From the NCBI GenBank assembly GCA_903919455.1, contig CAIXIJ010000110.1, positions 1 to 64,000 on the forward strand: a stretch of 64,000 nt of DNA, given 5' to 3'. The position numbers and the translations under genes are program-made. Positions 1 through 64,000 of the stretch are shown here, one piece after another (positions within the stretch are counted from its first letter, which is position 1; every line of letters starts with the position of its first letter). The notes beneath the pieces are model-generated. The model had not been told where the DNA came from and ran no database searches. It was given only the letters and a program-made list of their open reading frames with translations. Source of the DNA: an uncultured Acidimicrobiaceae bacterium (GTDB taxonomy: Bacteria; Actinomycetota; Acidimicrobiia; Acidimicrobiales; Ilumatobacteraceae).

Positions 1-643
1 CCGGGTGGTGGTGAATGGCGAAGTCGCTGTACTCGGGCGGCGCGTCGACGCTGAAGTCGACAAGGTGGAAGTGGATGGTGTGCCGCTCGGCGTGAAGGCC
101 GGGCTGGTCTACTACCTCCTCAACAAGCCAACGGGTGTGGTGACGACGGCGAGCGACCCCCAGGGGCGCCCCACTGTGGTGGACCTGGTGCCCGAGGAAC
201 CGCGGGTGTACCCCGTGGGCCGTCTGGATGTGGGCACCGAGGGCCTGCTGCTGCTGACGAACGACGGGGATCTCGCCAATCGAATTGCCCATCCGAGCCA
301 CGGTGTGGAGAAGGAGTACCTCGCTGAGGTGGAGGGCACACCGAGTAACGGCGCGATGCGCCGTCTTCGCGACGGTGTGGAACTCGAGGATGGCATGACG
401 GCGCCGGCGAAGGTGTCGCAGCCGAACCCAGGGATCTTGCGCATCACCATTCACGAGGGACGCAACCGGCAGGTGCGCCGGATGTGTGATGCCATCGGCC
501 ATCCGGTGCATCGCCTCATCCGTGTCCGCATCGGACCGCTGCGGGATGCCCAACTGGCCCCCGGCGAGTGGCGCGAACTGGAACAACGCGAGTTGAAGGC
601 ATTGGTCGAAGCGGTCTCGGGCGCACCCCGGCAGATACGCTGA
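1..643 (+). CDS. rluB: Large-subunit rRNA pseudouridine synthase, 5' truncated
   Basis: This is an RsuA/RluB/RluE/RluF-type pseudouridine synthase, which isomerises a uridine in rRNA during ribosome maturation. The frame is open to the window edge. Three consecutive GTG codons at 5-13 lie inside the S4 RNA-binding domain (VNGEVAVLGRRVD), so the true start is upstream. The linker YYLLNKPTGVVTT is followed by the catalytic loop GRLDVGTEGLLLLTNDG, whose Asp is the family nucleophile, and by the C-terminal block RNRQVRRMCDAIGHPVHRL. The stop lies 6 bases before tyrA, so the two are probably co-transcribed. Family assignment is firm; RluB rather than RsuA is judged from overall similarity and from the downstream tyrA-aroA genes. 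Confidence 0.9.
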   Translation, partial: RVVVNGEVAVLGRRVDAEVDKVEVDGVPLGVKAGLVYYLLNKPTGVVTTASDPQGRPTVVDLVPEEPRVYPVGRLDVGTEGLLLLTNDGDLANRIAHPSHGVEKEYLAEVEGTPSNGAMRRLRDGVELEDGMTAPAKVSQPNPGILRITIHEGRNRQVRRMCDAIGHPVHRLIRVRIGPLRDAQLAPGEWRELEQRELKALVEAVSGAPRQIR

Positions 644-649
644 CCAACT

Positions 650-1714
650 GTGTCAGCACCACGTCGGGCGAATGTCGCGGGCCTTGGCCTCATCGGTGGC
701 TCTATCGCGCGTGCCCTCACCGAGCGTGGCTGGCGGGTCTGCGGCGACGATCAGAATGCCGAGCGCACCACCCAAGCGCTCGACTTGGGATTCATTGCCG
801 CTGATGGTCTCGATCCAGACGCTGAGATCACGTTTGTGGCAACTCCCGTACTCAGCCTCGTGGCCGAGGTGCAACGGGTGCTCGCCGCCACGAGCGGCTT
901 GGTCACCGATGTCGGCAGCGTGAAGGGTGCCGTCACCGCAGCGATCAGCGACCCGCGTTTCGTGGGTGGCCACCCGATGGCTGGTAGCGAACTCGAGGGC
1001 CTGCTGGGCGCCGATGCTTCCATGTTCGAGGGCGCGGTGTGGGTGCTCACGCCCACGGCGACCACCCCTGATGCAACCTTCGCCACCGTCGCCGCGGTGG
1101 TGGCCGAACTGGGTGCCGACGTAGTGGCACTGCCCGCGGAGCGTCACGACCAGGTGGTGGCAGTGATCAGCCATGTGCCGCATCTGACGGCGGCCACACT
1201 GATGGGATTGGCGAGCGACCGAGCGGAGGAGCATGCAGCGCTGTTGCGTCTCGCCGCCGGCGGCTTTCGCGACATGACCCGCATCGCCAGCGGCCAGCCG
1301 ACCATTTGGCTCGACATCTGCGCGGAGAACCGAGGCGCCATCCTGTCGGCCCTAGACGGCCTTATCGGCGGGCTCTCACAGATGCGCGCCGTGGTGGACA
1401 CCGACAACCGCGATGAACTGCAGCGGCTGCTCACCAAGGCGCGCGATGCTCGCGCCAACCTTCCGGTGCGCGGCATGCAGCCGAGCGAACTGGCTGAAGT
1501 GCGTATTCCGATTCCTGACCGACCGGGATCTGCGGCCGAGGTGTTCACGCTGGCTGCCGAACTGGGTGTGAACATCGCCAGTTTCGAAGTGGTGCATAGC
1601 GTGGAGGGCAACCGTGGCGTGGCCGTGGTGCTCGTCGATGCCGGCACCGCTGAGATGTATCGCGGGGGACTGCTGGCGCGGGGTTTCCGTCCTGCAGTGC
1701 AGCGGTTGAGCTGA
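650..1714 (+). CDS. tyrA: Prephenate dehydrogenase with C-terminal ACT domain
   Basis: It oxidatively decarboxylates prephenate to 4-hydroxyphenylpyruvate in tyrosine synthesis. The 354-residue protein starts at GTG 650. The N-terminus carries a Rossmann motif (GLGLIGGSIARAL), then the family motifs TDVGSVKG and GGHPMAGSELEG and a helical region with ISHVPHLTAATLMG. Residues from about 283 to the end (VRIPIPDRPGSAAEVFTLAA) form an ACT domain, as in actinobacterial and Gram-positive enzymes that are feedback-regulated by aromatic amino acids. It sits between rluB and aroA, with only 3 bases to aroA. Confidence 0.93.
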   Translation: MSAPRRANVAGLGLIGGSIARALTERGWRVCGDDQNAERTTQALDLGFIAADGLDPDAEITFVATPVLSLVAEVQRVLAATSGLVTDVGSVKGAVTAAISDPRFVGGHPMAGSELEGLLGADASMFEGAVWVLTPTATTPDATFATVAAVVAELGADVVALPAERHDQVVAVISHVPHLTAATLMGLASDRAEEHAALLRLAAGGFRDMTRIASGQPTIWLDICAENRGAILSALDGLIGGLSQMRAVVDTDNRDELQRLLTKARDARANLPVRGMQPSELAEVRIPIPDRPGSAAEVFTLAAELGVNIASFEVVHSVEGNRGVAVVLVDAGTAEMYRGGLLARGFRPAVQRLS

Positions 1715-1717
1715 CCC

Positions 1718-2986
1718 ATGGACGTGTACCGCGTGGCGCCGCTGGGCGCTCCAATCGATGCCACCGTGTGGGTGCCCGGCTCGAAGAGCATTGCCAATCG
1801 GGCGTTGGTCTGCGCGGCGTTGGCCGATGGCCAGTCCGTGTTGTCCGACGTGCCGGATGGTGACGACACCGAGGCAATGCTGGACAGTCTGCGCGTGTTC
1901 GGCCTCGAAGTGGAGCGTGTCGACAGCACGGTGACCATCTGCGGCGGCCTGCAGTTCTTCCGCAAGGGACCGCTCACGCTGCCCACCCGCCTGGCCGGTA
2001 CGACCAGTCGGTTCGTCACGGCGCTGGCATGTCTCGGACCGGGCCCGTACACGATCGATGGCGCAGCGCCGCTTCGACGCCGTCCGATGGCCCCGCTGCA
2101 TGAGGCGTTGACGGCGATGGGTGTCACTGTGCGAGCGCTGCAGGAACCCGGTCATCTTCCGGTCACCGTGCAGGGCCCCACCGATGTGACACTCGACGAA
2201 GTGCACATTCGGGGCGACATCAGTAGTCAATACCTGACGGCGCTGATGCTGATCGCCCCGTACTTCACGAACGGGATGCGTTTCGTGCTTACCACGCCGC
2301 TGGTGTCTCGCCCGTATGTGCGCATCACTGCCGCCGTGATGGCGTCGTTCGGAGTGACCGGGGTGGAGTTGGGCGACCGCATCATCACGGTGCCGGCCGG
2401 CCGCTACGAGGCCCGGGATTACATCGTGGAGCCGGATGCGAGCTCCGCCGGCTATCCGCTCGCGGCTGCCGCCATCTGCGGTGGCACCATGCGCGTGCCT
2501 GGTCTCACCGACACCTCGATGCAGGGCGATGCGGCCTTCTGCCATGTGCTGGCACGGATGGGTTGCGAGGTGCGACAAGACGCCACCGGCACGACGGTCT
2601 CGCGCCATGGGCCGCTGCGTGGTATCGAGATCGACATGGTCGATCTGAGCGACCTAGTACCTACCCTCGCTGCTGTAGGCGCGTTCGCTGAAGGAGCTAC
2701 CGACATCCATGGCGTCGGGTTCATCCGCAACAAGGAGAGCGACCGACTCACCGACCTCTGCGTGGAGTTGCGCCGAGCGGGTATCGATGCCACCGACAAC
2801 CGCGATGGGCTGGTGGTGCGGCAGAGTCGCCCGCACACAGCCACGTTGGGCACACATCACGATCACCGTCTCGCCATGGCGTTCGCGCTGGTAGGGCTTG
2901 GAGCCAGCGGCATCATCGTGGAGGATCCCGATGTGGTGAGCAAGAGTTGGCCAGACTTCTGGTCGATGATCGAGGGTCTGCGGTGA
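1718..2986 (+). CDS. aroA: 3-phosphoshikimate 1-carboxyvinyltransferase (EPSP synthase)
   Basis: It transfers enolpyruvate from PEP to shikimate-3-phosphate, the sixth step of the shikimate pathway. The protein has 422 residues, the usual family length. The N-terminal motif PGSKSIANRALVCAALADG, the LAGTTSRF block, RGDISSQYLTALML, RNKESDRL and the terminal HHDHRLAMAFALVG are all present, covering both substrate-binding lobes. The second Gly of the classic LGNAGT motif is replaced (LAGTTSRF), as in some actinobacterial enzymes. Its stop overlaps the GTG start of the HAD phosphatase (GTGA at 2983-2986), so translation of the two is probably coupled. Confidence 0.93.
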   Translation: MDVYRVAPLGAPIDATVWVPGSKSIANRALVCAALADGQSVLSDVPDGDDTEAMLDSLRVFGLEVERVDSTVTICGGLQFFRKGPLTLPTRLAGTTSRFVTALACLGPGPYTIDGAAPLRRRPMAPLHEALTAMGVTVRALQEPGHLPVTVQGPTDVTLDEVHIRGDISSQYLTALMLIAPYFTNGMRFVLTTPLVSRPYVRITAAVMASFGVTGVELGDRIITVPAGRYEARDYIVEPDASSAGYPLAAAAICGGTMRVPGLTDTSMQGDAAFCHVLARMGCEVRQDATGTTVSRHGPLRGIEIDMVDLSDLVPTLAAVGAFAEGATDIHGVGFIRNKESDRLTDLCVELRRAGIDATDNRDGLVVRQSRPHTATLGTHHDHRLAMAFALVGLGASGIIVEDPDVVSKSWPDFWSMIEGLR

Positions 2987-3633
2987 ACGCGCGAGTCGAC
3001 GCACAGCCCGATGTGGCAGCGTTCGATGTCGACGGCACGTTGACAGTGCGCGATTGCGTGCGTCCGTTCCTGCTCCGCGTGGGTGGATGGAAGGGCGTCA
3101 CTGCGGCACTCGCCCGTAAGCCCGCTGCATCCGTCGGAGCCGCGCTGCACCGCGACCGAGACCGCTTCAAGGAAGTGCTCGTCGGGGGAGTGCTGCGTGG
3201 CCGCAAGGTGGCCCAGGTGGAAGCGCTGGGCGAGGAGTTCGCCGACCATGTGGTTGCCGACTGGTTGCGTGCCGACACCATCGCCCGACTTCGTTGGCAT
3301 CAGCGGATGGGGCACCGCATCGTCCTGGTCTCCGCATCCCTCAGTCCGTACTTGCGACCGGTTGGGCGCCACCTCGGTGTGGACGCCGTGCTCTGTGCCG
3401 AGCCACTGCGCGAGGGCGACCACTTCGGCGATGGTCTGCAGGGCGCAAACTGCCGCGCTGCGGAGAAGGTTCGCCGTCTGGAGGCATGGCTGGAAGAACG
3501 GCAACTCTCCAATTCCACGCTGTGGGCGTATGGGGACAGCAACGGCGACCGAGAATTGCTGGAGCGCGCTGATCACCCGTTGCTCGTGAAGGGCACCACC
3601 GTCTCGGCGGTGCCTGCAGGGTTTGTCGCATGA
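2983..3633 (+). CDS. HAD-IB family phosphatase (SerB-like), candidate DPPR phosphatase
   Basis: A haloacid-dehalogenase phosphatase of the SerB-like IB subclass, 216 residues from GTG 2983. An ATG at 2947 is in frame but would sit inside aroA. Motif I is DVDGT (residues 15-19, two Asp), motif II is VSASLSPYL, a Lys lies in EKVRRLEAWL and motif IV is YGDSNGDRELL, so all catalytic residues are present. It overlaps ubiA by 4 bases (ATGA). UbiA makes decaprenylphosphoryl-5-phosphoribose, whose phosphate must be removed before DprE1 can act. In mycobacteria that step is assigned to a PAP2-type protein. Position suggests this HAD enzyme does it here; the function is inference. Confidence 0.8.
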   Translation: MNARVDAQPDVAAFDVDGTLTVRDCVRPFLLRVGGWKGVTAALARKPAASVGAALHRDRDRFKEVLVGGVLRGRKVAQVEALGEEFADHVVADWLRADTIARLRWHQRMGHRIVLVSASLSPYLRPVGRHLGVDAVLCAEPLREGDHFGDGLQGANCRAAEKVRRLEAWLEERQLSNSTLWAYGDSNGDRELLERADHPLLVKGTTVSAVPAGFVA

Positions 3634-4499
3634 TCAACGGGCTGATTCGCGAGGCTCGACCCAAGCAATGGGCGAAGAACCTGCTGGTCTTTGCCGCGCC
3701 AGGTGCGGCTGGCGAACTCAGCAACTGGCCGAGCCTGTGGCGTGCCGTGGCTGCGTTCGTGGCGTTCTGCATGGTCAGCAGCGGCACCTACTACTGGAAC
3801 GACATCCACGACGTCGACGCGGATCGCCATCACCCCAAGAAACGGAGTCGGCCGATCGCGGCTGGCATTGTGCCGATCGGGGTGGCCAAGGTGGTGGGGA
3901 CCGCCTTGCTGCTCGGCGGAGTCGGACTGTCTTTTGCCATCACATGGAAGCTCGCGGTCGTCACCGCTGGCTATGCGGTACTCACCACCTCGTACAGCAC
4001 CGTGCTCAAGCATGTTGCCGTAGTGGACCTGGTGGCGGTCGCCACCGGCTTCGTGCTCCGCGCCATCGGCGGTGCGGTGGCCACCGACGTGCGAATGAGT
4101 TCCTGGTTCGTGCTCGTGACCTCGTTCGGCTCGCTGTTCATCGTCACGGGCAAGCGCTACGCGGAACTGCGCGAGTACGGCGATCATGCCGGTGCTGCGC
4201 GTTCGTCGCTCGACGACTACACGCTGGGATTTCTCCGGATCGTGCTCTCGGTGGGAGTCGGTGCCACCTTGCTGAGCTACTGCATCTGGGCATTCGAGAC
4301 GAAAGAAGTGAGTGGTTCCAACGGGCCCTTCTACGAACTTTCGATCATCCCGATGGCGACGGCGTTGCTGCGCTACACACTGATCCTCGAACAGGGTCAT
4401 GGCGCTGCACCGGAGGAGATCTTCCTTGCGGACCGCACTCTTCAGGTGCTGGGGGCGTTGTGGATTCTGGTGTTCGGACTGGGGGTCTACGTAGGGTGA
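3630..4499 (+). CDS. ubiA: Decaprenyl-phosphate phosphoribosyltransferase (UbiA superfamily)
   Basis: An intramembrane UbiA-superfamily enzyme, 289 residues with about eight to nine hydrophobic segments. It is very like mycobacterial UbiA (Rv3806c), which transfers 5-phosphoribose from PRPP to decaprenyl phosphate, the first committed step to DPA. The Mg-binding motif NDIHDVDADRHHPKKRSRP at residues 57-75 fits the NDxxDxxxD signature and the Lys/Arg-rich tail seen in DPPR synthases. A second block, YSTVLKHVAVVDLVAVATG, matches the other half of the active site. It starts at ATG 3630 inside the HAD stop codon. DprE1 and DprE2 downstream carry out the next two steps. Confidence 0.88.
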   Translation: MINGLIREARPKQWAKNLLVFAAPGAAGELSNWPSLWRAVAAFVAFCMVSSGTYYWNDIHDVDADRHHPKKRSRPIAAGIVPIGVAKVVGTALLLGGVGLSFAITWKLAVVTAGYAVLTTSYSTVLKHVAVVDLVAVATGFVLRAIGGAVATDVRMSSWFVLVTSFGSLFIVTGKRYAELREYGDHAGAARSSLDDYTLGFLRIVLSVGVGATLLSYCIWAFETKEVSGSNGPFYELSIIPMATALLRYTLILEQGHGAAPEEIFLADRTLQVLGALWILVFGLGVYVG

Positions 4500-4504
4500 G
4501 GGGA

Positions 4505-5224
4505 ATGCGGTCATTCGAAGAAGCGTTCGCGCAGGTGAGCGGCGTACAGGGGTGGATGAGCCCGGATCAGGCCGAGCGTCTGTATCGGGCAGCGGCGGGA
4601 ACCCGTGCCGGCGACCAGATCGTGGAGATCGGTAGCTTCCAGGGACGGAGCACCATCGTGATGGCCAGTGCGGCGCCGCCGGAGGTGCCGGTGATCGCCA
4701 TCGATCCGCATGCCGGTAACGATCGCGGGCCTCAGGAGATCGAAGGATTCGCAGCGGAAGCAGAAAGCGATCACGAGATCTTCACTCGCAACCTGGCCGA
4801 AGCAGGTGTGGCCGAGCATGTCCGGCACGTGCGGGCATTCAGCGATGCTGCCCACACGCTGGTGAGCGGCGACATTTCGGTGCTCTACATCGACGGCGCC
4901 CATCGCTATTCGCCGGCGCGCAACGACATTCGCGACTGGGGTGCCCGGGTGGCCCCCGGCGGCACGATGTTGATTCACGACTCGTTCTCCTCAGTGGGCG
5001 TCACCTTGGCCATCGCTCGGCAACTGGTGGTGGGCACCCGTTTCCGGTACGTCGGTCGCGCTCGTTCGCTCACCGAGTTCCGTGCAGATCTTGATGGCAC
5101 CTTCAAGAGCGGAGCCGTCAACGCCCTCAAGCTCGCTGCGCAGTTGCCGTGGTTCGCCAAGAACCTGCTGATCAAGGTCTTGATCACGGTGAAGCTCGGT
5201 GGCGATCGGGAATGGCCATACTGA
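4505..5224 (+). CDS. Class I SAM-dependent methyltransferase (Methyltransf_24 type)
   Basis: A 239-residue soluble methyltransferase-like protein. SAM-binding motif I is VEIGSFQGRST. The IAIDPHAG strand end follows, and then YIDGAHRYSPARNDI and the post-motif GGTMLIHDSFSSVGV, typical of the Methyltransf_24 group often found in glycan gene clusters. ATG 4505 is chosen; an in-frame GTG at 4496 overlaps the ubiA stop and is a reasonable alternative. It lies between ubiA and dprE1 in one tight operon, so a role in modifying the arabinan lipid donor or the finished glycan is plausible but unproven. The substrate cannot be read from the sequence. Confidence 0.75.
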   Translation: MRSFEEAFAQVSGVQGWMSPDQAERLYRAAAGTRAGDQIVEIGSFQGRSTIVMASAAPPEVPVIAIDPHAGNDRGPQEIEGFAAEAESDHEIFTRNLAEAGVAEHVRHVRAFSDAAHTLVSGDISVLYIDGAHRYSPARNDIRDWGARVAPGGTMLIHDSFSSVGVTLAIARQLVVGTRFRYVGRARSLTEFRADLDGTFKSGAVNALKLAAQLPWFAKNLLIKVLITVKLGGDREWPY

Positions 5225-6594
5225 CCGGCGTGTCGATGCAGAACCGTCGCCCGCTCACCGGATGGGGCCGCACTAACGCCACCGTGGCCGAGGTGATCGA
5301 GGTGCCCAACCATGAGGTCGCCGCCGCCGTAAAGGAGGCGGGGCCTCGAGGCGCGCTCGTGCGCGGGTTGGGACGCAGCTATGGCGACGCCGCGCAGAAT
5401 GCCGGTGGGCTGGTGCTGCGCCTCCTCGGGTCTGCGCATCAGGCAGTGCTCGACCCTTCGTTGGCCACCGTCACCGTGCCGGCTGGTGTGAATCTGGATG
5501 AACTGCTGCGGGTGCTCGTGCCGCGTGGCTTCTTCGTGCCGGTCACGCCCGGCACCCGGTTCGTCACCATCGGCGGGGCGATAGCCAGCGACATCCATGG
5601 CAAAAATCATCACGTGGAGGGCTCGTTCGGCAATCACGTGCGAGCGCTCACGCTGTTGCTTGCAGATGGTTCCACCGTGGTGATCGGGCCCCAGCAGCAG
5701 CCTGAGTTGTTCTGGGCCACGATCGGCGGCATGGGCCTCACGGGCGTGATCCTCGACGCCACTGTGGGGCTGCTGCCCATCGAGACCAGTCGCATGTCGG
5801 TTGATACGACCCGCATCCCCGATCTCGACGCTCTGTTCTCCGCGATGAGCGACGGCGACGACGACTTTCGCTACAGCGTGGCCTGGATCGACCCCCAGGC
5901 GAAAGGACGTCATCTCGGCCGCAGCGTGCTGGGCCGCGGCGACCACGCCCGCCTCGACCAATTGGGCCCGAAGGAACTGCTCTCGCCATTGGCGTATGGC
6001 CCCAAGCAGCTGGCCTCGGTGCCGCCGTTGGTGCCGCCGATGGGTGTGATCAACCACGCAACGGTGGCCGCGTTCAACGAGGTGTGGTACCGAAAGGCCC
6101 CACTGCATCGTGAGGGAGAGCTGAAAGGCATCGCCGGGTTCTTCCACCCGCTCGACATGGTGTCGAGGTGGAACCGCGTGTACGGCTCGAGCGGCATGGT
6201 GCAGTATCAGTTCGTCGTGCCGTTCGGTGAGGAGGAAGCGATGCGAACCGTCATCGAACGACTCTCGGTGAGCGGCGCAGCGAGCTTCCTCGCCGTGCTG
6301 AAGCGTTTCGGTGCAGGTAACGATTCGCCGCTGAGCTTTCCCGCGCCGGGATGGACGCTGGCGCTGGATGTTCCCGGCTCCGCTCGCGGTCTGGCCGATC
6401 TACTCCACGGTCTCGATCGACTGGTGCTCGACGCCGGTGGCCGCCACTATTTCGCCAAGGACGGTCGCACCACTGCGGCGGCCATTCGACAGGGCTATCC
6501 CCGCCTCGAGGAATGGAAGGCCGTACGCGATTCGGTCGATCCTGAACATGTGTGGCAGAGCGATCTGTCGCGCCGCCTCGGCCTCACCGACTGA
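5212..6594 (+). CDS. dprE1: Decaprenylphosphoryl-beta-D-ribose 2'-oxidase
   Basis: An FAD enzyme of the VAO family that oxidises decaprenylphosphoryl ribose at C2', the first half of the epimerisation to DPA. It aligns with M. tuberculosis DprE1 over nearly its whole length: LTGWGRT near the N-terminus, RGLGRSYGDAAQNAGGLV, PGTRFVTIGGAIASDIHGKN, FHPLDMVSRWNRVYGSSGM and YFAKDGRTT, including the conserved Tyr and Lys around the substrate. The benzothiazinone-reactive Cys387 is Ala here (codon 6361-6363, PGWTLALD). ATG 5212 gives an N-terminus as long as the mycobacterial one and overlaps the previous gene by 13 bases; GTG 5230 or ATG 5236 are alternatives. Confidence 0.93.
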   Translation: MAILTGVSMQNRRPLTGWGRTNATVAEVIEVPNHEVAAAVKEAGPRGALVRGLGRSYGDAAQNAGGLVLRLLGSAHQAVLDPSLATVTVPAGVNLDELLRVLVPRGFFVPVTPGTRFVTIGGAIASDIHGKNHHVEGSFGNHVRALTLLLADGSTVVIGPQQQPELFWATIGGMGLTGVILDATVGLLPIETSRMSVDTTRIPDLDALFSAMSDGDDDFRYSVAWIDPQAKGRHLGRSVLGRGDHARLDQLGPKELLSPLAYGPKQLASVPPLVPPMGVINHATVAAFNEVWYRKAPLHREGELKGIAGFFHPLDMVSRWNRVYGSSGMVQYQFVVPFGEEEAMRTVIERLSVSGAASFLAVLKRFGAGNDSPLSFPAPGWTLALDVPGSARGLADLLHGLDRLVLDAGGRHYFAKDGRTTAAAIRQGYPRLEEWKAVRDSVDPEHVWQSDLSRRLGLTD

Positions 6595-6608
6595 CCACGA
6601 AGGACACC

Positions 6609-7370
6609 ATGGACAACGCACTTGGCGAACCCCAGACCATCCTGCTGCTGGGTGGAACCAGCGATATCGGATTGGCCATCGTGCGGGAGGTGCTCAGCCC
6701 CGGTGCTCGCACCGTGGTGCTCGCCTGTCGCAATGTGGAGAAGGGCGAACTGGCCGCTGCAGGTTTGCGGCACGGTGGGCTCGCTGTGCATGTCGTGCAC
6801 TTCAACGGCTCCGACACTGCGAGTCACGAGCAGGTGATTGCCGATGTCGTGGCGCAGCATGGCGACATCGACCTCGCCATTCTTGCGTTTGCTCAGTTGG
6901 GTGATGGTGCGGTCACATCAAAGGACGTGCAGGCTGCGTCGGAGATCGCCCACGTGAACTTCACCGGCACCGTCAGCGCCACGATTGCAGTGGCGAATCG
7001 CATGCGCGGCCAGGGGCACGGGGCCATCGTGATGCTCAGCAGCGTGGCGGGCGAGCGCGTTCGGGCGGCCAACCCGGTGTACGGCGGCACCAAAGCTGGT
7101 ATCGACGGCTTCGCTCAGGGCCTGGGCGACGCGCTTGCTGCCGATGGCGTCCACATGATGGTGGTGCGGCCTGGCTTCGTGCATTCGGCCATGACGCAGG
7201 GTTTGAAGGCGGCGCCGTTCTCGACGACGCCCGAACAGGTGGCCGCCGTGACAGCGAAGGGTCTGCGCGCCGGCCGCCGCACCGTGTGGGCTCCCGGCAT
7301 TCTGCGGTATGTGTTCTCTGCTCTTCGCCACGTTCCGGGTCCGGTGTGGCGTCGATTGCCCCTCGGCTGA
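6609..7370 (+). CDS. dprE2: Decaprenylphosphoryl-D-2-keto-erythropentose reductase
   Basis: A short-chain dehydrogenase that reduces the DprE1 product to decaprenylphosphoryl-D-arabinose with NAD(P)H. From ATG 6609 the protein has 253 residues. Features are the nucleotide motif LLLGGTSDIGLAI, catalytic Ser in LSSVAGERVRAAN, the Tyr-Lys pair in VYGGTKAGIDGF and the C-terminal block VWAPGILRYVFSALRHVPG, which matches mycobacterial DprE2 almost residue for residue. It begins 14 bases after dprE1, as expected of partners that form a complex. Its stop is 3 bases from the stop of the convergent membrane protein gene. Confidence 0.92.
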   Translation: MDNALGEPQTILLLGGTSDIGLAIVREVLSPGARTVVLACRNVEKGELAAAGLRHGGLAVHVVHFNGSDTASHEQVIADVVAQHGDIDLAILAFAQLGDGAVTSKDVQAASEIAHVNFTGTVSATIAVANRMRGQGHGAIVMLSSVAGERVRAANPVYGGTKAGIDGFAQGLGDALAADGVHMMVVRPGFVHSAMTQGLKAAPFSTTPEQVAAVTAKGLRAGRRTVWAPGILRYVFSALRHVPGPVWRRLPLG

Positions 7371-7379
7371 AGTTCAGCC
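7365..7379. terminator. Small palindrome covering two convergent stop codons
   Basis: GGCTGA-AGT-TCAGCC is a 6-bp inverted repeat with a 3-base loop that contains both the dprE2 stop (7368-7370) and the minus-strand stop (7374-7376). It is short, lacks a T-tract, and is at best a weak terminator. Confidence 0.3.
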
Positions 7380-9182
7380 TGCTGCCGCCCGCTTCTTGAG
7401 TTCGGCATCGAAGTCGGCGCGTCGCTGTGCGCCGAGCCCGATGCCAGCGGGGCTCACCCCGTCGCCCTTGTCGCAGCGGTGATAGAGCAGTACCAACGCA
7501 TCGAGATAGTTGCCGACCTGGCAGAAATGATCGGCCACCACCTGGTTGGGTGCGTCGCTGCCGAACGTGCTGGATGCGTTCGGTTCGTACCACCCGGTCC
7601 AGAAGTTGGTGAGGATCAACCAGTCGGCCGTGGCCACATCGTCGGCCAGACGCGACCCTTCCCGGTCGGCCAGGCCCGGGTCCATCTCGATGTAGTACGT
7701 GGCGGGCGCCAGGTCGGGGAACAGGTAGTAGAAGACCACATCGCTGTAGATGGTGCGACTGAGATCTGCGGGGCCCACGAGCAGACGTTCGCCTGGCTTC
7801 ATACCTGCTGCGAGGTCGTTGATGGCGGCTTGGCTGGCGGTTTGCAGCGCAGCATTACCGAAGTAGAAGTTGCGATCGTTGCGTGACACTTCGAAACCAC
7901 CGGGTTTGTTGCCCACGGAGACGCGACTCTGGAGCAGGTAGTACCGGTAGGTGAAGAACGGGCAGATCACGAACATCACCAGGCCCACGACGGCACCGGC
8001 AACCAATGGGGCGTGGCGGGTGACGATGGACCGATTCGGTTGTCCTTCTCCGGGGCGCAGCGAAAGCAGTTCGACCACCACGCAGGGCAACAGCGCGAAC
8101 GAAACGCACGACCCCCAAGCCAGGTGAGTGCTGTCGGGCCGCTGTAGCGCTTGGGGCAGCATGCCGAGGCCGAACAGCGCGCCACCCATGAGCACGGTGA
8201 GGTGGGTGGTCCATCCGTGACGACGAGCGAGGCGCCAGACCAAGATGGGCAGCGCAATGGCGACCGCGATGACGACCCAGAACCAGAAGAACAGTTGGTG
8301 GTTGGCCGACAGGGCCGGGAACTTCCACCACGGGGCATCGGCCGGGCCCTCCGCCACAGCCTGCAACGCGCCGTCGATCTGGCTGAAGCTCGGGGGGCGG
8401 GGAAGTTCGCGACCGGGGCGCAGGTGCAGCACAGGGTCGAGGAACATTCCCTGGAAGCTGGGGCCGACGCCAGCCATGGCGAGATGCACCGCTGTGGGAA
8501 CCAGTCCCACAGCGAGGCCGATGCCAAGTGGCCGCCACACTCGGTTGCCAAGGCGCCGGTGACGAAGCAACAGCCAGGTGTGCACGATGCCGAGTGCCAG
8601 GGCGAGGTCGGGTCGGTAGCCCAGGGCGCAGCCGACGAGGACACCCGTGGCAACCAGCGCAACAGTGCGTGAGCGGCCTTCGGCGTGCAAGGCGCGCACG
8701 CCGAAGACCACGCTCCACAGGCCCAGAGCGATGCCGCCCTCCCACGCCAGCGCTGAGAGGCCGATGGGGGTGAGCACCAGCATGGTGACAGTGACTGCCG
8801 TGATCACCGCAGTGCGATGGCCCCAGGCTCTCGCCAGGGCGTACAGGGCGAAGATGATGCCGACGTGCTGCAGCAAGCCGAACACCCGTTGCGCCTCCAG
8901 CGTGTAGCCGAAGACCGTGTACCAGGCCGCTAGCACATGAATGGAGAAGGGGCCGTAGAGATGGAGATAGTCCACGTTGGGCACGTCGCCGGCGAGCAGA
9001 CGCTTGGGGAAGACCAGCATGAAGCCTTCCTCCATGCTGCTGCCGGTGGCGATGAACAGACCGCGCAAGGGAATGGCTACGACGCCGAGCACCATGGCGA
9101 TGGACAGCGCTCCGCGAGTGGACCACCGCAGTCGCAGCGCCCCGCCGAGTACGAAGGGCTGGTCTGCGTTGACGGCGATCAC
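7374..9182 (-). CDS. Multi-membrane GT-C-type glycosyltransferase-like protein
   Basis: A 602-residue integral membrane protein with roughly ten to twelve hydrophobic helices and a C-terminal soluble part of about 150 residues. Near the N-terminus acidic residues follow the first helix (SSMEEGFMLVF, Glu51-Glu52), and DVPNVDYLHLYGP follows. This is the layout of GT-C transferases that use polyprenyl-phosphate sugars, where the first extracellular loop holds the catalytic acid. A longer frame extends to 9440, but it would run over the divergent GT4 gene. A TAGCAT box at 9191-9196 ends 8 bases before GTG 9182, supporting this start. The sugar and acceptor are unknown. Confidence 0.7.
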   Translation of the reverse strand: MIAVNADQPFVLGGALRLRWSTRGALSIAMVLGVVAIPLRGLFIATGSSMEEGFMLVFPKRLLAGDVPNVDYLHLYGPFSIHVLAAWYTVFGYTLEAQRVFGLLQHVGIIFALYALARAWGHRTAVITAVTVTMLVLTPIGLSALAWEGGIALGLWSVVFGVRALHAEGRSRTVALVATGVLVGCALGYRPDLALALGIVHTWLLLRHRRLGNRVWRPLGIGLAVGLVPTAVHLAMAGVGPSFQGMFLDPVLHLRPGRELPRPPSFSQIDGALQAVAEGPADAPWWKFPALSANHQLFFWFWVVIAVAIALPILVWRLARRHGWTTHLTVLMGGALFGLGMLPQALQRPDSTHLAWGSCVSFALLPCVVVELLSLRPGEGQPNRSIVTRHAPLVAGAVVGLVMFVICPFFTYRYYLLQSRVSVGNKPGGFEVSRNDRNFYFGNAALQTASQAAINDLAAGMKPGERLLVGPADLSRTIYSDVVFYYLFPDLAPATYYIEMDPGLADREGSRLADDVATADWLILTNFWTGWYEPNASSTFGSDAPNQVVADHFCQVGNYLDALVLLYHRCDKGDGVSPAGIGLGAQRRADFDAELKKRAAAG

Positions 9183-9190
9183 GGACGGCG

Positions 9191-9196
9191 ATGCTA
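9191..9196 (-). promoter_or_regulatory. -10-like TAGCAT, leaderless arrangement, GT-C gene
   Basis: On the minus strand TAGCAT ends 8 bases upstream of GTG 9182. That spacing puts the transcription start at or next to the start codon. It decides the start of a gene whose frame stays open far upstream. Confidence 0.5.
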
Positions 9197-9216
9197 GTGA
9201 CCCTTGTGACGTTCGG

Positions 9217-9222
9217 TAGCGT
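9217..9222 (+). promoter_or_regulatory. -10-like TAGCGT, GT4 gene
   Basis: TAGCGT ends 9 bases before ATG 9232. With the minus-strand box at 9191-9196 it forms a compact divergent promoter region of about 50 bases. Confidence 0.45.
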
Positions 9223-9231
9223 TCGTGCGCG

Positions 9232-10392
9232 ATGCCGACGTCGCCCGACCGATCGATCCCCGAACTCGCGAGCGAGATGATCGCCGCTGGTTGCCGCAGG
9301 GTGCACGTGTTGGCGTGGCGCGACCTCGACGATTCGGACGCCGGGGGTTCGGAGGTACACGCCGACCACTTCATGCGGCGTTGGGCCGACGCCGGCCTAG
9401 AGGTGACCCACCGAACGTCGTTCGCGAAAGGTCTTCCCAAGGAGGCTCACCGCAACGGCTATCGCGTGATCCGTAAGGGCGGCCGCGAGACGGTGTTCCC
9501 GCGTGTGATCGCCGCCGAAGCACTGCACCCGGGCCGGTACGACGCAATGGTGGAGGTGTGGAATGGTGTGCCGTGGTTCAGCCCGGTGTGGTGCCACAAG
9601 CCGCGCATCACGTTCCTCCACCACGTGCACGGCCCGATGTGGGACCAGATGCTGCCGGGGCCGTTGGCCTCATTCGGTCGGGCACTGGAGGCCCGCCTCG
9701 CACCGCCGTTCTATCGGCGCACGCGCATGGTGACGCCCAGCGAGGCGACCCGCGATGAACTGCTGGAACTGGGCTTTCGGCCCGAGCGCGTGGTGGCCGT
9801 GAACAACGGGGTGGAGGAGATGTTCCACCCCGGGGGTGAGAAGACTGCAGCGCCCACAGTGGTAGGAGTAGGGCGGCTTGCGCCAGTGAAGCGGCAGGAT
9901 CAGTTGATCGAGCAGGCAGTGATTGCGAAGCGCCGAGTGCCCGACCTGCAACTGATCCTCGTGGGCGAGGGCCCACTGCGGCCAGTGCTCGAGGCACACG
10001 TTGCGCATCACCACGCGCAGGACTGGATACACCTGGCCGGTCGGTTGTCGCACGAGGAACTCATCGCCCTGTATCAGCGGGCATGGCTGGTGGCGAGCGC
10101 CTCGCTCGCTGAGGGATGGGGTCTCACCCTCACCGAAGCAGCGGCATGCGGCACCGCGTGCGTGGCTACCGACATCAACGGCCACAGGAGCAGCGTGGTG
10201 GCCGACGAAACCGGTGTGCTGGCGCCGTTGGAGTTACTCGGCGACACGATGGCCGACGTACTGCTGGACCGCGGCCGACGCGACACGCTGTCGGCAGCCG
10301 CACTGGCTCGGGCGAACACACTCACGTGGGAGGCATCAGCGACGGGCGTGCTGCGCGAGTTGCACGCCCAGGTGATGGCTCGTCACCGCTGA
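9232..10392 (+). CDS. GT4 family glycosyltransferase
   Basis: A GT-B fold retaining glycosyltransferase of 386 residues that uses a nucleotide sugar at the inner membrane face. The N-terminal domain has the acceptor-site signature DAGGSEVHADHF. The C-terminal domain has VGVGRLAPVKRQDQLIEQA, LVGEGPLR and the EX7E nucleotide-sugar motif EGWGLTLTEAAACGTACVAT. There is no membrane segment. It is divergent from the GT-C gene and convergent with the SDR/GMC operon. The donor and linkage cannot be deduced. Confidence 0.85.
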   Translation: MPTSPDRSIPELASEMIAAGCRRVHVLAWRDLDDSDAGGSEVHADHFMRRWADAGLEVTHRTSFAKGLPKEAHRNGYRVIRKGGRETVFPRVIAAEALHPGRYDAMVEVWNGVPWFSPVWCHKPRITFLHHVHGPMWDQMLPGPLASFGRALEARLAPPFYRRTRMVTPSEATRDELLELGFRPERVVAVNNGVEEMFHPGGEKTAAPTVVGVGRLAPVKRQDQLIEQAVIAKRRVPDLQLILVGEGPLRPVLEAHVAHHHAQDWIHLAGRLSHEELIALYQRAWLVASASLAEGWGLTLTEAAACGTACVATDINGHRSSVVADETGVLAPLELLGDTMADVLLDRGRRDTLSAAALARANTLTWEASATGVLRELHAQVMARHR

Positions 10393-10422
10393 TGCAGCGC
10401 TAGCCGGTCGGTGCGTAGCGGG

Positions 10423-11466
10423 TCAGCCGGGAAGGATGCGGGTGGCGGTCTTGAGTACCTTCAAGGCGCCCTGCTTGGCGATCGTGCGGTGGTGGCTCTT
10501 GCCGGCATCCGCGGTGGAAGCGCGGTTGACGAGGAACCAGTCGTAGCTATCGGCCAGCGCTTCGGCGTTGGAGTACTTCGGCTGCCAGCCGAGGGCGTCC
10601 TTCACGTGCTGGATGTCGAACCACAGCGACTTGCTGTACATCAACCAGTGGTAGGGGGCGAACGGGGCCAGGTGCAGGCCCGCAGCGGCCTTCATGCCCA
10701 GCGCAGCGGGCCCGGCGGGCAGTGAGCGCACCTTTGATCCGGTGCCGGCATGGGCACACAGTGCCTCGAGTGACTCGCGCATGGTGCCGAAGCGATCGGT
10801 ACCTGCGTTGAACACTGCAGGACCGGGGGTGTCGCCAGCGAGCAGACACACCTCGGCGAGATCGTCTGCGTGGACGAACTGGTAGCGGTTCGAGCCGTCG
10901 CCCAGCACGAAGACGTCGGCGCCATCGGCGATCCATTCGAACAGGATGCCGAAGATGCCGAGACGGCCGTGACCGAGGATGGTGCGGGGCCGCACGATCG
11001 AGACGTCGAGGCCGTCCTTCACCGCATCCAGGCATGCCCACTCTGCGGCGAGCTTGGCGTGGCCGTATTCCTCGGCGGGGGAGGGCACGGTGGACGGCAG
11101 CACCGGATTGCTGCGCGGCACACCGAACACGGCGCTGGAAGACGTGTGCACCACCTTGCGCACGCCGGCGCGTCGGCTGGCGGCGAGCAGCAGTGCGGTG
11201 CCATCTACGTTCACGGTGCGGAGCAGTTCGTGATCCTTGGCCAGCGGTACCTGCGCGACGTTGTTGAACACGATGTCGACGCCATCGACGGCGCGGGCCA
11301 CGGTGGCAGCGTCGCGCACATCACCCTGCACGATCTCCACGTCGCTGGGGCGGTCGTCGACGTCGTTGAGGTCCAGCACGCGCACCTGGTGGCCGGCGGC
11401 CACGAGACGGTGGACGAGCAGCGAGCCGAAGTAGCCGCTGCCGCCGGTGACGAGGCTGACCGTCAC
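10423..11466 (-). CDS. Extended SDR: NAD-dependent epimerase/dehydratase
   Basis: A 347-residue extended short-chain dehydrogenase. It begins with the NAD motif VTGGSGYFGSLLVHRL, has TSSSAVFG with the active Ser, and the Tyr-Lys pair in EEYGHAKLAAEWA. GTG 11466 overlaps the stop of the preceding gene (GTGA), so it is chosen over an in-frame ATG 24 bases upstream. The family includes nucleotide-sugar epimerases and 3-beta-hydroxysteroid-type dehydrogenases. It is the last gene of an operon: small protein, GMC oxidoreductase, SDR, SDR. The C-terminal region (HWLMYSKSLWFD) does not point to a known sugar. Confidence 0.8.
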   Translation of the reverse strand: MTVSLVTGGSGYFGSLLVHRLVAAGHQVRVLDLNDVDDRPSDVEIVQGDVRDAATVARAVDGVDIVFNNVAQVPLAKDHELLRTVNVDGTALLLAASRRAGVRKVVHTSSSAVFGVPRSNPVLPSTVPSPAEEYGHAKLAAEWACLDAVKDGLDVSIVRPRTILGHGRLGIFGILFEWIADGADVFVLGDGSNRYQFVHADDLAEVCLLAGDTPGPAVFNAGTDRFGTMRESLEALCAHAGTGSKVRSLPAGPAALGMKAAAGLHLAPFAPYHWLMYSKSLWFDIQHVKDALGWQPKYSNAEALADSYDWFLVNRASTADAGKSHHRTIAKQGALKVLKTATRILPG

Positions 11467-12509
11467 AGCTCCAGCCCGTTCTCCAGGCACCAGCGGATGC
11501 TGCGGCGCATGCCGTCGTACAGTTCGAAGCGCGGTTGATAGCCGAGCTCAGCGGTAGAGCGACTGATGTCGCACGCGATGGTGTGGCCCATCTCTCCGAG
11601 CACGTGCAGCTGCTGCTGGTAGACGCCAACGGCCTGCAGCATCCGGTCGCCGGTCTCGGCGATACGAGCGGCCAGCACCGGCAGGCGCGTGCTGGGGGGC
11701 TTCACGCTGAGTCCTTCGTCGACCAGAGCCCGTCCGACGGTCTCCACGATTTCGGTGACGGTGTAGGCCCGGCTGTCGGCGATCCAGTAGCCCTTGCCCT
11801 TCGCTGCGGGTGTGAGTTCGGCGGCGAGCACACCATCGACCAGGTTCTCGACGTAGACCATGGAACGGCGCTGGTCGCCCTTGCCGATGACCGGGAACTT
11901 GCCGGCGCGCACCATGCGGAAGAACGTGGTCTGGCGTGGCGGCTGGAAGGGCCCGTAGAACCATGGCGGCCGCACGATGGCGGTGTCGAGGCCCGCCGCC
12001 GCTGCCTCGGTGACGGCAATCTCGGCGAGCATCTTGCTCTTGCCGTAGCCGAGGTACGGGTTGAAGGGTTCGTCGGGCCGAAACGTGTCGGAGTGATCCG
12101 GGTTCGTGCCGAACGGACTGTTCGACGACACGTGCACCAGTCGCCGAACACCGGCGTCGAGCGCGGCTTCGGTGAGGTGGCGGGTGCCGTTGGTGTTCAC
12201 CTCGGTGAATTGGCGGACCGACTTCGGGTGGATGATCCCGGCGGTGTGCAGCACGTCGGCGTCGGCGCCAACCTGGAACAGCAGGCGGCGAGACGTGTCG
12301 GCGCGGCTGATATCGCCGATGATGATGTCGACCCCACTGCGCTCGCCAACAAAGGTCTGGAGCGCCGCAGCATCGGCAGTGCTGTGAGCGAGCAGACGAA
12401 GGTGCGCGCGGTCGGGGTCGGCCAGCAGCCGGTGGACCAGCGCCCGCCCGAGCCAGCCGTTCGCGCCAGTGACCACTGTGGTGGTCGGTGCAATCCAGCG
12501 ATCAGACAC
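11463..12509 (-). CDS. Extended SDR: NAD-dependent epimerase/dehydratase
   Basis: The second extended SDR of the operon, 348 residues, related to but clearly diverged from its neighbour. NAD motif is VVTGANGWLGRALVHRL; the active-site block HVSSNSPFGTN is followed by the Tyr-Lys pair in GYGKSKMLAEIAV. The GTG start at 12509 has a good ribosome binding site (GGAGGA, about 5 bases upstream) and overlaps the GMC stop, so an ATG at 12542 inside the GMC gene is rejected. Substrate unknown; the adjacent GMC oxidoreductase suggests oxidation or epimerisation of a shared alcohol or sugar substrate. Confidence 0.8.
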   Translation of the reverse strand: MSDRWIAPTTTVVTGANGWLGRALVHRLLADPDRAHLRLLAHSTADAAALQTFVGERSGVDIIIGDISRADTSRRLLFQVGADADVLHTAGIIHPKSVRQFTEVNTNGTRHLTEAALDAGVRRLVHVSSNSPFGTNPDHSDTFRPDEPFNPYLGYGKSKMLAEIAVTEAAAAGLDTAIVRPPWFYGPFQPPRQTTFFRMVRAGKFPVIGKGDQRRSMVYVENLVDGVLAAELTPAAKGKGYWIADSRAYTVTEIVETVGRALVDEGLSVKPPSTRLPVLAARIAETGDRMLQAVGVYQQQLHVLGEMGHTIACDISRSTAELGYQPRFELYDGMRRSIRWCLENGLEL

Positions 12510-13956
12510 GGGTTCCTCCAGTTGCGACGAAGCGTCGGGCATTGCGGATGGCGAAGGCCATCACGGACGCCTGCGGGTTCACCCCAGGCGCGGTGGGCAG
12601 CAGCGAAGCGTCGTTGACGTAGATGTTGCGTTGACCGTGCACGCGGCCGAACGAGTCGGCACCACAGGTCTCGGTGACCTCGCCCATCGGCACGGTACTG
12701 CACAGGTGGACCGTCATCACGGTGGCCTTGGAGGCGCGGAAAGCCTGCTGCATGGTGGCCACGTCGCGGCGATTCCGAACCGAGGGGGCGCCCTTGAAAG
12801 AGGGGAACACTTCTTCGGCTTCAGCCTCGAGCATCAACAGGGTGAGGCGAGCGAGTCCGCTTCGAAGGAGTTCTCGATCGCGGTGGGTGAGCCGGTAGGT
12901 GACAATCGGGTCCTTCATGTGCGGCACCGAAGTGACCCGTCCGCGCCCCTCGCTGGTAATGGCGGCATAGTAGACGCTCATCCGTTCCCAGTCGGTGACG
13001 GCACGGCGAAAGGTGGCCCACTGATCGAGCAGGCTCAGCGCAATGAGACCGGGATTGCTGGCCGAACCACCGAACGACAGGTGCGGAGCGAACTCCTTCA
13101 CCTGATGCACCGGCACGTCGTCGGGCACGTTGACAGCATCGGCGAACCTGGCTGCCAACTTCACCGTGGGATGCACCGCCAGCGTGCGCCCGATGTGGCC
13201 GTGAATGCCCGATCGTTGCAGCAGTGCTGGCGACTGGATGGCGCCACCACAGACGAACACATGCTTGAAGGTGATGCGCCCGGGCGACCCGTCGGCGAGC
13301 GTGGTGACAGCAGCGGCGGCAGTGCCGTTGCGCACTTCGAGGTGATCGACACGGCACCCGACGGCAAGGCGGGCGCCTGCCGCCATGGCTCGGGGAAGGT
13401 ACGTCCGCGTCATCGATTGGCGCTCGCCCTTGGTGGCGTCGTCGCCGTGCGGATAGGTCATCCAGCGAGGGACCTCACCGTGCTGCCAGCCGAGCGAAGC
13501 GGCGCCGCTGCGGAGGATCTCGCTGGGTGCGCTGTGGGGGCCCGGCACGTTGCGGACGTTGATCGCGGTCTCGACTTCGTCGGCGATCGAGAGCAGTTCG
13601 TGTGGATCGAAGTCGCGAATCGCGAACTCCCGCTGCCAGCGTTCCAGCAGTTCGCCGGGCGGCCGCCAGTAGAGCCCGCTGTTCACTTCGGTCCCGCCAC
13701 CAGCGCAGCGACCTTCGGTGTAGGCGATTGACGGCATACCGAGGGCCACGGTGACGCCGCCTGCCCGATACTGCTGTTCCATCTGGTCGAGGGAGAACGG
13801 CACAACGGCGCCTTGCTCGACCCATTTGCCCTCTTCGACCATCAGTACGTCCATGCCGGCCTCGGCGAGCACGGTGGCGGTGGTGGCACCGCCGGCGCCA
13901 CTTCCGATGATGAGGATTTCGGCGTCCATGTTGGCGGTGGCCTGCTGCGCGCTCAT
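12502..13956 (-). CDS. GMC-family FAD oxidoreductase
   Basis: A 484-residue flavoprotein of the glucose-methanol-choline oxidoreductase family, oxidising an alcohol group. The N-terminal FAD motif is IIGSGAGGATTATVLAEAG and the next block is RCAGGGTEVNSGLYWR. The second family signature is CGGAIQSPALLQRSG. The C-terminal half has HLCSTVPMGE and the terminal VNDASLLPTAPGVNPQASV, with the His and Asn used in catalysis. Its ATG overlaps the stop of the small upstream gene (ATGA). No signal peptide is visible. A sterol or polyol substrate is possible; context within a glycan locus leans towards a sugar or lipid-linked substrate. Confidence 0.85.
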   Translation of the reverse strand: MSAQQATANMDAEILIIGSGAGGATTATVLAEAGMDVLMVEEGKWVEQGAVVPFSLDQMEQQYRAGGVTVALGMPSIAYTEGRCAGGGTEVNSGLYWRPPGELLERWQREFAIRDFDPHELLSIADEVETAINVRNVPGPHSAPSEILRSGAASLGWQHGEVPRWMTYPHGDDATKGERQSMTRTYLPRAMAAGARLAVGCRVDHLEVRNGTAAAAVTTLADGSPGRITFKHVFVCGGAIQSPALLQRSGIHGHIGRTLAVHPTVKLAARFADAVNVPDDVPVHQVKEFAPHLSFGGSASNPGLIALSLLDQWATFRRAVTDWERMSVYYAAITSEGRGRVTSVPHMKDPIVTYRLTHRDRELLRSGLARLTLLMLEAEAEEVFPSFKGAPSVRNRRDVATMQQAFRASKATVMTVHLCSTVPMGEVTETCGADSFGRVHGQRNIYVNDASLLPTAPGVNPQASVMAFAIRNARRFVATGGTRV

Positions 13957-14318
13957 GCCGCAACTCCGCCGGTTTCACTGCCATCGGGTGTGGTGGTGGG
14001 CCAGTGCTCCCACACGTACGCAAAGCTCAGCGAGCGCATCAGGCGCGGATACTCGGCGACGAACGGCAATGGCAGCCGCATGATGATCTTGGCAACGCCC
14101 CAGCCCCCAGGAACGGAGAGGAGGAGCCGAAACACCGAGCCGATGGCCAGCACCCCGAAGCGGGTGAAGCTGGGCAGTGTGTCGACCCGATGGGCGACAA
14201 AGGTGGCCACTTCGCGTCGGCGCTCGGGCAACAGACGGGGGAGGTCGTCAATGAGCAGCCGTTCGGCGAACGGACCGACGAGGGGGAACGCGGGCACCTG
14301 GGACACGGACGACGGCAT
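13953..14318 (-). CDS. Small protein preceding a GMC oxidoreductase, function unknown
   Basis: About 121 residues from ATG 14318. It contains RLLIDDLPRLLPERRREVATF and LPSFTRFGVLAIGSVFRLL, one amphipathic to hydrophobic stretch and little else that is recognisable. Small proteins directly before GMC oxidoreductases are common, and some are subunits or tethers of the oxidase. The stop overlaps the GMC start (ATGA). A TACGAT box lies 10 bases upstream of ATG 14318; GTG 14306 and 14297 are alternative starts. I do not recognise a named family. Confidence 0.6.
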   Translation of the reverse strand: MPSSVSQVPAFPLVGPFAERLLIDDLPRLLPERRREVATFVAHRVDTLPSFTRFGVLAIGSVFRLLLSVPGGWGVAKIIMRLPLPFVAEYPRLMRSLSFAYVWEHWPTTTPDGSETGGVAA

Positions 14319-14338
14319 GAGCAACGGCATCGTAGCGT

Positions 14339-14344
14339 TAGCAT
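14339..14344 (+). promoter_or_regulatory. -10-like TAGCAT, decides start of membrane protein
   Basis: TAGCAT ends 8 bases before GTG 14353. This favours a leaderless start at 14353 over the in-frame ATG 14317, whose position overlaps the start of the divergent small gene. Confidence 0.5.
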
Positions 14345-14352
14345 TCCGCGTC

Positions 14353-16083
14353 GTGCTGGAACGCCTCCGCCGCTGGCGGCCCGATGTGGTGGTGACTGCG
14401 GTGTGGGCTGTCGCTGTGCTGCCCGTGCTGGTGGCAGCGGCTCGAGCCATTGCGCAGCATTGGCGCCCCATCGGCGACAACGCCTTGGTGGCACTTCGTG
14501 CTCACGACGTGTTCACCTCGCATCAGCCGCTCCTCGGTACCTGGAGCTCGGCATCGCTGGAGGCGGGCAAGGATCTCAACCACCCTGGACCGCTGCTGTT
14601 CGAATCGGTGGCCCTGCCGGTGAAGTTGTTCGGCAGCAACCTCGGACTGGTGATCGGGGTGGCAGCCGTGAACATCCTGGCCATCACCACCATCGCAGTC
14701 TTTGCGTTCCGGCGGGCGGGCCGTCTCGGTGCCGTGCTGTTACTGCTCGGAGCTGTGTACATGGAGTTCGTGATGGGCAGCGAGTTGCTGTTCGATCCGT
14801 GGAACCCCCACATTCTGATCCTCGCCTGTCTGGCGATGCTCACCTGCGCATGGGGGGTGGCGGCGGGAGATTCCTGGGCGCTACCGGTGTATCTGGCGCT
14901 TGGTTCGTATTGCGTGCAGACCCACTTGGGCTACTCGTATCTCGTGCCCGGTCTGCTGTTGGCCGCGTTGGCGTTTCGCTTGGTGGGGCGTCGCGAGGTG
15001 ACGAAGCGCGAATGGTGGTGCAGCGCCGGCGTGCTTGCGGTGCTCTGGGCGCAGCCACTGGTGGAGCAGTTCTTCGGCGAAGGCGAAGGCAACCTGTCCC
15101 GAGTGCTGGGCGCGCGGGGATCCGACGGGTTGAAGATCGGCCCGTCGCTTGGCATGCGCCTGTTCGCTTCGGTGGTCACCCGTCCGCCGTGGACCGCTCG
15201 TGCAGGGTTCACCGAGGCGTTACCGTTCACGGGCTACGAGAGCCCTGGGGTGTTGAAGCCTCTTGCGGTGATGGGCGGCACCGAGGCTGTGCTGCGCCTG
15301 TTGGCGGCCGTGGTGGTGATCGGGGTTGCGCTGTACATCGCTCGCCGACGTCGCGACACGCCTGGGCTGCTGATGGTGGCAACGGCAGTTGCGGCGTTGA
15401 CGGTGGCGTTGGCCTCGATGGTGATCATGCCCGTTGGCCCCATCGGGTTGACGGCGCACCAAATGCGCTGGCTGTGGCCCATCAGCGTGTTCGCACTCTG
15501 CAGCGTGGTGCTGGTGGTCGTGCGGAGTGTGGCTCCCGAGGTGCCTGCGGTATGGGCCGGTGCGGCATTCGCTGGTTCGGTGGCAGTACTGACGCTGCCC
15601 GCCTATGTGCAGCCTGCCGGCCCCAGTGCTCGGCGCGACCTGATACCGGTGGTGGCAGCGCTGCAGGACCAGATGGGCCCCTTGGAGGGCATCGGCACGG
15701 TGTGGCTGGACACCACGCGCACCCCGGCTTTCGACAACTTCGATGCGGCGGTGATGTTGGAGCTGCAACGTCGCAACGTGCCGTTCGTGGTGGACGAGCC
15801 AGGGTTGGTGCGCCAGGTGGGCAACGACCGTCGCCTGGCAGGCAACGCCGACGTGCAGCTGTATCTGGTGCGTGGGCGTGAGGTGCTGCATCCGCCGGAG
15901 GGAACCGACCGCGTTGCCATCGCCGTGTCCATGAGCAATGACGAGTTCGCCGAGCTCACCGATTTGGATCTGTTGGCCGTCGATGGCGCCGGAATGACCG
16001 CGGATGAACAGGCTCGCTACGACGAGTTGCTCGCCAAGGCCGACGTCGGCTCGGTGGCCGTGGTGATCAGCCCGATTTCCTGA
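14353..16083 (+). CDS. Multi-membrane GT-C-like protein (paralogue A)
   Basis: A 576-residue protein with about ten to twelve membrane helices. After the first helix come IGDNALVALRAHDVF and NHPGPLLFESVALP, then DPWNPHILILA and LGSYCVQTHLGY. The same pattern (acidic residue and R-x-x-D, HPGP, PWNP, QTH) recurs in the protein at 18024-19862, so the two are paralogues. First-loop acids and polytopic topology suggest a polyprenyl-phosphate-dependent glycosyltransferase of GT-C type, but no characterised family is recognised. The 3' end overlaps the convergent GT2 gene by 17 bases. A promoter-like TAGCAT supports the GTG start. Confidence 0.65.
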   Translation: MLERLRRWRPDVVVTAVWAVAVLPVLVAAARAIAQHWRPIGDNALVALRAHDVFTSHQPLLGTWSSASLEAGKDLNHPGPLLFESVALPVKLFGSNLGLVIGVAAVNILAITTIAVFAFRRAGRLGAVLLLLGAVYMEFVMGSELLFDPWNPHILILACLAMLTCAWGVAAGDSWALPVYLALGSYCVQTHLGYSYLVPGLLLAALAFRLVGRREVTKREWWCSAGVLAVLWAQPLVEQFFGEGEGNLSRVLGARGSDGLKIGPSLGMRLFASVVTRPPWTARAGFTEALPFTGYESPGVLKPLAVMGGTEAVLRLLAAVVVIGVALYIARRRRDTPGLLMVATAVAALTVALASMVIMPVGPIGLTAHQMRWLWPISVFALCSVVLVVVRSVAPEVPAVWAGAAFAGSVAVLTLPAYVQPAGPSARRDLIPVVAALQDQMGPLEGIGTVWLDTTRTPAFDNFDAAVMLELQRRNVPFVVDEPGLVRQVGNDRRLAGNADVQLYLVRGREVLHPPEGTDRVAIAVSMSNDEFAELTDLDLLAVDGAGMTADEQARYDELLAKADVGSVAVVISPIS

Positions 16084-17266
16084 ATCGGGTGCGTTCGACG
16101 CCGGTGGGTGTGGCGCGTCGTCGGAACACCCAGCTTCGCAACAACGTGAAGCGCACGAGCGCCATCACGCCCCACACGCCGATGAGGGCCAGCACCTCGA
16201 CGAACAGGCTGCCGTCGTTGGCCACTACGACGGCCAGCGCACCCGTACTGAGTGCCAGGCCGACCGCCCAGACCGCGGCTGCTCCGACGTACTGGTGCCC
16301 GCGGTCGCTGCGGCCACGATGGCCGAAGGTGTAACGACGATTCGCCCACACATTGATCACCGACGTGATGGTGAAGGCCACGACGTTGGCCCAGATGGTG
16401 CCCAGAGGCTCTCGTAGCAACAGGAAGAGCGCCAGACACGCCACGGTGCTGAACACGCCCACGAACGCAAAACCCACCAGGTGGCGGCCGAAGTCGTCCT
16501 CGATGCGCTCTCGCGCAAGTGGCCCGAGTGGCGCCTGCTTCTGGCCGGCTGCGAACGCGCGGAACATTCGGGCCATGCCCTTGATGTCCTGACGCACGGT
16601 GGAGCGGATGTGCACGCGGGTGTCGGGGTCGTCGATCCAGTCGACGGGCACTTCATGGACGCGTAAGCCGTTGTGCTCTGCGAGCAGCAGCAGTTCAGTA
16701 TCGAAGAACCATTCGTTGTCGTCCACCATCGGGAGGAGCACTCCGGCGATGTCGCGTCGGATGGCCTTGAAACCACACTGGGCATCACGGAAACGGTTCA
16801 GGAACACGGTGCGCAACATGCGGTTGTAGGTGCGACTGATGAACTCTCGCTGCGGGCCGCGAGCCACCGCGGCGCCGGGGGCGAGTCGCGAACCGATGGC
16901 GAGATCGCTGTGGCCGGACAGCAGGGGTGCCACGAGCGGGAGGAGGGCGGACAGGCCGGTGCTGAGGTCCACATCCATGTATGCGACCACTTCGGCATTG
17001 CTGGCAAGCCAAGCCGCCTTCAACGCGCGCCCACGGCCTTTGCGTTCCAGATGCATGAACTGCACGCCCGGAAATGTGGCTATCAGCTCGTTGGCAACGG
17101 CGGCCGTTCGATCGGTGCTGGCGTTGTCGACGATGGTGATCCGCCAACTCAGGGGGAAGTGCTGGGTGAGGTAGGCGTGGAGGCGAGCGATGCTCGTAGG
17201 CAGGACGTGTTCCTCGTTGTACACGGGCACGACGACGTCGACGGTGGGGGCGGGTTGGCTCGGCAT
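16067..17266 (-). CDS. GT2 glycosyltransferase fused to a GtrA-like membrane domain
   Basis: A 399-residue two-domain protein. Residues 1 to about 250 form a GT2 GT-A domain: VVVPVYNEEHVLPTSI, VDNASTDRTA, the DxD-type MDVDLS and a C-terminal VPVDWIDDPDTRVHI. The rest is a four-helix GtrA-like module (FAFVGVFSTVACLALFLLL, VINVWANRRYTF), as in enzymes that charge a polyprenyl phosphate with a sugar and help flip it. Such a protein could supply donor to the neighbouring GT-C transferases. ATG 17266 is preceded by TACGCT at 9 bases; the frame is open further upstream but would run into the divergent gene. Confidence 0.85.
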   Translation of the reverse strand: MPSQPAPTVDVVVPVYNEEHVLPTSIARLHAYLTQHFPLSWRITIVDNASTDRTAAVANELIATFPGVQFMHLERKGRGRALKAAWLASNAEVVAYMDVDLSTGLSALLPLVAPLLSGHSDLAIGSRLAPGAAVARGPQREFISRTYNRMLRTVFLNRFRDAQCGFKAIRRDIAGVLLPMVDDNEWFFDTELLLLAEHNGLRVHEVPVDWIDDPDTRVHIRSTVRQDIKGMARMFRAFAAGQKQAPLGPLARERIEDDFGRHLVGFAFVGVFSTVACLALFLLLREPLGTIWANVVAFTITSVINVWANRRYTFGHRGRSDRGHQYVGAAAVWAVGLALSTGALAVVVANDGSLFVEVLALIGVWGVMALVRFTLLRSWVFRRRATPTGVERTRFRKSG

Positions 17267-17275
17267 CCGGTCCGC

Positions 17276-17281
17276 AGCGTA
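17276..17281 (-). promoter_or_regulatory. -10-like TACGCT, GT2-GtrA gene
   Basis: On the minus strand TACGCT ends 9 bases before ATG 17266. It is 9 bases away from the plus-strand box at 17291-17296, so the divergent pair shares a 38-base intergenic region. Confidence 0.4.
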
Positions 17282-17290
17282 GTCAGCCGC

Positions 17291-17296
17291 TAGCCT
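17291..17296 (+). promoter_or_regulatory. -10-like TAGCCT, polyprenol-phosphate mannose synthase gene
   Basis: TAGCCT ends 8 bases before GTG 17305. No ribosome binding site is visible, which fits a leaderless transcript. Confidence 0.5.
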
Positions 17297-17304
17297 CGCG
17301 GCCC

Positions 17305-18027
17305 GTGCGCACGCTCGTGGTTCTGCCCACCTACAACGAAGCCGACAACATCGCCGACTTCCTCGCTGCGGTGCGTGGCGCTGCGCCGAACGCCAACATC
17401 TTGGTGGTCGACGACAACAGTCCGGATGGCACCGGTGCCATCGCCGAACAGTCGGCTGCATCCTTGGGCAACATCGCGGTGCTGCACCGCGCTGGCAAGG
17501 CGGGGCTCGGTGCGGCCTATCGACATGGCTTCGCTGTGGCGTTCGAGGAGGGGTACGACGTCATCGTCTCGATGGACAGCGACTTCTCTCACGACCCGAT
17601 GGTGATACCCGCGATGGTGACGTTGATCGAGGGTGGCGCCGACGTGGTGGTGGGCTCTCGGTACGTTCCCGGTGGCGGCACGGTGAACTGGCCGATTCAT
17701 CGTCGCCTTCTGTCGCGATGGGGCAACCGGTACACCGGGTTCGTCCTGCGAATGAAGGTGCGTGATTGCACGAGTGGTTTTCGCGCCTACCGGGCGTCGT
17801 CGCTGAAGGCGGCCGATCCGGGGTCCACGACAGCGGAGGGCTACTCCTTCCTCACCGAACTGGTGCGCAAGATGTCTCGCAACGGGGCCGTGGTGGTGGA
17901 GACCCCGATCATGTTCCGAGATCGCGAGAAGGGCGTCTCGAAGATGTCGGGTCGCATCGTGGTGGAGTCCATGGTGCGGGTGACGGGCTGGGGTGTGCGC
18001 GACCTGTTCAACCGGCAGTCGTCGTGA
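17305..18027 (+). CDS. Polyprenol-phosphate mannose synthase-like GT2
   Basis: A 240-residue GT2 enzyme with strong similarity to dolichol/polyprenol-phosphate mannosyltransferases (the Dpm1/Ppm1 catalytic domain). Key motifs are VLPTYNEADNIADFL, VVDDNSPDGTGAIAEQ, the metal-binding SMDSDFSHDP, VVGSRYVPGGG and DCTSGFRAYR. There is no membrane anchor. It would make polyprenyl-phosphate-mannose from GDP-mannose as donor for GT-C enzymes nearby. Its TGA overlaps the GTG of the next membrane protein, a coupling that suggests that protein may use its product. Confidence 0.85.
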   Translation: MRTLVVLPTYNEADNIADFLAAVRGAAPNANILVVDDNSPDGTGAIAEQSAASLGNIAVLHRAGKAGLGAAYRHGFAVAFEEGYDVIVSMDSDFSHDPMVIPAMVTLIEGGADVVVGSRYVPGGGTVNWPIHRRLLSRWGNRYTGFVLRMKVRDCTSGFRAYRASSLKAADPGSTTAEGYSFLTELVRKMSRNGAVVVETPIMFRDREKGVSKMSGRIVVESMVRVTGWGVRDLFNRQSS

Positions 18028-19862
18028 AGTGGCGGGCCTGGCAGATCGGCCTGCTGTCGGCCGTGGTGGTCGGGCTGCCGTTGCTGATAGCCGCTGTCGT
18101 CCTTCATGGCCGCCACTACTCGCCGGTCCTCGACCTGGCGATGACGGAGTTCCGAGTTCGTGACGTAGGTGGTGGGCACACCCCATTGATCGGCCTGCCG
18201 GGTCGAATCGGCAACTTTCCCGACCAGGGCAGCCATCCCGGCCCAATGAGCTTTTACCTCGTGGCGGTTGGCTACCGACTGCTCGGGGCCAGCGCATGGG
18301 CGATGCTCGTCGGCTCGATTCTGGTGAACATCGCCGCGCTTGGCACGGCGGTGGCGCTGGGCTTCCGCCGCGGCGGGTGGTGGATGGCTGGCGCAGTAAG
18401 CGTGTGGCTGCTGCTGGCGATGCGCGGGTACGGCGTGGGCGTGTTGACGCAGCCATGGAACCCGTATCTGCCGTTGGTGGCATGGACCGTGGTGGTGCTG
18501 GCCACATGGATGGTGCTGGAGGGCGACCATCTCATGTTGATTCCGCTCGTGGGGGCAGGATCGCTGTGCGCCCAGACCCATGTCCCGTATCTGCTGCTGT
18601 GCGTGGGGCTGTTCTCGGTGGCCGCCGCGGTCAGCCTGGTGCGCTGGCGCAAAGGAACTCCCGGGGTCATTCGTTCGCTCGCGTGGGCAGTCGGAGTTGG
18701 CGTGGTGCTGTGGCTGCCGCCGTTGGTGGACCAGGCTGTGCACAGCCCCGGCAACATCCGCATGCTGCAACAACACTTCATGCACCCTCCGGAGGAACCC
18801 ATCGGCATGGTGGCCGGACTGAAGGTGCTGCTGCGTCACCTCGACGTGGTGCACGCAGTGTTCGGTGGCAGTGCGGGCGGGTTCGTGCAGGCTGCGTATC
18901 AGGCCGATCGCTCGGTGGTGCCCGGTGTGCTGCTGCTGCTGGTGTGGGCCGGCGCAGTGGTGGCGGCCATACGGATGCGGCATGGAGCGTTGCTGTGGCT
19001 GCACGCCACGCTGGGTGTCACGCTGTTGCTCGAAGCGATGTCGATGGTGCGCATCTTCGGCAAGGTCTGGTTCTATCTCACCTTGTGGGCGTGGAGCGTC
19101 ACAGTGCTGATGGCCATCGCCAGTGCTGCCACGTATGTGGTGGCGTTGCGCCGATGGAAGGGCGACGACTCCCGTCGTCCGCTGCTCCTTGGCGCTGCGG
19201 GATGCGGTGCGGTGCTGGCGCTGTTCAGTTTCATTTCCCTTACCGTGGCCGCGGCAGATGCGCAGGTGCCCGAACCGCGACTGTCCACCCCGCTCGGCGA
19301 GGTCGTGGTGCCTACGGTGAACGCCATTACGGATGGTGTCGGTGCTGCCGTAGGACCCGATGGCAATTACGTGGTCACATGGAGCGATGCCTACTTCTTC
19401 GGGTCGCAGGGCTACGGACTGGTGAACGAGCTCGAGCGTGCCGGCCTGCACGTAGGCGTGGACCCGACCTTCCATGTGCCGGTGACCCCCCAACGCGTGG
19501 TGGACCGGTCTGCGGTCGACGCCCAGGTACATCTGTCCACCGGCGTGTACATCGACCAGTGGAAGGCGCTGCCGGATTCCGTGCAGGTGGCCTACTTCGA
19601 CGGGCGCACTCCGGCAGAGGTGGACGAATACGATCGGCTGCGCACGGATGCCATCGACGGGCTCACCTCGGCCGGACTCGATGATCTGGTCGACCTCGTG
19701 GATGTGAACCTGTTCGGGGTGTCGCTCGACCCACGCCTGCCTGCCGATGTGCAAGCCGACATGGCTCGGATGCTCATTATCGGTCAGCCGATAGCGGTGT
19801 TCATCACGCCGGCGAGCACCGTGGCGACGGCAGCAGCGCCCAGCCAGGACAGCACCACCTGA
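18024..19862 (+). CDS. Multi-membrane GT-C-like protein (paralogue B)
   Basis: A 612-residue polytopic protein translated from GTG 18024, overlapping the stop of the mannose synthase-like gene. It shares with 14353-16083 the ordered landmarks LDLAMTEFRVRDV, SHPGPMSFYLVAVG, TQPWNPYLPL and GSLCAQTHVPYLL. A C-terminal extracytoplasmic part of about 200 residues follows the last helix. The pairing with a polyprenol-phosphate mannose synthase suggests a mannosyl- or related transferase at the outer face of the membrane. No characterised homologue is recognised. The last 79 bases overlap the convergent acyltransferase gene. Confidence 0.65.
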   Translation: MKWRAWQIGLLSAVVVGLPLLIAAVVLHGRHYSPVLDLAMTEFRVRDVGGGHTPLIGLPGRIGNFPDQGSHPGPMSFYLVAVGYRLLGASAWAMLVGSILVNIAALGTAVALGFRRGGWWMAGAVSVWLLLAMRGYGVGVLTQPWNPYLPLVAWTVVVLATWMVLEGDHLMLIPLVGAGSLCAQTHVPYLLLCVGLFSVAAAVSLVRWRKGTPGVIRSLAWAVGVGVVLWLPPLVDQAVHSPGNIRMLQQHFMHPPEEPIGMVAGLKVLLRHLDVVHAVFGGSAGGFVQAAYQADRSVVPGVLLLLVWAGAVVAAIRMRHGALLWLHATLGVTLLLEAMSMVRIFGKVWFYLTLWAWSVTVLMAIASAATYVVALRRWKGDDSRRPLLLGAAGCGAVLALFSFISLTVAAADAQVPEPRLSTPLGEVVVPTVNAITDGVGAAVGPDGNYVVTWSDAYFFGSQGYGLVNELERAGLHVGVDPTFHVPVTPQRVVDRSAVDAQVHLSTGVYIDQWKALPDSVQVAYFDGRTPAEVDEYDRLRTDAIDGLTSAGLDDLVDLVDVNLFGVSLDPRLPADVQADMARMLIIGQPIAVFITPASTVATAAAPSQDSTT

Positions 19863-20920
19863 CGGGTGGGGCGTGCGGCGAGTGCTCGCCGGGCAGGGCG
19901 TTCGACGGCGAAGTGCAACGCCACGCCAGCAGCAAATGACACCAGCAGTCGGATGATGAGGGAGTAGTCCTTCAGCATCAGCACGATGGGCCAGTGCACC
20001 AGGTACAGCGAGAAGCTGACCGTCCCGACGAACGCCAGCGGACGGGCTGCCAGCAGCCGGGGCATGAGTGTTCCTTTGGTGGCGCCGATGACCCACCCGA
20101 CCCAGACCAGCGACAGCAGGGCATAACCGCCCGTCTGCAACCAGCGATCCTCGCGCCCGGCCGTGAGTGCCAACACGATGAACGCCATCGTGGCCGACAG
20201 CGCGCACAGGTCGGCTATCAGCCTGCGGCTATGGATGGCTTCTCGGAGTCGGGGGAGTACTGCGGCCAGCAGCACGCCTGCAGCAAACTCCGCCAGGCGA
20301 ATGTCGGTGCCAAACTCTTCGCGCCGAACCGAACCATGCACCACAATGGCGATCGCTGCGGACAGCACCCATCCGGCGGATGCGGCGATGATCAGTGCTC
20401 GACGCAGCGGTCGCGATGTGAGCGCTCGGCAGACGAGGGCGAGCACAATGTAGAGCTGCGCCTCCACGGCGAGCGACCAGAAGTGCGTGAGTGGATGGAT
20501 GAGCCTGAAGACGGAGGCGTCGGACATCGAGATGAGCTGCCAGTTCGTGATGTTCCAGACCGCCCCAATTGCATCCGATGGGGCGAACCCGGCGGGGACG
20601 CCCCATGCCGCCCACGACGTGCGCGACACCAGTACCACCGCAGCGATGGTGAACAGCGCAGCAGGAGCCAGACGGGCGATGCGGCGCCGCGCGAAGCCGG
20701 AGAAACCGACCGAACCGGTTGCCTCGTGTTCGCGCAGGAGCTGGCCGCCGATGAGAAAGCCCGACAGCGTGAAGAACACCGAGACGCCGAGGAAACCTCC
20801 GCCGAAGATCGGGCTTGTGCTTCCGACAGCCTCAGCGTGGTAGAGCACGACGGCCAACACCGCGAACGCGCGGATCCCGTCGAGCGCGGGAAGGTAGGTG
20901 CGGTCGGCTGCCCGGTTCAC
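19784..20920 (-). CDS. Acyltransferase-3 family membrane protein
   Basis: A 378-residue acyltransferase of the OafA/NodX/OatA type with about ten membrane helices, moving acyl groups onto extracytoplasmic sugars. The N-terminal block YLPALDGIRAFAVLAVVLYH carries the conserved Arg-X10-His, followed by GVSVFFTLSGFLIGGQLL and HFWSLAVEAQLYIVLA. In that last block the usual Glu-Glu is Glu-Ala. There is no SGNH domain. GTG 20920 overlaps the stop of the preceding GT2 gene (GTGA). The 3' end overlaps the convergent gene by 79 bases. Confidence 0.85.
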   Translation of the reverse strand: MNRAADRTYLPALDGIRAFAVLAVVLYHAEAVGSTSPIFGGGFLGVSVFFTLSGFLIGGQLLREHEATGSVGFSGFARRRIARLAPAALFTIAAVVLVSRTSWAAWGVPAGFAPSDAIGAVWNITNWQLISMSDASVFRLIHPLTHFWSLAVEAQLYIVLALVCRALTSRPLRRALIIAASAGWVLSAAIAIVVHGSVRREEFGTDIRLAEFAAGVLLAAVLPRLREAIHSRRLIADLCALSATMAFIVLALTAGREDRWLQTGGYALLSLVWVGWVIGATKGTLMPRLLAARPLAFVGTVSFSLYLVHWPIVLMLKDYSLIIRLLVSFAAGVALHFAVERPARRALAARPTRQVVLSWLGAAAVATVLAGVMNTAIG

Positions 20921-21639
20921 GCAGCGCCGCGAAGGCGTCGGCCGATGGGGCTGTATCGGGCGATGCACACCACGGCACGCACGCCGTCTCGCCAACCGAT
21001 CTTCTTGCCCTCGGCGTACGTGCGCCCGTCGTAGGAGATGCCGACTTCGTACACCCGCACCTTCATTGCAGCCACCTTGGCGGTGACTTCGGGTTCGAAT
21101 CCGAAGCGGTCCTCCTCGATGGTGATGCTCTGAATGATCCCTCGTCGAAACACCTTGTAACAGGTCTCCATGTCGGTGAGGTTGAGGTCGGTCATCATGT
21201 TGGAGAGCAGGGTGAGGAAGCGGTTGCCGACGGTGTGCCAGAAGTAGAGCACTCGATGCGCCGCTGCGCCCTGGAAGCGGCTGCCGTAGACCACGTCGGC
21301 GAGGCCGCGTTCCAGCGGGGCGAGCAACAGCGCGTAATCATCGGGGCTGTACTCGAGGTCGGCGTCCTGCACCACGGCGTACTCGCCCGTGACGAGCGAG
21401 AAGCCGGTACGCAGAGCAGCTCCCTTTCCCATGTTGCGCGGTTGAAAGTGCACACGCACCATGGGATGGTTGAGTTCGGTGAGCAGTGTGCGGCTCTTGT
21501 CGGTGCTGCCGTCGTCGACCACCACGATTTCCTGCACCCACGGCGACGCTGCCACGCGATCGAGGAGTTCGAGGATCGTGGCCTCTTCGTTGTAACAGGG
21601 CACCACCACGGAAAGGCAGCGGCGTGCGGAGTCGGTCAC
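20917..21639 (-). CDS. GT2 family glycosyltransferase, polyprenol-phosphate type
   Basis: A 240-residue GT2 enzyme. LSVVVPCYNEEATILELLD opens the fold, VVDDGSTDKSRTLL and QDADLEYSPDDY carry the Asp motifs, and VYGSRFQG plus ETCYKVFRR are typical of dolichyl-phosphate-glucose/mannose synthase-like proteins. The C-terminal EGKKIGWRDGVRAVVCIAR is the common helix of this subgroup. A TAGCAT box ends 8 bases before GTG 21639, fixing the start. It forms a two-gene minus operon with the acyltransferase, so the two may build and decorate the same lipid-linked sugar. Confidence 0.83.
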   Translation of the reverse strand: MTDSARRCLSVVVPCYNEEATILELLDRVAASPWVQEIVVVDDGSTDKSRTLLTELNHPMVRVHFQPRNMGKGAALRTGFSLVTGEYAVVQDADLEYSPDDYALLLAPLERGLADVVYGSRFQGAAAHRVLYFWHTVGNRFLTLLSNMMTDLNLTDMETCYKVFRRGIIQSITIEEDRFGFEPEVTAKVAAMKVRVYEVGISYDGRTYAEGKKIGWRDGVRAVVCIARYSPIGRRLRGAA

Positions 21640-21647
21640 GGCTGAGC

Positions 21648-21653
21648 ATGCTA
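21648..21653 (-). promoter_or_regulatory. -10-like TAGCAT, GT2 gene
   Basis: Minus-strand TAGCAT ends 8 bases before GTG 21639, the same spacing as at 9191, 14339 and 17291. Confidence 0.5.
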
Positions 21654-21660
21654 GTCCGAC

Positions 21661-21666
21661 TACCGT
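21661..21666 (+). promoter_or_regulatory. -10-like TACCGT, GT39-like gene
   Basis: TACCGT ends 9 bases before ATG 21676. With the minus box at 21648 it gives a 36-base divergent intergenic region with both promoters inside. Confidence 0.4.
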
Positions 21667-21675
21667 GGGTCGCTC

Positions 21676-22899
21676 ATGGACGTTTCGCCCTCCGCCTCGC
21701 CAGCGCGGCAATCCATGTTGCTCTGTGTGCTCCTCGGGGCTGCGGTACGTATTGCGTATCTCGCCACGCACTGGGGTGACAAATTGCTCCTCAACGACTC
21801 CTGGTACTACAGCGAGCAGGCGCGTCAGTTGGCGCATGGCACGTTCTTCCGGGAGATCTTCTACGACCAGCCGGGGGCCGAGCACGGGCCCCTGACATCG
21901 ATCCTGTTGGCCCCGGTGAGCTACACGAGTCACTATCAGGACTTCCAGCGTGTGGTCACGGTCGTCGCAGGCATCGCGCTGGTATGGGTGATCGGACGAT
22001 TCGCCGAAGAGCTTGTCGGGCCCGAGGTCGGGCTGCTGGCCGCCTTCATCGCCGCGGTGTATCCAAATCTGTGGATGAACGATGGCCTGGTGATGTCGGA
22101 GAGCATCAGCATGTTGCTGGTTGCGCTGTGCATGTGGGCCGCGTGGCGAGCAGATCATTCGCCGGCAGCGCGTGGTGTGGCAGTAGGCGCGGCGCTCGGG
22201 TTGGCAGTGCTGGCACGAAGCGAGCTCGTGCTGTTCGCGCCGCTGGTGTTGATGTGGCTGGTCTGGGCTCATCGTCGAAAGGCACTCGTGGCCGCCAGTT
22301 GTGCGGCGCTGGTGGTGTTGCCGTGGGTGGGTTTCAACCTGCTTCGGTTCGAGAAGCCCGTCGTGTTGACGACGAACGACGGCACGACGTTGCTCGGGGC
22401 GAACTGCCCGCAGACCTACAGCGGCAAGCATTTGGGCGGTTGGCTGGTCACCTGCGTGGCAGACGATCCGGCGTTCGACCCGGCGGAGGAGCCCAGCGTC
22501 CGCTCGGCGAGGCAGCGCAGCCTGGGTGTGCACTTCGCGCTCGATCACGCCCAGCGTCTGCCCGTCGTTGCCGCGGCGCGGCTTGGGCGCTCGCTCGACG
22601 TGTACGCACTCGAGGACACCATCTTCCAAGATGTCGGCGAGGGACGTCCGAAGTTCTTCAGTTGGCTCGGTGTGGTCCTCTTCTGGGGCATGGCAGTGGT
22701 GTCGGTGTTCGGCGCCCGAATGCTGGATCGGCGTCGGCGTGTCCTCTTGCTGATCTCCGTTGCGACGGTGCTGACGACTTCAGTGCTGTTCTATGGGGCG
22801 CACCGAATTCGCTCGTCCGCCGAACCGTCGCTCGTGATCCTCACCGCCGTGGCCCTGGTTCAGTGGTCGCGGCCCGTCAAGCGTGCTGAACCTTCGTGA
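21676..22899 (+). CDS. GT39/ArnT-like membrane glycosyltransferase
   Basis: A 407-residue polytopic protein of the PMT/ArnT (GT-C) superfamily. The first extracellular loop has LNDSWYYSEQARQLA with the catalytic-type Asp, then YDQPGAEHGPLTSILLAP. MSESISMLLVALCMWAA is the usual Ser-Glu loop-helix of the family, and AVLARSELVLFAPLVLMW follows. It uses a polyprenyl-phosphate sugar as donor. It overlaps the next acyltransferase gene by 4 bases (GTGA). The acceptor is unknown. Confidence 0.8.
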   Translation: MDVSPSASPARQSMLLCVLLGAAVRIAYLATHWGDKLLLNDSWYYSEQARQLAHGTFFREIFYDQPGAEHGPLTSILLAPVSYTSHYQDFQRVVTVVAGIALVWVIGRFAEELVGPEVGLLAAFIAAVYPNLWMNDGLVMSESISMLLVALCMWAAWRADHSPAARGVAVGAALGLAVLARSELVLFAPLVLMWLVWAHRRKALVAASCAALVVLPWVGFNLLRFEKPVVLTTNDGTTLLGANCPQTYSGKHLGGWLVTCVADDPAFDPAEEPSVRSARQRSLGVHFALDHAQRLPVVAAARLGRSLDVYALEDTIFQDVGEGRPKFFSWLGVVLFWGMAVVSVFGARMLDRRRRVLLLISVATVLTTSVLFYGAHRIRSSAEPSLVILTAVALVQWSRPVKRAEPS

Positions 22900-24950
22900 G
22901 TGATCCGCAGCGAACACTCGACTACCAACCGGCGCTGGATGGCGTGCGCGCGGTGGCCGTGACGCTGGTGGTGCTGTTCCATCTCGGGTTGCCATGGATG
23001 CCGGCCGGCTACCTCGGTGTCTCGGTTTTCTTGACGCTGTCGGGCTACCTGATCACTTCGCTGCTGCTCACGGAGTTCGGTGGCAATGGCGCGGTGTCGT
23101 TGACGCGTTTCTACGCTCGCCGCGCGCGTCGGCTGCTGCCCGCCAGCCTGATGGTGCTGCTGGCGATCGTGGTGGCACGGTGGATGGGCGAGTTCAGTCT
23201 GGTGCCCGGGCTGCGAGCCGATCTGCTCGGAGCGCTGCTCCAAGTCTACAACTGGGTGCAGCTTGCTGGCACCTCGAGCTATGGGGCGCTCTTCGGCCAG
23301 GCCCCCACTTTCACGTCGCCGCTGGAGCACTACTGGTCGCTCGCCATTGAAGAGCAGTTCTACCTGCTCTGGCCGATCACCCTGGTGGCCTTGTGTCGGT
23401 GGTCGAAGCGGCGTGGCAGCACGGTGGTACGACCGGTGGTGGCACTGCTGGTGGTGTTCGCTGTCGCTGCGCCACTGATCGGACTGATCTGGGGGCCCGA
23501 TGCTGCCTACTGGAGTACCCCGGCCCGTCTCCCGGAGTTGTTCGTCGGTGCTGCAGCGGCCGCGTGGCTGCGCGCTCGGCCATCGTTGCCGGCTTGGTGC
23601 CGGTGGTTGGCACCGGTGGCGATCATCGCCATCGTGGCGTGCAGCGTTGGCTTCCCCTCGAGCGGCGGGCCCGCATTCAGCGGTTGGCTGGCACCATTCG
23701 CCGTGTTGTCGGCGGCGCTGGTGGTGGGTCTGCAGGTGCCGGGACCGTGTCGGCGTCTGCTGTCGGTGCGCCCGCTGGTCTGGTTGGGCAAGGTGAGCTA
23801 CGGCCTGTATCTGGTGCACTGGCCGGTGTTCGTGCTGCTCCGCCAGCATGGGTGGGACACGACCTCGTGGGGTGGTGCCGTCGTGGCGCTTGGCATCACC
23901 ATGGTGATCACGGCCGCCTCGTTCCTGCTCCTCGAGCGACCTGTGCGGTCGGCGCGATGGACCTCGGTGCGCACTGCTCGAGCGGCGGCGCTGGCCACCG
24001 CGGTGGCACTGATCGCGGTGGTGTCGGTGCCCGTGCAACGCGGCTTCCTGGAAGCCGACCAGGCCACGCTGGATGCAGCCTCCGCCGACACCGGTGTGCC
24101 GACGGAAACCTTGGCTCGTGTCACGACGACGACGACGCTGGAAACGACGACGACGGTCTCGACGGTCGTGTCGGTGGCCACCTCGATGCCCACCTCAACG
24201 CCCACCTCGACGACCACCCCGACGACAGTCGGCGAGGTGGTGTTGCCGCTGCCCGCTGCCCCAAACCGTCCGGTGCGACTGCTTACCGTCGGTGATTCCA
24301 CCTCGTTCTACGTCGGACAGGCGATGGCCAAGTGGGTGGTGGCGAACCCCCAACACGCCACGAGCGACCTGCTCTGGTGCCAAGGCTGCGGCTTCATTCT
24401 CGACGGCACCATCGCCAGTTTCGCCGGCCAGCCCTTCGTGGAGACCTCGAACCGGGTGATCCACAAGGATGTGCCTGAGTTCATCGGTCGGTCGCACCCC
24501 GACGTGGTGATGTTGATGACCACCGTCGATGACGTGGCAGATCGCATCTGGAGCGACACCGAAGGCGTGCTGACCCCCCGCGACGCGCTGTTCCGTGTGC
24601 GGATGCGCGCCCAGTACCTGGAACTCACTCAGTCGCTGCTGCGGCAGGGAGTTGCCACCGTGGTGTGGGTGGTGCCGCCGGTGCCGCACACGCGCTTCCA
24701 GACGGCCGATCTTGGTGAGGCCGATCGGTATCTCATTCAGCACGACGTGATTCGCGAAGTGGTGAAGGAGGTCGCAGCGGGTGGCGCCCATGTGGTGGCG
24801 TGCGACGTGTCGGGATGGTTCGCTCAGGCCGGACACGACACCGACACCACCTGGCGGCCCGACGGAACGCACATGACCGAGGAGTCTGCGGGCTGGCTGG
24901 TGGACAGATGGCTGGCACCGTGGCTGATCAACACCGCACTGGGCGGGTAG
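22896..24950 (+). CDS. Acyltransferase-3 with C-terminal SGNH domain
   Basis: A 684-residue two-domain O-acyltransferase. Residues 1 to about 360 are the acyltransferase-3 membrane domain (YQPALDGVRAVAVTLVVLFH with Arg-X10-His, SVFLTLSGYLITSLLL, HYWSLAIEEQFYLLWPI). A Thr/Ser/Val-rich linker spans residues 405-445. The SGNH domain begins at VRLLTVGDSTSFYVGQAM and ends with the Asp-x-x-His motif PDGTHMTEES, so its catalytic residues look complete. The protein moves an acyl group across the membrane and onto a surface glycan. Start GTG 22896 overlaps the upstream stop. Confidence 0.88.
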   Translation: MSDPQRTLDYQPALDGVRAVAVTLVVLFHLGLPWMPAGYLGVSVFLTLSGYLITSLLLTEFGGNGAVSLTRFYARRARRLLPASLMVLLAIVVARWMGEFSLVPGLRADLLGALLQVYNWVQLAGTSSYGALFGQAPTFTSPLEHYWSLAIEEQFYLLWPITLVALCRWSKRRGSTVVRPVVALLVVFAVAAPLIGLIWGPDAAYWSTPARLPELFVGAAAAAWLRARPSLPAWCRWLAPVAIIAIVACSVGFPSSGGPAFSGWLAPFAVLSAALVVGLQVPGPCRRLLSVRPLVWLGKVSYGLYLVHWPVFVLLRQHGWDTTSWGGAVVALGITMVITAASFLLLERPVRSARWTSVRTARAAALATAVALIAVVSVPVQRGFLEADQATLDAASADTGVPTETLARVTTTTTLETTTTVSTVVSVATSMPTSTPTSTTTPTTVGEVVLPLPAAPNRPVRLLTVGDSTSFYVGQAMAKWVVANPQHATSDLLWCQGCGFILDGTIASFAGQPFVETSNRVIHKDVPEFIGRSHPDVVMLMTTVDDVADRIWSDTEGVLTPRDALFRVRMRAQYLELTQSLLRQGVATVVWVVPPVPHTRFQTADLGEADRYLIQHDVIREVVKEVAAGGAHVVACDVSGWFAQAGHDTDTTWRPDGTHMTEESAGWLVDRWLAPWLINTALGG

Positions 24951-24985
24951 GTTTGCGCCCCGTGGACCAGGGGAGAGCACGATGA
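24948..24985 (+). promoter_or_regulatory. -10-like TAGGTT and short leader with possible 7-codon uORF
   Basis: TAGGTT (24948-24953) overlaps the upstream stop codon and ends 8 bases before a GTG at 24962. That GTG opens a 7-codon frame whose TGA (24983-24985) overlaps ATG 24982. The same stretch carries GGGGAGAG as a ribosome binding site for ATG 24982. It is either a 20-base leader or a translated leader peptide coupled to the main gene. Confidence 0.4.
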
Positions 24986-27396
24986 GCAACACCGACCGTC
25001 GAGGGGTGGTGCTGCGACTGGGCACGGCGTTCGTGATCGGCTTCGTGAGCCTCACGCTCGAGATCGCCTACACGCGGGTCATCTCGTTCAAGCTCTTCTA
25101 CTACTACACCTACTTCGTGATCGGCCTGGCCTTGCTGGGCCTTGGCGCAGCGAGTGCGTTCACCTCGTTGTCGAACCGACTGCGCATGCAGGATCCCGTG
25201 CGACTCGTGCAGCGAGTGGCCCCGGTTGCGGGCCTCGTGGGCGTGGTCGGCTACGCCATCGTGTCGCGGATGCCCACCGATGTGAATCTCATCTGGACTG
25301 GGTCGCGAAGCCAGGCAGTGTGGCAGTTGTTCCTCCTGCTCGTGCTCTCGATCAGCCTCACCGGCGTGTTCTTCGCGGTCGGTCTGCTGTTCGCCTCGCT
25401 GGTGGTCAGCCAGGCATCGGAGATGCGGCGGCTCTATTTCTGGGACCTTTCTGGTGCAGCGCTCGGCTGCCTCGTGGCCGTGCCGCTACAGGCCACCATC
25501 GGGCCGCCGGCGATGATCCTGGTGTCGATGGTCGTGCTGGCACTGCTCGGGCTTGTGGTCACCCTTGCGAGCGGCCGAGCATGGCTGCCGACTGCCGGCA
25601 TCGTGTTGGTCGTCGGGCTGGTGGCGGTGGCGTGTGGACAGCTGAAAGTGCTCACGGATCAGACCAAGACGCTCCGCGACAGCGACCATGTGGAGGCCGG
25701 CGGATGGGGCCCCGTGTTCCGTGTTGACGCAGTCGACCTCGGCGACTTGAAGGTGCTGCATCACGACGGGCTCTGGGGCTCGTCGATCTGGCGATACGAC
25801 GGCACACCGGCGACGACGGCGCGGTTCGACACCGACAATCGTCAGATTCCGTTCGCCGCGCTGCCCAAAGGCCCATCTGTGCTGATCATCGGCGCAGCGG
25901 GCGGCAACGAGATCATGGGGGCGCTCACCTACGGCGCCTCCCACGTCGACGCCGTGGAGTTGAACCCGGTTACCGCACACCTGCTGCGCCACGACTTCTA
26001 CGAGTACTCCGGCAAGATCGTCGACGATCCGCGGGTGAACTACGTGCAGGGCGACGGGCGCACCTTTCTTGCCCGCTCGCGCCAGCAGTACGACCTGATC
26101 TGGTTCGTGGCTCCCGACAGCTATGCCGCCTCGAACGCCGCTACCTCGGGGGCGTTTGTGCTGTCGGAGAGTTACCTCTACACGCGACAGATGGTCGAAA
26201 CCGCCTTCGACCACCTCAGCGACAGCGGCATGATGGTGGCGCAGTTCGGCGACTTCGCCTTCGATCGTCGGCCCACTCGAACGGCTCGCTACCTCACCAC
26301 GGCGAGGGAGGCGCTCCGGCCTCGCGTCGATGTGTTCGACCAGCACGTCGGCCTGATTGTCGACAGCGGCGAGAACGACCTGCAGAAGGTGAGCACGATC
26401 CTGTTGTTCCGGAGCACTCCGGACGCCGCCGAGGTGGATCGCATTCACGGTGCCATTTCGAAGGTGCCGAACTCGACACCGAAGTATCTGCCCGGGGCCG
26501 ACCGCGTGGATGGCCTTACATCGGATCTCATCACGGGTAGTGATGCTGAAGTGACCGCGATCGTCGAGAACTACCCGTTCCAGATCGGGCCGATCGACGA
26601 CGACCAACCGTTCTTCTGGCACTTCACCAGCTTCGGCACGGTGCTCACGGATTGGTCGCGCAGTTTCGAAGACAACGAGATTGCCATCGGTGAGCGACTG
26701 TTGGTGGTGCTGGTGGGCGTTGCCACGCTGGTGGCGGCCCTGTTCCTCTGGTTGCCGTTCGCACTCACCCGCCGACGCTCCGGTGGCTCATCGAGGGTGG
26801 CCGGACGCTGGCGCCTGTTCGTCTACTTCGCGGCGCTGGGCCTCGGGTTCATGCTCATCGAGGTGTCGATGATCCAGCGGTTCGCGCTGCTGCTCGGGTT
26901 TCCCACCCTCAGCCTGTCGGTCAGCCTGTTCACGCTGCTGATCGCCACGGCGGTCGGAGCCCGTCTGAGCGGCGTGGTGAAGCGCTGGGGTGTGGTGGGT
27001 CTGCCGGCGGTGACCGGAGCACTGATGGCGGTATGCGTGCTCTACATCGCTGTGTCGGAGCCTGTCACTCGGCATGCGCTGTCCCTGCCGCAGTGGGAAC
27101 GGATCTGCATCGTTGTGCTCCTGCTGTTCCCTGTAGGCCTGCTGCTCGGCGTGTTCCTTCCCACGGGGGTGGATGCCGCTCTCGATGCTGCGGGCCACGA
27201 CGAGGCCGTACAGGGGCGCCTGGTGGCATGGTGCTGGGCGGTCAACGGCTTCTTCTCCGTCATCGGGAGTTCGGTCACGACGATCCTGTCCATGTCGGTT
27301 GGGTTCAACCAGGCATTGATGGCCGGTCTTGCGCTCTACGTCATTGCGGTGCTGGTGCAGTTGGTTGCACAGAGCGACGTCGAGGAACTCGCCTAG
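24982..27396 (+). CDS. Membrane protein with internal spermidine-synthase-like domain
   Basis: An 804-residue protein. About six helices at the N-terminus (FVIGFVSLTLEIAYTRVISF, FVIGLALLGLGAASAF) precede a cytosolic Rossmann domain at about 290-450 and a second set of about six helices at the C-terminus. The Rossmann part resembles spermidine synthase (LIIGAAGGNEIMGALTYGA, VDAVELNPVTAHLL, VQGDGRTFLARS), but the usual aminopropyl-transfer Asp region reads VAPDSYAASNAATSGAF. It is therefore probably not a classical spermidine synthase. Such fusions are widespread and uncharacterised. Its TAG overlaps the convergent TAG of the AftD-like gene on a CTAG. Confidence 0.75.
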   Translation: MSNTDRRGVVLRLGTAFVIGFVSLTLEIAYTRVISFKLFYYYTYFVIGLALLGLGAASAFTSLSNRLRMQDPVRLVQRVAPVAGLVGVVGYAIVSRMPTDVNLIWTGSRSQAVWQLFLLLVLSISLTGVFFAVGLLFASLVVSQASEMRRLYFWDLSGAALGCLVAVPLQATIGPPAMILVSMVVLALLGLVVTLASGRAWLPTAGIVLVVGLVAVACGQLKVLTDQTKTLRDSDHVEAGGWGPVFRVDAVDLGDLKVLHHDGLWGSSIWRYDGTPATTARFDTDNRQIPFAALPKGPSVLIIGAAGGNEIMGALTYGASHVDAVELNPVTAHLLRHDFYEYSGKIVDDPRVNYVQGDGRTFLARSRQQYDLIWFVAPDSYAASNAATSGAFVLSESYLYTRQMVETAFDHLSDSGMMVAQFGDFAFDRRPTRTARYLTTAREALRPRVDVFDQHVGLIVDSGENDLQKVSTILLFRSTPDAAEVDRIHGAISKVPNSTPKYLPGADRVDGLTSDLITGSDAEVTAIVENYPFQIGPIDDDQPFFWHFTSFGTVLTDWSRSFEDNEIAIGERLLVVLVGVATLVAALFLWLPFALTRRRSGGSSRVAGRWRLFVYFAALGLGFMLIEVSMIQRFALLLGFPTLSLSVSLFTLLIATAVGARLSGVVKRWGVVGLPAVTGALMAVCVLYIAVSEPVTRHALSLPQWERICIVVLLLFPVGLLLGVFLPTGVDAALDAAGHDEAVQGRLVAWCWAVNGFFSVIGSSVTTILSMSVGFNQALMAGLALYVIAVLVQLVAQSDVEELA

Positions 27397-30300
27397 CTGG
27401 TTGTCTCGATGGCCGAGGCCACCAGGAGTGCCACCACCAACATGCCCGCCAGGTGGAGATGCTCGAAATGGCCAGGCCAGGCCGCGTTGGCGAAGTAGCC
27501 GCCGCTGCGCTGGCCGAGCAGCACCCATGCCGACAGGACCGCCATCAGCACAGCGGCTGCCACTCCGGCGAGGCGAGGACGTCGAAGCACCACGCTCACC
27601 AACGCCAGCGCCGCGGCAGCCTGGGCTGTACCAGCGGACCCAATGAGCCAGGCAATGCTCACCAGCACCACCCCGCTGAGAATGCTGATCGGCCACGACG
27701 AACGTACGAGCACCGTCTGGAACAGCTGCGGCGGCGCCGGAGCGAAGCCAAGATCGTCCTGCGATGCGGCGCGGCGGCGCAGCGCGAGATAGAGGCAGAG
27801 AAGAATCGCCAACATCGACGCCAGCAGCGCCATCGTGACGGTGGTTTGAGCAGTCCACTCGATCTGCACGGTCGTGGGACTGGTGCTCGGGGGTACCCAC
27901 CAACCGTTCATTCCTCCGGACAGCGGGGTGGAGGCGGTTGCTGGCGCGCCCCCGACGGACGCCGACCAGCCGTGGTTCTGGCCTTCACCCATGATCAGCC
28001 AGCAACCCGTCGGGCAAGCGGCGACCGTGGCCGTGCGGGTGAGACGCGTGCGAGACAGTGCAACGGAAGTGGTGCCACCGTTCGGCGTGCCAGCGGTGCT
28101 CAGCGTGATCCGATCGACATCGATGCCCGAGTCCAGTCCGGCCACGGTCTCAATACGGTGCGTGCCAGCCGTCATCGCCACGGGGTGGCAGGTGGAGACT
28201 GACGCGCTCTTGCCGGCTCGGAGCGCGGCGAGTGTGGACTCATCGAGGAGGATGCCCAATGGCGCTCCGTCGAGTGTGGCGAGGTCGGTGTTGCAATACG
28301 GCGCAATGTCGCCGGCGCTGTCCTTGCGCCCGATGGCCGGCGAGGTGAGCTCCCTGATCGCCACGGGGAGCGTGGTGACTTCTGCGAAACGGCGGTCCAC
28401 GGTGGTGCGGGGCTCGATGCCGGTGACCGTGATGAATGCCTGGCCTGGGGGAAGGGCTGCTGTGAGGTCGATGACGCTCTTGCCATCGGAGTCGGGCTTG
28501 GGAACGTCCACCAAGGCGTGCACGTCGCCAGCTTCGATGTGCAACTTCGTGATGCGCGAGTGCAGATCGTCGGTGGGTTGCTGGATGACGAACTCGCGGA
28601 CGCCGGCATCGGTGATGTCGACGCTGAGTTCGCTGCCGATGGCATCGTTGAAGGGCGACGTCCATGCGGTGCTCGGGTCGGAGTCGGCGGCGAAGACCCC
28701 ACGTGATCCGATGTCGCCGGTGAGCCGTCGGTTCGCCGTCGGACCCGTCTCTTCGACGACCTGATTGAGCACACGATCGGAGGCGCGGGCATTCAGGCGC
28801 AACGTGACGGTGCCGTCGAAGGTGCGATCCGTGGCCGTGGCGAATTCGCGAATCAGGCGTGGCTCGGGATCGCTGCGCCACCGGTTCAAGGGGTCGGTGC
28901 GTAGGCGTGTGAGCACCACCGCAAGCGGGGTGTCGGCAGTGGCGTCATAGCTGGGTAGCGACACCGCTTCGGTGTGCGTTCCCAGCCCCAACTCTGCGAA
29001 TCCGACTGCCGAAGGGCCGGTGTCGGTGGCGTCGGTTGGGTAGGAAACACCGGTGATCGAAATGCGCAACGCGCTGTGATCCGGCACGTCGAAGTGTTGA
29101 CCGGGTGGCACGAGCGACGCCGGATTCAGCGGCACATCGACGGAGGCACCATCGGCGGTGTCGATACGCACGGAGCTGATGACACGTGTTGGCGAACCGC
29201 CCTGCGGCTGCAGCAGGGTGAGGGTGCCTTGTGTGCCCGAGACGGTGAGGTACTGGCCGATCGGGTTGGCCCGGTCTGCAACGACCCACGCGGTGGAGGG
29301 GTCGCCATCGACGGCCATCGCTGGACGTTGCTCGGGTCGGTACGCGAAGGGCTCGCCATAGCCGGATGCCTGCACGACGAGACCGCCATCGAGGTGTGCG
29401 GTGGTTTGGTCGGCCGCGGCTGGGGAAGGGCCGAACACTGGAAGCCGCGCATCTGCCTCGTCGGGAAGCAGTACACCGGACCCATCGCCGCCTGTCTCGG
29501 TGAAGCCCGTGACGTCCTGCGAACTTCGCCACTGGTGAGCGCGGTCGCGATTGGAGTCGGTGACGATCACCATCGAGGCAGGAGCGGCACCGGCAGGCAC
29601 AGCTGCTCGATCAGCGGAGTAGATCACAGCTTCGTCGCCGTGCAGCAGGCCTGCAGCCGCCGCGTCGATGATGCCGTCGCCGGAGCCGACCAATTCCACC
29701 GTCCGGTCGGTGGCGCGAACGATGGGCTGGGGGTGCTCGATCGGTACCAACTGCACCGGCTGCAACGACTGAGCCCCCGTGCGCGCCTCAACCAGTGCAT
29801 GCTCGTCGAGCATCGGGATGTCGGGGACATTGACGAACGGTGTTCCGAACGACGTCGGTTCACCGGTGTCGTCGGCGCCGGTGATCGCCGCTGCGGCTTC
29901 GGCGGGTCGTGGCGTGCGGAACCGATCGAACGAGAGATCGTTCGGCAGCCACACAGTGTCGGCGCCGAGGTACCTGGCCACTGGCGCAAGAGCCGATGGT
30001 TCCAGCGTGTTGGTCTGCACGCGGTCGTCGAGTGCATACAGCAGATCCATCACAGCGGGTGTGCCGAGAGGAAGAAGGTCGCGCGTGATGAGTGGCTTCG
30101 TGGTCATTCCGGGCAGGGGAGGGTCCACCGTGTAGCCCCATCGGAACGCCCCGAACTCGGTACCGGGGACCTGGAGTACTCGGTACTCGGGAGAACTCGC
30201 CGACAGCGCCGCCGCTGCGTCCTGCCATGCGGCGGGTGGCTGCTGGTCGCGTTCCAGCGCAGGGTCGACGAGCCCGCCGGTCCAGAGCGCCGGGAGATTT

Positions 30301-31541
30301 GCCACGGCCAGCAGTACGACGAACGCCGGGGCGAATGCGCGAAGGCGGAACCGGGTGGCACCGATTGCGGTGACGAGGGCGCCAATGCCCAAAGCGAGAC
30401 CCAGGTTCGACAACGGCAGCGCCCGGGTGCTGCTCCGCAGCAGCAGCGACAGTGTGCTTCGTGAGTGCTCGGCCAGCGGCGTCATGAGGGCGGACGGGTC
30501 GGCGATGGGGTGCACCCCTACGGCGAGCACGATGCCCGCCACGACCAGCAGCACCGCGTAGCGCCGCTGCGACCAACGGGTGAACGCCAAGCCGATGAGG
30601 CCGATGATCGCGACACCGAAGCTCAACAGGATGGCTCTGCCGCTCTCCATGTAGACCTGCGAAGCCGTGGTGGTGAACGCATAGGGGTCGCGTACGTAGA
30701 ACAACCAGTAGCCGGCACCGCGCAGCGTCTCCATCGATGTGGAGGTGAGCGAGGTGGCCTGGAGGCTCTCGCTGTAGGCGAGTAGGTCTGCGCCGTAGAC
30801 ACCCTGTGCTCGCAACATGAAGATCCACCACAGACACACCGAGGTGGAGAGCACTCCGATGCGTAGCGCAGCGGCAGCGGCTCGGCGGAACGTGATCGTG
30901 CGCTGCCAGACGGCATGCACCAGCCACAGCAGTGGCGCAGGGGCAATCATCAACACCGCAGTGGCGTTCACCGCGCTGCAGGAGAGCACCACCAGCGCCA
31001 GCAGGGCCGGATAGCGCCACTTGTGCGCCCCGGTGGCGCTGCGGATGGTGAGTCCGACGATCCATCCGGTGGCGGCCCAGGGCAGCAGCATCGCCGAGGT
31101 CCGCGAGAGGTAGGGGAGGATGTAGGGCGACAGCTGGTAGATCGCCGCAGCGGCAAGGGCTCCGCCTCGAGTGAGGCCCAAGAGACGGGATGCCCACAGC
31201 ACGCCCCAAGCCGCCAGCAACATCAGCGTGCCGATCCACAGCCGGTGTGCCACCCAGTCGGGCACGCTCAGTTGGTCCATCAGCCAGTACCAGGGTCCGT
31301 GAGGCCAGAGGTAGGCAATGGTCTGGTGAGGAACCCAACCCCCGAACTGTCGTGTGTCCCAGCTGAAGGGAGCGTCGGCGATGAGGCGGCCCGGGTTCAG
31401 ATACAGATAGAGCTTGGTATCGGTCGGCATGCGTCCGGGCTTGGTGAGCAAGGCAGGTACATACGCGATGAATGCCAACAGGGCGACATGGATACGAGCG
31501 ACGCCCGAGGTGAGCCGAACGCGTGGCTCGGCGAAGGTCAC
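27393..31541 (-). CDS. aftD: AftD-like alpha-(1->3)-arabinofuranosyltransferase
   Basis: A 1382-residue protein close in length and layout to mycobacterial AftD (about 1400). The N-terminal GT-C domain has over ten helices and the AftD-like blocks KPGRMPTDTKLYLYLNPGRL, YLWPHGPWYWLMD and VPDWVAHRLW; Asp41 is the candidate catalytic residue. The large extracytoplasmic part holds two F5/8-type-C-like signatures, DGDPSTAWVV near residue 745 and DSDPSTAWTSPF near 955, which would bind carbohydrate. Helices return at the C-terminus. GTG 31541 overlaps the upstream stop (GTGA). It would add D-arabinofuranose from DPA, matching the DPA operon at 2983-7370. Confidence 0.82.
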   Translation of the reverse strand: MTFAEPRVRLTSGVARIHVALLAFIAYVPALLTKPGRMPTDTKLYLYLNPGRLIADAPFSWDTRQFGGWVPHQTIAYLWPHGPWYWLMDQLSVPDWVAHRLWIGTLMLLAAWGVLWASRLLGLTRGGALAAAAIYQLSPYILPYLSRTSAMLLPWAATGWIVGLTIRSATGAHKWRYPALLALVVLSCSAVNATAVLMIAPAPLLWLVHAVWQRTITFRRAAAAALRIGVLSTSVCLWWIFMLRAQGVYGADLLAYSESLQATSLTSTSMETLRGAGYWLFYVRDPYAFTTTASQVYMESGRAILLSFGVAIIGLIGLAFTRWSQRRYAVLLVVAGIVLAVGVHPIADPSALMTPLAEHSRSTLSLLLRSSTRALPLSNLGLALGIGALVTAIGATRFRLRAFAPAFVVLLAVANLPALWTGGLVDPALERDQQPPAAWQDAAAALSASSPEYRVLQVPGTEFGAFRWGYTVDPPLPGMTTKPLITRDLLPLGTPAVMDLLYALDDRVQTNTLEPSALAPVARYLGADTVWLPNDLSFDRFRTPRPAEAAAAITGADDTGEPTSFGTPFVNVPDIPMLDEHALVEARTGAQSLQPVQLVPIEHPQPIVRATDRTVELVGSGDGIIDAAAAGLLHGDEAVIYSADRAAVPAGAAPASMVIVTDSNRDRAHQWRSSQDVTGFTETGGDGSGVLLPDEADARLPVFGPSPAAADQTTAHLDGGLVVQASGYGEPFAYRPEQRPAMAVDGDPSTAWVVADRANPIGQYLTVSGTQGTLTLLQPQGGSPTRVISSVRIDTADGASVDVPLNPASLVPPGQHFDVPDHSALRISITGVSYPTDATDTGPSAVGFAELGLGTHTEAVSLPSYDATADTPLAVVLTRLRTDPLNRWRSDPEPRLIREFATATDRTFDGTVTLRLNARASDRVLNQVVEETGPTANRRLTGDIGSRGVFAADSDPSTAWTSPFNDAIGSELSVDITDAGVREFVIQQPTDDLHSRITKLHIEAGDVHALVDVPKPDSDGKSVIDLTAALPPGQAFITVTGIEPRTTVDRRFAEVTTLPVAIRELTSPAIGRKDSAGDIAPYCNTDLATLDGAPLGILLDESTLAALRAGKSASVSTCHPVAMTAGTHRIETVAGLDSGIDVDRITLSTAGTPNGGTTSVALSRTRLTRTATVAACPTGCWLIMGEGQNHGWSASVGGAPATASTPLSGGMNGWWVPPSTSPTTVQIEWTAQTTVTMALLASMLAILLCLYLALRRRAASQDDLGFAPAPPQLFQTVLVRSSWPISILSGVVLVSIAWLIGSAGTAQAAAALALVSVVLRRPRLAGVAAAVLMAVLSAWVLLGQRSGGYFANAAWPGHFEHLHLAGMLVVALLVASAIETTS

Positions 31542-32782
31542 GGAATGGCTCCGAGTACCCCGTAGAGGCCGGTGAGACCTACAAGGCCGGCAGAGCAGGC
31601 AGCGAGTGCATATGGCCACCAGTCGCCGCGGTCCTCATCGAACCAGGCTCCAGCACAGATGAAGAGGGGAAACGCCGTGAACACGAATCTGGGCCGGGCC
31701 GTGACGGTCTCGGGCAGCACCATCAGCAGCACAATGACCACGCTGTAGGCGGTCATGAAGCCGGGGATCCGGTGTTGGCGCCAGAACCACACCAGAAGGA
31801 TGAGGGCCAGAACAGACAAGGCAGTGATGGTGTTGGTGGGCGAGGTGAGGGGGCGGCTGATCGCCTCCCATGTGCGGCGGAGGGCAGTTGCACCGAAGCT
31901 GGTTCCTTCGCCCCACGCCTCGGTCTGCACTCGGAACCACACGCCCGCCTCGTGGGTGTGTCGGCCGAGCCAGAGTTGGAATGCCACGAACCCGACCGGC
32001 GCCAGCATCGGGGCTACCAGCGACATCCACTCACGGCGCTGGCGAATCGCAACGACGGCGGCCCACGCGCATGCGGCGACCAGAGCGATTCCGTTCGGAC
32101 GGGTTGCGGTGCCGAGCGCGGCGAAGAGCCCGGCGAGCCACCAATTGCGCTTCAAGAGGAACCACATGCACGCTGCGCTGAGGGTGATGAGCAGCGCTTC
32201 GGTGTAGGCGAACGACAGCACGAAGCTGCCGGGGAACATGGCCACGATGATCATCGTGCGCTCGGCAACGCGCACGTTGTACAGCTCTCGTGCGAGGAGC
32301 CCAATGAGCCAGATCGCAACCGCGCCGAGGATGAAGTTCAGCAGCAGTGCCGACACCGTGTCGCCGCCAGGGACGAACCTGTCGAGAAATCGAACGAGCG
32401 TCGGGAAGGCGGGGAAGAACGCAGCGCGTGCCTCGGGTACGAAGTAGGTGACGTGCGGACGCACCAGCGTGGGGTACCCATCGCGCACGATGCGCAAGTA
32501 CCAGATGCCGTCCCACGACGTCAGCACGTCGACGATGGGCCTCAGGGCGTTCGTGGGGATCGGGCGCGAGAAGTAGTGCGGATCCGCGAATGGTGCAGAT
32601 GGGAAGTTCGCCACGCGAGCGTTTTCGTCTGCTCGCAACTCGGCTGCAACGATGCCTGCGCCTACTGCCACACACAGGCGCGACAACACGTAGACCAGCC
32701 CCGCCTTGGTGAGCGCGGCCCTCCATCCCGAGGTGGCGGGCGGGTGAACTTCAGGTTCGGATTGGGTGACGGTCTGGGTCAT
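31538..32782 (-). CDS. PIG-V/mannosyltransferase-like GT-C membrane protein
   Basis: A 414-residue polytopic protein from ATG 32782; an in-frame TTG at 32797 is possible. The first loop has SWDGIWYLRIVRDGYP and then AAFFPAFPTLVRFLDRF, the signature of the PIG-V-like mannosyltransferases, whose Trp-Asp carries the catalytic acid. SFAYTEALLITLSAACMWF and GLFAALGTATRPNGIAL are further family landmarks. It overlaps the aftD-like gene by 4 bases, so the two are translated together. A minus-strand TAGCGT at 32817-32822 could be its -10, giving a leader of about 27 bases. The sugar is probably mannose by family, but this is not certain. Confidence 0.78.
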   Translation of the reverse strand: MTQTVTQSEPEVHPPATSGWRAALTKAGLVYVLSRLCVAVGAGIVAAELRADENARVANFPSAPFADPHYFSRPIPTNALRPIVDVLTSWDGIWYLRIVRDGYPTLVRPHVTYFVPEARAAFFPAFPTLVRFLDRFVPGGDTVSALLLNFILGAVAIWLIGLLARELYNVRVAERTMIIVAMFPGSFVLSFAYTEALLITLSAACMWFLLKRNWWLAGLFAALGTATRPNGIALVAACAWAAVVAIRQRREWMSLVAPMLAPVGFVAFQLWLGRHTHEAGVWFRVQTEAWGEGTSFGATALRRTWEAISRPLTSPTNTITALSVLALILLVWFWRQHRIPGFMTAYSVVIVLLMVLPETVTARPRFVFTAFPLFICAGAWFDEDRGDWWPYALAACSAGLVGLTGLYGVLGAIP

Positions 32783-32902
32783 CGACAGGCGGATCAAGCG
32801 CTCGAAAGGCGTACGGACGCTAACACCGAAAGCGTGTCACCAACGGTTCAGGGGAAGCCACCGTGACTCGTTGCTGGCTCCGCCGACGCGTCAGCATGTG
32901 GC

Positions 32903-33706
32903 ATGGCCGTCATCGAACGAACTGCTCCCGCCCCTGGCATCGTGCAACTCACGCTGAACCGTCCCGACAAGCTCAACGCGATGACCGCAGAGCTGGTGCA
33001 AGCGTTGCACGATCATCTCGATGCGGTGGCGGTCGACCCCGAGGCCCGAGTGGTGGTGCTCACCGGGGAGGGTCGTGGGTTCTGCGCAGGCCTCGACCTC
33101 GGTGGATATGGCACCGCACCGAATACCTCGCACCTCGGCCGTACCCAGGCCGGGTTCGCCGTGCAGAAGCACATTGCGTCGCTGATCCCGAAGATGCGGT
33201 CGATTCCGCAACCCATCATCGCTGCGGTGAATGGGCCAGCCGCCGGTGGGGGCTTCGCGTTGGTACTGGGCTCCGACATCCGCCTGGCAGCGCAGTCGGC
33301 GAAGTTCAATGCTGCGTTCATCCGAATCGGTCTGTCGGCGTGCGACATCGGCACCAGCTGGCTGCTGCCGCGTCTGGTGGGTGCCGCCAGATCGCAGGAG
33401 CTCATGCTCACCGGTCGAGTCTTCGATGCTGCTGAGGCGTACCGCATCGGGTTGGTGGTGGATCTGGTCGATGATCAGACGCTGCTCGATGCCGCCATCA
33501 CCAAGGCACACGAGGTGATGCGAAATGCACCGTTCGGCGTGGCGCTCACCAAAGAGGGCATGTGGAGCGCGCTCGAGATTCCGGCGCTGCAGAACGCCAT
33601 CGATCTCGAAAACCGCCAACAGATCATGGCGAGCGCGACGGCAGACCACCGCGAAGCGATGGCCGCCTTCCTCGAGCGGCGGCCGCCCGACTACACCAAC
33701 AGTTAG
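32903..33706 (+). CDS. Enoyl-CoA hydratase/isomerase family protein
   Basis: A 267-residue crotonase-fold protein of fatty-acid or related acyl-CoA metabolism. VQLTLNRPDKLNAMTAELV opens the fold. The oxyanion-hole segments are GEGRGFCAGLDLGG and NGPAAGGGFALVLGSDIRLA. At the active site the first catalytic Glu position is not obvious (FIRIGLSACDIGTSWLLPRL), a form common in actinobacterial EchA paralogues. The start is the ATG at 32903; I see no clear ribosome binding site. Its stop overlaps that of the convergent ABC ATPase gene. Confidence 0.85.
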   Translation: MAVIERTAPAPGIVQLTLNRPDKLNAMTAELVQALHDHLDAVAVDPEARVVVLTGEGRGFCAGLDLGGYGTAPNTSHLGRTQAGFAVQKHIASLIPKMRSIPQPIIAAVNGPAAGGGFALVLGSDIRLAAQSAKFNAAFIRIGLSACDIGTSWLLPRLVGAARSQELMLTGRVFDAAEAYRIGLVVDLVDDQTLLDAAITKAHEVMRNAPFGVALTKEGMWSALEIPALQNAIDLENRQQIMASATADHREAMAAFLERRPPDYTNS

Positions 33707-34737
33707 GCGCTGGTTGCGCTGCGCACGCTGACGGGGGCGTCGCCGCCCACGAGCGGATGGTGGCAGGCCACGAAGTGGCCGACGCCGATCTCACGCAACT
33801 GCGGCTCTTCCGAGCGGCAGCGATCGTCGGCGGCGGGGCATCGAGGATTGAAGCGACAGCCAGCCGGCGGCAGGACGGGGGAGGGCGGCTCGCCTTCGAT
33901 GGCGACCTTGTGGATGGCCACCTCAGGGTCGGGCACTGGAATGGAGTCGAGCAACACCTTCGTGTAGTGGTGCGCAGGCTGCTGGTAGAGCCCGTCACTG
34001 GGTGCCACCTCGCAGATCTTGCCCAGGTACATCACCGCAATGCGGTCGCTGATGTTCTTCACCACGGCGAGGTCGTGAGCAATGAAGATGAGCGTGAGGC
34101 CGTGCTTTGCCTTCAGGTCTTCCAGAAGGTTCAGCACCTGGGCCTGCACGGACACGTCGAGTGCGCTGACGGGCTCGTCGCAGATGATCAGGGTGGGATC
34201 CAGCACCAGGGAGCGAGCAATCGAGATGCGCTGGCACTGACCGCCGGAGAACTGGTGAGGTTGGCTCTCGGCGGCGCGATCGGGGTCGATGCCGACTTCA
34301 GACAACAGTGAGTCCACCTTGGTGGCACGCTCGGCGTTGCTGCCACGCTTCCAGATGGTAAGTGGCTCCATCACGATGTCGCGCACCTTGCGGCGCGGGT
34401 TCAGCGACGAGATGGGGTCCTGGAAGATCATCTGCATCCGGGTGCGAGCTTCACGCATATCGGCAAGCGACATGTTCGTGAGTTCGTTGCCTTCAAAGAC
34501 CACCGAGCCACCCTCGGGTCGGCGCAGCTGCATGATGGCGCGGCCCGTGGTGCTCTTACCGCATCCGCTCTCGCCCACCAGGCCGAGAGTTTCTCCGCGC
34601 AGCACGTCGAGGCTGATGCCGCTGACGGCATTCACCTTCAGGCCGGTGCGTCCCACGGGGAACTCCACCGTGAGATCCTCCACCCGCAGCAGCACGTCGG
34701 GGGAGTTGCGCAAGTGCGCCTTGCCGGTACCGGCCAT
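33703..34737 (-). CDS. Oligopeptide-type ABC transporter ATP-binding protein (DppF/OppF)
   Basis: A 344-residue ATPase: Walker A GESGCGKSTTGRA, Q-loop MIFQDPISSLNPRRKV, signature FSGGQCQRISIARSL, Walker B LIICDEPVSALDVSV and H-loop FIAHDLAVV. The C-terminal oligopeptide/dipeptide extension has the Cys-rich motif GCRFNPRCPAADDRC. It is the last gene of the importer operon, with a single base between its start and the previous stop. Works as heterodimer with the ATPase at 34739-35818 to drive uptake of peptides or similar solutes. Confidence 0.93.
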   Translation of the reverse strand: MAGTGKAHLRNSPDVLLRVEDLTVEFPVGRTGLKVNAVSGISLDVLRGETLGLVGESGCGKSTTGRAIMQLRRPEGGSVVFEGNELTNMSLADMREARTRMQMIFQDPISSLNPRRKVRDIVMEPLTIWKRGSNAERATKVDSLLSEVGIDPDRAAESQPHQFSGGQCQRISIARSLVLDPTLIICDEPVSALDVSVQAQVLNLLEDLKAKHGLTLIFIAHDLAVVKNISDRIAVMYLGKICEVAPSDGLYQQPAHHYTKVLLDSIPVPDPEVAIHKVAIEGEPPSPVLPPAGCRFNPRCPAADDRCRSEEPQLREIGVGHFVACHHPLVGGDAPVSVRSATSA

Positions 34738-34738
34738 C

Positions 34739-35814
<1,076 letters not shown>

Positions 35815-35818
<4 letters not shown>

Positions 35819-36774
35819 ACCGCCGCCTCCCGCACGTCGAAGCGGCGAGCCAGACGGTCGCCGATGAGGTTGAACGACAACACCGTGAGGAAGAGCATGA
35901 TGCACGGGAAGATCGTGGCCCACCATGCTTTCTCGAGCCGGTTTCTGTTGGCGTTGATCATGAAGCCCCACGAGGTCTCGAGGCCCAGACCGAGGAAGGC
36001 CAGAGCGCCCTCGGCGGCGATGAGGATACCGAGGCCGGTGGCGGCGACGGTGACCATCGCCGGAATGAGGTTCGGCAGGATCTCCTTGAAGAGGATCCGC
36101 ATGTTGCCGGCACCGAGGCTGCGTCCGGCGAGCACGAACTCTCGCTCTCGCAGCGCCATCGTTTGGGCTCGCACGATGCGAGCCAGGGGAGCGATGGCCA
36201 GGATGCTCAAGGTGAGGATGATCTGCCACAGACGGCTCATCCATCCGAGGAACGTGAAGTCGAGCTTGATGTCGTCGAGTCGGCGCACCACCATGATGGC
36301 CAGCACCAACGCCGGGATGGCCAGCAGGCAGTCGATGAGCACCGAGATCACCCGGTCGGTCTTGCCGCGGAAGTAGCCGGCGAGCATGCCGAGGGCGCCG
36401 CCCACGAACAGGCCGATGGCGGTGGAGGAAATGCCGATCCAGAGCGTGTAGCGGGCGTAATAGATGCAACGTGCGAACACGTCGAAGCCGTTGCCGTCGG
36501 TGCCCCACCAGGCATCCCAGCCAGGTCCGAGCTTGTAGTTGCTCATCAACTTGCCGTTCACGCGCACCTTGGTGTCGGCGTTGCGGATGAACGGCAGCCA
36601 GTCGGCAAAGACCGTCAAGAAGAGCAGCACGATGAGGAACGTGGCACCGAAGAGCACGCCGAACTTCGGTACGCGCCTGCGGCGCACGCGCTTGAAACGG
36701 GCATCGATCTGATCGTCGATGGTGGCGCCGGGAGTGTGGGTCACCGCATCGGTGAATTCAGTCGTCTCGGTCAT
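35815..36774 (-). CDS. Oligopeptide-type ABC transporter permease (DppC/OppC)
   Basis: A 319-residue permease with the DppC layout: one N-terminal helix (FGVLFGATFLIVLLFLTVFA), a periplasmic loop with LGPGWDAWWGTDGNGFDVFA, then five helices. The EAA-type coupling loop is REREFVLAGRSLGAGNMRIL. LGTDxxGRD of many family members appears here as GTDGNGFD. It follows the DppB-like gene by only a few bases. Confidence 0.92.
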
Positions 36775-36778
36775 GAGG

Positions 36779-37747
36779 TCACCCCAGTGCTCGGGCTTGG
36801 CGGATACGGGGATCGATGAGTGCGTACGAGAGGTCGACCAGCAGGTTCACGACCACCACGATGAGCACGATGATGGCCACAAAACTCTGCACGGTGAAAA
36901 GGTCGGCGGAGAGCACCGACACCACCAGCTGAGAGCCGAGACCATCGAGGTCGAAGAGTGATTCCACCAACACGGCGGAACCGATGAGTGCGCCGAGCTG
37001 TGTTCCCACGGCGGTGACGAGGGAGAACAGCGAGTTACGAAGGCCGTGCTTCCACACCACTCGGCGTGGCGGCACTCCCTTCGCGCTGGCAAGGGTGATG
37101 AAGTCGCTCTGCAGCGTCATCACCATGTCGGCACGCAGGAGGCGGGTGTAGATGGCAGCGACAGGAATGGTGAGCGTGAGCGTGGGCAGGAAGAAGTTCA
37201 TGAAGTGCTCATGGAGGTCGTCCCACGGATAGATCTTGTCGCCGATGCTGGGGAACCAGCCGAGCTGCACCACGAAGATCAGCTTCAGGAACACGCCGAG
37301 CACGATGCCCGGAACACCCACGGCAATGAAGGTGGCCATGCTGCCGACCTTGTCGAACGGGCGGTCTCGCCGGTAGGCCTGCGTGACTGCCAGTGGGATG
37401 GCGATGAGCAGGCCGAACACGTTCGCGTAGAGGCCCAACAACACGGTGGTCCAGACACGCGGCTTGAGCAGGTCGGCCACGCTCTGACCGGCCTGCGGCG
37501 AGAAGCCGAGGTCGAAGTGGAACACAAGGTTCTTCAACCAGGTGAGGTACTGGGAGATGAAGTTCGCATCGAGGTTGTACTGCTGGATCAGCGCATCGGA
37601 CTCTTCAGGCTTCAGCGGTCGGCCGGCAAGTTTGATGGCCAATTCCTGGGCGTTACTGGACCCGACGCGCATCACGACGAGCACCACGAAGGTGACGATG
37701 ACGAACACCAGCAGAAGTTGGAGGAACCGTTGGAAGAAGTAGCGCAC
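36779..37747 (-). CDS. Oligopeptide-type ABC transporter permease (DppB/OppB)
   Basis: A 322-residue permease. GTG 37747 gives the usual N-terminus of DppB (VRYFFQRFLQLLLVFVIVTF); an in-frame start at 37786 would add 13 atypical residues. The large first periplasmic loop, six helices and the EAA motif (TLASAKGVPPRRVVWKHGLR) are present. The gene is separated from the binding-protein gene by 97 bases that carry a strong hairpin. Confidence 0.92.
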   Translation of the reverse strand: MRYFFQRFLQLLLVFVIVTFVVLVVMRVGSSNAQELAIKLAGRPLKPEESDALIQQYNLDANFISQYLTWLKNLVFHFDLGFSPQAGQSVADLLKPRVWTTVLLGLYANVFGLLIAIPLAVTQAYRRDRPFDKVGSMATFIAVGVPGIVLGVFLKLIFVVQLGWFPSIGDKIYPWDDLHEHFMNFFLPTLTLTIPVAAIYTRLLRADMVMTLQSDFITLASAKGVPPRRVVWKHGLRNSLFSLVTAVGTQLGALIGSAVLVESLFDLDGLGSQLVVSVLSADLFTVQSFVAIIVLIVVVVNLLVDLSYALIDPRIRQARALG

Positions 37748-37785
37748 GCAGACCTCGAGAAACGAAAGAGGACAGGACAGAGGCA

Positions 37786-37817
37786 CAGGGAGGGGCGGCC
37801 GAAGCCACCCCTCCCTG
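37786..37817 (-). terminator. Intercistronic hairpin with UUCG tetraloop after binding-protein gene
   Basis: A 14-bp stem (37786-37799 with 37804-37817, one G-U type pair) closed on the minus-strand RNA by a C(UUCG)G tetraloop. It lies between the binding-protein stop and the first permease start and has no T-tract. It probably stabilises the upstream mRNA or partly terminates, so that the binding protein is made in excess. Confidence 0.65.
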
Positions 37818-37844
37818 GCACCTCACAAGGTGATCACTGAGTGA

Positions 37845-39653
37845 TCAGGCGGCCGGGTCGATCCAGACTGCCTGAGTCCAGAACTGACCGGAGAAGCCGG
37901 CGCCGTCACGAGACGGGGTTCCGTCGGGCAGGATCCAGTTGCCGCCAAGGCCCTTCACTCCGGGCTTGTGGGGGGTGCCCCACAGGGTCCAGCTGGTCGG
38001 GATTTGGTAGCACTGGGCTGCCATCTGCTTGTTCACCGATTCGGCGGCGGCGGTGGCGGCGGCCGGGTCGGTCGCGCTACGTGCGTCCTCGAGGCCCTTG
38101 TCGACGATCGGATCCTTGATACGACCGAAGTTCAGAGCCAGCGAGCCATCGGGTGCGGCGTTGGCCGAGTGCCACCAGAAGTACTGGCTGTCGACGACGA
38201 CGCCGGCGTGGTTACGCCAGCCGTACGTGAAGAAGCCGGGATCGCCGAACAGGGCGTTGGTGATGAACGAGTCCTGCGGCACCTGCGTGTAGGTGAACTT
38301 CACGCCGATGGCCTCCCAGTAACCCTTCAGCAGCTCCGCAACCTGGGCGTTGATCGCCGAGGTGGTGGTGCCGTAGTCGACGGCCACAGGGCCGTTGGCG
38401 GCCACGTATTCGTCGATCATCTTCTTGGCCGTGTCGGGGTCGAAGGAGACGAAGCCACCGTTGTCCTCGAGGTAGCCCTGCTGGCCGGGCGAGAACAGAC
38501 CGTTCGCCGGCTTGAGGATGCCACCGGCGGTGGCGTCGATGAGCTCCTGGCGATCGATGGCGAGCGAGAGTGCGCAACGAACGTTCTTGTCCTGCAGCGG
38601 GCCCGGCTTGTCGAGGTCGATGAGGATGTAGTTCGTCTCGGTGAGCGTGTCCTGCTCGACCATCGGGAAGGCGTCAGCCTCTTCGCGGAAGTCGGTGATG
38701 ACCTGTGCGGCCGACGTCGAGAAGATGTCGATGTCGCCGTTGCGCAAAGCGTCAGCAGCCGTCTCGCTGTCTTCGATGACGCGGAACTCGACACCGTCGA
38801 GGTAGGGCAGCTGGTTGTCGTCGGCGTCCTTCTGCCAGTAGTCGGGGTTGCGCTTCACGACGAGCTTGTCGCGCGGGGCGTAGCTCTCCACGATGAAGGG
38901 GCCGGTGCCCACGGCAAGCGTCTGGTCGGCCTTGCCCGCAGTTACGTCGTCGAGCCACTTCGGCGAGGCGATGAGGCCCCACTGGGTGCTCAGTGCGAGC
39001 GGGAGGTTTGGCCAAGTGAGCGGCTTGGTGACATCGCCGTTGAAACCGGTCTTGATCTGGAACGTCATGTCGCCGGTGACGGTGATGTCGAGCGAGCCGT
39101 CGGCGTTGTGGGCGATGTCCTTCAGCGCGGCGCCGAGGAGCAGGCCCTGGCCCGACACCTGCAGGTTCTTCACGATGGCGGCCGCGTCGAGCGGGGTGCC
39201 GTCGTGGAACTTCACGTCCGGGCGAACATTGAAGTCCCACACAGTGAAATCGTCGTTGTGCGTCCAGTCGGTGACGAGGATGCCGTGCGGCTGGAGGTCT
39301 TCGCCCAGTACGACCACCGGGTCGTAGAACGAGCGAGCGCGCTGCTGGCAGTAGCTATCGCACTGCATGGCGGCGGGCGTCCAGGCGTTGGCCACTTCGG
39401 CTTCGCCGCTCACGATGAGCGTGCCGCCGTAGACCGGCTTGGCTGCTGCCTCTGTGGTTTCCGGAGCCACTGTGGTCTCGGCGCCGGAGGCCACTGTGGT
39501 CTCGGCGCCGGAGGCGACGGTGGTCTCAGTGGTGTCGCCACCACTGGTCGTACCGTCATCCTTCTTGGAGCAGGCAGCGGTGATGAGCCCAAGGCTGATC
39601 AGCGCCACTGCGATGAACCGACCGGCCTTGCCGGACGGGCGAGTGTTTCGCAC
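37845..39653 (-). CDS. Oligopeptide-type ABC transporter substrate-binding lipoprotein
   Basis: A 602-residue SBP_bac_5 protein (DppA/OppA family). GTG 39653 has a GGGGGA ribosome binding site 6-8 bases upstream; upstream in-frame ATGs are rejected. The signal peptide ends in the lipobox LITAAC, so it is a membrane-anchored lipoprotein. A Thr/Ala/Glu linker (about residues 30-70) with a repeated SGAETTVA unit leads to the binding domain (YGGTLIVSGEAEVANAWTP, VWDFNVRPDVKFHDGTPLDA). It heads the five-gene importer operon. The ligand, peptide or other, cannot be told from sequence. Confidence 0.92.
   Translation of the reverse strand: MRNTRPSGKAGRFIAVALISLGLITAACSKKDDGTTSGGDTTETTVASGAETTVASGAETTVAPETTEAAAKPVYGGTLIVSGEAEVANAWTPAAMQCDSYCQQRARSFYDPVVVLGEDLQPHGILVTDWTHNDDFTVWDFNVRPDVKFHDGTPLDAAAIVKNLQVSGQGLLLGAALKDIAHNADGSLDITVTGDMTFQIKTGFNGDVTKPLTWPNLPLALSTQWGLIASPKWLDDVTAGKADQTLAVGTGPFIVESYAPRDKLVVKRNPDYWQKDADDNQLPYLDGVEFRVIEDSETAADALRNGDIDIFSTSAAQVITDFREEADAFPMVEQDTLTETNYILIDLDKPGPLQDKNVRCALSLAIDRQELIDATAGGILKPANGLFSPGQQGYLEDNGGFVSFDPDTAKKMIDEYVAANGPVAVDYGTTTSAINAQVAELLKGYWEAIGVKFTYTQVPQDSFITNALFGDPGFFTYGWRNHAGVVVDSQYFWWHSANAAPDGSLALNFGRIKDPIVDKGLEDARSATDPAAATAAAESVNKQMAAQCYQIPTSWTLWGTPHKPGVKGLGGNWILPDGTPSRDGAGFSGQFWTQAVWIDPAA
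39466..39527 (-). repeat. 24-bp tandem repeat in lipoprotein linker
   Basis: Two exact 24-base copies (39466-39489 and 39490-39513) and a diverged third partial copy. They encode the SGAETTVA units of the linker behind the lipobox. The repeat keeps the reading frame, so copy-number change would alter only tether length. Confidence 0.8.
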
Positions 39654-39727
39654 GTGCTTTCCCCCTTCAATCAGAAACGTTGCGTAGCCGGACTGGGCTG
39701 TGACCCCCATCACACCCGGCGATCCGC

Positions 39728-39755
39728 ACCTTAGTCACAACCGAGCGCATTGCAA
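39728..39755 (-). promoter_or_regulatory. Candidate -35/-10 promoter of the ABC importer operon
   Basis: On the minus strand TTGCAA (39750-39755) and TAAGGT (39728-39733) are separated by 16 bases, a standard housekeeping-promoter layout. It predicts a leader of about 65-70 bases before GTG 39653, consistent with the clear ribosome binding site there. Confidence 0.45.
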
Positions 39756-39764
39756 GAACACAGA

Positions 39765-39770
39765 GATACT
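39765..39770 (+). promoter_or_regulatory. -10-like GATACT, DUF5522-type gene
   Basis: GATACT ends 8 bases before GTG 39779. It lies back-to-back with the importer promoter on the other strand and supports 39779 as the start. Confidence 0.4.
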
Positions 39771-39778
39771 GTGCCTGC

Positions 39779-40006
39779 GTGCGGCCGTTGCGAAGCGATT
39801 TTCTGGAGGTGCCCATCCCTCGCCGCTACTCGTCAAAGCACCGGTCGTTCGCCGACGGAATGCAGCGTCACTCGGCGGCGGTGGTCGAGGGCTCGCCCAC
39901 GTACCGAGATCCGGTCACCGGATTCACCGTGTTCACGGCGAGATTTTTGGCCGATCGCGGCTACTGCTGCGCCAGTGGCTGTCGGCACTGCCCGTTCGAG
40001 GTCTGA
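39779..40006 (+). CDS. Small Cys-rich DUF5522-type protein
   Basis: A 75-residue protein ending in FTARFLADRGYCCASGCRHC plus PFEV. The C-terminal GYCCxSGCRHCPF block is the hallmark of DUF5522-type small proteins, with four Cys and one His that could bind a metal. The preceding TYRDPVTGFTVFT also fits the family. Function is unknown. GTG 39779 is supported by the GATACT box; an in-frame GTG at 39809 is an alternative. It is followed after 13 bases by PPK2, which has its own promoter-like box. Confidence 0.72.
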   Translation: MRPLRSDFLEVPIPRRYSSKHRSFADGMQRHSAAVVEGSPTYRDPVTGFTVFTARFLADRGYCCASGCRHCPFEV

Positions 40007-40007
40007 C

Positions 40008-40013
40008 TAGGGT
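40008..40013 (+). promoter_or_regulatory. -10-like TAGGGT, PPK2 gene
   Basis: TAGGGT ends 6 bases before ATG 40020. The box begins one base after the preceding stop codon. Confidence 0.4.
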
Positions 40014-40019
40014 TTCGGC

Positions 40020-40829
40020 ATGCCCAGCGCTCTCTCCAAGCTTCGTGTCGGCCCGAACTCCACATTGCGGTTGAAGGATCATCCCACCGATGCCACCTTC
40101 GGGTGGGAGAAGGAGTCGGCGAAGGCCGAACTCGCCGATGTCATCGCCCGAATCGATGTGCTCCAGCAGCGACTTGCCGCCGAGGGGAAGCGCAGTGTGC
40201 TGCTCGTGTTGCAGGCGATGGACGCGGCGGGCAAGGACGGCACCATCCGGGCCATCACCGCAGGTCTGAATCCTGCCGGGTTTGAGGTGGCAGGTTTCAA
40301 AGCACCCGGTGGCCCGGAGACACAGCACGATTATCTGTGGCGCGTGCATGCGGCGGTGCCGGCCAAGGGTCGTGTCGGGATCTTCAACCGCAGCCACTAC
40401 GAAGATGTGCTCATCGTTCGAGTGAAGGGCTTCGTTCCCAAGAGTGTCTGGTCGCGGCGCTTCGCCCACATCACCGCATTCGAGCAATTGCTTGCCGATG
40501 AGGGCACCACGATCGTGAAGGTGTTTCTCAACGTGTCGAAGGAGGAGCAACGTCAACGTCTTCAGGAGCGGATCGACGACCCGGAGAAGCGGTGGAAGTT
40601 CCGCAAGGGCGACCTCGACGATCGGGCGTTGTGGCCGAAGTACCAGGAGGCCTATCAGGACGCCATTCGTCGCACCAGCACGGCAGTGGCGCCTTGGTAT
40701 GTGGTTCCCGCAGACCGCAACTGGGTGCGGAACTTGGCCGTTGCAAAGATCTTGCTCGAGACGCTCGAACGCATGAATCCGAAGCTCCCTCCCCCCGAGG
40801 ACGGCATCGAGGGCCTCATCGTGGAGTGA
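40020..40829 (+). CDS. ppk2: Polyphosphate kinase 2 family phosphotransferase
   Basis: A 269-residue one-domain PPK2. It transfers phosphate between polyphosphate and nucleotides. Walker A is MDAAGKDGTIRAI, followed by FKAPGGPETQHDYLWR, the Walker B-type block GIFNRSHYEDVLIVRV and the lid region with RQRLQERIDDPEKRWKF. Length and the N-terminal KLRVGPNSTLRLKDHPTDAT extension match the PPK2-related subgroup that mostly phosphorylates nucleoside mono- or diphosphates. The exact nucleotide specificity cannot be read. Confidence 0.9.
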   Translation: MPSALSKLRVGPNSTLRLKDHPTDATFGWEKESAKAELADVIARIDVLQQRLAAEGKRSVLLVLQAMDAAGKDGTIRAITAGLNPAGFEVAGFKAPGGPETQHDYLWRVHAAVPAKGRVGIFNRSHYEDVLIVRVKGFVPKSVWSRRFAHITAFEQLLADEGTTIVKVFLNVSKEEQRQRLQERIDDPEKRWKFRKGDLDDRALWPKYQEAYQDAIRRTSTAVAPWYVVPADRNWVRNLAVAKILLETLERMNPKLPPPEDGIEGLIVE

Positions 40830-40843
40830 ACCCACGGACGAGC

Positions 40844-40861
40844 CTTTACGAAATGTAAAGT
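40844..40861 (+). promoter_or_regulatory. Inverted repeat overlapping -10 box of the molybdoenzyme operon
   Basis: CTTTAC-GAAAT-GTAAAG (40844-40860) is a perfect 6+6 palindrome. Its right arm runs into TAAAGT (40856-40861), which ends 9 bases before ATG 40871 and looks like the -10 box. A regulator bound here would cover the promoter, so this is a good candidate operator. Confidence 0.5.
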
Positions 40862-40870
40862 CCTAGGAAC

Positions 40871-41722
40871 ATGTCCGTACTCGTGCCCACCTCCCTCGTC
40901 GACGCCCTGCAGGCGTTGGCCGAACACCCCGACGCCACCGTGCTCGCAGGTGGCACCGACCTGATGGTCGAGCTCAACGGCGGCCATCGCCGAGCGTCGT
41001 CGGTAGTCGTCGTGAACCGAGTGCCCGAACTCTGCACATGGCGCCACGACCCGGTGTCGCGCACGCTTCGCCTTGGTGCCGGCGTGACGTATGCGCAGAT
41101 CGAACGCGACCCCATCGCCTCGCTGGTGCCCGGTCTGGCCGAGGCTGCCCGCACCGTGGGTTCACCGCAGATCCGCCACGCAGCCACCATTGGCGGCAAT
41201 GTAGGCACGTGTTCGCCCGCAGGCGATGGCTTACCCGTCTTGTCGGCGCTGAATGCAGAGGTGGAGCTGGTATCGGCCGAAGGGGTCCGATCGGTTCCGT
41301 TCTCTTCGTTCATGGTCGGTCCCAAGCGCACGCTGCGCGGGCCGGGGGAGCTGATCAGCGCCATCACGGTCCCCGTCGTCGACGGCTGGCAGGGATACGC
41401 GAAGGTTGGTGTCCGCAACGCGATGGTCATTGCCACTGCCAGCGCTGCAGTAGTTGCCGATTCCCGCAGGGGCACGGTGGCCATTGCGCTCGGCTCGGTG
41501 GGCCCCACCATTCTTCGTTGCCCAGAGGCGGAAGCTCACGCGATGGAGCACGCCGACTTCGGCGAACGCCGTCTCGCCCCGGAGGTCGTGAGCCACTGTT
41601 GCGAATTGGTGCGCCTCGCGTCGCGCCCCATCGACGATCATCGATCGACCGCCGCGTACCGCCGCCATGCCGTCGGTGTGCTGGCAGGTCGCCTACTGCG
41701 GAGGGCCTTCCCCAATGAGTGA
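40871..41722 (+). CDS. Xanthine-dehydrogenase-family FAD subunit
   Basis: The 283-residue medium subunit of a molybdenum hydroxylase. FAD-binding motifs are VLAGGTDLMVELN and the family pair AAATIGGNVGTCSPAGD-like (HAATIGGNVGTCSPAGDGL). The C-terminal CO-dehydrogenase flavoprotein domain (VGVRNAMVIATASAAV, RSTAAYRRHAVGVLAGRLL) completes it. Electrons pass from the Mo subunit through the 2Fe-2S subunit to this FAD. First gene of an M-S-L ordered operon, overlapping the next gene by 8 bases. Confidence 0.9.
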   Translation: MSVLVPTSLVDALQALAEHPDATVLAGGTDLMVELNGGHRRASSVVVVNRVPELCTWRHDPVSRTLRLGAGVTYAQIERDPIASLVPGLAEAARTVGSPQIRHAATIGGNVGTCSPAGDGLPVLSALNAEVELVSAEGVRSVPFSSFMVGPKRTLRGPGELISAITVPVVDGWQGYAKVGVRNAMVIATASAAVVADSRRGTVAIALGSVGPTILRCPEAEAHAMEHADFGERRLAPEVVSHCCELVRLASRPIDDHRSTAAYRRHAVGVLAGRLLRRAFPNE

Positions 41723-42206
41723 GCCCAGCAATCTGGTGTACACGTTGCACGTGAACGGCCATGCCAGCGACGTGCGCGACGCATGGCTCGGCGAGAGCCT
41801 GCTCTATGTGTTGCGCGAGCGGCTCGGTCTGATGGGCAGCAAGGGAGCGTGCGAGCAAGGCGAGTGCGGCTCGTGCAGCGTGCTCGTGGATGGTGAACTC
41901 GTTTGCAGTTGCCTGGTGCTTGCCGCAGGCGCGGTAGGCCAGCAGATCATCACCATCGAAGGTGTCGCGCCAGCCGGTGCGCCCAGCGATGTGCAGCAGG
42001 CGTTCGTCGACGCCGGTGCTGTGCAGTGCGGTTTTTGCACGCCAGGTCTCATCATGGCCACCCACTCGTTGCTGGAACGCTCTCCGGAGCCCACCGAGTA
42101 CGAGATTCGTGAGGAGTTGTCCGGCAACATCTGTCGGTGCACCGGCTATGGCCGCATCATCGAGGCTGTACAGCGAGTGGCAGTGGCTCGCAGAGGTGCG
42201 CAATGA
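41715..42206 (+). CDS. Xanthine-dehydrogenase-family 2Fe-2S subunit
   Basis: The 163-residue small subunit. The N-terminal plant-type ferredoxin domain has GACEQGECGSCSVLVDG plus a later Cys (VCSCLVLA). The C-terminal helical domain has CGFCTPGLIMATHSLL and NICRCTGYGRIIEAV, giving both 2Fe-2S centres. ATG 41715 is chosen; a start at 41667 would lie within the FAD gene. It overlaps the large-subunit start by ATGA. Confidence 0.92.
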   Translation: MSEPSNLVYTLHVNGHASDVRDAWLGESLLYVLRERLGLMGSKGACEQGECGSCSVLVDGELVCSCLVLAAGAVGQQIITIEGVAPAGAPSDVQQAFVDAGAVQCGFCTPGLIMATHSLLERSPEPTEYEIREELSGNICRCTGYGRIIEAVQRVAVARRGAQ

Positions 42207-44485
42207 TCGACACTGCGTTGTCCGCCGATGTGCGTGCAGGCCGATTGGGGCACAGCACCCTGCGCCCCGATGGCGTCGCCAAGGTGCAGGGCACCTTCCA
42301 GTTCTCAGGCGACCTCACGGCAGACGGAGTCCTGTGGGGCGCCACGCTGAGATCGCCGCATCCGTATGCGCGCATTGTCCGCATCGATGTGAGCGGCGCG
42401 TGGAAGATCACCGGGGTCGAAGCCGTCATCACGGCCGACGACGTGCCGGGCGTGATGACGTACGGCCTCATCGATCAGGACCAGCCGGTGTTCGCAAGCG
42501 ACGTCGTGCGCTTCGTCGGTGAACCTGTTGCGGCGGTGGCTGCCAATCACCCGGACGCCTGCCGTCGGGCGTTGGATGCCATCGTGGTGGAGTACGAGGT
42601 GCTGCAGCCTCTTACGGATCCAGAGAAGGCTGTCGATGGTTCCTTCGAAGCCATTCATCCATTGGGCAACGTGTTCCGCCAACAACGCATCGTGCGTGGC
42701 GACCAGACCATCGAGGGTCCGATCGTGGTGGAAGGTTCCTACGAACTCGGCATGCAGGACCAGGCATTCCTTGGCCTCGAAGCGGCGCTTGCCGTGCCGG
42801 ATGCCGGCGGCGCTGGCGTGGAACTGCATGTGGCCACGCAATGGTTGCATGAGGATCGTAAGCAGATAGCGGCGTGCCTCGGGATGGCAGACGAGCAAGT
42901 GCGTCTGGTGCTGGGCGGCGTGGGTGGAGCCTTCGGTGCTCGTGAAGACATCAGCCTGCAGGTCCACACCTGTCTGCTCGCCCTGCGCACCAGCCGCCCG
43001 GTGCGGATGGCGTATAGCCGCCAGGAAAGCTTCCTGGGTCATGTGCATCGCCACCCGTGTCGCATCACGATGCGCCACCACGCCGATCACGACGGCCGTC
43101 TGCTTCGGGTGGAGGCTCGCTTCGTGTTCGACGGAGGTGCCTATGCGTCAACTTCGTCGGCAGTGTTGGTGAACGGAATCACCCACGCGCAGGGTCCCTA
43201 CAAGTGCGACAACGCCACCGTCGATGGTTGGGCGGTCCGCACGAACAACCTGCCGTGCGGAGCCATGCGCGGCTTCGGCGTGGTGCAGGCGTGCTTCGCC
43301 CACGAGGCACAGATGGACAAGTTGGCTGCGGCCGTGGGTCTCGATCCGCTCGAGGTGCGGCTGCGAAACGCTATGGAGACCGGCGATCGACTCATCACCG
43401 GCCAGGTGGTGGAGAGCGTGGCACCGGTGGCGCGCCTCATCCGCGAGCTCGCAGCGATGCCGCTACCCAGCGAACCCGTGGGCGGCCACGATCTGAATCC
43501 GATGCGTCTCCCAGGTGGCGCGGGTCGCACCGCCGATGTGGGCAACGTGCGGCGCGGCATCGGTTGGGCAGTGAGCATCAAGAACCTCATGTACAGCGAA
43601 GGCTTCGACGACTATTCGACGGCGAGGGTTCGCTTGGCCGACGGCATCGCCACCGTGAAGTTCGCCACCGCTGAGGTGGGGCAGGGTTTCGTCACGCTCG
43701 CAGGCCAGATCGCCCGTTCGGTCTTGGGGGTCGATGAAGTGGTCCTCGACCAGATCGACACGCAGGTGGGGTCCGCTGGTTCCACCTCTGCGTCTCGGCA
43801 GACATGGATGAGCGGCGGCGCTGTGGACGGGGCCTGTCGCCTGGTGCGTGAGCGAATGTTCGAACGTGTCGCGACGCTGCACGGGCTGGATCCCCTGGGC
43901 CTTGTGATCGAGGGCACCGAGGTGGTCGACACCGTGAGCGGGCTTCGGCTCGAGGTGTCCGAAGCAACGGCCGGCATCGAGTTCGACGAGACGTTCGAAC
44001 ATCACCACCGCCCCACTGAGGATCTCGACGAGTTCGGTCAGGGAAACTGCCACACAGCGTTCGCCTTCGCTGCTCATCGAGCCGTGGTCGACGTGGACCC
44101 CGAGTTGGGGCTGGTGAAGGTGGTGGAGGTGGCCACCGTGCAAGACATTGGTCGAGCCCTGAACCCGCTCAGCATCACCGGACAGATCGAGGGTGGCATC
44201 GCCCAGGGTGTTGGTCTGGCAGTGATGGAGGAGATCATCCAGTTGAACGGGCACGTGAAGAACGCGTCGTTCACCGATTACCTCCTGCCCACATTTCTCG
44301 ACATGCCCGACGTGGTGATCGGCCTGGTGGAGGAGCCTGAACCGCAGGCGCCGCTCGGTGCAAAGGGTGTGGGTGAACCTCCGACGGTTTCGTCCACACC
44401 AGCCGTCGTGGCGGCCATTCGCGACGCCATCGGAAAGGACCTCACCCGAGTACCGGTTCGGCCCACCGACATCGTCTTCGGTTAG
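42203..44485 (+). CDS. Xanthine-dehydrogenase-family molybdopterin subunit
   Basis: The 760-residue catalytic subunit. It has the N-terminal hammerhead domain (LRSPHPYARIVRIDVS, VGEPVAAVAANHPDACRRA) and the Mo-binding regions GGVGGAFGAREDISLQ, NLPCGAMRGFGVVQ, AEVGQGFVTLAGQIARS and the C-terminal GAKGVGEPPTVSSTPAVVAA with the catalytic Glu. The PxGAMRGFG loop is the xanthine/purine hydroxylase form; the CO dehydrogenase loops with CSFR or GAGR are absent. The substrate is likely a purine or other N-heterocycle. No cofactor-insertion gene is adjacent. Confidence 0.88.
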   Translation: MIDTALSADVRAGRLGHSTLRPDGVAKVQGTFQFSGDLTADGVLWGATLRSPHPYARIVRIDVSGAWKITGVEAVITADDVPGVMTYGLIDQDQPVFASDVVRFVGEPVAAVAANHPDACRRALDAIVVEYEVLQPLTDPEKAVDGSFEAIHPLGNVFRQQRIVRGDQTIEGPIVVEGSYELGMQDQAFLGLEAALAVPDAGGAGVELHVATQWLHEDRKQIAACLGMADEQVRLVLGGVGGAFGAREDISLQVHTCLLALRTSRPVRMAYSRQESFLGHVHRHPCRITMRHHADHDGRLLRVEARFVFDGGAYASTSSAVLVNGITHAQGPYKCDNATVDGWAVRTNNLPCGAMRGFGVVQACFAHEAQMDKLAAAVGLDPLEVRLRNAMETGDRLITGQVVESVAPVARLIRELAAMPLPSEPVGGHDLNPMRLPGGAGRTADVGNVRRGIGWAVSIKNLMYSEGFDDYSTARVRLADGIATVKFATAEVGQGFVTLAGQIARSVLGVDEVVLDQIDTQVGSAGSTSASRQTWMSGGAVDGACRLVRERMFERVATLHGLDPLGLVIEGTEVVDTVSGLRLEVSEATAGIEFDETFEHHHRPTEDLDEFGQGNCHTAFAFAAHRAVVDVDPELGLVKVVEVATVQDIGRALNPLSITGQIEGGIAQGVGLAVMEEIIQLNGHVKNASFTDYLLPTFLDMPDVVIGLVEEPEPQAPLGAKGVGEPPTVSSTPAVVAAIRDAIGKDLTRVPVRPTDIVFG

Positions 44486-44488
44486 CGT
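44483..44488 (+). promoter_or_regulatory. -10-like TAGCGT, phosphoribosyltransferase gene
   Basis: TAGCGT starts on the stop codon of the molybdopterin subunit gene and ends 9 bases before ATG 44498. It allows the downstream gene to be expressed apart from the operon. Confidence 0.4.
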
Positions 44489-44497
44489 GGCCTTCTT

Positions 44498-44992
44498 ATG
44501 TCGAACGAGCGCGAAATCATGACCTGGGAGATCTTCGGCGAGGCATCACGTGTGCTCGCCCAGTTGGTGGCCGACGATTACGAGCCGGACATGATCCTCT
44601 CGATTGCGCGTGGTGGCCTGCTCATTGGTGGTGCACTCGGGTATGCCCTCTCGGTGAAGAACGTGTACACGATGAACGTGGAGTTCTACACCGGTGTCGA
44701 CGAGCGCCTCGAAGTACCGCGCATTCTTCCCCCGGCTCCCGATTTCGTGGATGTCAGTCACGCCAAGATCCTCATCGCCGACGACGTCGCCGACACCGGC
44801 CACACCCTTCGCTCGGTACAGGACTTCTGCGACGGCAAGGTGGCCGAGGTGCGCACAGCGTGCCTGTACGAGAAGAGCCATTCTGTGGTGAAGTGCGACT
44901 ACGTGTGGAAGAAGACCGATCTCTGGATCAACTTCCCCTGGAGCGACAAGGATCCGGTCGCCAAGCGCGATTGGTCCGTGAAGGACGCCTGA
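44498..44992 (+). CDS. Phosphoribosyltransferase, xanthine/hypoxanthine type
   Basis: A 164-residue type I phosphoribosyltransferase. The PRPP motif is ILIADDVADTGHTLRSV and the pyrophosphate loop is SIARGGLLIGGALGYAL. A hydrophobic C-terminal segment with WINFPWSDKDP resembles the GPT/xanthine-guanine group. It would convert a purine base and PRPP to a nucleotide. Sitting directly after the molybdopterin hydroxylase it suggests that oxidised purine can be salvaged. Base specificity is not determined. Confidence 0.82.
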   Translation: MSNEREIMTWEIFGEASRVLAQLVADDYEPDMILSIARGGLLIGGALGYALSVKNVYTMNVEFYTGVDERLEVPRILPPAPDFVDVSHAKILIADDVADTGHTLRSVQDFCDGKVAEVRTACLYEKSHSVVKCDYVWKKTDLWINFPWSDKDPVAKRDWSVKDA

Positions 44993-45013
44993 GGTCTCAC
45001 CAGCGGCATTCGA

Positions 45014-45265
45014 TCAGAGGATGCCCTTGAGGTGCTCCATGGCTCGGTCGGCCTCGACTCGCGGAACCAAGACCCGATAGTCGCTCGACGTGTTCGTGAC
45101 GATGTTGAACGTTTCGTCGCCGGTGGCATGGAAGCCGGCGCTGCACAACTCCGCAACCGTCAGGGGACCGCGCCCGATTCGGACGCGGGCGACCTCGACC
45201 AACTCATTCGGATCGCCAGGATCGCCGCGGCTGATCCATTCAAAGAACTTCGTACGCAGACTCAC
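45014..45265 (-). CDS. Small DUF2007-like (putative signal transducing) protein
   Basis: An 83-residue protein from GTG 45265. ELVEVARVRIGRGPLTVAEL, then VTNTSSDYRVLVPRVEADRA and MEHLKGIL, follow the pattern of DUF2007-type PII-like small proteins, which bind an unknown ligand. It lies 11 bases downstream of the flavoprotein gene and is probably co-transcribed with it. The long upstream open frame is antisense or out of frame with that gene and is ignored. Moderate confidence in family, low in function. Confidence 0.6.
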   Translation of the reverse strand: MSLRTKFFEWISRGDPGDPNELVEVARVRIGRGPLTVAELCSAGFHATGDETFNIVTNTSSDYRVLVPRVEADRAMEHLKGIL

Positions 45266-45276
45266 GAACTCGCACG

Positions 45277-46821
45277 CTAACCATTGCGACGCAGCACGGT
45301 GAGCGCAGCATTTCGCCCGCTGGCGCCCCACACGCCCGCGCCGGGGAATGTGGCGGCGCCGGTGAGATACAGGCCACGTACGTCGGTCTCGTAGCGCGTC
45401 AGTTCGGGGTTCGGGTTGCGCAGCGCTGCCAGTGGCCCGCCTGCGAAGGAAGTGGCGTGGCCCTTGGGTAGGTGGAATTCGCCTTCGTACCGATCGGGTG
45501 TCATTGCACGCCAGTCGCGCACAGTGTTGGCGAAGCCGGGTTGCGCCAGCGTGCCGAACAGGTCGAGCCAGCGACGTGGCTCCTGGCTGCTCGCCCAACC
45601 GCCCTGCAGGCTGTAGGGCGTGTAGAGCACCTCGAGGCTGAGCACATGCACACCAGGAGGTGCCAGCGTGTCGTCGGTGACCGTCGGCACGTTCGCCAGC
45701 ATGCCGGGTGCGGGAAGTACTTTGCCGAGCGGCATGATCTCGTGTCCGCGGTGCATGTCGGCGATGGAGGGAGCCACGGCGAAGGTGCAACCCTCCTCAC
45801 CGCCGTACCCGGCCGCTGCTGCAGCGCTGAGGCGTGGAGCCTCGCTCAACACCGCGTCGATCTTCGACTCGTAGCCCTCGGCGTGGGGCACCTGCTTCCA
45901 GCGCTCGATGAGGCCGTGTGCCTGCGGCGGGGCATTCGTGAGCCACTGCAGGAAGGTGTCGTGCGGATTGCAGGCCGACACCACCACCTTGGCCGTCGCT
46001 TCGGTGCCGTCGGTGAACGACACGCCGCGAACCGATGAGCCTTCACACGTGATGGCGCTCACCTTCGTGGATGTACGCAGTTCGCCGCCCGCAAGTTGGA
46101 ACGACTTGAGAATGGTGAGCGGAAGTTGGCCGCTCCCTCCAATCGGCCGACCCACCGAGGCGGCGTGTCGCATCGCGTAGGTGAGGGCAGACAGTCCGCT
46201 GCCCGGGGTCTCTGGCGAGATGCCCCACACCATTGGACCGACCAACATGGCTGGAGCCTGCAGCGCATCCGTAGAGAAGAACTCGCGCATCACATCGGCG
46301 CCCGACCGGCGACTCCAGCGTAAGAGCGTGCTGACGCCGCTGCCCTTTCGGGCGAGTACCTTGCGGGTGATTCCCCCGAATGATGGGGGATCGTTCGCTG
46401 CGTCGAACACCAAGCGCGCAGCCGGCATCGCTGCCTTGAGATAGCGACGGTAGCCATCAACCTCCCGAGGGTGATGACGGCCGATGGAGTCGAGCGTTTG
46501 CTCGATGTCGTGATGGCTCGCCCACCCTGGAGTGCCCGCCCAGGTGAGGTTGATCTGCGACGGATCCACGTTCACGTAGCGAAGGCCGAGTTCCTTCAGC
46601 CCCAATTCATCGCTGATGGGCGTGGTGCGGAACGTGATGTGGTCGCAGTTACAAATGTTCACCATGGCGCCGGCGAACTCCTCGCTGGCTGCGGTGCCGC
46701 CAACGGCGGAACGGGCCTCCACCAGCAGCGTGCGCATACCGCTCTTGGCGAGGTACGCAGCACACACCAACCCGTTGTGGCCAGCTCCGATGACGATGGC
46801 GTCGTAGTCGAAGTGGCTCAT
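45277..46821 (-). CDS. Carotenoid-desaturase-like FAD oxidoreductase
   Basis: A 514-residue flavoprotein of the phytoene-desaturase/PYROXD2 group. The FAD motif is AIVIGAGHNGLVCAAYLAKS with the following RSAVGGTAASEEF. GGSGQLPLTILKSFQLAGGE and the C-terminal LYLTGAATFPGAGVWGASGR are typical. No carotenoid-synthesis genes are nearby, and members of this group are often annotated as carotenoid desaturases without proof. The substrate is unknown. It is divergent from the creatininase-family gene with a 46-base gap. Confidence 0.83.
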   Translation of the reverse strand: MSHFDYDAIVIGAGHNGLVCAAYLAKSGMRTLLVEARSAVGGTAASEEFAGAMVNICNCDHITFRTTPISDELGLKELGLRYVNVDPSQINLTWAGTPGWASHHDIEQTLDSIGRHHPREVDGYRRYLKAAMPAARLVFDAANDPPSFGGITRKVLARKGSGVSTLLRWSRRSGADVMREFFSTDALQAPAMLVGPMVWGISPETPGSGLSALTYAMRHAASVGRPIGGSGQLPLTILKSFQLAGGELRTSTKVSAITCEGSSVRGVSFTDGTEATAKVVVSACNPHDTFLQWLTNAPPQAHGLIERWKQVPHAEGYESKIDAVLSEAPRLSAAAAAGYGGEEGCTFAVAPSIADMHRGHEIMPLGKVLPAPGMLANVPTVTDDTLAPPGVHVLSLEVLYTPYSLQGGWASSQEPRRWLDLFGTLAQPGFANTVRDWRAMTPDRYEGEFHLPKGHATSFAGGPLAALRNPNPELTRYETDVRGLYLTGAATFPGAGVWGASGRNAALTVLRRNG

Positions 46822-46855
46822 CCCACCATTGTGGCCGGTGGAGGAGGGTCACCGC

Positions 46856-46861
46856 TAACGT
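46856..46861 (+). promoter_or_regulatory. -10-like TAACGT, creatininase-family gene
   Basis: TAACGT ends 6 bases before GTG 46868, the leaderless arrangement. Confidence 0.42.
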
Positions 46862-46867
46862 GCGGAT

Positions 46868-47653
46868 GTGACTCTCCACGTGCGCCGCTTCGCCGACCTC
46901 TCCGGCCCCCAGGTGGCCGAGCGCTTCACCGACCGAACCATCCTGGTGCAGCCGCTCGGTGCCATCGAACAGCACGGTCCGCATCTGCCGCTCAGCACCG
47001 ACAGCGTGGTGGCCACGGCTGTAGCTGAGGCAACGGTTGCGGAGGTGGGCGAGGAACTGGATGTGTGGCTACTGCCGACGCTGGAATACACCAAGAGCAA
47101 CGAACACGCCTGGAGCCCCGGCACGGTGTGGCTCAGCGCCACCACGTTGTTGGCGGTGCTCGACGATCTCGGTCGGTGCATCGCCACCACCGCCGCGAAG
47201 CGCTTGGTGTTCCTGAACGGTCACGGTGGCAACAGCGCGTTGTTGAATGTGGCGAACCGCGAGCTGCGACTGGCCCATGGATTGATGACGTTCGTCACGC
47301 ATCCGGGCATTCCTGCCGATCAGGGTGGAACGTCGCCTGCAGAGGAGATGGGTATGGGGGTGCATGGTGGGTCGGAGGAAACCTCCATGATGCTGCACCT
47401 CGCGCCGCACCTCGTCGACATGTCGAAGGCGGAACGCCGTGTGCCCGAGGCAATGGCTATGAACAAGTACGTACGTTTCGGCGGGCGAGTGTCGTTTGGC
47501 TGGATGTCGAACGACTTCTTCCCCGACGGCTATATCGGCGACCCCACTACGGCAAACGCGGAGACCGGCAAGCGACTGTTCGAGGGCTCGGTTCGCGGCT
47601 TCGGTGAAGCGCTGCGTGAGGTGTCTACGTTCAACTTCGGTCGCCCTGCATGA
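46868..47653 (+). CDS. Creatininase-family amidohydrolase
   Basis: A 261-residue metal-dependent amidohydrolase of the creatininase family, whose members open cyclic amides such as creatinine or other amide bonds. The metal/active-site motifs are QPLGAIEQHGPHLPLSTDS, FLNGHGGNSALLNVA and VHGGSEETSMMLHLAP. GTG 46868 is the only start consistent with the TAACGT box. It overlaps the next amidohydrolase by 4 bases (ATGA), suggesting sequential steps. The mycofactocin peptidase MftE belongs to the same family, but no other mycofactocin gene is present. Confidence 0.85.
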   Translation: MTLHVRRFADLSGPQVAERFTDRTILVQPLGAIEQHGPHLPLSTDSVVATAVAEATVAEVGEELDVWLLPTLEYTKSNEHAWSPGTVWLSATTLLAVLDDLGRCIATTAAKRLVFLNGHGGNSALLNVANRELRLAHGLMTFVTHPGIPADQGGTSPAEEMGMGVHGGSEETSMMLHLAPHLVDMSKAERRVPEAMAMNKYVRFGGRVSFGWMSNDFFPDGYIGDPTTANAETGKRLFEGSVRGFGEALREVSTFNFGRPA

Positions 47654-48912
47654 CCTCGCACCACCACCTCCGTGTCGACGGGCAACGCCTTTGGGCGCGG
47701 CTCGAGGCGCTCGGTGAGGTCGGAGCAGTTCGTGGCCAGAACGGCGAACGGGGAAACGCCAGGCTCGCGCTTTCCGATGCCGACCGTGAGGGCCGCGACC
47801 TGGTGATCGGCTGGATGCACGATCTCGGGATGGAGGTGTCGATCGACGCCGTCGGCAACGGTGTGGCAGTGCGGCCCGGCACCGACCCATCAGCTGGGGC
47901 TGTGATGGTGGGGTCGCACATCGACACCGTTCGTACCGGTGGCTGGTTCGACGGCAACCTGGGCGTGCTCGGTGGTCTCGAAGTGGTCGAGACCCTGGCT
48001 CAGAACGGCATCTCCACGAAGCATCCGATTGCGGTTGCCTTCTTCACCAACGAGGAGGGCGCCCGGTTCCAGCCCGACATGCTCGGAAGCCTGGTCTACG
48101 TGGGCGGCATGGCGCTGGAGGATGCGCTGGACGTGCGCGCAGCCGACGACGGGGCGAGGCTGGGCGACGAACTGACGCGTATCGGCTACGCGGGTCCAAC
48201 TCCCTGCCCGGCTGCGGCAGCCCCACACGCTTTCTTCGAACTGCACATCGAGCAGGGGCCGGTACTGGAGGACGAAGGGATCACGATTGGTGCGGTCACC
48301 GGAGTGCAGGGCATCTCCTGGACGGAACTCATCATTACGGGGCAGTCTGCGCACGCTGGCACCACCCCGATGCGACTGCGTCGCGACCCCGGCTATGTGG
48401 CTGCGGCCATCAACACCGGTATTCGAGCGCTTGCTCGCGAGATGGGCGGCACACAGGTGGCCACCGTGGGCCGTTGCGAGTACTCGCCCAATCTGGTGAA
48501 CGTGGTCCCCGCGAAGGTCACGATGACGGTGGATCTTCGCAACACCGAGGAGGCACTGTTGCGGCAGGCCGAGGAGGTGTTCGCGGCGCTGTGCGAACAG
48601 CTCGCTGCTGAGGAAGGAGTCACCATCGAGCGTCGCACGCTCGCTCGATTCGAGCCGGTGGAGTTCGCGGCAGAGCAGATCGATCTCGTGGAGACCACAG
48701 CGAAGCGCCTCGGTTACTCCACGATGCGCATGCCGAGCGGTGCCGGGCACGATGCGCAGATGCTTGCCCGCGTGTGCCCCACTTCGATGGTGTTCGTGCC
48801 GAGTGTGAATGGCCTCTCGCACAACATCGCAGAGTTCACACACCCCGAGCACATCACTGCAGGAGCGAACGTGCTGCTGCAGGTGGTGCTCGCTGCAGCG
48901 GCGCCGGGCTGA
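47650..48912 (+). CDS. Allantoate/N-carbamoyl amidohydrolase (M20 family)
   Basis: A 420-residue binuclear zinc hydrolase of the hydantoinase/carbamoylase group, which cleaves N-carbamoyl amino acids, ureidopropionate or allantoate. Metal-ligand segments are VGSHIDTVRTGGWFDGNLG, FFTNEEGARF, ELHIEQGPVLEDEG and GLSHNIAEFTHPEH. The dimerisation domain insert has GQSAHAGTTPMRLRRDP. Length is typical. It overlaps the creatininase-family gene, consistent with ring opening followed by carbamoyl hydrolysis. Substrate is not determined. Confidence 0.9.
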   Translation: MTSHHHLRVDGQRLWARLEALGEVGAVRGQNGERGNARLALSDADREGRDLVIGWMHDLGMEVSIDAVGNGVAVRPGTDPSAGAVMVGSHIDTVRTGGWFDGNLGVLGGLEVVETLAQNGISTKHPIAVAFFTNEEGARFQPDMLGSLVYVGGMALEDALDVRAADDGARLGDELTRIGYAGPTPCPAAAAPHAFFELHIEQGPVLEDEGITIGAVTGVQGISWTELIITGQSAHAGTTPMRLRRDPGYVAAAINTGIRALAREMGGTQVATVGRCEYSPNLVNVVPAKVTMTVDLRNTEEALLRQAEEVFAALCEQLAAEEGVTIERRTLARFEPVEFAAEQIDLVETTAKRLGYSTMRMPSGAGHDAQMLARVCPTSMVFVPSVNGLSHNIAEFTHPEHITAGANVLLQVVLAAAAPG

Positions 48913-48915
48913 GCG

Positions 48916-49272
48916 GTGCCCGCGTCGTTCGACCTCGTCACCTTGGACTCTCCTCGACCTAACGACGCTGCAGCGTTCTGGTCCGCGGCCCTCGGTCTGC
49001 ACGAAAGCGAGCGCGAAGACGGCGACCGCTGGATCGTGCTCAGTGATGCGCAGGGTGTTCGGCGGATCGGGCTGCAGCGAGGCGGCGCTCGGCCGGGCAC
49101 GGTGCACCTGGATTTGAGCTGCGGTGTGGGGGAGTTCGACGCAGAGATGCAGCGGTTGTTGCAGCTCGGCGCAGTCGAAATCGGCCCTGCTCGTCACGAG
49201 TCGTACGGGAGCATCGTGAACCTCTCCGACCCGGACGGCAATCTTTTCGACCTCTGCGCCTACGTGGACTGA
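48916..49272 (+). CDS. VOC (glyoxalase/bleomycin resistance) superfamily protein
   Basis: A 118-residue single VOC domain from GTG 48916, three bases after the upstream stop. The paired beta-alpha-beta units are VTLDSPRPNDAAAFWSAALG and TVHLDLSCGVGEFDAEMQRL; the C-terminal SDPDGNLFDLCAY is the family end motif. The His in TVHLDL and acidic residues near the end are possible metal ligands. Function unknown; position suggests a role with the preceding hydrolases. Confidence 0.78.
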   Translation: MPASFDLVTLDSPRPNDAAAFWSAALGLHESEREDGDRWIVLSDAQGVRRIGLQRGGARPGTVHLDLSCGVGEFDAEMQRLLQLGAVEIGPARHESYGSIVNLSDPDGNLFDLCAYVD

Positions 49273-49284
49273 TAGACCACACCT

Positions 49285-50886
49285 ATGGGTGTCGTGATCG
49301 ACAACCCACTCCTGCTGCTGTTTCTGGTGGTCGGCGTGGGGGCAGCGATCGGACAGGTGCGGGTCAAGGGCATAGCGCTTGGCCCGGCCGCAGCGCTGTT
49401 CGTCGGGCTTGCTGTCAGCGCCGCCGACGCTCGGCTGGCGAACATGCCCGTGATCGTGTCGCAGATCGGTCTGGCGCTGTTCATCTACACCGTGGGTCTC
49501 GCTAGCGGCCCGTCGTTCCTTGCCGAACTTCGCCGCGGTGGAGCCAAGGTGTTGGTCGGTGTCACGTTGCTGCTCGGCGCGGTGGCACTGGCCGTGGTGG
49601 CCCTCGCGTCGGCGTTCGGGCTGGATGTGGGTGCTCGCTCCGGCTTGTTCGCTGGCACCCTCACGAACACCCCGGCGCTCTCGGCCGCGATTGCAGCACT
49701 TGGTGCCAGGGCCACCGACGGGAGCGTGACGGACCCGGTGATCGGCTACTCGCTTGCGTATCCACTCGGCGTGCTTGCCATGCTCCTGGCTGCAGCTTGG
49801 TCGCTGCGCAGAGGTACCAAACCGGACGACGAGCGGTCGGGTGCAGCCGCGAGTATCGACACGAACGCTACGAGTGCCACGGTATTGGTGCGGCGGGAGG
49901 GTCTGCCTCCTCTCGGCGAACTTCGACACTGGGATGAGTGCCACCTGGCATTCGGTCGGTATGAGCACGACGGCGCGGTGCAGTTGGCCACCACCGATGT
50001 GTGCCTTCAGCCTGGCGACTCGTGCACCGTCATCGGCGTTCCCGAGGATGTTCGTCGATTCATCGCATGGGCGGGGGAGCCGAGCACTCGCCATTTGGCA
50101 CTCGACCGTTCCATGCTCGACTTTCGTCGTATCTCCGTCTCCAACAGGAAACTGGCCGGCACGCATCTGCGTTCGCTGGAACTCGAGGCTCGTTACGGCG
50201 CCACCGTCACCCGGGTCCGACGTGGTGATGCGGATCTCGTCGTGGACGGTGATTTCATTCTTCGACTGGGCGACCGCCTTCGCGTCGTGGGCCCGGCGAC
50301 TCGACTCGGCGACGTCGCGGTGTTGTTGGGCGACTCCGACCGCAGCCTCGGCGAGGTGGATGCGATGGGGTTCGCGCTCGGCCTGAGCATCGGCTTGCTC
50401 ATTGGTCTCATCTCGATTCCCTTGCCCGGTGGCGGCAACGTCGAGTTGGGCGTGGGCGGTGGGCCACTCATCGCTGGTCTGGTGCTGGGCACTCTCTCGC
50501 GGACAGGACCCGTCACCTGGCAGATACCGCACGCGGCGAACCTCACACTTCGCCAGCTGGGCATCCTGGTCTTTCTCAGCGCGATCGGCATCAGGTCGGG
50601 AGCCACATTCGCCGATGCGGTGGGAACCGGTGTCGGAGCTCGCATTGCGGCTGCTGCTGCCATCCTCACGCTGTTCGTCGCCGGGTCGTCGCTGTTGCTC
50701 ACTCGGTTGGTGACCAACGACTCGGCAACGGCGGCTGGGCAGATCGCAGGCATCGAAACGCAACCGGCAGTCCATGCCTATGCGGCCGAGGCAAGTAGAG
50801 GCGACTCGCGTGTCGATGCCGGCTACGCCCTCGTGCTGCCCCTGGCGATGATCGTGAAATTGATCCTGGTGCAGTTGCTGGTGTGA
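49285..50886 (+). CDS. AspT/YidE-type transporter with RCK_C domains
   Basis: A 533-residue transporter of the aspartate:alanine exchanger family. Two blocks of about five membrane helices (LLLFLVVGVGAAIGQVRVKG, SQIGLALFIYTVGLASGPSF, and LRQLGILVFLSAIGIRSGAT) flank a cytosolic region at about 190-345 with two RCK_C-like domains (SVSNRKLAGTHLRSLELEAR, GDFILRLGDRLRVVG). It exchanges or exports an organic anion or amino acid. It is the last plus-strand gene before the bidirectional hairpin. Confidence 0.85.
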   Translation: MGVVIDNPLLLLFLVVGVGAAIGQVRVKGIALGPAAALFVGLAVSAADARLANMPVIVSQIGLALFIYTVGLASGPSFLAELRRGGAKVLVGVTLLLGAVALAVVALASAFGLDVGARSGLFAGTLTNTPALSAAIAALGARATDGSVTDPVIGYSLAYPLGVLAMLLAAAWSLRRGTKPDDERSGAAASIDTNATSATVLVRREGLPPLGELRHWDECHLAFGRYEHDGAVQLATTDVCLQPGDSCTVIGVPEDVRRFIAWAGEPSTRHLALDRSMLDFRRISVSNRKLAGTHLRSLELEARYGATVTRVRRGDADLVVDGDFILRLGDRLRVVGPATRLGDVAVLLGDSDRSLGEVDAMGFALGLSIGLLIGLISIPLPGGGNVELGVGGGPLIAGLVLGTLSRTGPVTWQIPHAANLTLRQLGILVFLSAIGIRSGATFADAVGTGVGARIAAAAAILTLFVAGSSLLLTRLVTNDSATAAGQIAGIETQPAVHAYAAEASRGDSRVDAGYALVLPLAMIVKLILVQLLV

Positions 50887-50918
50887 TCGCTAGAGCTGAA
50901 TGAGGCCCCGGAGATAGC

Positions 50919-50950
50919 GAAGGGGCACCGGCATACGCCGGTGCCCCTTC
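50919..50950. terminator. Bidirectional terminator-like hairpin
   Basis: A perfect 14-bp inverted repeat (50919-50932 and 50937-50950) with a 4-base loop ATAC, in the gap between two convergent operons. The stem is GC-rich with only short T runs beyond it (TGTTTGTTTC on the plus side). It probably ends both transcripts. Confidence 0.8.
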
Positions 50951-50976
50951 AGTGACCTGTTTGTTTCAGGTGTCGA

Positions 50977-52176
50977 TCAGAGATGGATCGACGGGTCGAG
51001 GAACTCGTTGGTCACGATGTCCTCGGCCTTCAGGCCTTCCTTCGGCGGGCTGTCCTGAGCGGTGTAGACCGGGATCGCCACCTTGATGAGTTCTTCCACG
51101 CGAGCCATGTCGAAGCTGCCCATCACGCCATCGGTGCCGTTGGCAACGAGGCCGTCCTTCTTGATGGTCGCCACGCCATAGTCGGCTGCACCCTGGCTGT
51201 AGACCCAGCCGAACTTGTCCTTGAACTGGTTGGCGGCGTCGAGGATGACGGCGTTGGCAGTCTCGGGGGCGTTCAGGTAGTCGACGCTGGCCTGCTGAAT
51301 CACCGGCACGAGCTTCTTGAAGCAAGCGCTGTACTTGGTGACGTTCTCCGGCTTGGTGGCGATGGACTCGGCGTAGTTCTTCCAGCCCACATCGTTGATG
51401 TACTGGTAGGCAACCGGCTTCTTCCAGTTGTCGAGCTCGGTCTCGTAGATGTACGGCTCAGCCGAACCGAATCCCTGCTGCGCTGCCTTGCCTTCGTCGG
51501 TGACAAACAGGCTCGGGTCGCCGGTGTACGAACCGTCGACCTGGGCCTTGTCGAGCACACCGGTGGAGGTGAGGAAGTCCATGTAGGCGGCGCCACCGAA
51601 GTAGCGGACCTTCACGCCGGGAGCCTTCAGGTCGGCGATGCCCTTCACGTCGGGGTACGTGGCCGGATCCCACATGATCATCTGCGGGTTCTTCTCGTAA
51701 CCCGACTCGATGGCGACCGTGGGGAACGTGGCCGAGTTCTGGATGGCCTCGTCGGTGTAGACGTAGCCGAGCAGAATGCTGTCGTTCTGGTACATGATCG
51801 AGGTGACGCTCTGGAAGTTCTGAGCTGCGCCACCCGACTGGATGGCGATCTTCACGCCGGTGTCGTTGCCCTTGGAATCCTGGAGCGGGCCGGTGACGAT
51901 GCCCTTGTCGGCATCGACGGTGTAGCCCTTGCCCACCATCTGGTACAGGAAGCCGTGCTCGGCCTCCGGCATCCAGTCGGTCTGGATGACCACGGTCTCG
52001 GGGCAGTCGCCCGCGAGGCTGACGGCTCCGCCAGCTGCTGCGGTGGTCTCCGAGCCGCCGGCAGCAGCCGTGGTCTCCGAGCCGCCGGTGTTGGTGCTGT
52101 CGCTGCCACATGCCGCGAGGGCGATGGCGGCAGCGAGTGAGCAGGCAATCAGCGTTGCGCTGCGTCGGTGTTGCAT
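50977..52176 (-). CDS. NMT1/THI5-type ABC transporter substrate-binding lipoprotein
   Basis: A 399-residue binding protein. ATG 52176 has a strong AAGGAGAC ribosome binding site. The signal peptide (ATLIACSLAAAIALAAC) ends in a lipobox Cys, followed by a GGSETTAAA repeat linker. The mature domain has VVIQTDWMPEAEHGFLYQMV and IAIQSGGAAQNFQSVTS, the pattern of NMT1/THI5-like proteins that bind pyrimidines, riboflavin-type compounds or other small aromatics and sulfonates. Last gene of its operon, separated from the permease by a hairpin. The ligand is unknown. Confidence 0.85.
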   Translation of the reverse strand: MQHRRSATLIACSLAAAIALAACGSDSTNTGGSETTAAAGGSETTAAAGGAVSLAGDCPETVVIQTDWMPEAEHGFLYQMVGKGYTVDADKGIVTGPLQDSKGNDTGVKIAIQSGGAAQNFQSVTSIMYQNDSILLGYVYTDEAIQNSATFPTVAIESGYEKNPQMIMWDPATYPDVKGIADLKAPGVKVRYFGGAAYMDFLTSTGVLDKAQVDGSYTGDPSLFVTDEGKAAQQGFGSAEPYIYETELDNWKKPVAYQYINDVGWKNYAESIATKPENVTKYSACFKKLVPVIQQASVDYLNAPETANAVILDAANQFKDKFGWVYSQGAADYGVATIKKDGLVANGTDGVMGSFDMARVEELIKVAIPVYTAQDSPPKEGLKAEDIVTNEFLDPSIHL

Positions 52177-52213
52177 GTGTGTCTCCTTGATGTTGTGTTC
52201 ACGCTGGGTTGGG

Positions 52214-52231
52214 GAGACTGCGGGCAGTCTC
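52214..52231 (-). other. Intercistronic hairpin before binding-protein gene
   Basis: A 7-bp perfect inverted repeat (GAGACTG at 52214-52220 with CAGTCTC at 52225-52231) and 4-base loop, in the 68-base gap between permease and binding-protein genes. It may be an mRNA processing or stability element protecting the binding-protein message. Confidence 0.45.
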
Positions 52232-52244
52232 GGTTGGATGGGAA

Positions 52245-53159
52245 TCAGCGGTTGCTCTCGTGCCAGTGGCCGACGACGACCTTGGTGAGCCAACCGAAGA
52301 ACAAGAACACAGCAATGCCCAACAGGGCAATGAGAATCAGGCCGCCGTAGATCAACGGGAACTTGATCTTCTGGCGGTACTCCTCGATGATGATGCCGAT
52401 GCCAGGCATGCCGCCCGATCGGAAGAACTGTTCGCCCACCACTGCGCCGATCACCGAGAGACCGGCAGAGATGCGAAAGCCAGTGAAGATCGCCGGCATC
52501 GCCGATGGGAACTGGAGCTTTCGGAGTCGGGTGAAGCGCGAGACTTCGCTGAGGGTGAACAGATCGTGCTGGCCCTTGTCGGCAGAGAGCAGACCGAACA
52601 GGGTGTTGCTGGCGACCGGGAAGATGGAGATCATCACGCACACGAAGATGCGTGGCCCCATGCCCTCGGGGAAGATGGCTGCGATGACGGGCACGATGGC
52701 CAGCACCGGCGTGGCCTGTAGTGCCACGAGATACGGGTACACCGCACGCTCGGCCCATTTGGCGCGGGCCATGATGACGGCCAGTGACATACCCACGATG
52801 ATCGTGATGATCAGGCCGATGCCGGCAACGAGCGCCGTCCAGGCGAGACCGTTCAGCAGCTTGGAACGCGGCCCGGGGGAGAGGAACGCCTGATCTACCA
52901 CGGTGAACGGCGACGGCAACAGGAAGCCCGGCTTGTCGAAGATCTTGCGCATGCCGACTTCGTGCATCCATTGCCAGAACGCGATGAACAGCACGAACAT
53001 CACGACGGGGCCGATGACGGTGCTCCACTGGAACTTGTCCTGTAGCGCCGGAGGAGGTGCGTCGAGCAGAAAATCCTCTACTGCACCGGCATCAGTGCCT
53101 GGAACGATGTAGAGCGTGTCGACGGGAGAGTTGAAGGTGCGCTCGTCGGGGGCGTTCAT
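52245..53159 (-). CDS. ABC transporter permease (SsuC/TauC/ThiX type)
   Basis: A 304-residue single permease with about six to seven helices (VIGPVVMFVLFIAFWQW, ALVAGIGLIITIIVGMSLAV). The coupling loop is KLQFPSAMPAIFTGFRISAG, preceded by GLLSADKGQHDLFTLSEVSR, matching the nitrate/sulfonate/thiamine-precursor permease family. The N-terminus has about 50 extra soluble residues. It overlaps the ATPase gene by 4 bases. Confidence 0.88.
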   Translation of the reverse strand: MNAPDERTFNSPVDTLYIVPGTDAGAVEDFLLDAPPPALQDKFQWSTVIGPVVMFVLFIAFWQWMHEVGMRKIFDKPGFLLPSPFTVVDQAFLSPGPRSKLLNGLAWTALVAGIGLIITIIVGMSLAVIMARAKWAERAVYPYLVALQATPVLAIVPVIAAIFPEGMGPRIFVCVMISIFPVASNTLFGLLSADKGQHDLFTLSEVSRFTRLRKLQFPSAMPAIFTGFRISAGLSVIGAVVGEQFFRSGGMPGIGIIIEEYRQKIKFPLIYGGLILIALLGIAVFLFFGWLTKVVVGHWHESNR

Positions 53160-53956
53160 GCGTGTGCCCCTCGCAGTTGCTGTGAAATCTCGCCCGAGAT
53201 GCGCGCGAACTCGGGGTCGAAACGCAGTTCCGGCGAGCGCGGGTACTCGAAGGGGATGGTGTACTCAGCCACGATGCGACCGGGCCGTGCGCTCATCACG
53301 AGCACCCGAGTGGACAGGAACACGGCCTCACCGATGGAGTGGGTGATGAACAGCCCACCAAAGCGCTGGCGTTCGAACAGGCTGATCACTTCGTCGTTCA
53401 ACCGTTCACGCGTGATTTCGTCGACTGCACCGAAGGGCTCGTCGAACAAGAACACGCTTGGGTCGAGCACCAGCGTGCGCGCCAGCGAGGCACGCATCTT
53501 CATGCCGCCCGACAACTGCTTGGGGTACTTGCCCTCGAACCCACTGAGGCCCACCAGCTTGATGGCGTCTGCGGCCCGCCGAGAGCGCTCGGCCTTTGCG
53601 ATCCCGCCGAGCTCGGCCAGCAGTTCCACGTTGCGCTGCACTGTGCGCCACTGCAGCAGCGTGGCGTCTTGGAAGACGTAGCCAACCTTTTTGATGTCGA
53701 CATCGACCGTGCCCGTGGTGGGCTTGTGCAGGCCGCTGGCGATCTTCAGCAATGTGCTCTTGCCGCAGCCCGAAGGCCCGACGACGGTGACGAACTCGCC
53801 GGGGCGAACATCGAAGGAGGTTTCGCCGAGCGCATGAGTTCCGTCGGGGTACACCATTGAGACCCCATTGAAACTCAGCACCGGGGCGGGGGCTGAGACA
53901 TTCATCGCGGTCACCCTAGTTGGCGCGACCGTGTCGGTCTGCGTCCGATCGTCCAT
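53156..53956 (-). CDS. ABC transporter ATP-binding protein (SsuB/ThiZ type)
   Basis: A 266-residue ATPase: Walker A VVGPSGCGKSTLLKI, Q-loop GYVFQDATLLQW, signature LSGGMKMRASLARTL, Walker B VFLFDEPFGAVDEIT and H-loop FITHSIGEAVFLS. ATG 53956 overlaps the SDR stop (ATGA) and is preferred to an upstream in-frame start inside the SDR gene; ATG 53905 is a shorter alternative. It energises the NMT1/THI5-type importer. Confidence 0.9.
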   Translation of the reverse strand: MDDRTQTDTVAPTRVTAMNVSAPAPVLSFNGVSMVYPDGTHALGETSFDVRPGEFVTVVGPSGCGKSTLLKIASGLHKPTTGTVDVDIKKVGYVFQDATLLQWRTVQRNVELLAELGGIAKAERSRRAADAIKLVGLSGFEGKYPKQLSGGMKMRASLARTLVLDPSVFLFDEPFGAVDEITRERLNDEVISLFERQRFGGLFITHSIGEAVFLSTRVLVMSARPGRIVAEYTIPFEYPRSPELRFDPEFARISGEISQQLRGAHA

Positions 53957-54720
53957 CAGTGCATCACCATTCCACCGGTCACGTTCATGGCTTCGCCGGT
54001 GCAATAAGCGGCGTCGTCCGACGCAAGAAAGACCACCATCGCTGCAACGTCATCGGGGGCGGCGCAGCGGCCGAGAGGTGACAGTGCTGACCAGGCGGCA
54101 ACCATCTCGGGCGTACGGCTGGCAGCACCCATCTCCGTGAGCACATAACCAGGACAGATGCAGTTGACGCGAATGTCGTGCTCGCCGAGTTCCATCGCAG
54201 CAACCCGCGTGAGGCCGATGACTGCCGCCTTGGACGCGGCGTAGTGAGCCTGATGTGGCGAGCCGACCTTGCCGCCCATGGACGCCATGTTCACGATGGA
54301 TCCGCCGGTGCCCTGCTCGATCATCGCCGTGCTGGCGACCTGCATCGTGAGCAGCATGGCCCGCACGTTGATGTCGAAGGTGGCGTTCCAGTCGTCGACG
54401 GTGATCTCGAGCAATGGGGCCATCCGAAGGATGCCGGCGTTGTTCACCAGTACATCCACGCCGCCGAGGCTGCTGACCGCTTCCTCCGTGGCTGCCCGGG
54501 TGCTGCCTGGGTCTGACAGTTCGACTTCCACGGCCACAGCGCCGATCTCTGCCGCCTGACGACGGCAGAGGTCGATGTCGCGATCCATCAGCGCCAACCG
54601 AGCGCCTTCTCGATGGCATGCCTCAGCGATCGCCGCCCCGATGCCACGCGCCGCGCCGGTAACGACGACTCGTAGACCATCGAGGCGACCTCGGGCAGGG
54701 GCAGTGCGGTCGGTCACCAT
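53956..54720 (-). CDS. Short-chain dehydrogenase/reductase
   Basis: A classical 254-residue SDR with the NAD(P) motif VVTGAARGIGAAIAEACHRE, NNAGILRMAPLLE, active Ser in VNMASMGGKVGSPH, and Tyr-Lys in HYAASKAAVIGLT. CPGYVLTEMG and a C-terminal GEAMNVTGGMVMH complete the fold. It overlaps the ABC ATPase start by 3-4 bases and may act on the imported compound. A TACGAT box 9 bases upstream may give it its own transcript. Substrate unknown. Confidence 0.87.
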   Translation of the reverse strand: MVTDRTAPARGRLDGLRVVVTGAARGIGAAIAEACHREGARLALMDRDIDLCRRQAAEIGAVAVEVELSDPGSTRAATEEAVSSLGGVDVLVNNAGILRMAPLLEITVDDWNATFDINVRAMLLTMQVASTAMIEQGTGGSIVNMASMGGKVGSPHQAHYAASKAAVIGLTRVAAMELGEHDIRVNCICPGYVLTEMGAASRTPEMVAAWSALSPLGRCAAPDDVAAMVVFLASDDAAYCTGEAMNVTGGMVMH

Positions 54721-54729
54721 GTGATCAGC

Positions 54730-54735
54730 ATCGTA
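54730..54735 (-). promoter_or_regulatory. -10-like TACGAT, SDR-ABC genes
   Basis: Minus-strand TACGAT ends 9 bases before ATG 54720, inside the 29-base gap to the upstream deaminase gene. Confidence 0.35.
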
Positions 54736-54749
54736 TGACAGCGTTCGTG

Positions 54750-55940
54750 TCAGGAATTCGCGCCAGGCGTGAACGCTGTGTTACCGGCTCGCACCACAAC
54801 TCGCCCAGCGGGAGCGAAGGCCACGGCTTCGCGGGTGCTGTGCGCATCCAGCAGCACGAAGTCGGCAGCTGCACCGACTCGCACGGCAGCCTCCGGTAAA
54901 CCCATCGCCCGGCGGGAGGCTGAGCTGACGGACAGGTACGCATCGTCGGGCAGAAGGTGGCCGGCCATCACCATCAGCGCCGCCGTTTCCATGCAATCGC
55001 CACGTCCGACGAGGTTGAAAGGGTCCTGCAGGTTGTCGGCACCGGCGGCCACGTTGACGCCGGCGGATCGCAACGCCTTGAGTGCAGTGAGGCCTCGAGG
55101 CATGGCTACCTGCTGATCTCGGCCCAGCAGGTACAAATTGCTGCTTGGGAGCGCAATCACGCTGATGCCAGCCGCAGCAACAAGTTCTGACACACGCTGC
55201 TGCTCGCGCTCGGTCTGCATACCCAGGCTCACGCAGTGGCTCGCCGCGACGTGCTGCGAGAAGCCGGTGGCAAGCACCCGATCGGCGAGATAGGGGAGTG
55301 CAAACTTCTCCGGGTTGGTGGTCTCGTCGGTGTGTAGATCGAGCGGCAGGTCTGCCTGCCCGGCGAGTTCGAGCAACATGTCGGTGACCCCATTCGGGTC
55401 GTCTTCGATGTGTGGGCAGCCGCCGATGCCGTCGACACCAAGACGGATTGCCTCGCGGATGAGCACCTGCTGTTCATCGGTGCTGCTGGGCCAGCCGCAC
55501 AGAGCAAAGACCTGGATGTCCACAACGTCGCGGAGTCGATCACGCACAGCGAGCAGCGCTTCGACCGACATCATCCCGTTCTCCACCGTGACATCGGCAT
55601 GAGTGCGAATCGCAGTGGCGCCGTTTGCGGCGATCAGTCGAGCCGCGCGTTCCGCTCTCGCCTCCGTTTCGGCGAGGGTGATTCGGTCGCGGTGACGTTC
55701 GATGGCATCGCAGGCACCCATGAGATCGCCTGTCGGGTTTGGCACAGTCTCGGCCAGGAACGCCTTGTCGAGATGTGCATGCGCCTCCGCCATGGCAGGC
55801 AGTAGCAGGCGCCCGGCCGCGTCGAGAATCTGGTCGCCCTGTTCCGGAACACCACCGACGGATACGACGACACCACCGTCCATCCGCAACGTCGTGCGAG
55901 TGCCATCGGGGAGGAGCGCGTCGACAACGGAGAGAGCCAT
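54750..55940 (-). CDS. Cytosine-deaminase-like amidohydrolase
   Basis: A 396-residue amidohydrolase-superfamily enzyme of the cytosine deaminase/AtzC-like group. Metal-ligand motifs are AEAHAHLDKAF, LDLHTDETTNPEKF, HVAASHCVSLG and GADNLQDPFNLVGRGD. They support deamination or dechlorination-type hydrolysis of a pyrimidine- or triazine-like ring. A final composite beta-sandwich segment (VGAAADFVLLDAHSTREAV) is typical. TACCCT lies 7 bases upstream of ATG 55940. Adjacent to a small-aromatic ABC importer, it probably acts on the imported N-heterocycle. Exact substrate not known. Confidence 0.83.
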   Translation of the reverse strand: MALSVVDALLPDGTRTTLRMDGGVVVSVGGVPEQGDQILDAAGRLLLPAMAEAHAHLDKAFLAETVPNPTGDLMGACDAIERHRDRITLAETEARAERAARLIAANGATAIRTHADVTVENGMMSVEALLAVRDRLRDVVDIQVFALCGWPSSTDEQQVLIREAIRLGVDGIGGCPHIEDDPNGVTDMLLELAGQADLPLDLHTDETTNPEKFALPYLADRVLATGFSQHVAASHCVSLGMQTEREQQRVSELVAAAGISVIALPSSNLYLLGRDQQVAMPRGLTALKALRSAGVNVAAGADNLQDPFNLVGRGDCMETAALMVMAGHLLPDDAYLSVSSASRRAMGLPEAAVRVGAAADFVLLDAHSTREAVAFAPAGRVVVRAGNTAFTPGANS

Positions 55941-55947
55941 TGGCGCG

Positions 55948-55953
55948 AGGGTA
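55948..55953 (-). promoter_or_regulatory. -10-like TACCCT, deaminase gene
   Basis: Minus-strand TACCCT ends 7 bases before ATG 55940 and overlaps the last codons of nothing else; it sits in the 15-base gap after the gamma-glutamyltransferase-like gene. This suggests an internal leaderless promoter. Confidence 0.42.
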
Positions 55954-55955
55954 GA

Positions 55956-57530
55956 TCAGTTCCCTGCGACGGACCCGACTCGTGTTCGCGGGTCGGCGGA
56001 ACCAGACCAGAATCCCTGCTCGTCGCGGATGATCGCGTGAGCATGCCCGAAATCACTGTCGTAGGGCGGCAGCACGCGCACTCGGTGCCCGCGTGCGGTC
56101 AACGCTGCTGCCCAGTCCGGCGGCGCATGCCCCTCGATTTCGAGCACTGGGCCATCGACCGAGGTCCAGGTGTCGAAACCGGTGACGGGTCCGCTGAGCG
56201 CCCAACGTCCGGCATGAATGGCGGCAGCAGGCGACTGTCGGTGATGAAAGAGTCGTGCTGCCACCTGCAGCAGGATCTGTGGCTGGGCGTCGCCACCCAT
56301 GGTGCCGAACACCGCTGCGAGATCGCTGCCGCGAGTGGCCAGCGCAGGGGAGAGGGTGTGCGGTGGGCGCGCGCCGGCCCTCAATTCGCCCGGATGTCCC
56401 TGCTGGAGATTGAACCCGAGTCCGCGGTTGTGGAGGTTGATCTGTGTGTTGGGCTCGACGAGCCACGATCCGAAGCCGGATGCGTTCGACTGGATCAGCG
56501 AGACGCCCATGCCGCTTGCGTCGGTGGCGCACAGGTAGGTGGTGTCGCCATTGGTTCCGTTGGCGCCGAGGTGGCTGCATCGTTCGAGGTCGAGCAATCC
56601 GGCACGAGCGCGGATGGAGTGCAGCAATTGGTCGCCATCGGCGAGTTCGTGCAGCACGTCGGGACGGTCGAAGCCGGCCACCTTGGCAGCCTCCACGAGC
56701 AGATGCGCCCACAGGGCATCGTCGGGATCCGCGGGAAGTTGCAGAGTGTCGGCCAACTGCGCAGCGCCGAGCGTGAGGTAGCCCTGGGAGTTGGGGGGAA
56801 TGGTCCAGAGGTCGACACCGAAGGCTGCTGCCCGGAGCGGAGTCACCCATGCGCTCTGCGGCTCGGTGAGGTCGGCGTCACTGAACCAACCGCCACCAAG
56901 CGCGAGGAGGCCTTCACCGAACTCGCCGAGGTAGAACCCGTCTCGACCACCTTCTGCGATGGCGCGCAGCGCTCGTGCAGCGCCGGGTCGACGCACCCGC
57001 GCGCCGGGTCGGGCAGCTTGCGAGGTGAGTTCGTGAAGGGCGCGGCGACCGGTGTCGTCCACGCCAGCCACCGAGCCAACCAGCAGCGGGCTTGCCGGGA
57101 AGCCGTCTTCGGCCAAGGCGATGGCGGGTGCCAGCAGAGTGGACATCGGCATCGATCCGAACCGTTCGTGCAGCGCCACCCAACCGTCGACGCAACCCGG
57201 CACGGTGACCGTGCGGATGTCGTGGCGGAACGGCATCACCGAATGACCGTCGGCCCGCACCGCATCGGCACTTGCTGCGCTGCCGGCCCGCCCGCTGGAG
57301 TTCAGGCACCAGACCTCGCCGCCGTGATGCACCAACGCGAACAGGTCGCCGCCCATCCCGCACAGGTGTGGTCCGGTGATAGCGATGGCTGCGTTGGTGG
57401 CGATGGCAGCGTCGATGGCATTTCCACCGAGTGCGAGCATTGCCAACCCGGCCTGTGTGGCGAGGTGGTCGGCGCTGGCCACCATGTGGTGGGGCGCCCG
57501 CGTGCTGTTGAACGGAGCGGCTATTGCCAC
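55956..57530 (-). CDS. Gamma-glutamyltransferase-like Ntn hydrolase (YwrD type)
   Basis: A 524-residue member of the gamma-glutamyltranspeptidase/cephalosporin acylase family, made as a proenzyme that cuts itself before a Thr. The N-terminal block is MVASADHLATQAGLAMLALG with GNAIDAAIATNAAIAI. The autoprocessing site is NGDTTYLCATD with Thr330 as predicted nucleophile, and GTMGGDAQPQILLQV is the second conserved block. No signal peptide is seen, so it is likely cytoplasmic and YwrD-like, not a secreted GGT. Amide substrate unknown. It overlaps the GDPD gene by 10 bases. Confidence 0.83.
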   Translation of the reverse strand: MAIAAPFNSTRAPHHMVASADHLATQAGLAMLALGGNAIDAAIATNAAIAITGPHLCGMGGDLFALVHHGGEVWCLNSSGRAGSAASADAVRADGHSVMPFRHDIRTVTVPGCVDGWVALHERFGSMPMSTLLAPAIALAEDGFPASPLLVGSVAGVDDTGRRALHELTSQAARPGARVRRPGAARALRAIAEGGRDGFYLGEFGEGLLALGGGWFSDADLTEPQSAWVTPLRAAAFGVDLWTIPPNSQGYLTLGAAQLADTLQLPADPDDALWAHLLVEAAKVAGFDRPDVLHELADGDQLLHSIRARAGLLDLERCSHLGANGTNGDTTYLCATDASGMGVSLIQSNASGFGSWLVEPNTQINLHNRGLGFNLQQGHPGELRAGARPPHTLSPALATRGSDLAAVFGTMGGDAQPQILLQVAARLFHHRQSPAAAIHAGRWALSGPVTGFDTWTSVDGPVLEIEGHAPPDWAAALTARGHRVRVLPPYDSDFGHAHAIIRDEQGFWSGSADPRTRVGSVAGN

Positions 57531-58270
57531 AGACCACGCTCCTGGAAGACGGAGCGCAGCACCTCGGGGCGGTCGGTCATGATGCCGTCGACACCAAGGT
57601 CGAGCAGGCGATGCATCTCGGCTGGATCATCGATCGTCCAGACATGCACGGCCAGCCCCATCCGGTGCGCGCGGTCGACGAACTTTTTGTCGGTCACCGT
57701 GAGCGGGCCCTGTTTCACCGGCACCTGTGCGGCCATCGCAGACGTGGACCGAAGGGTGCCGAATCTGAGCCCGGCGACGGCCCCAGGCCCCAGGGCGGTG
57801 CACGCGTCGGGGCCGAGCTCCTTGCGAAGCGTGCGCATCCGTGTATCGCTGAATGCGCCGAGGCACAGGCGTGGGAGCGAGTTGGTTCTGCGTATCGCAC
57901 TCACGAGTGCCGCGATGGCCTTGTCGGACTTGCAGTCGATGTTCACACGCAGTTCGGGCCATGTTCCGAGCATGTCTTCCAGCAGCGGAATCGGGGCCCG
58001 GCCATCGACCAGAGCTGTCTGCACCTCGCTCCACGGGAGATCGCTGATCTTTCCGCTGCGGCCGCACGTGCGCCGAAGATCGTTGTCGTGAAACGCAACG
58101 AGCACACCGTCGGAGGTGACCTGTACATCGGTCTCCACGTAGCGGTAGCCCAGATTCACGGCGTACTCGAACGCCGGCATGGTGTTCTCCGGCACGTCGC
58201 TTGCGCCGCCGCGGTGGGCGAACGGGATCGGCCCGTTCCAGTCGAGGTAGGGATGGGAACGGGTCTGCAT
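57521..58270 (-). CDS. Glycerophosphodiester phosphodiesterase family protein
   Basis: A 249-residue GDPD TIM-barrel enzyme that hydrolyses glycerophosphodiesters to glycerol-3-phosphate and an alcohol. Active-site motifs are FAHRGGASDVPENTMPAF with the catalytic His, VETDVQVTSDGVLVAFHDND with the metal ligands and second His, and C-terminal VHVWTIDDPAEMHRLLDLG and GIMTDRPEVL. ATG 58270 is favoured because GATACT lies 7 bases upstream. It has no signal peptide. Leading gene of the minus-strand run down to 50977. Confidence 0.88.
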   Translation of the reverse strand: MQTRSHPYLDWNGPIPFAHRGGASDVPENTMPAFEYAVNLGYRYVETDVQVTSDGVLVAFHDNDLRRTCGRSGKISDLPWSEVQTALVDGRAPIPLLEDMLGTWPELRVNIDCKSDKAIAALVSAIRRTNSLPRLCLGAFSDTRMRTLRKELGPDACTALGPGAVAGLRFGTLRSTSAMAAQVPVKQGPLTVTDKKFVDRAHRMGLAVHVWTIDDPAEMHRLLDLGVDGIMTDRPEVLRSVFQERGLWQ

Positions 58271-58277
58271 CGGCTCC

Positions 58278-58285
58278 AGTATCGT
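58278..58285. promoter_or_regulatory. Overlapping divergent -10-like boxes, GDPD and aldehyde dehydrogenase
   Basis: Plus-strand TATCGT (58280-58285) ends 7 bases before ATG 58293. Minus-strand GATACT (58278-58283) ends 7 bases before ATG 58270. The two boxes overlap by four bases in a 22-base intergenic gap, so the two transcripts cannot start at the same time. Confidence 0.45.
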
Positions 58286-58292
58286 CGCCAGA

Positions 58293-59672
58293 ATGAGTGA
58301 GACCATCACCGTCCGATCGCCCTACGACGATTCCGTCATCGGCGAGATTCCTGCAATGACCGCTGCCGACGTCGATGCCGCCGTAGCGACCGCCAAGAAG
58401 GCGCTGCACGAGCACCCGTTGCCACTGTGGAAGCGGGCCGACATTCTCGACAAGGCGGCGCTTCGCCTCACCGAGCGCCGCGAGGAGTTCGCTCAGATCA
58501 TCGCCAAGGAGGCAGCGAAGCCGATCAAGACCGCGCGTGTGGAGGCCGAGCGTGCGGTTGGCACGTTCCAGTTCGCCGCGGCGGAAGCGCGCAAGCTCGG
58601 TGGCGAAATGATTCCACTGGACGCCATTCCCTCCGGCGAGGGCAAGCTCGGCTTCACCCTCCGAGTACCAATCGGCGTGGTCGGTGCCATCGCACCGTTC
58701 AACTTCCCGCTGAACCTCGTGGTGCACAAGGTGGGTCCAGCTATCGCCGCAGGGTGCCCGGTGGTACTGAAGCCCGCCAGCCAGACACCGTTCAGCAGCA
58801 TTGTGCTCGCGCAGATGCTCGTCGAGGAATGCGGTTTGCCGGCCGAGTACTTGCAGGTCGTCACCGGTGGCGGCGGCACGGTGGGCAACGCCATCGTGGA
58901 CCACCCCGACATCGCTCTCATCACCTTCACCGGGTCGCCGGAAGTTGGTTGGGCCATCCGGGCTCGCGCACCGCGAAAGCGGGTCGGCCTGGAACTCGGC
59001 AACAATGCGCCGTGCATCATCGAGCCCGATGGCGATTGGGCTACTGCGGCAGCGAAGATCAAGTTCGCTGGCTTCAGCCACGCAGGGCAGAGTTGCATCA
59101 GCACGCAGCGAGTCTTCGTGCATTCGTCGGTGTCGCAACAGTTCACCGAGGCGTTGGTGGCGCACGTGAACACGCTGGTGGTCGGCGACCCGATGGACGA
59201 CGCCACCGACGTGTCGGCCCTCATCAACCGTGGGGAACGCGACCGCGTCGCGGCCTGGGTCGCCGAAGCCGAGGCGCAAGGCGCCACCATTGCCACGGGT
59301 GGCTCTCTCGACGACGCTGGTGTGCTGCGGCCGACGGTCATCACCAACGCCACGCACGACATGAAGGTGTGCGCCCAGGAGGTGTTCGGGCCGGTGGTCA
59401 CCGTGGCTGTCTACGACGACCTCGACGAGGCTCTTCGCTTGGCAAACGACAGCAAGTACGGTCTGCAGGCGAGCATCTTTACAAGCGACATCTCCAAGGC
59501 GCTCAAAGCTGTGCGCACCCTCGACTTCGGTGGAGTGCTGGTGAACGAGGTTCCCACCTGGCGTGCCGATCAGCAGCCCTACGGTGGCCTCCGCGACAGC
59601 GGCAACACCAGGGAAGGCCCCGCATTCAGTGTGAAGGAGATGACCGAGATCCGCATGGTGGTCCTCTCGTGA
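58293..59672 (+). CDS. Aldehyde dehydrogenase (NAD(P)-dependent)
   Basis: A 459-residue ALDH oxidising an aldehyde to an acid. Cofactor-binding motifs are VGAIAPFNFPLNLVVHKVG and ITFTGSPEVGWAIRARA. The catalytic Glu is Glu234 (GLELGNNAPCII) and the nucleophile is Cys268 (AGQSCISTQRVF). C-terminal QEVFGPVVTVAVYDDLDEA is standard. It overlaps the following oxidoreductase by 4 bases (GTGA). The specific aldehyde is not apparent. Confidence 0.92.
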   Translation: MSETITVRSPYDDSVIGEIPAMTAADVDAAVATAKKALHEHPLPLWKRADILDKAALRLTERREEFAQIIAKEAAKPIKTARVEAERAVGTFQFAAAEARKLGGEMIPLDAIPSGEGKLGFTLRVPIGVVGAIAPFNFPLNLVVHKVGPAIAAGCPVVLKPASQTPFSSIVLAQMLVEECGLPAEYLQVVTGGGGTVGNAIVDHPDIALITFTGSPEVGWAIRARAPRKRVGLELGNNAPCIIEPDGDWATAAAKIKFAGFSHAGQSCISTQRVFVHSSVSQQFTEALVAHVNTLVVGDPMDDATDVSALINRGERDRVAAWVAEAEAQGATIATGGSLDDAGVLRPTVITNATHDMKVCAQEVFGPVVTVAVYDDLDEALRLANDSKYGLQASIFTSDISKALKAVRTLDFGGVLVNEVPTWRADQQPYGGLRDSGNTREGPAFSVKEMTEIRMVVLS

Positions 59673-60595
59673 TTCGTTGGGGAGTGCTCGGCGGTAGCAG
59701 CCGGATCTTCCACAAGAGTTTGGCGCCAGCGTTCGCAGCCAACGGCCACACGGTGGTCGCAGCGCCGAGCCGCCACGGCGAGTCGATGGCGCCGTACCAG
59801 GCGATGCTGGAGCGAGACGACATCGATGCGGTGTACAACCCATTGCCGAACCATCTGCACGCCGAGTGGACCCACCGGGCGCTTGATGCTGGCAAGCATG
59901 TGCTCTGCGAGAAGCCACTCACGTTGTCGGTTGCCGACACCGAGTCGGTGTTCGAGCATGCAGAGGCGGTCGGTCGCACGGTGCTCGAGGCATACGTCTG
60001 GCCGCATCACCCTCGGGCAAAGGCGCTGCTGCAGTTGGTACGGTCCGGTGCAGTCGGCTCGCCGCAATGGGGAACCGGGCAGTTCTCGTGGCCGATGGAC
60101 CTGTCGTCCGGCGATCATCGCCTCGACTACCGGGGTGCCGGCGCGTTGTTCGACGTGGGTATCTATTGCATTGCGCCGTTCATGTTGATGGCCCGGCGCG
60201 ACGCCTCTGTGGTCAGCGCCAACGCCGTGCGCAATATGGCGGGCATCGATCTCACGATGGCCGGTTTCGTCGATTGGGGTGGCGGCTTCGGCTCGTCGTT
60301 TCACGTGTCGTTCGATGCGCCGGTGGCTCGCTCGATGTCGTTGGTCACCAGTGAGGCTCTGATCACCGTGCCCGGGTGGCATTCGCCAGGTCCGCTTGGT
60401 CCCAGCGAAGTTCTCGTGGAGCGACGCGACGGCAGCGTCGAAACCATCGCCTGCGACGGCGGAGAGGGCTATGCCGCGATGGTGGCGCACTTCGCTGAGG
60501 TTGCGTCCGCCGTTGCCGAGCCAGTGTTTGGCCGCGCCGAGAGTGTGCGTCTGGCTCGGGTGTTGCAGCAGTTGCACATCGCCAGCGCTCATTGA
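59669..60595 (+). CDS. Gfo/Idh/MocA family oxidoreductase
   Basis: A 308-residue NAD(P)-dependent sugar-type dehydrogenase. The Rossmann start is IRWGVLGGSSRIFHKSLAPA, followed by VYNPLPNHLHAEWTHRALDA and the family signature GKHVLCEKPLTLS. The C-terminal beta-sheet domain has AYVWPHHPRAKALLQLVRSG and GAGALFDVGIYCIA. GTG 59669 overlaps the aldehyde dehydrogenase stop, so the two form an operon. Its substrate, usually a polyol or sugar ring, is unknown. Confidence 0.87.
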   Translation: MIRWGVLGGSSRIFHKSLAPAFAANGHTVVAAPSRHGESMAPYQAMLERDDIDAVYNPLPNHLHAEWTHRALDAGKHVLCEKPLTLSVADTESVFEHAEAVGRTVLEAYVWPHHPRAKALLQLVRSGAVGSPQWGTGQFSWPMDLSSGDHRLDYRGAGALFDVGIYCIAPFMLMARRDASVVSANAVRNMAGIDLTMAGFVDWGGGFGSSFHVSFDAPVARSMSLVTSEALITVPGWHSPGPLGPSEVLVERRDGSVETIACDGGEGYAAMVAHFAEVASAVAEPVFGRAESVRLARVLQQLHIASAH

Positions 60596-60605
60596 GGCAG
60601 GAGCA

Positions 60606-62651
60606 GTGACCGAGGAGGGCTGGAGCTACCGGCCTGCGCTGGACGGGCTACGAACCGTGGCGATCTACCTCGTGTTGGTGTTTCACGCCGGATGGTCGCA
60701 CATGGCGAACGGCTACATCGGCGTCGATGTCTTCTTCGTGCTCTCCGGTTTCCTCGTTACGGGCATCATCCTTCGCGAGTACTCGGCCACCGGCGGTCTC
60801 GGCCTCCGGCGGTTCTACGCCCGCCGGGTGCGTCGACTCCTTCCGGCATCGGTGGTGCTGGTGGTGTTCACCAGCGCGTTGGCCACGCTGGTGCTGCCCC
60901 GAATGGTCCGGATGTCGCTGGTTGCAGATGCACGTGCCGCGTTGCTCTACGTCGCGAACTGGCACTTCCTCGGCGCATCGACGGACTATTTCGCTCACGA
61001 CGTGCAGCGGAGTCCGTTCCTGCACTTCTGGTCGCTGGCGGTGGAAGAACAGTTCTATTTCGTGTTTCCGATGTTGCTGCTGGGCTTGTTGACGGTGGCT
61101 CGACGGTGGCGGCGGGCCGCCTTGGTGCCCGCCGGACTGGCTGCACTGATGCTGGTGTCCGTTGCTGCGCAGTGGTGGGTCTCTCGGTCGAATCCGTTGC
61201 GGGCGTACTACGGCACCGACACTCGTCTCTATCAGTTGCTGGCAGGCGCGGTACTGGCGTCGTTGCGGCATCGGTTACGTCCATCGAGAATGCGTTGGGC
61301 TGAAGTTGTCGCACCGTCAGGCGTGGCGCTGTTGTGTCTGTTGGCCACCGATGTCGTCGCGATGTCCGTTGCGTTGCGAGGTGCCCTCGCGGTCGTGCTC
61401 ACGATTGTTGTCGTTGCGATGTTCGAGGTGTCTCCATCCGGTGTGGCTCACGCCGCGTTATCGGCTCGTCCGATGACCTACCTCGGTCGCATCTCCTACG
61501 GCACCTATCTCTGGCACTGGCCCATCATCGTGTTGGTGGGTGCCGGATGGTCGCTCACCGTGTGGCAGATGACGCTGGTGGCTGCCGTTGGAGCCACAGC
61601 GTTGGCGTCGCTGAGTTTTGCCGTGCTGGAGACGCCGATTCGTCGGTCGAGTCGATTCGACGCTCGACCCCGCGCGGTCGTGGCGGTGGGGCTCAGCATC
61701 AGTCTTCTTGCGGCTGTGTTCGTGGTGCCTCCGCTGCTGGAGAGCGCCCGGCGGCCGGCGTTCGCCGCACAGCGACCGACTGTGGTGGTGGACGCCGGTG
61801 CGTTCGGTGTGAATGCGGTGGCATTGCAGGACGCACTGGATGTCGTCCCGGCCATGTTGTACGACCTTTCCGTCACCGAACCACCACCGTTCAACTACGG
61901 CGCATGCTCCTTGGGGGCCCTGTCGAAGTGCGTGCTCCATGAGGGCCGTGCAGGGTCGATGCGGCTGCATCTCATCGGCGACAGCAATGCCCTCGTGATG
62001 GTGCCCCTACTGCAACGACTGGCGGAGCAGTACGACTTCACGTTCTCGGCCACTGCCACCGTGGGTTGCCCGTGGCAGGAGGGTCTGGAATGGTCGGCCC
62101 GAAACCCACAGTTGGTGCAGCAGTGTGTCGCCGCGAGGCAACAGTGGTACGACGAGATCATTCCTGCTCTGGCCCCCGATGTCGTGGTGACGGTGAACGT
62201 GCCGCGCGACCCGGGATCTCGTGACGATGCGTTCTACACCTCCGACCAGGCGGCAGTTGCGGCTGCCACGAGCACATCGCTCGACCGTCTTCGGTCCATC
62301 GGGTCGCGGGTGATCATCATGGAACCTCTGCCCTACGACCGGAAGGACCCCACAGCGTGCCTCTCGGGTGCTGCCAATGTGGGCGAGTGTTCGTACCGGG
62401 CGAATGCCACGCCATTTCCGACGGAGCTCACCTATCGGCGCCTCGCCGAGGAGCGAACCGATGTGTGGGTAACCGACCCTGATTCGGTGGCCTGCCCGTT
62501 TCTTCCGGTGTGCGTGCCGCAGATCGATGGGAAGCTCGTGTTTCGCAATCAGTTCCACCTCAGCAACCAGTGGGTGATGGACCATGCCGACAGGTGGTGG
62601 CGACTGCTTGTCGGCACCGGGGCACTGAGCGGTTGGTTCGAGCGCGGATAG
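60606..62651 (+). CDS. Acyltransferase-3 with C-terminal SGNH-like domain
   Basis: A 681-residue O-acyltransferase, the third of its class in this window. GTG 60606 has an AGGAG site 3-7 bases upstream. The membrane domain has YRPALDGLRTVAIYLVLVFH with Arg-X10-His, GVDVFFVLSGFLVTGIIL and HFWSLAVEEQFYFVFPML. The C-terminal SGNH-like domain starts at LHLIGDSNALVMVPLLQRL. At the end, where a catalytic Asp-x-x-His is expected, it reads RNQFHLSNQWV with Asn in place of Asp. It would acylate a surface glycan, but SGNH activity may be altered. A strong hairpin follows. Confidence 0.85.
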   Translation: MTEEGWSYRPALDGLRTVAIYLVLVFHAGWSHMANGYIGVDVFFVLSGFLVTGIILREYSATGGLGLRRFYARRVRRLLPASVVLVVFTSALATLVLPRMVRMSLVADARAALLYVANWHFLGASTDYFAHDVQRSPFLHFWSLAVEEQFYFVFPMLLLGLLTVARRWRRAALVPAGLAALMLVSVAAQWWVSRSNPLRAYYGTDTRLYQLLAGAVLASLRHRLRPSRMRWAEVVAPSGVALLCLLATDVVAMSVALRGALAVVLTIVVVAMFEVSPSGVAHAALSARPMTYLGRISYGTYLWHWPIIVLVGAGWSLTVWQMTLVAAVGATALASLSFAVLETPIRRSSRFDARPRAVVAVGLSISLLAAVFVVPPLLESARRPAFAAQRPTVVVDAGAFGVNAVALQDALDVVPAMLYDLSVTEPPPFNYGACSLGALSKCVLHEGRAGSMRLHLIGDSNALVMVPLLQRLAEQYDFTFSATATVGCPWQEGLEWSARNPQLVQQCVAARQQWYDEIIPALAPDVVVTVNVPRDPGSRDDAFYTSDQAAVAAATSTSLDRLRSIGSRVIIMEPLPYDRKDPTACLSGAANVGECSYRANATPFPTELTYRRLAEERTDVWVTDPDSVACPFLPVCVPQIDGKLVFRNQFHLSNQWVMDHADRWWRLLVGTGALSGWFERG

Positions 62652-62655
62652 AGCG

Positions 62656-62688
62656 AGTGGCCGGGAGCGTCGAGCGCTCCCGGCCACT
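62656..62688 (+). terminator. Terminator-like hairpin after acyltransferase gene
   Basis: A perfect 14-bp GC-rich stem (62656-62669 and 62675-62688) with a 5-base TCGAG loop, starting 4 bases after the acyltransferase stop. No T-tract follows, as is common for high-GC actinobacterial terminators. Confidence 0.75.
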
Positions 62689-62975
62689 GCATCTGGATCC
62701 GCCGCCACACGGCGGGAGGGGTCTCCCTACCCTCCGGAGCAACTGTGCCGAAAACCGGCACGCGCCGGTAGGGACGAAAGTCCCAAAATTCCGACGCGGT
62801 TTCCGAGCATCTTCCGAGTGCTCTCAGACTCTCTGACGCCTATGGATGATGCCGCCGGCGTTCGTGGAACACCACGCCCACGCGACGAACACAGGCTGGC
62901 TGAACAGCTGGGTTCGCCTCGCGGCATGGGTTCAAGCCGAACTTCGTTCGTACCGCTCGGCGAATTGCGCGGCGA
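62689..62975 (+). other. Non-coding gap with candidate structured RNA
   Basis: No convincing gene is seen in these 287 bases. The first 100 bases fold well on the plus strand. CCGCCG (62699-62704) pairs with CGGCGG (62710-62715). CCCTACC (62725-62731) pairs with GGTAGGG (62767-62773) around an inner hairpin GTGCCG/CGGCAC (62745-62761). GGGAC-GAAA-GTCCC (62771-62784) has a GNRA loop and shares three bases with the long helix, so the two exclude each other. The rest (62785-62975) has a weak hairpin near 62804-62823 and nothing else recognised. I cannot match it to a known riboswitch class. Confidence 0.35.
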
Positions 62976-64000
62976 TCAGATGCTGCGGCCGGCGTTGGCC
63001 CAATACTCGTCTTTCAGCAAACGCTTATAGAGCTTGCCGGTGGGATGACGGGGAAGTTCCTCGCGGAAGTCGACCGTTCGCGGGCACTTCACGTCGGCGA
63101 GATGCTCACGGCAGAAGGCAATGAGTTCCTTCGCCAGGGCGGCAGCGTCGTCGGGCGTGGCCGGCATCGTGACCGGCTGCACCACGGCCTTTACTTCCTC
63201 GCCGAAGTCGTCGTTCGGTACACCGAGGACGGCAACATCGACCACCTTCGGATGGCCCACCAGCACGTTCTCAGCCTCCTGCGGGTAGATGTTCACGCCG
63301 CCACTGATGATCATGTACGCCTTGCGGTCGGTGAGATAGAGGAAGTTGTCGGCGTCGAGGTATCCGACATCGCCGAGCGTGCTCCACGGCTGACTGGGGT
63401 GCCGCGAGCCTCGGGTCTTCTCCGGGTCGTTGTGGTACTCGAAGCTCGCTCCACCCTCGAAGTAGATGGTTCCCGATTCACCGCGCGGCACCTCTTCGCC
63501 GTCGTCACCGCAGATGTGCACGACGCAGTTGATCGGCGTGCCAACGGTGCCTTCGTGAGCGAGCCACATGTCGCTGTTGCAGTAGACGAAACCGTTGCCC
63601 TCCGTACCCGCGTAGTACTCGTGGATGATCGGGCCGAACCACTCGATCATCGACTTCTTGATCTGCTTCGGGCACGGTGCTGCGGCGTGAATCACTGTCG
63701 TGAGGGACGACACGTCGTACTTGGTGCGAACGTCGTCGGGCAGCTTCAGCATGCGAACGAACATCGTCGGCACCACCTGGCTCACCGTCACGTGATGCCG
63801 TTGGACCAAGGCGAGATACTGCTCAGGGTCGAAGTGCTCCATGGCCACCACGGTGGCGCCTACCTGGTGCGCCGCCATGCAGAACCGCAGCGGAGCAGCA
63901 TGGTAGAAGGGCGCCGGTGACAGGTACACGCTGTCGTTGTTGCCGCCGAACAGCATGGTGAACAAACCGGATACGCCGTTGCCGGTGGTGACCAAGGGGT
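62976..64000 (-). CDS. AMP-dependent acyl-CoA synthetase, 5' part outside window
   Basis: The C-terminal two-thirds of an ANL-superfamily acyl-CoA synthetase, which activates a carboxylic acid as acyl-AMP and then thioesterifies it to CoA. The frame runs off the window end, so the P-loop and start are missing. Visible motifs are EYYAGTEGNGFVYCN, LGDVGYLDADNFLYLTDR, KAYMIISGGVNIYPQEAENV and the catalytic-Lys motif PTGKLYKRLLKDEYW. It resembles FadD-type or bile-acid/steroid CoA ligases of actinobacteria. The acid substrate is unknown. Confidence 0.9.
   Translation of the reverse strand, partial: PLVTTGNGVSGLFTMLFGGNNDSVYLSPAPFYHAAPLRFCMAAHQVGATVVAMEHFDPEQYLALVQRHHVTVSQVVPTMFVRMLKLPDDVRTKYDVSSLTTVIHAAAPCPKQIKKSMIEWFGPIIHEYYAGTEGNGFVYCNSDMWLAHEGTVGTPINCVVHICGDDGEEVPRGESGTIYFEGGASFEYHNDPEKTRGSRHPSQPWSTLGDVGYLDADNFLYLTDRKAYMIISGGVNIYPQEAENVLVGHPKVVDVAVLGVPNDDFGEEVKAVVQPVTMPATPDDAAALAKELIAFCREHLADVKCPRTVDFREELPRHPTGKLYKRLLKDEYWANAGRSI

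Follow-up and report, generated by a model that had tools for sequence, protein, structure and literature searches.

Two paralogous proteins of an unclassified predicted GT-C family in Acidimicrobiia, encoded near decaprenyl-phosphate-arabinose genes

Which reaction might be carried out by two polytopic proteins whose genes bracket a pair of lipid-sugar-synthase-like genes in an uncultured, aquatic Acidimicrobiaceae bacterium? We analysed the stretch of 64,000 nucleotides that holds them (the window; features in Table 1) and refer to the two proteins as A and B. Both genes start with GTG, and for A an alternative start is possible at ATG 14317, 12 codons upstream. The original prediction described A and B as paralogues with landmarks in a common order. 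Its coordinates and frames were correct, and all landmarks were located: the acid of loop 1, R-x-x-D, HPGP, PWNP and QTH lie at residues D42, R49-x-x-D52, 77-80, 149-152 and 189-191 of A, and at D37, R44-x-x-D47, 71-74, 144-147 and 184-186 of B. Since A and B align at 35% over 226 aa in BLASTP (E 3e-25) and with a probability of 100 over 530 columns in a comparison of profile against profile (E 6e-48), the paralogy is real, with a similarity well beyond chance.

Table 1. Features of the window discussed in the text, with the evidence for each assignment.
Feature	Position	Strand	Evidence or remark
UbiA-type decaprenyl-phosphate phosphoribosyltransferase	3630..4499	+	NF008978, 356.6 bits vs cut-off 207
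DprE1, decaprenylphosphoryl-ribose oxidase	5149..6594	+	NF053785, 598.8 bits vs 500; DprE1 chain 4aut, E 5.4e-125
DprE2, decaprenylphospho-2-ulose reductase	6552..7370	+	NF053786, 314.9 bits vs 250
Unclassified protein beside DprE2, polytopic by eye, start uncertain	7374..9299	-	without family match
GT4 glycosyltransferase, often near B or P4	9232..10392	+	
SDR1, NAD-dependent epimerase family	10423..11490	-	
SDR2, NAD-dependent epimerase family	11463..12542	-	
GMC oxidoreductase	12502..13956	-	
A, polytopic, GT-C fold (predicted)	14353..16083	+	576 aa; Asp42, R49-x-x-D52, HPGP, PWNP, QTH
Asp42 codon of A, proposed catalytic acid/base, first extracytoplasmic loop	14476..14478	+	aligned position D 108, E 3 of 111
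P3, GT2 (PF00535) fused to GtrA (PF04138)	16067..17266	-	Pfam Glycos_transf_2 and GtrA
P4, GT2, dolichol-phosphate-mannose-synthase-like	17305..18027	+	Pfam Glycos_transf_2; stop overlaps start of B
B, polytopic, GT-C fold (predicted)	18024..19862	+	612 aa; Asp37, Glu42, R44-x-x-D47, HPGP, PWNP, QTH
Asp37 codon of B, proposed catalytic acid/base, first extracytoplasmic loop	18132..18134	+	same aligned position
PMT_2 (GT-C) protein	21676..22899	+	PF13231, E 2.1e-9
AftD-type protein, 1408 aa	27393..31619	-	PF11847, E 5.4e-89; 6w98, 6wbx nearly full length, E about 1e-27
PMT_2/PIG-V-like GT-C protein	31538..32797	-	

Attempts to name A and B by sequence gave no family above cut-off. Pfam and NCBIfam hold no model for either (matches lay far below cut-off), the profiles of A and B found no ArnT, AftA, AftB, AftD or Emb at E ≤ 10 in a set of PDB sequences that included the solved AftB and PimE, and hhalign of the two profiles against E. 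coli ArnT (GT83) returned probabilities of 0.3% and 0.5%. Nor did Pfam scans of A, B and their aligned relatives yield any of the AftA, AftB, AftD and Emb families; GT87 and GT89 were covered by the Pfam scans together with the solved AftB and PimE. PMT_2 (PF13231) and PTPS_related (PF10131) matched neither A nor B; among 32 B-like relatives they reached E ≤ 1 in eight (best 2.7e-5) and five (best 8.5e-8), respectively.

The AlphaFold models of A (pLDDT 87.1, pTM 0.90) and B (pLDDT 88.5, pTM 0.89) both contain the GT-C core, i.e., its helices and the large loop after helix 1, and match ArnT, Pmt, AftA, oligosaccharyltransferase and ALG enzymes. With Foldseek, GT-C chains matched at probabilities of 0.57 to 1.00, mostly ≥ 0.9, and the best match of both models was ArnT (PDB 5ezm/5f15), with an alignment that runs from helix 1 through to the C-terminus, despite the lack of sequence-profile similarity. 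In a second structural comparison, all 50 matches listed for A were GT-C enzymes or a GT-C-like GPI-transamidase subunit (ArnT: Z 16.2, 428 residues), as were 48 of the 50 listed for B. The best match of B was Pmt1-Pmt2 (Z 18.2, 357 residues), followed by AftA (Z 16.0) and ArnT (Z 15.8), with EmbB (Z 12.5), AftD (Z 11.8) and AftB (Z 11.3) as other arabinofuranosyltransferases; some chains are named here after their entry titles. B structurally resembles protein O-mannosyltransferases (Pmt1/2/4, PMT_2) most. The predicted fold does not distinguish between donor sugars: the top match of B is a mannosyltransferase, with ArnT and AftA scoring only slightly lower.

Across the family, the acid of loop 1 is invariant, being Asp or, in three cases, Glu in all 111 distinct sequences; Asn244 (B numbering) is likewise found in 111, the His of QTH in 109 and the Arg of R-x-x-D in 107. 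These sequences are the 110 of 202 ORFs kept after near-duplicate removal plus the window proteins A and B, A being already among the 110 and therefore present twice in the family tree. The underlying alignments had 32 (A1) and 29 (A2) rows after partial or N-containing matches were left out; the full-length L036 was omitted for its assumed similarity to L033, and three rows of A2 (L005, L013, L026) were shortened. Positive residues before helix 1 suggest that loop 1 lies outside the membrane. With no Pfam or NCBIfam model, structural matches to GT-C enzymes and a conserved loop-1 acid, the predicted uncharacterised GT-C family is supported, and A and B represent two anciently diverged members of it. 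They are very probably lipid-phosphate-dependent transferases. A comparable enzyme, by its description in passages of PMC11127046, is the GT-C protein ORF12 of Citrobacter (GT136), which works with a lipid-phosphate pentofuranose in a three-component system and has a proposed catalytic Asp (D31), replacement of which by Ala abolishes activity; unlike A and B, it carries an additional carbohydrate-binding module, and a MATE flippase belongs to its system. The same passages link DprE1/E2 homologues to arabinofuranose-bearing glycans.

What such transferases might use as donor is suggested by the surrounding genes. The phosphoribosyltransferase, DprE1 and DprE2 of the window all score above curated cut-offs, and the window also encodes an AftD-type protein; its PDB matches, 6w98 and 6wbx, are the chains named AftD in the second structural comparison. 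Mycobacterial-type AftA and Emb had no match in the same genome. Of 44 B genes sampled, 8 have an AftD gene as their direct neighbour. The original prediction had overlooked AftD and the decaprenyl-phosphate-arabinose pathway genes of the window.

Within the actinobacterial genomes searched, the A/B family was found only in one class, the Acidimicrobiia: a search across the phylum matched 9 of 296 genomes, all nine in this class, and profile searches within the class matched 68 of 296. The latter number is the union of matches to the B profile (65) and the A profile (67), which was also run because some B-profile matches are A-like (e.g., G002); the three genomes added by the A profile lower the DprE1 figure, and one marginal genome (G327, E 4.5e-4) was kept in the count. 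DprE1 over its cut-off occurred in 59 of the 68 family genomes vs 43 of the 228 others (61 and 49, respectively, with sub-cut-off or partial genes), and AftD in 63 vs 48. We counted DprE1 at the curated cut-off, with sub-cut-off genes apart, because at E 0.001 the model is unspecific, matching 240 of 296 genomes and 10 of 14 controls (one over cut-off). When the count was restricted to strong B matches (at least 480 bits; 29 genomes), 26 had DprE1 (27 with sub-cut-off or partial genes) and 27 AftD. Counted by 55 taxonomic families, which corrects in part for kinship, DprE1 was present in 19 of 23 with the A/B family vs 8 of 32 without it (p 3e-5), and AftD in 19 of 23 vs 14 of 32 (p 0.005). 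Emb (PF04602) and AftA (PF12250), searched in the 65 B-profile genomes, were each found in one. The association has exceptions in both directions: 27 of the 228 genomes without the family have both DprE1 and AftD, G351 and the marginal G327 have the family and neither gene, and G308 and G334 have AftD without DprE1.

Since the locus encodes its own decaprenyl-phosphate arabinofuranose supply and AftD, and Emb and AftA are nearly absent from the family genomes, arabinofuranosyl transfer is the most likely role of A and B. In this reading a lipid-phosphate donor would provide the arabinofuranose, or else a hexose, that they add to a surface glycan. That at least one of A and B uses arabinofuranose as its donor sugar seems to us slightly short of an even bet, and the arabinan-type reading of A, B and the locus as a whole is held just as tentatively. 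From homology, predicted fold, the invariant acid, co-occurrence and locus content, all of which were computed, we infer the direction of transfer, donor, acceptor and polymer as follows. On the extracytoplasmic side of the membrane, A and B would each use a polyprenyl-monophosphate sugar as donor to extend a surface glycan, the loop-1 Asp (D42 in A, D37 in B) acting on the acceptor hydroxyl. The locus would supply decaprenyl-phosphate arabinofuranose through the phosphoribosyltransferase, DprE1 and DprE2, and transfer by A and B would build an arabinan-like envelope glycan. The mycobacterial arabinofuranosyltransferases AftA, AftB, AftD and EmbA/B/C have the fold seen in the models, and the A/B locus shares with that system the phosphoribosyltransferase, DprE1, DprE2 and AftD; however, they have no sequence-profile match to A or B among PDB sequences at E ≤ 10, and of the 65 B-profile genomes all but one lack Emb and all but one lack AftA. 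A and B possibly fill the role of Emb and AftA. A wider claim, that many Acidimicrobiia make a D-arabinan-type glycan with AftD and without Emb/AftA, and that A and B are the missing priming and polymerising arabinofuranosyltransferases and a new GT-C family at the CAZy level, seems less likely than not.

The two genes between A and B point partly elsewhere. As had been predicted, P3 is a GT2-GtrA fusion, and P4 is mannose-synthase-like and joined to B. P3 is likely a polyprenyl-phosphate sugar synthase plus flippase. In the PDB, P4 matches dolichol monophosphate mannose synthase (E 6.6e-34) and nothing else at E ≤ 1e-10, and its stop codon (TGA, 18025-18027) overlaps the GTG of B (18024-18026) in a shared GTGA. 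P4 is also the gene most often found directly next to B (21 of 44 B genes, with both on one strand in 16 of these). This combination points to a hexose donor and against arabinofuranose. A and B could accordingly belong to two multi-component transmembrane glycosylation pairs, in which P4 makes a polyprenyl-phosphate hexose (probably mannose) for B, P3 makes and flips another for A, and arabinose is handled only by AftD and other enzymes; we regard this as a serious alternative that is nonetheless doubtful. GT2-type synthase, GtrA and GT-C form an established layout according to passages of PMC8035078, and all three are present in the A/B locus, although in relatives P3 does not regularly accompany A, nor P4 B. 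P3 is next to A in only 5 of 31 A genes; of five B-less genomes of the same genus, four retain close P4 orthologues (331-343 bits), whereas in two B-bearing genomes (G098, G007) P4 is represented only by a less closely related protein; and P4 lies beside the GT4 gene in three B-less loci (L154, L157, L158) and beside AftD in two B-bearing ones (L159, L160). Among 42 chosen neighbourhoods (the window not counted and L077 left out), the order A-P3-P4-B recurred only in L003, whose B is 95% identical, P4-B-A or P4-B being commoner. The adjacency counts, made with a limit of 400 bases and score thresholds of our own choice, are lower bounds because many neighbourhoods stop at contig ends. Support for the idea of matched donor synthases is therefore weak, and the case for P3 and P4 as strictly matched donor makers is weakened by inconsistent adjacency and by the persistence of P4 without B.

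A and B might instead act as polymerases or ligases on sugars or oligosaccharides carried by a diphospholipid, in the manner of WaaL/Wzy or oligosaccharyltransferases. The last two of the matches listed for B are an FtsW complex (Z 5.9) and WaaL (Z 5.7), and a weak match to Wzy_C (E 0.0059) occurs in one of the 32 B-like members; these two structural matches, however, lie far below the top GT-C ones (Z 14-18). Oligosaccharyltransferases, which use diphospholipid donors, have the same fold, so that fold alone would permit a use of this kind, but the best matches are Pmt, AftA and ArnT, which use monophosphate donors, and we consider the diphospholipid option improbable. That A and B are transporters (flippases or MFS-like), as their polytopic nature and the transporter chains low in the Foldseek lists might suggest, is rejected on the predicted fold as extremely improbable, because among the matches listed those chains reach probabilities ≤ 0.21 and TM ≤ 0.18, and the second comparison lists almost only GT-C enzymes; the GT-C fold that had been foreseen was matched and no transporter fold was seen.

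The literature offers little on either donor. No paper combining Acidimicrobiia, GT-C and glycosyltransferase was found among the PMC papers searched, the matches listed for DprE1/AftD do not mention Acidimicrobiia, and none of the further matches listed deals with this subject. The passages searched in three Acidimicrobiia papers make no mention of arabinose, which counts against the arabinan-type reading, and passages of the literature searched yielded no cell-wall sugar data for Ilumatobacter. For one cultured Acidimicrobiia strain, which may not carry the A/B locus, passages of PMC12263773 give rhamnose, ribose, mannose and galactose as whole-cell sugars. If A and B do transfer arabinofuranose, arabinan-type envelope chemistry would extend beyond the mycobacterial lineage, with the unclassified GT-C family as the differing part; there would be a route to arabinan priming and extension without Emb or AftA, offering a comparison for those enzymes from non-pathogens, and proteins without a Pfam or NCBIfam name would gain a function. 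Even with a hexose donor, A and B would establish a GT-C family that is new at the sequence level and whose genomic setting recurs.

This setting includes further genes of the window. The GMC-SDR2-SDR1 gene set recurs near B in relatives. The unclassified protein encoded next to DprE2 had no match at E 0.001 in Pfam or NCBIfam and none among PDB sequences, and its homologues lie beside DprE2 in the B-less loci L154 and L157 as well.

The paralogues A and B belong to a real, well-conserved and unclassified GT-C family that lies in an arabinan-type locus. Their coordinates proved to be as predicted, and their paralogy was confirmed by 35% identity over 226 residues (E 3e-25) and by a profile-profile alignment of the two types over 530 columns (E 6e-48). 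Every landmark was found in both proteins and in identical order. The dolichol-phosphate-mannose-synthase-like GT2 (P4) is coupled to B as proposed, its TGA overlapping the GTG of B, and because the GT2-GtrA fusion (P3) is on the minus strand, A and P3 are convergent and P3 and P4 divergent. Pfam and NCBIfam assign neither A nor B to a family; the matches listed are few and all far under the cut-off. AlphaFold models of A (pLDDT 87.1, pTM 0.90) and B (pLDDT 88.5, pTM 0.89) were confident, and the top PDB match in Foldseek was ArnT for both (A, E 2e-5; B, E 1.2e-7). In a second structural comparison, every one of the 50 rows listed for A was a GT-C enzyme or the related GPI-transamidase subunit. 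For B the same was true of 48 of the 50 listed rows, followed by a drop to an FtsW complex and lastly WaaL. The original prediction, an uncharacterised GT-C family, was thus right about the enzyme class; the transporter fold that it named as the refuting alternative is opposed by the dominance of GT-C rows among the matches. The predicted fold does not identify the donor sugar.

Features of the locus around A and B
Feature	Position	Strand	Size or evidence
Decaprenyl-phosphate phosphoribosyltransferase	3630-4499		family model, 356.6 bits vs cut-off 207
DprE1	5149-6594		family model, 598.8 bits vs cut-off 500
DprE2	6552-7370		family model, 314.9 bits vs cut-off 250
Protein convergent with DprE2	7374-9299	-	unmatched in Pfam, NCBIfam and PDB sequences
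GT4 glycosyltransferase	9232-10392	+	
GMC oxidoreductase and two overlapping SDR genes	10423-13956	-	
A	14353-16083	+	576 aa
P3	16067-17266	-	
P4	17305-18027	+	
B	18024-19862	+	612 aa
PMT_2 protein	21676-22899		
Protein with spermidine-synthase-like domain	24982-27396		804 aa
AftD-like	27393-31619		PF11847, E 5.4e-89; also matches solved AftD
PMT_2 protein	31538-32797		

Across 111 distinct family sequences, the loop-1 acid, whose invariance had been proposed as a check, is Asp in 108 and Glu in 3. The Arg of the RxxD motif is present in 107 (second acid Asp in 105, Glu in 2), the Gly of HPGP in 110, the Gln and the His of QTH in 109 each, and Asn244 (B numbering) in all 111. HPGP and PWNP are present in A and B but are less strict across the family than had been suggested, because the His is replaced by Asn in 31/111 and the Asn of PWNP by Gln in 37/111. 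Glu42 of B is invariant in 32 B-like rows, but its counterpart in A is Ala47, and it therefore cannot be a catalytic residue of the whole family. If A and B work like the GT-C enzymes described in PMC8035078 and PMC11127046, the loop-1 Asp would activate the acceptor hydroxyl, and a lipid-phosphate donor would bind between the membrane and loop 1 and supply the sugar; the latter paper reports loss of activity in the GT136 variant D31A. The positively charged residues ahead of helix 1 suggest an outer position for loop 1.

Relatives occur in 58 of 150 genomes of the host's taxonomic family. In a sample of 296 genomes of the class (Acidimicrobiia), a profile of 32 B-like proteins matched 65 and a profile of 29 A-like proteins 67, with a union of 68; some of the matches are distant family members and not genuine A or B, and B reached at least 480 bits in 29 genomes. 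In a phylum sample 9/296 genomes matched, all nine from the same class, and most of the close relatives in named genomes come from records of Acidimicrobiaceae and Ilumatobacter. In a tree with 112 rows, of which one is a duplicate, the 64 B rows separated without exception from the 48 A rows (support 1.0), as is partly expected since the labels derive from profile scores. Both types are present in distant families of the class (e.g., genomes G151, G288 and G291), and the duplication is therefore old. One locus (L128, G050:C168) holds B and A in two copies each.

In mycobacteria, the phosphoribosyltransferase, DprE1 and DprE2 are on the route to decaprenyl-phosphate arabinofuranose, the arabinan donor, which is established knowledge and is also stated in PMC11127046. 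Because all three were identified here, A and B appear to lie inside a near-complete arabinan-donor locus. DprE1 was over cut-off in 102/296 and AftD present in 111/296 class genomes: 59 (plus two sub-cut-off or partial) and 63, respectively, of the 68 family-bearing genomes, versus 43 (49 with sub-cut-off or partial matches) and 48 of the other 228. Since related genomes are not independent, the count was repeated by taxonomic family, giving 19/23 with the A/B family vs 8/32 without for DprE1 (p 3e-5) and 19/23 vs 14/32 for AftD (p 0.005), and the 65 B-profile genomes gave the same result; the association with DprE1 survives, and the one with AftD is weaker. Dependence runs in one direction, because 27 family-less genomes hold both genes; the A/B family occurs with neither in G351 and in a marginal match, G327. 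The phosphoribosyltransferase, DprE1, DprE2 and AftD of the window thus come from a non-mycobacterial class, and the mycobacterial-type arabinofuranosyltransferases Emb and AftA are nearly absent from the tested genomes (each 1/65 B-profile genomes, G002 and G205, respectively); among 14 controls, their models matched in Corynebacterium glutamicum alone.

Locus content, co-occurrence and the missing Emb and AftA make arabinofuranose a candidate donor. A hexose is also a candidate, in view of P4 and P3 next door, which the original prediction took as matched donor synthases. That pairing was too confident. Among 44 B genes in 42 neighbourhoods (window excluded), the direct neighbours of B were P4 in 21, A in 18, AftD in 8 and GT4 in 5 cases, and P3 adjoined only 5 of 31 A genes. 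Relatives of P4 were found in 25/25 genomes tested, and a close orthologue (>300 bits) is kept in four of five B-less congeners and missing from the B-bearing G098 and G007. P4 adjoins GT4 in three B-less loci (L154, L157, L158), and AftD in two B-bearing genomes (L159, L160) with B elsewhere in the locus. P4 is therefore a component of the locus as a whole, not just a partner of B. Each paralogue could also use a different donor, one arabinofuranose and the other a hexose. In the searched passages of PMC12263773, the whole-cell hydrolysate of one cultured class member contained rhamnose, ribose, mannose and galactose, arabinose not being mentioned there; these chemical data are thin, and their link to the A/B locus is shared class membership.

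The GMC oxidoreductase and SDR genes form a recurring block near B (of 44 B genes, 25 have GMC in their neighbourhood, 28 the NAD-dependent epimerase family member SDR1 and 29 its fellow member SDR2), and the block may contribute an epimerising or redox step for the same glycan. Nitro-benzothiazinones bind DprE1 covalently at a known cysteine; in the window this position appears, by eye, aligned with alanine, so these compounds may be poor probes in the host organism. The protein convergent with DprE2 has strong homologues (667 and 637 bits) that adjoin DprE2 in the B-less L154 and L157. Homologues of the spermidine-synthase-like protein, which adjoins AftD, occur in 5/44 B neighbourhoods, and in one congener that lacks B two AftD genes are neighbours (L154/L155, G010:C13).
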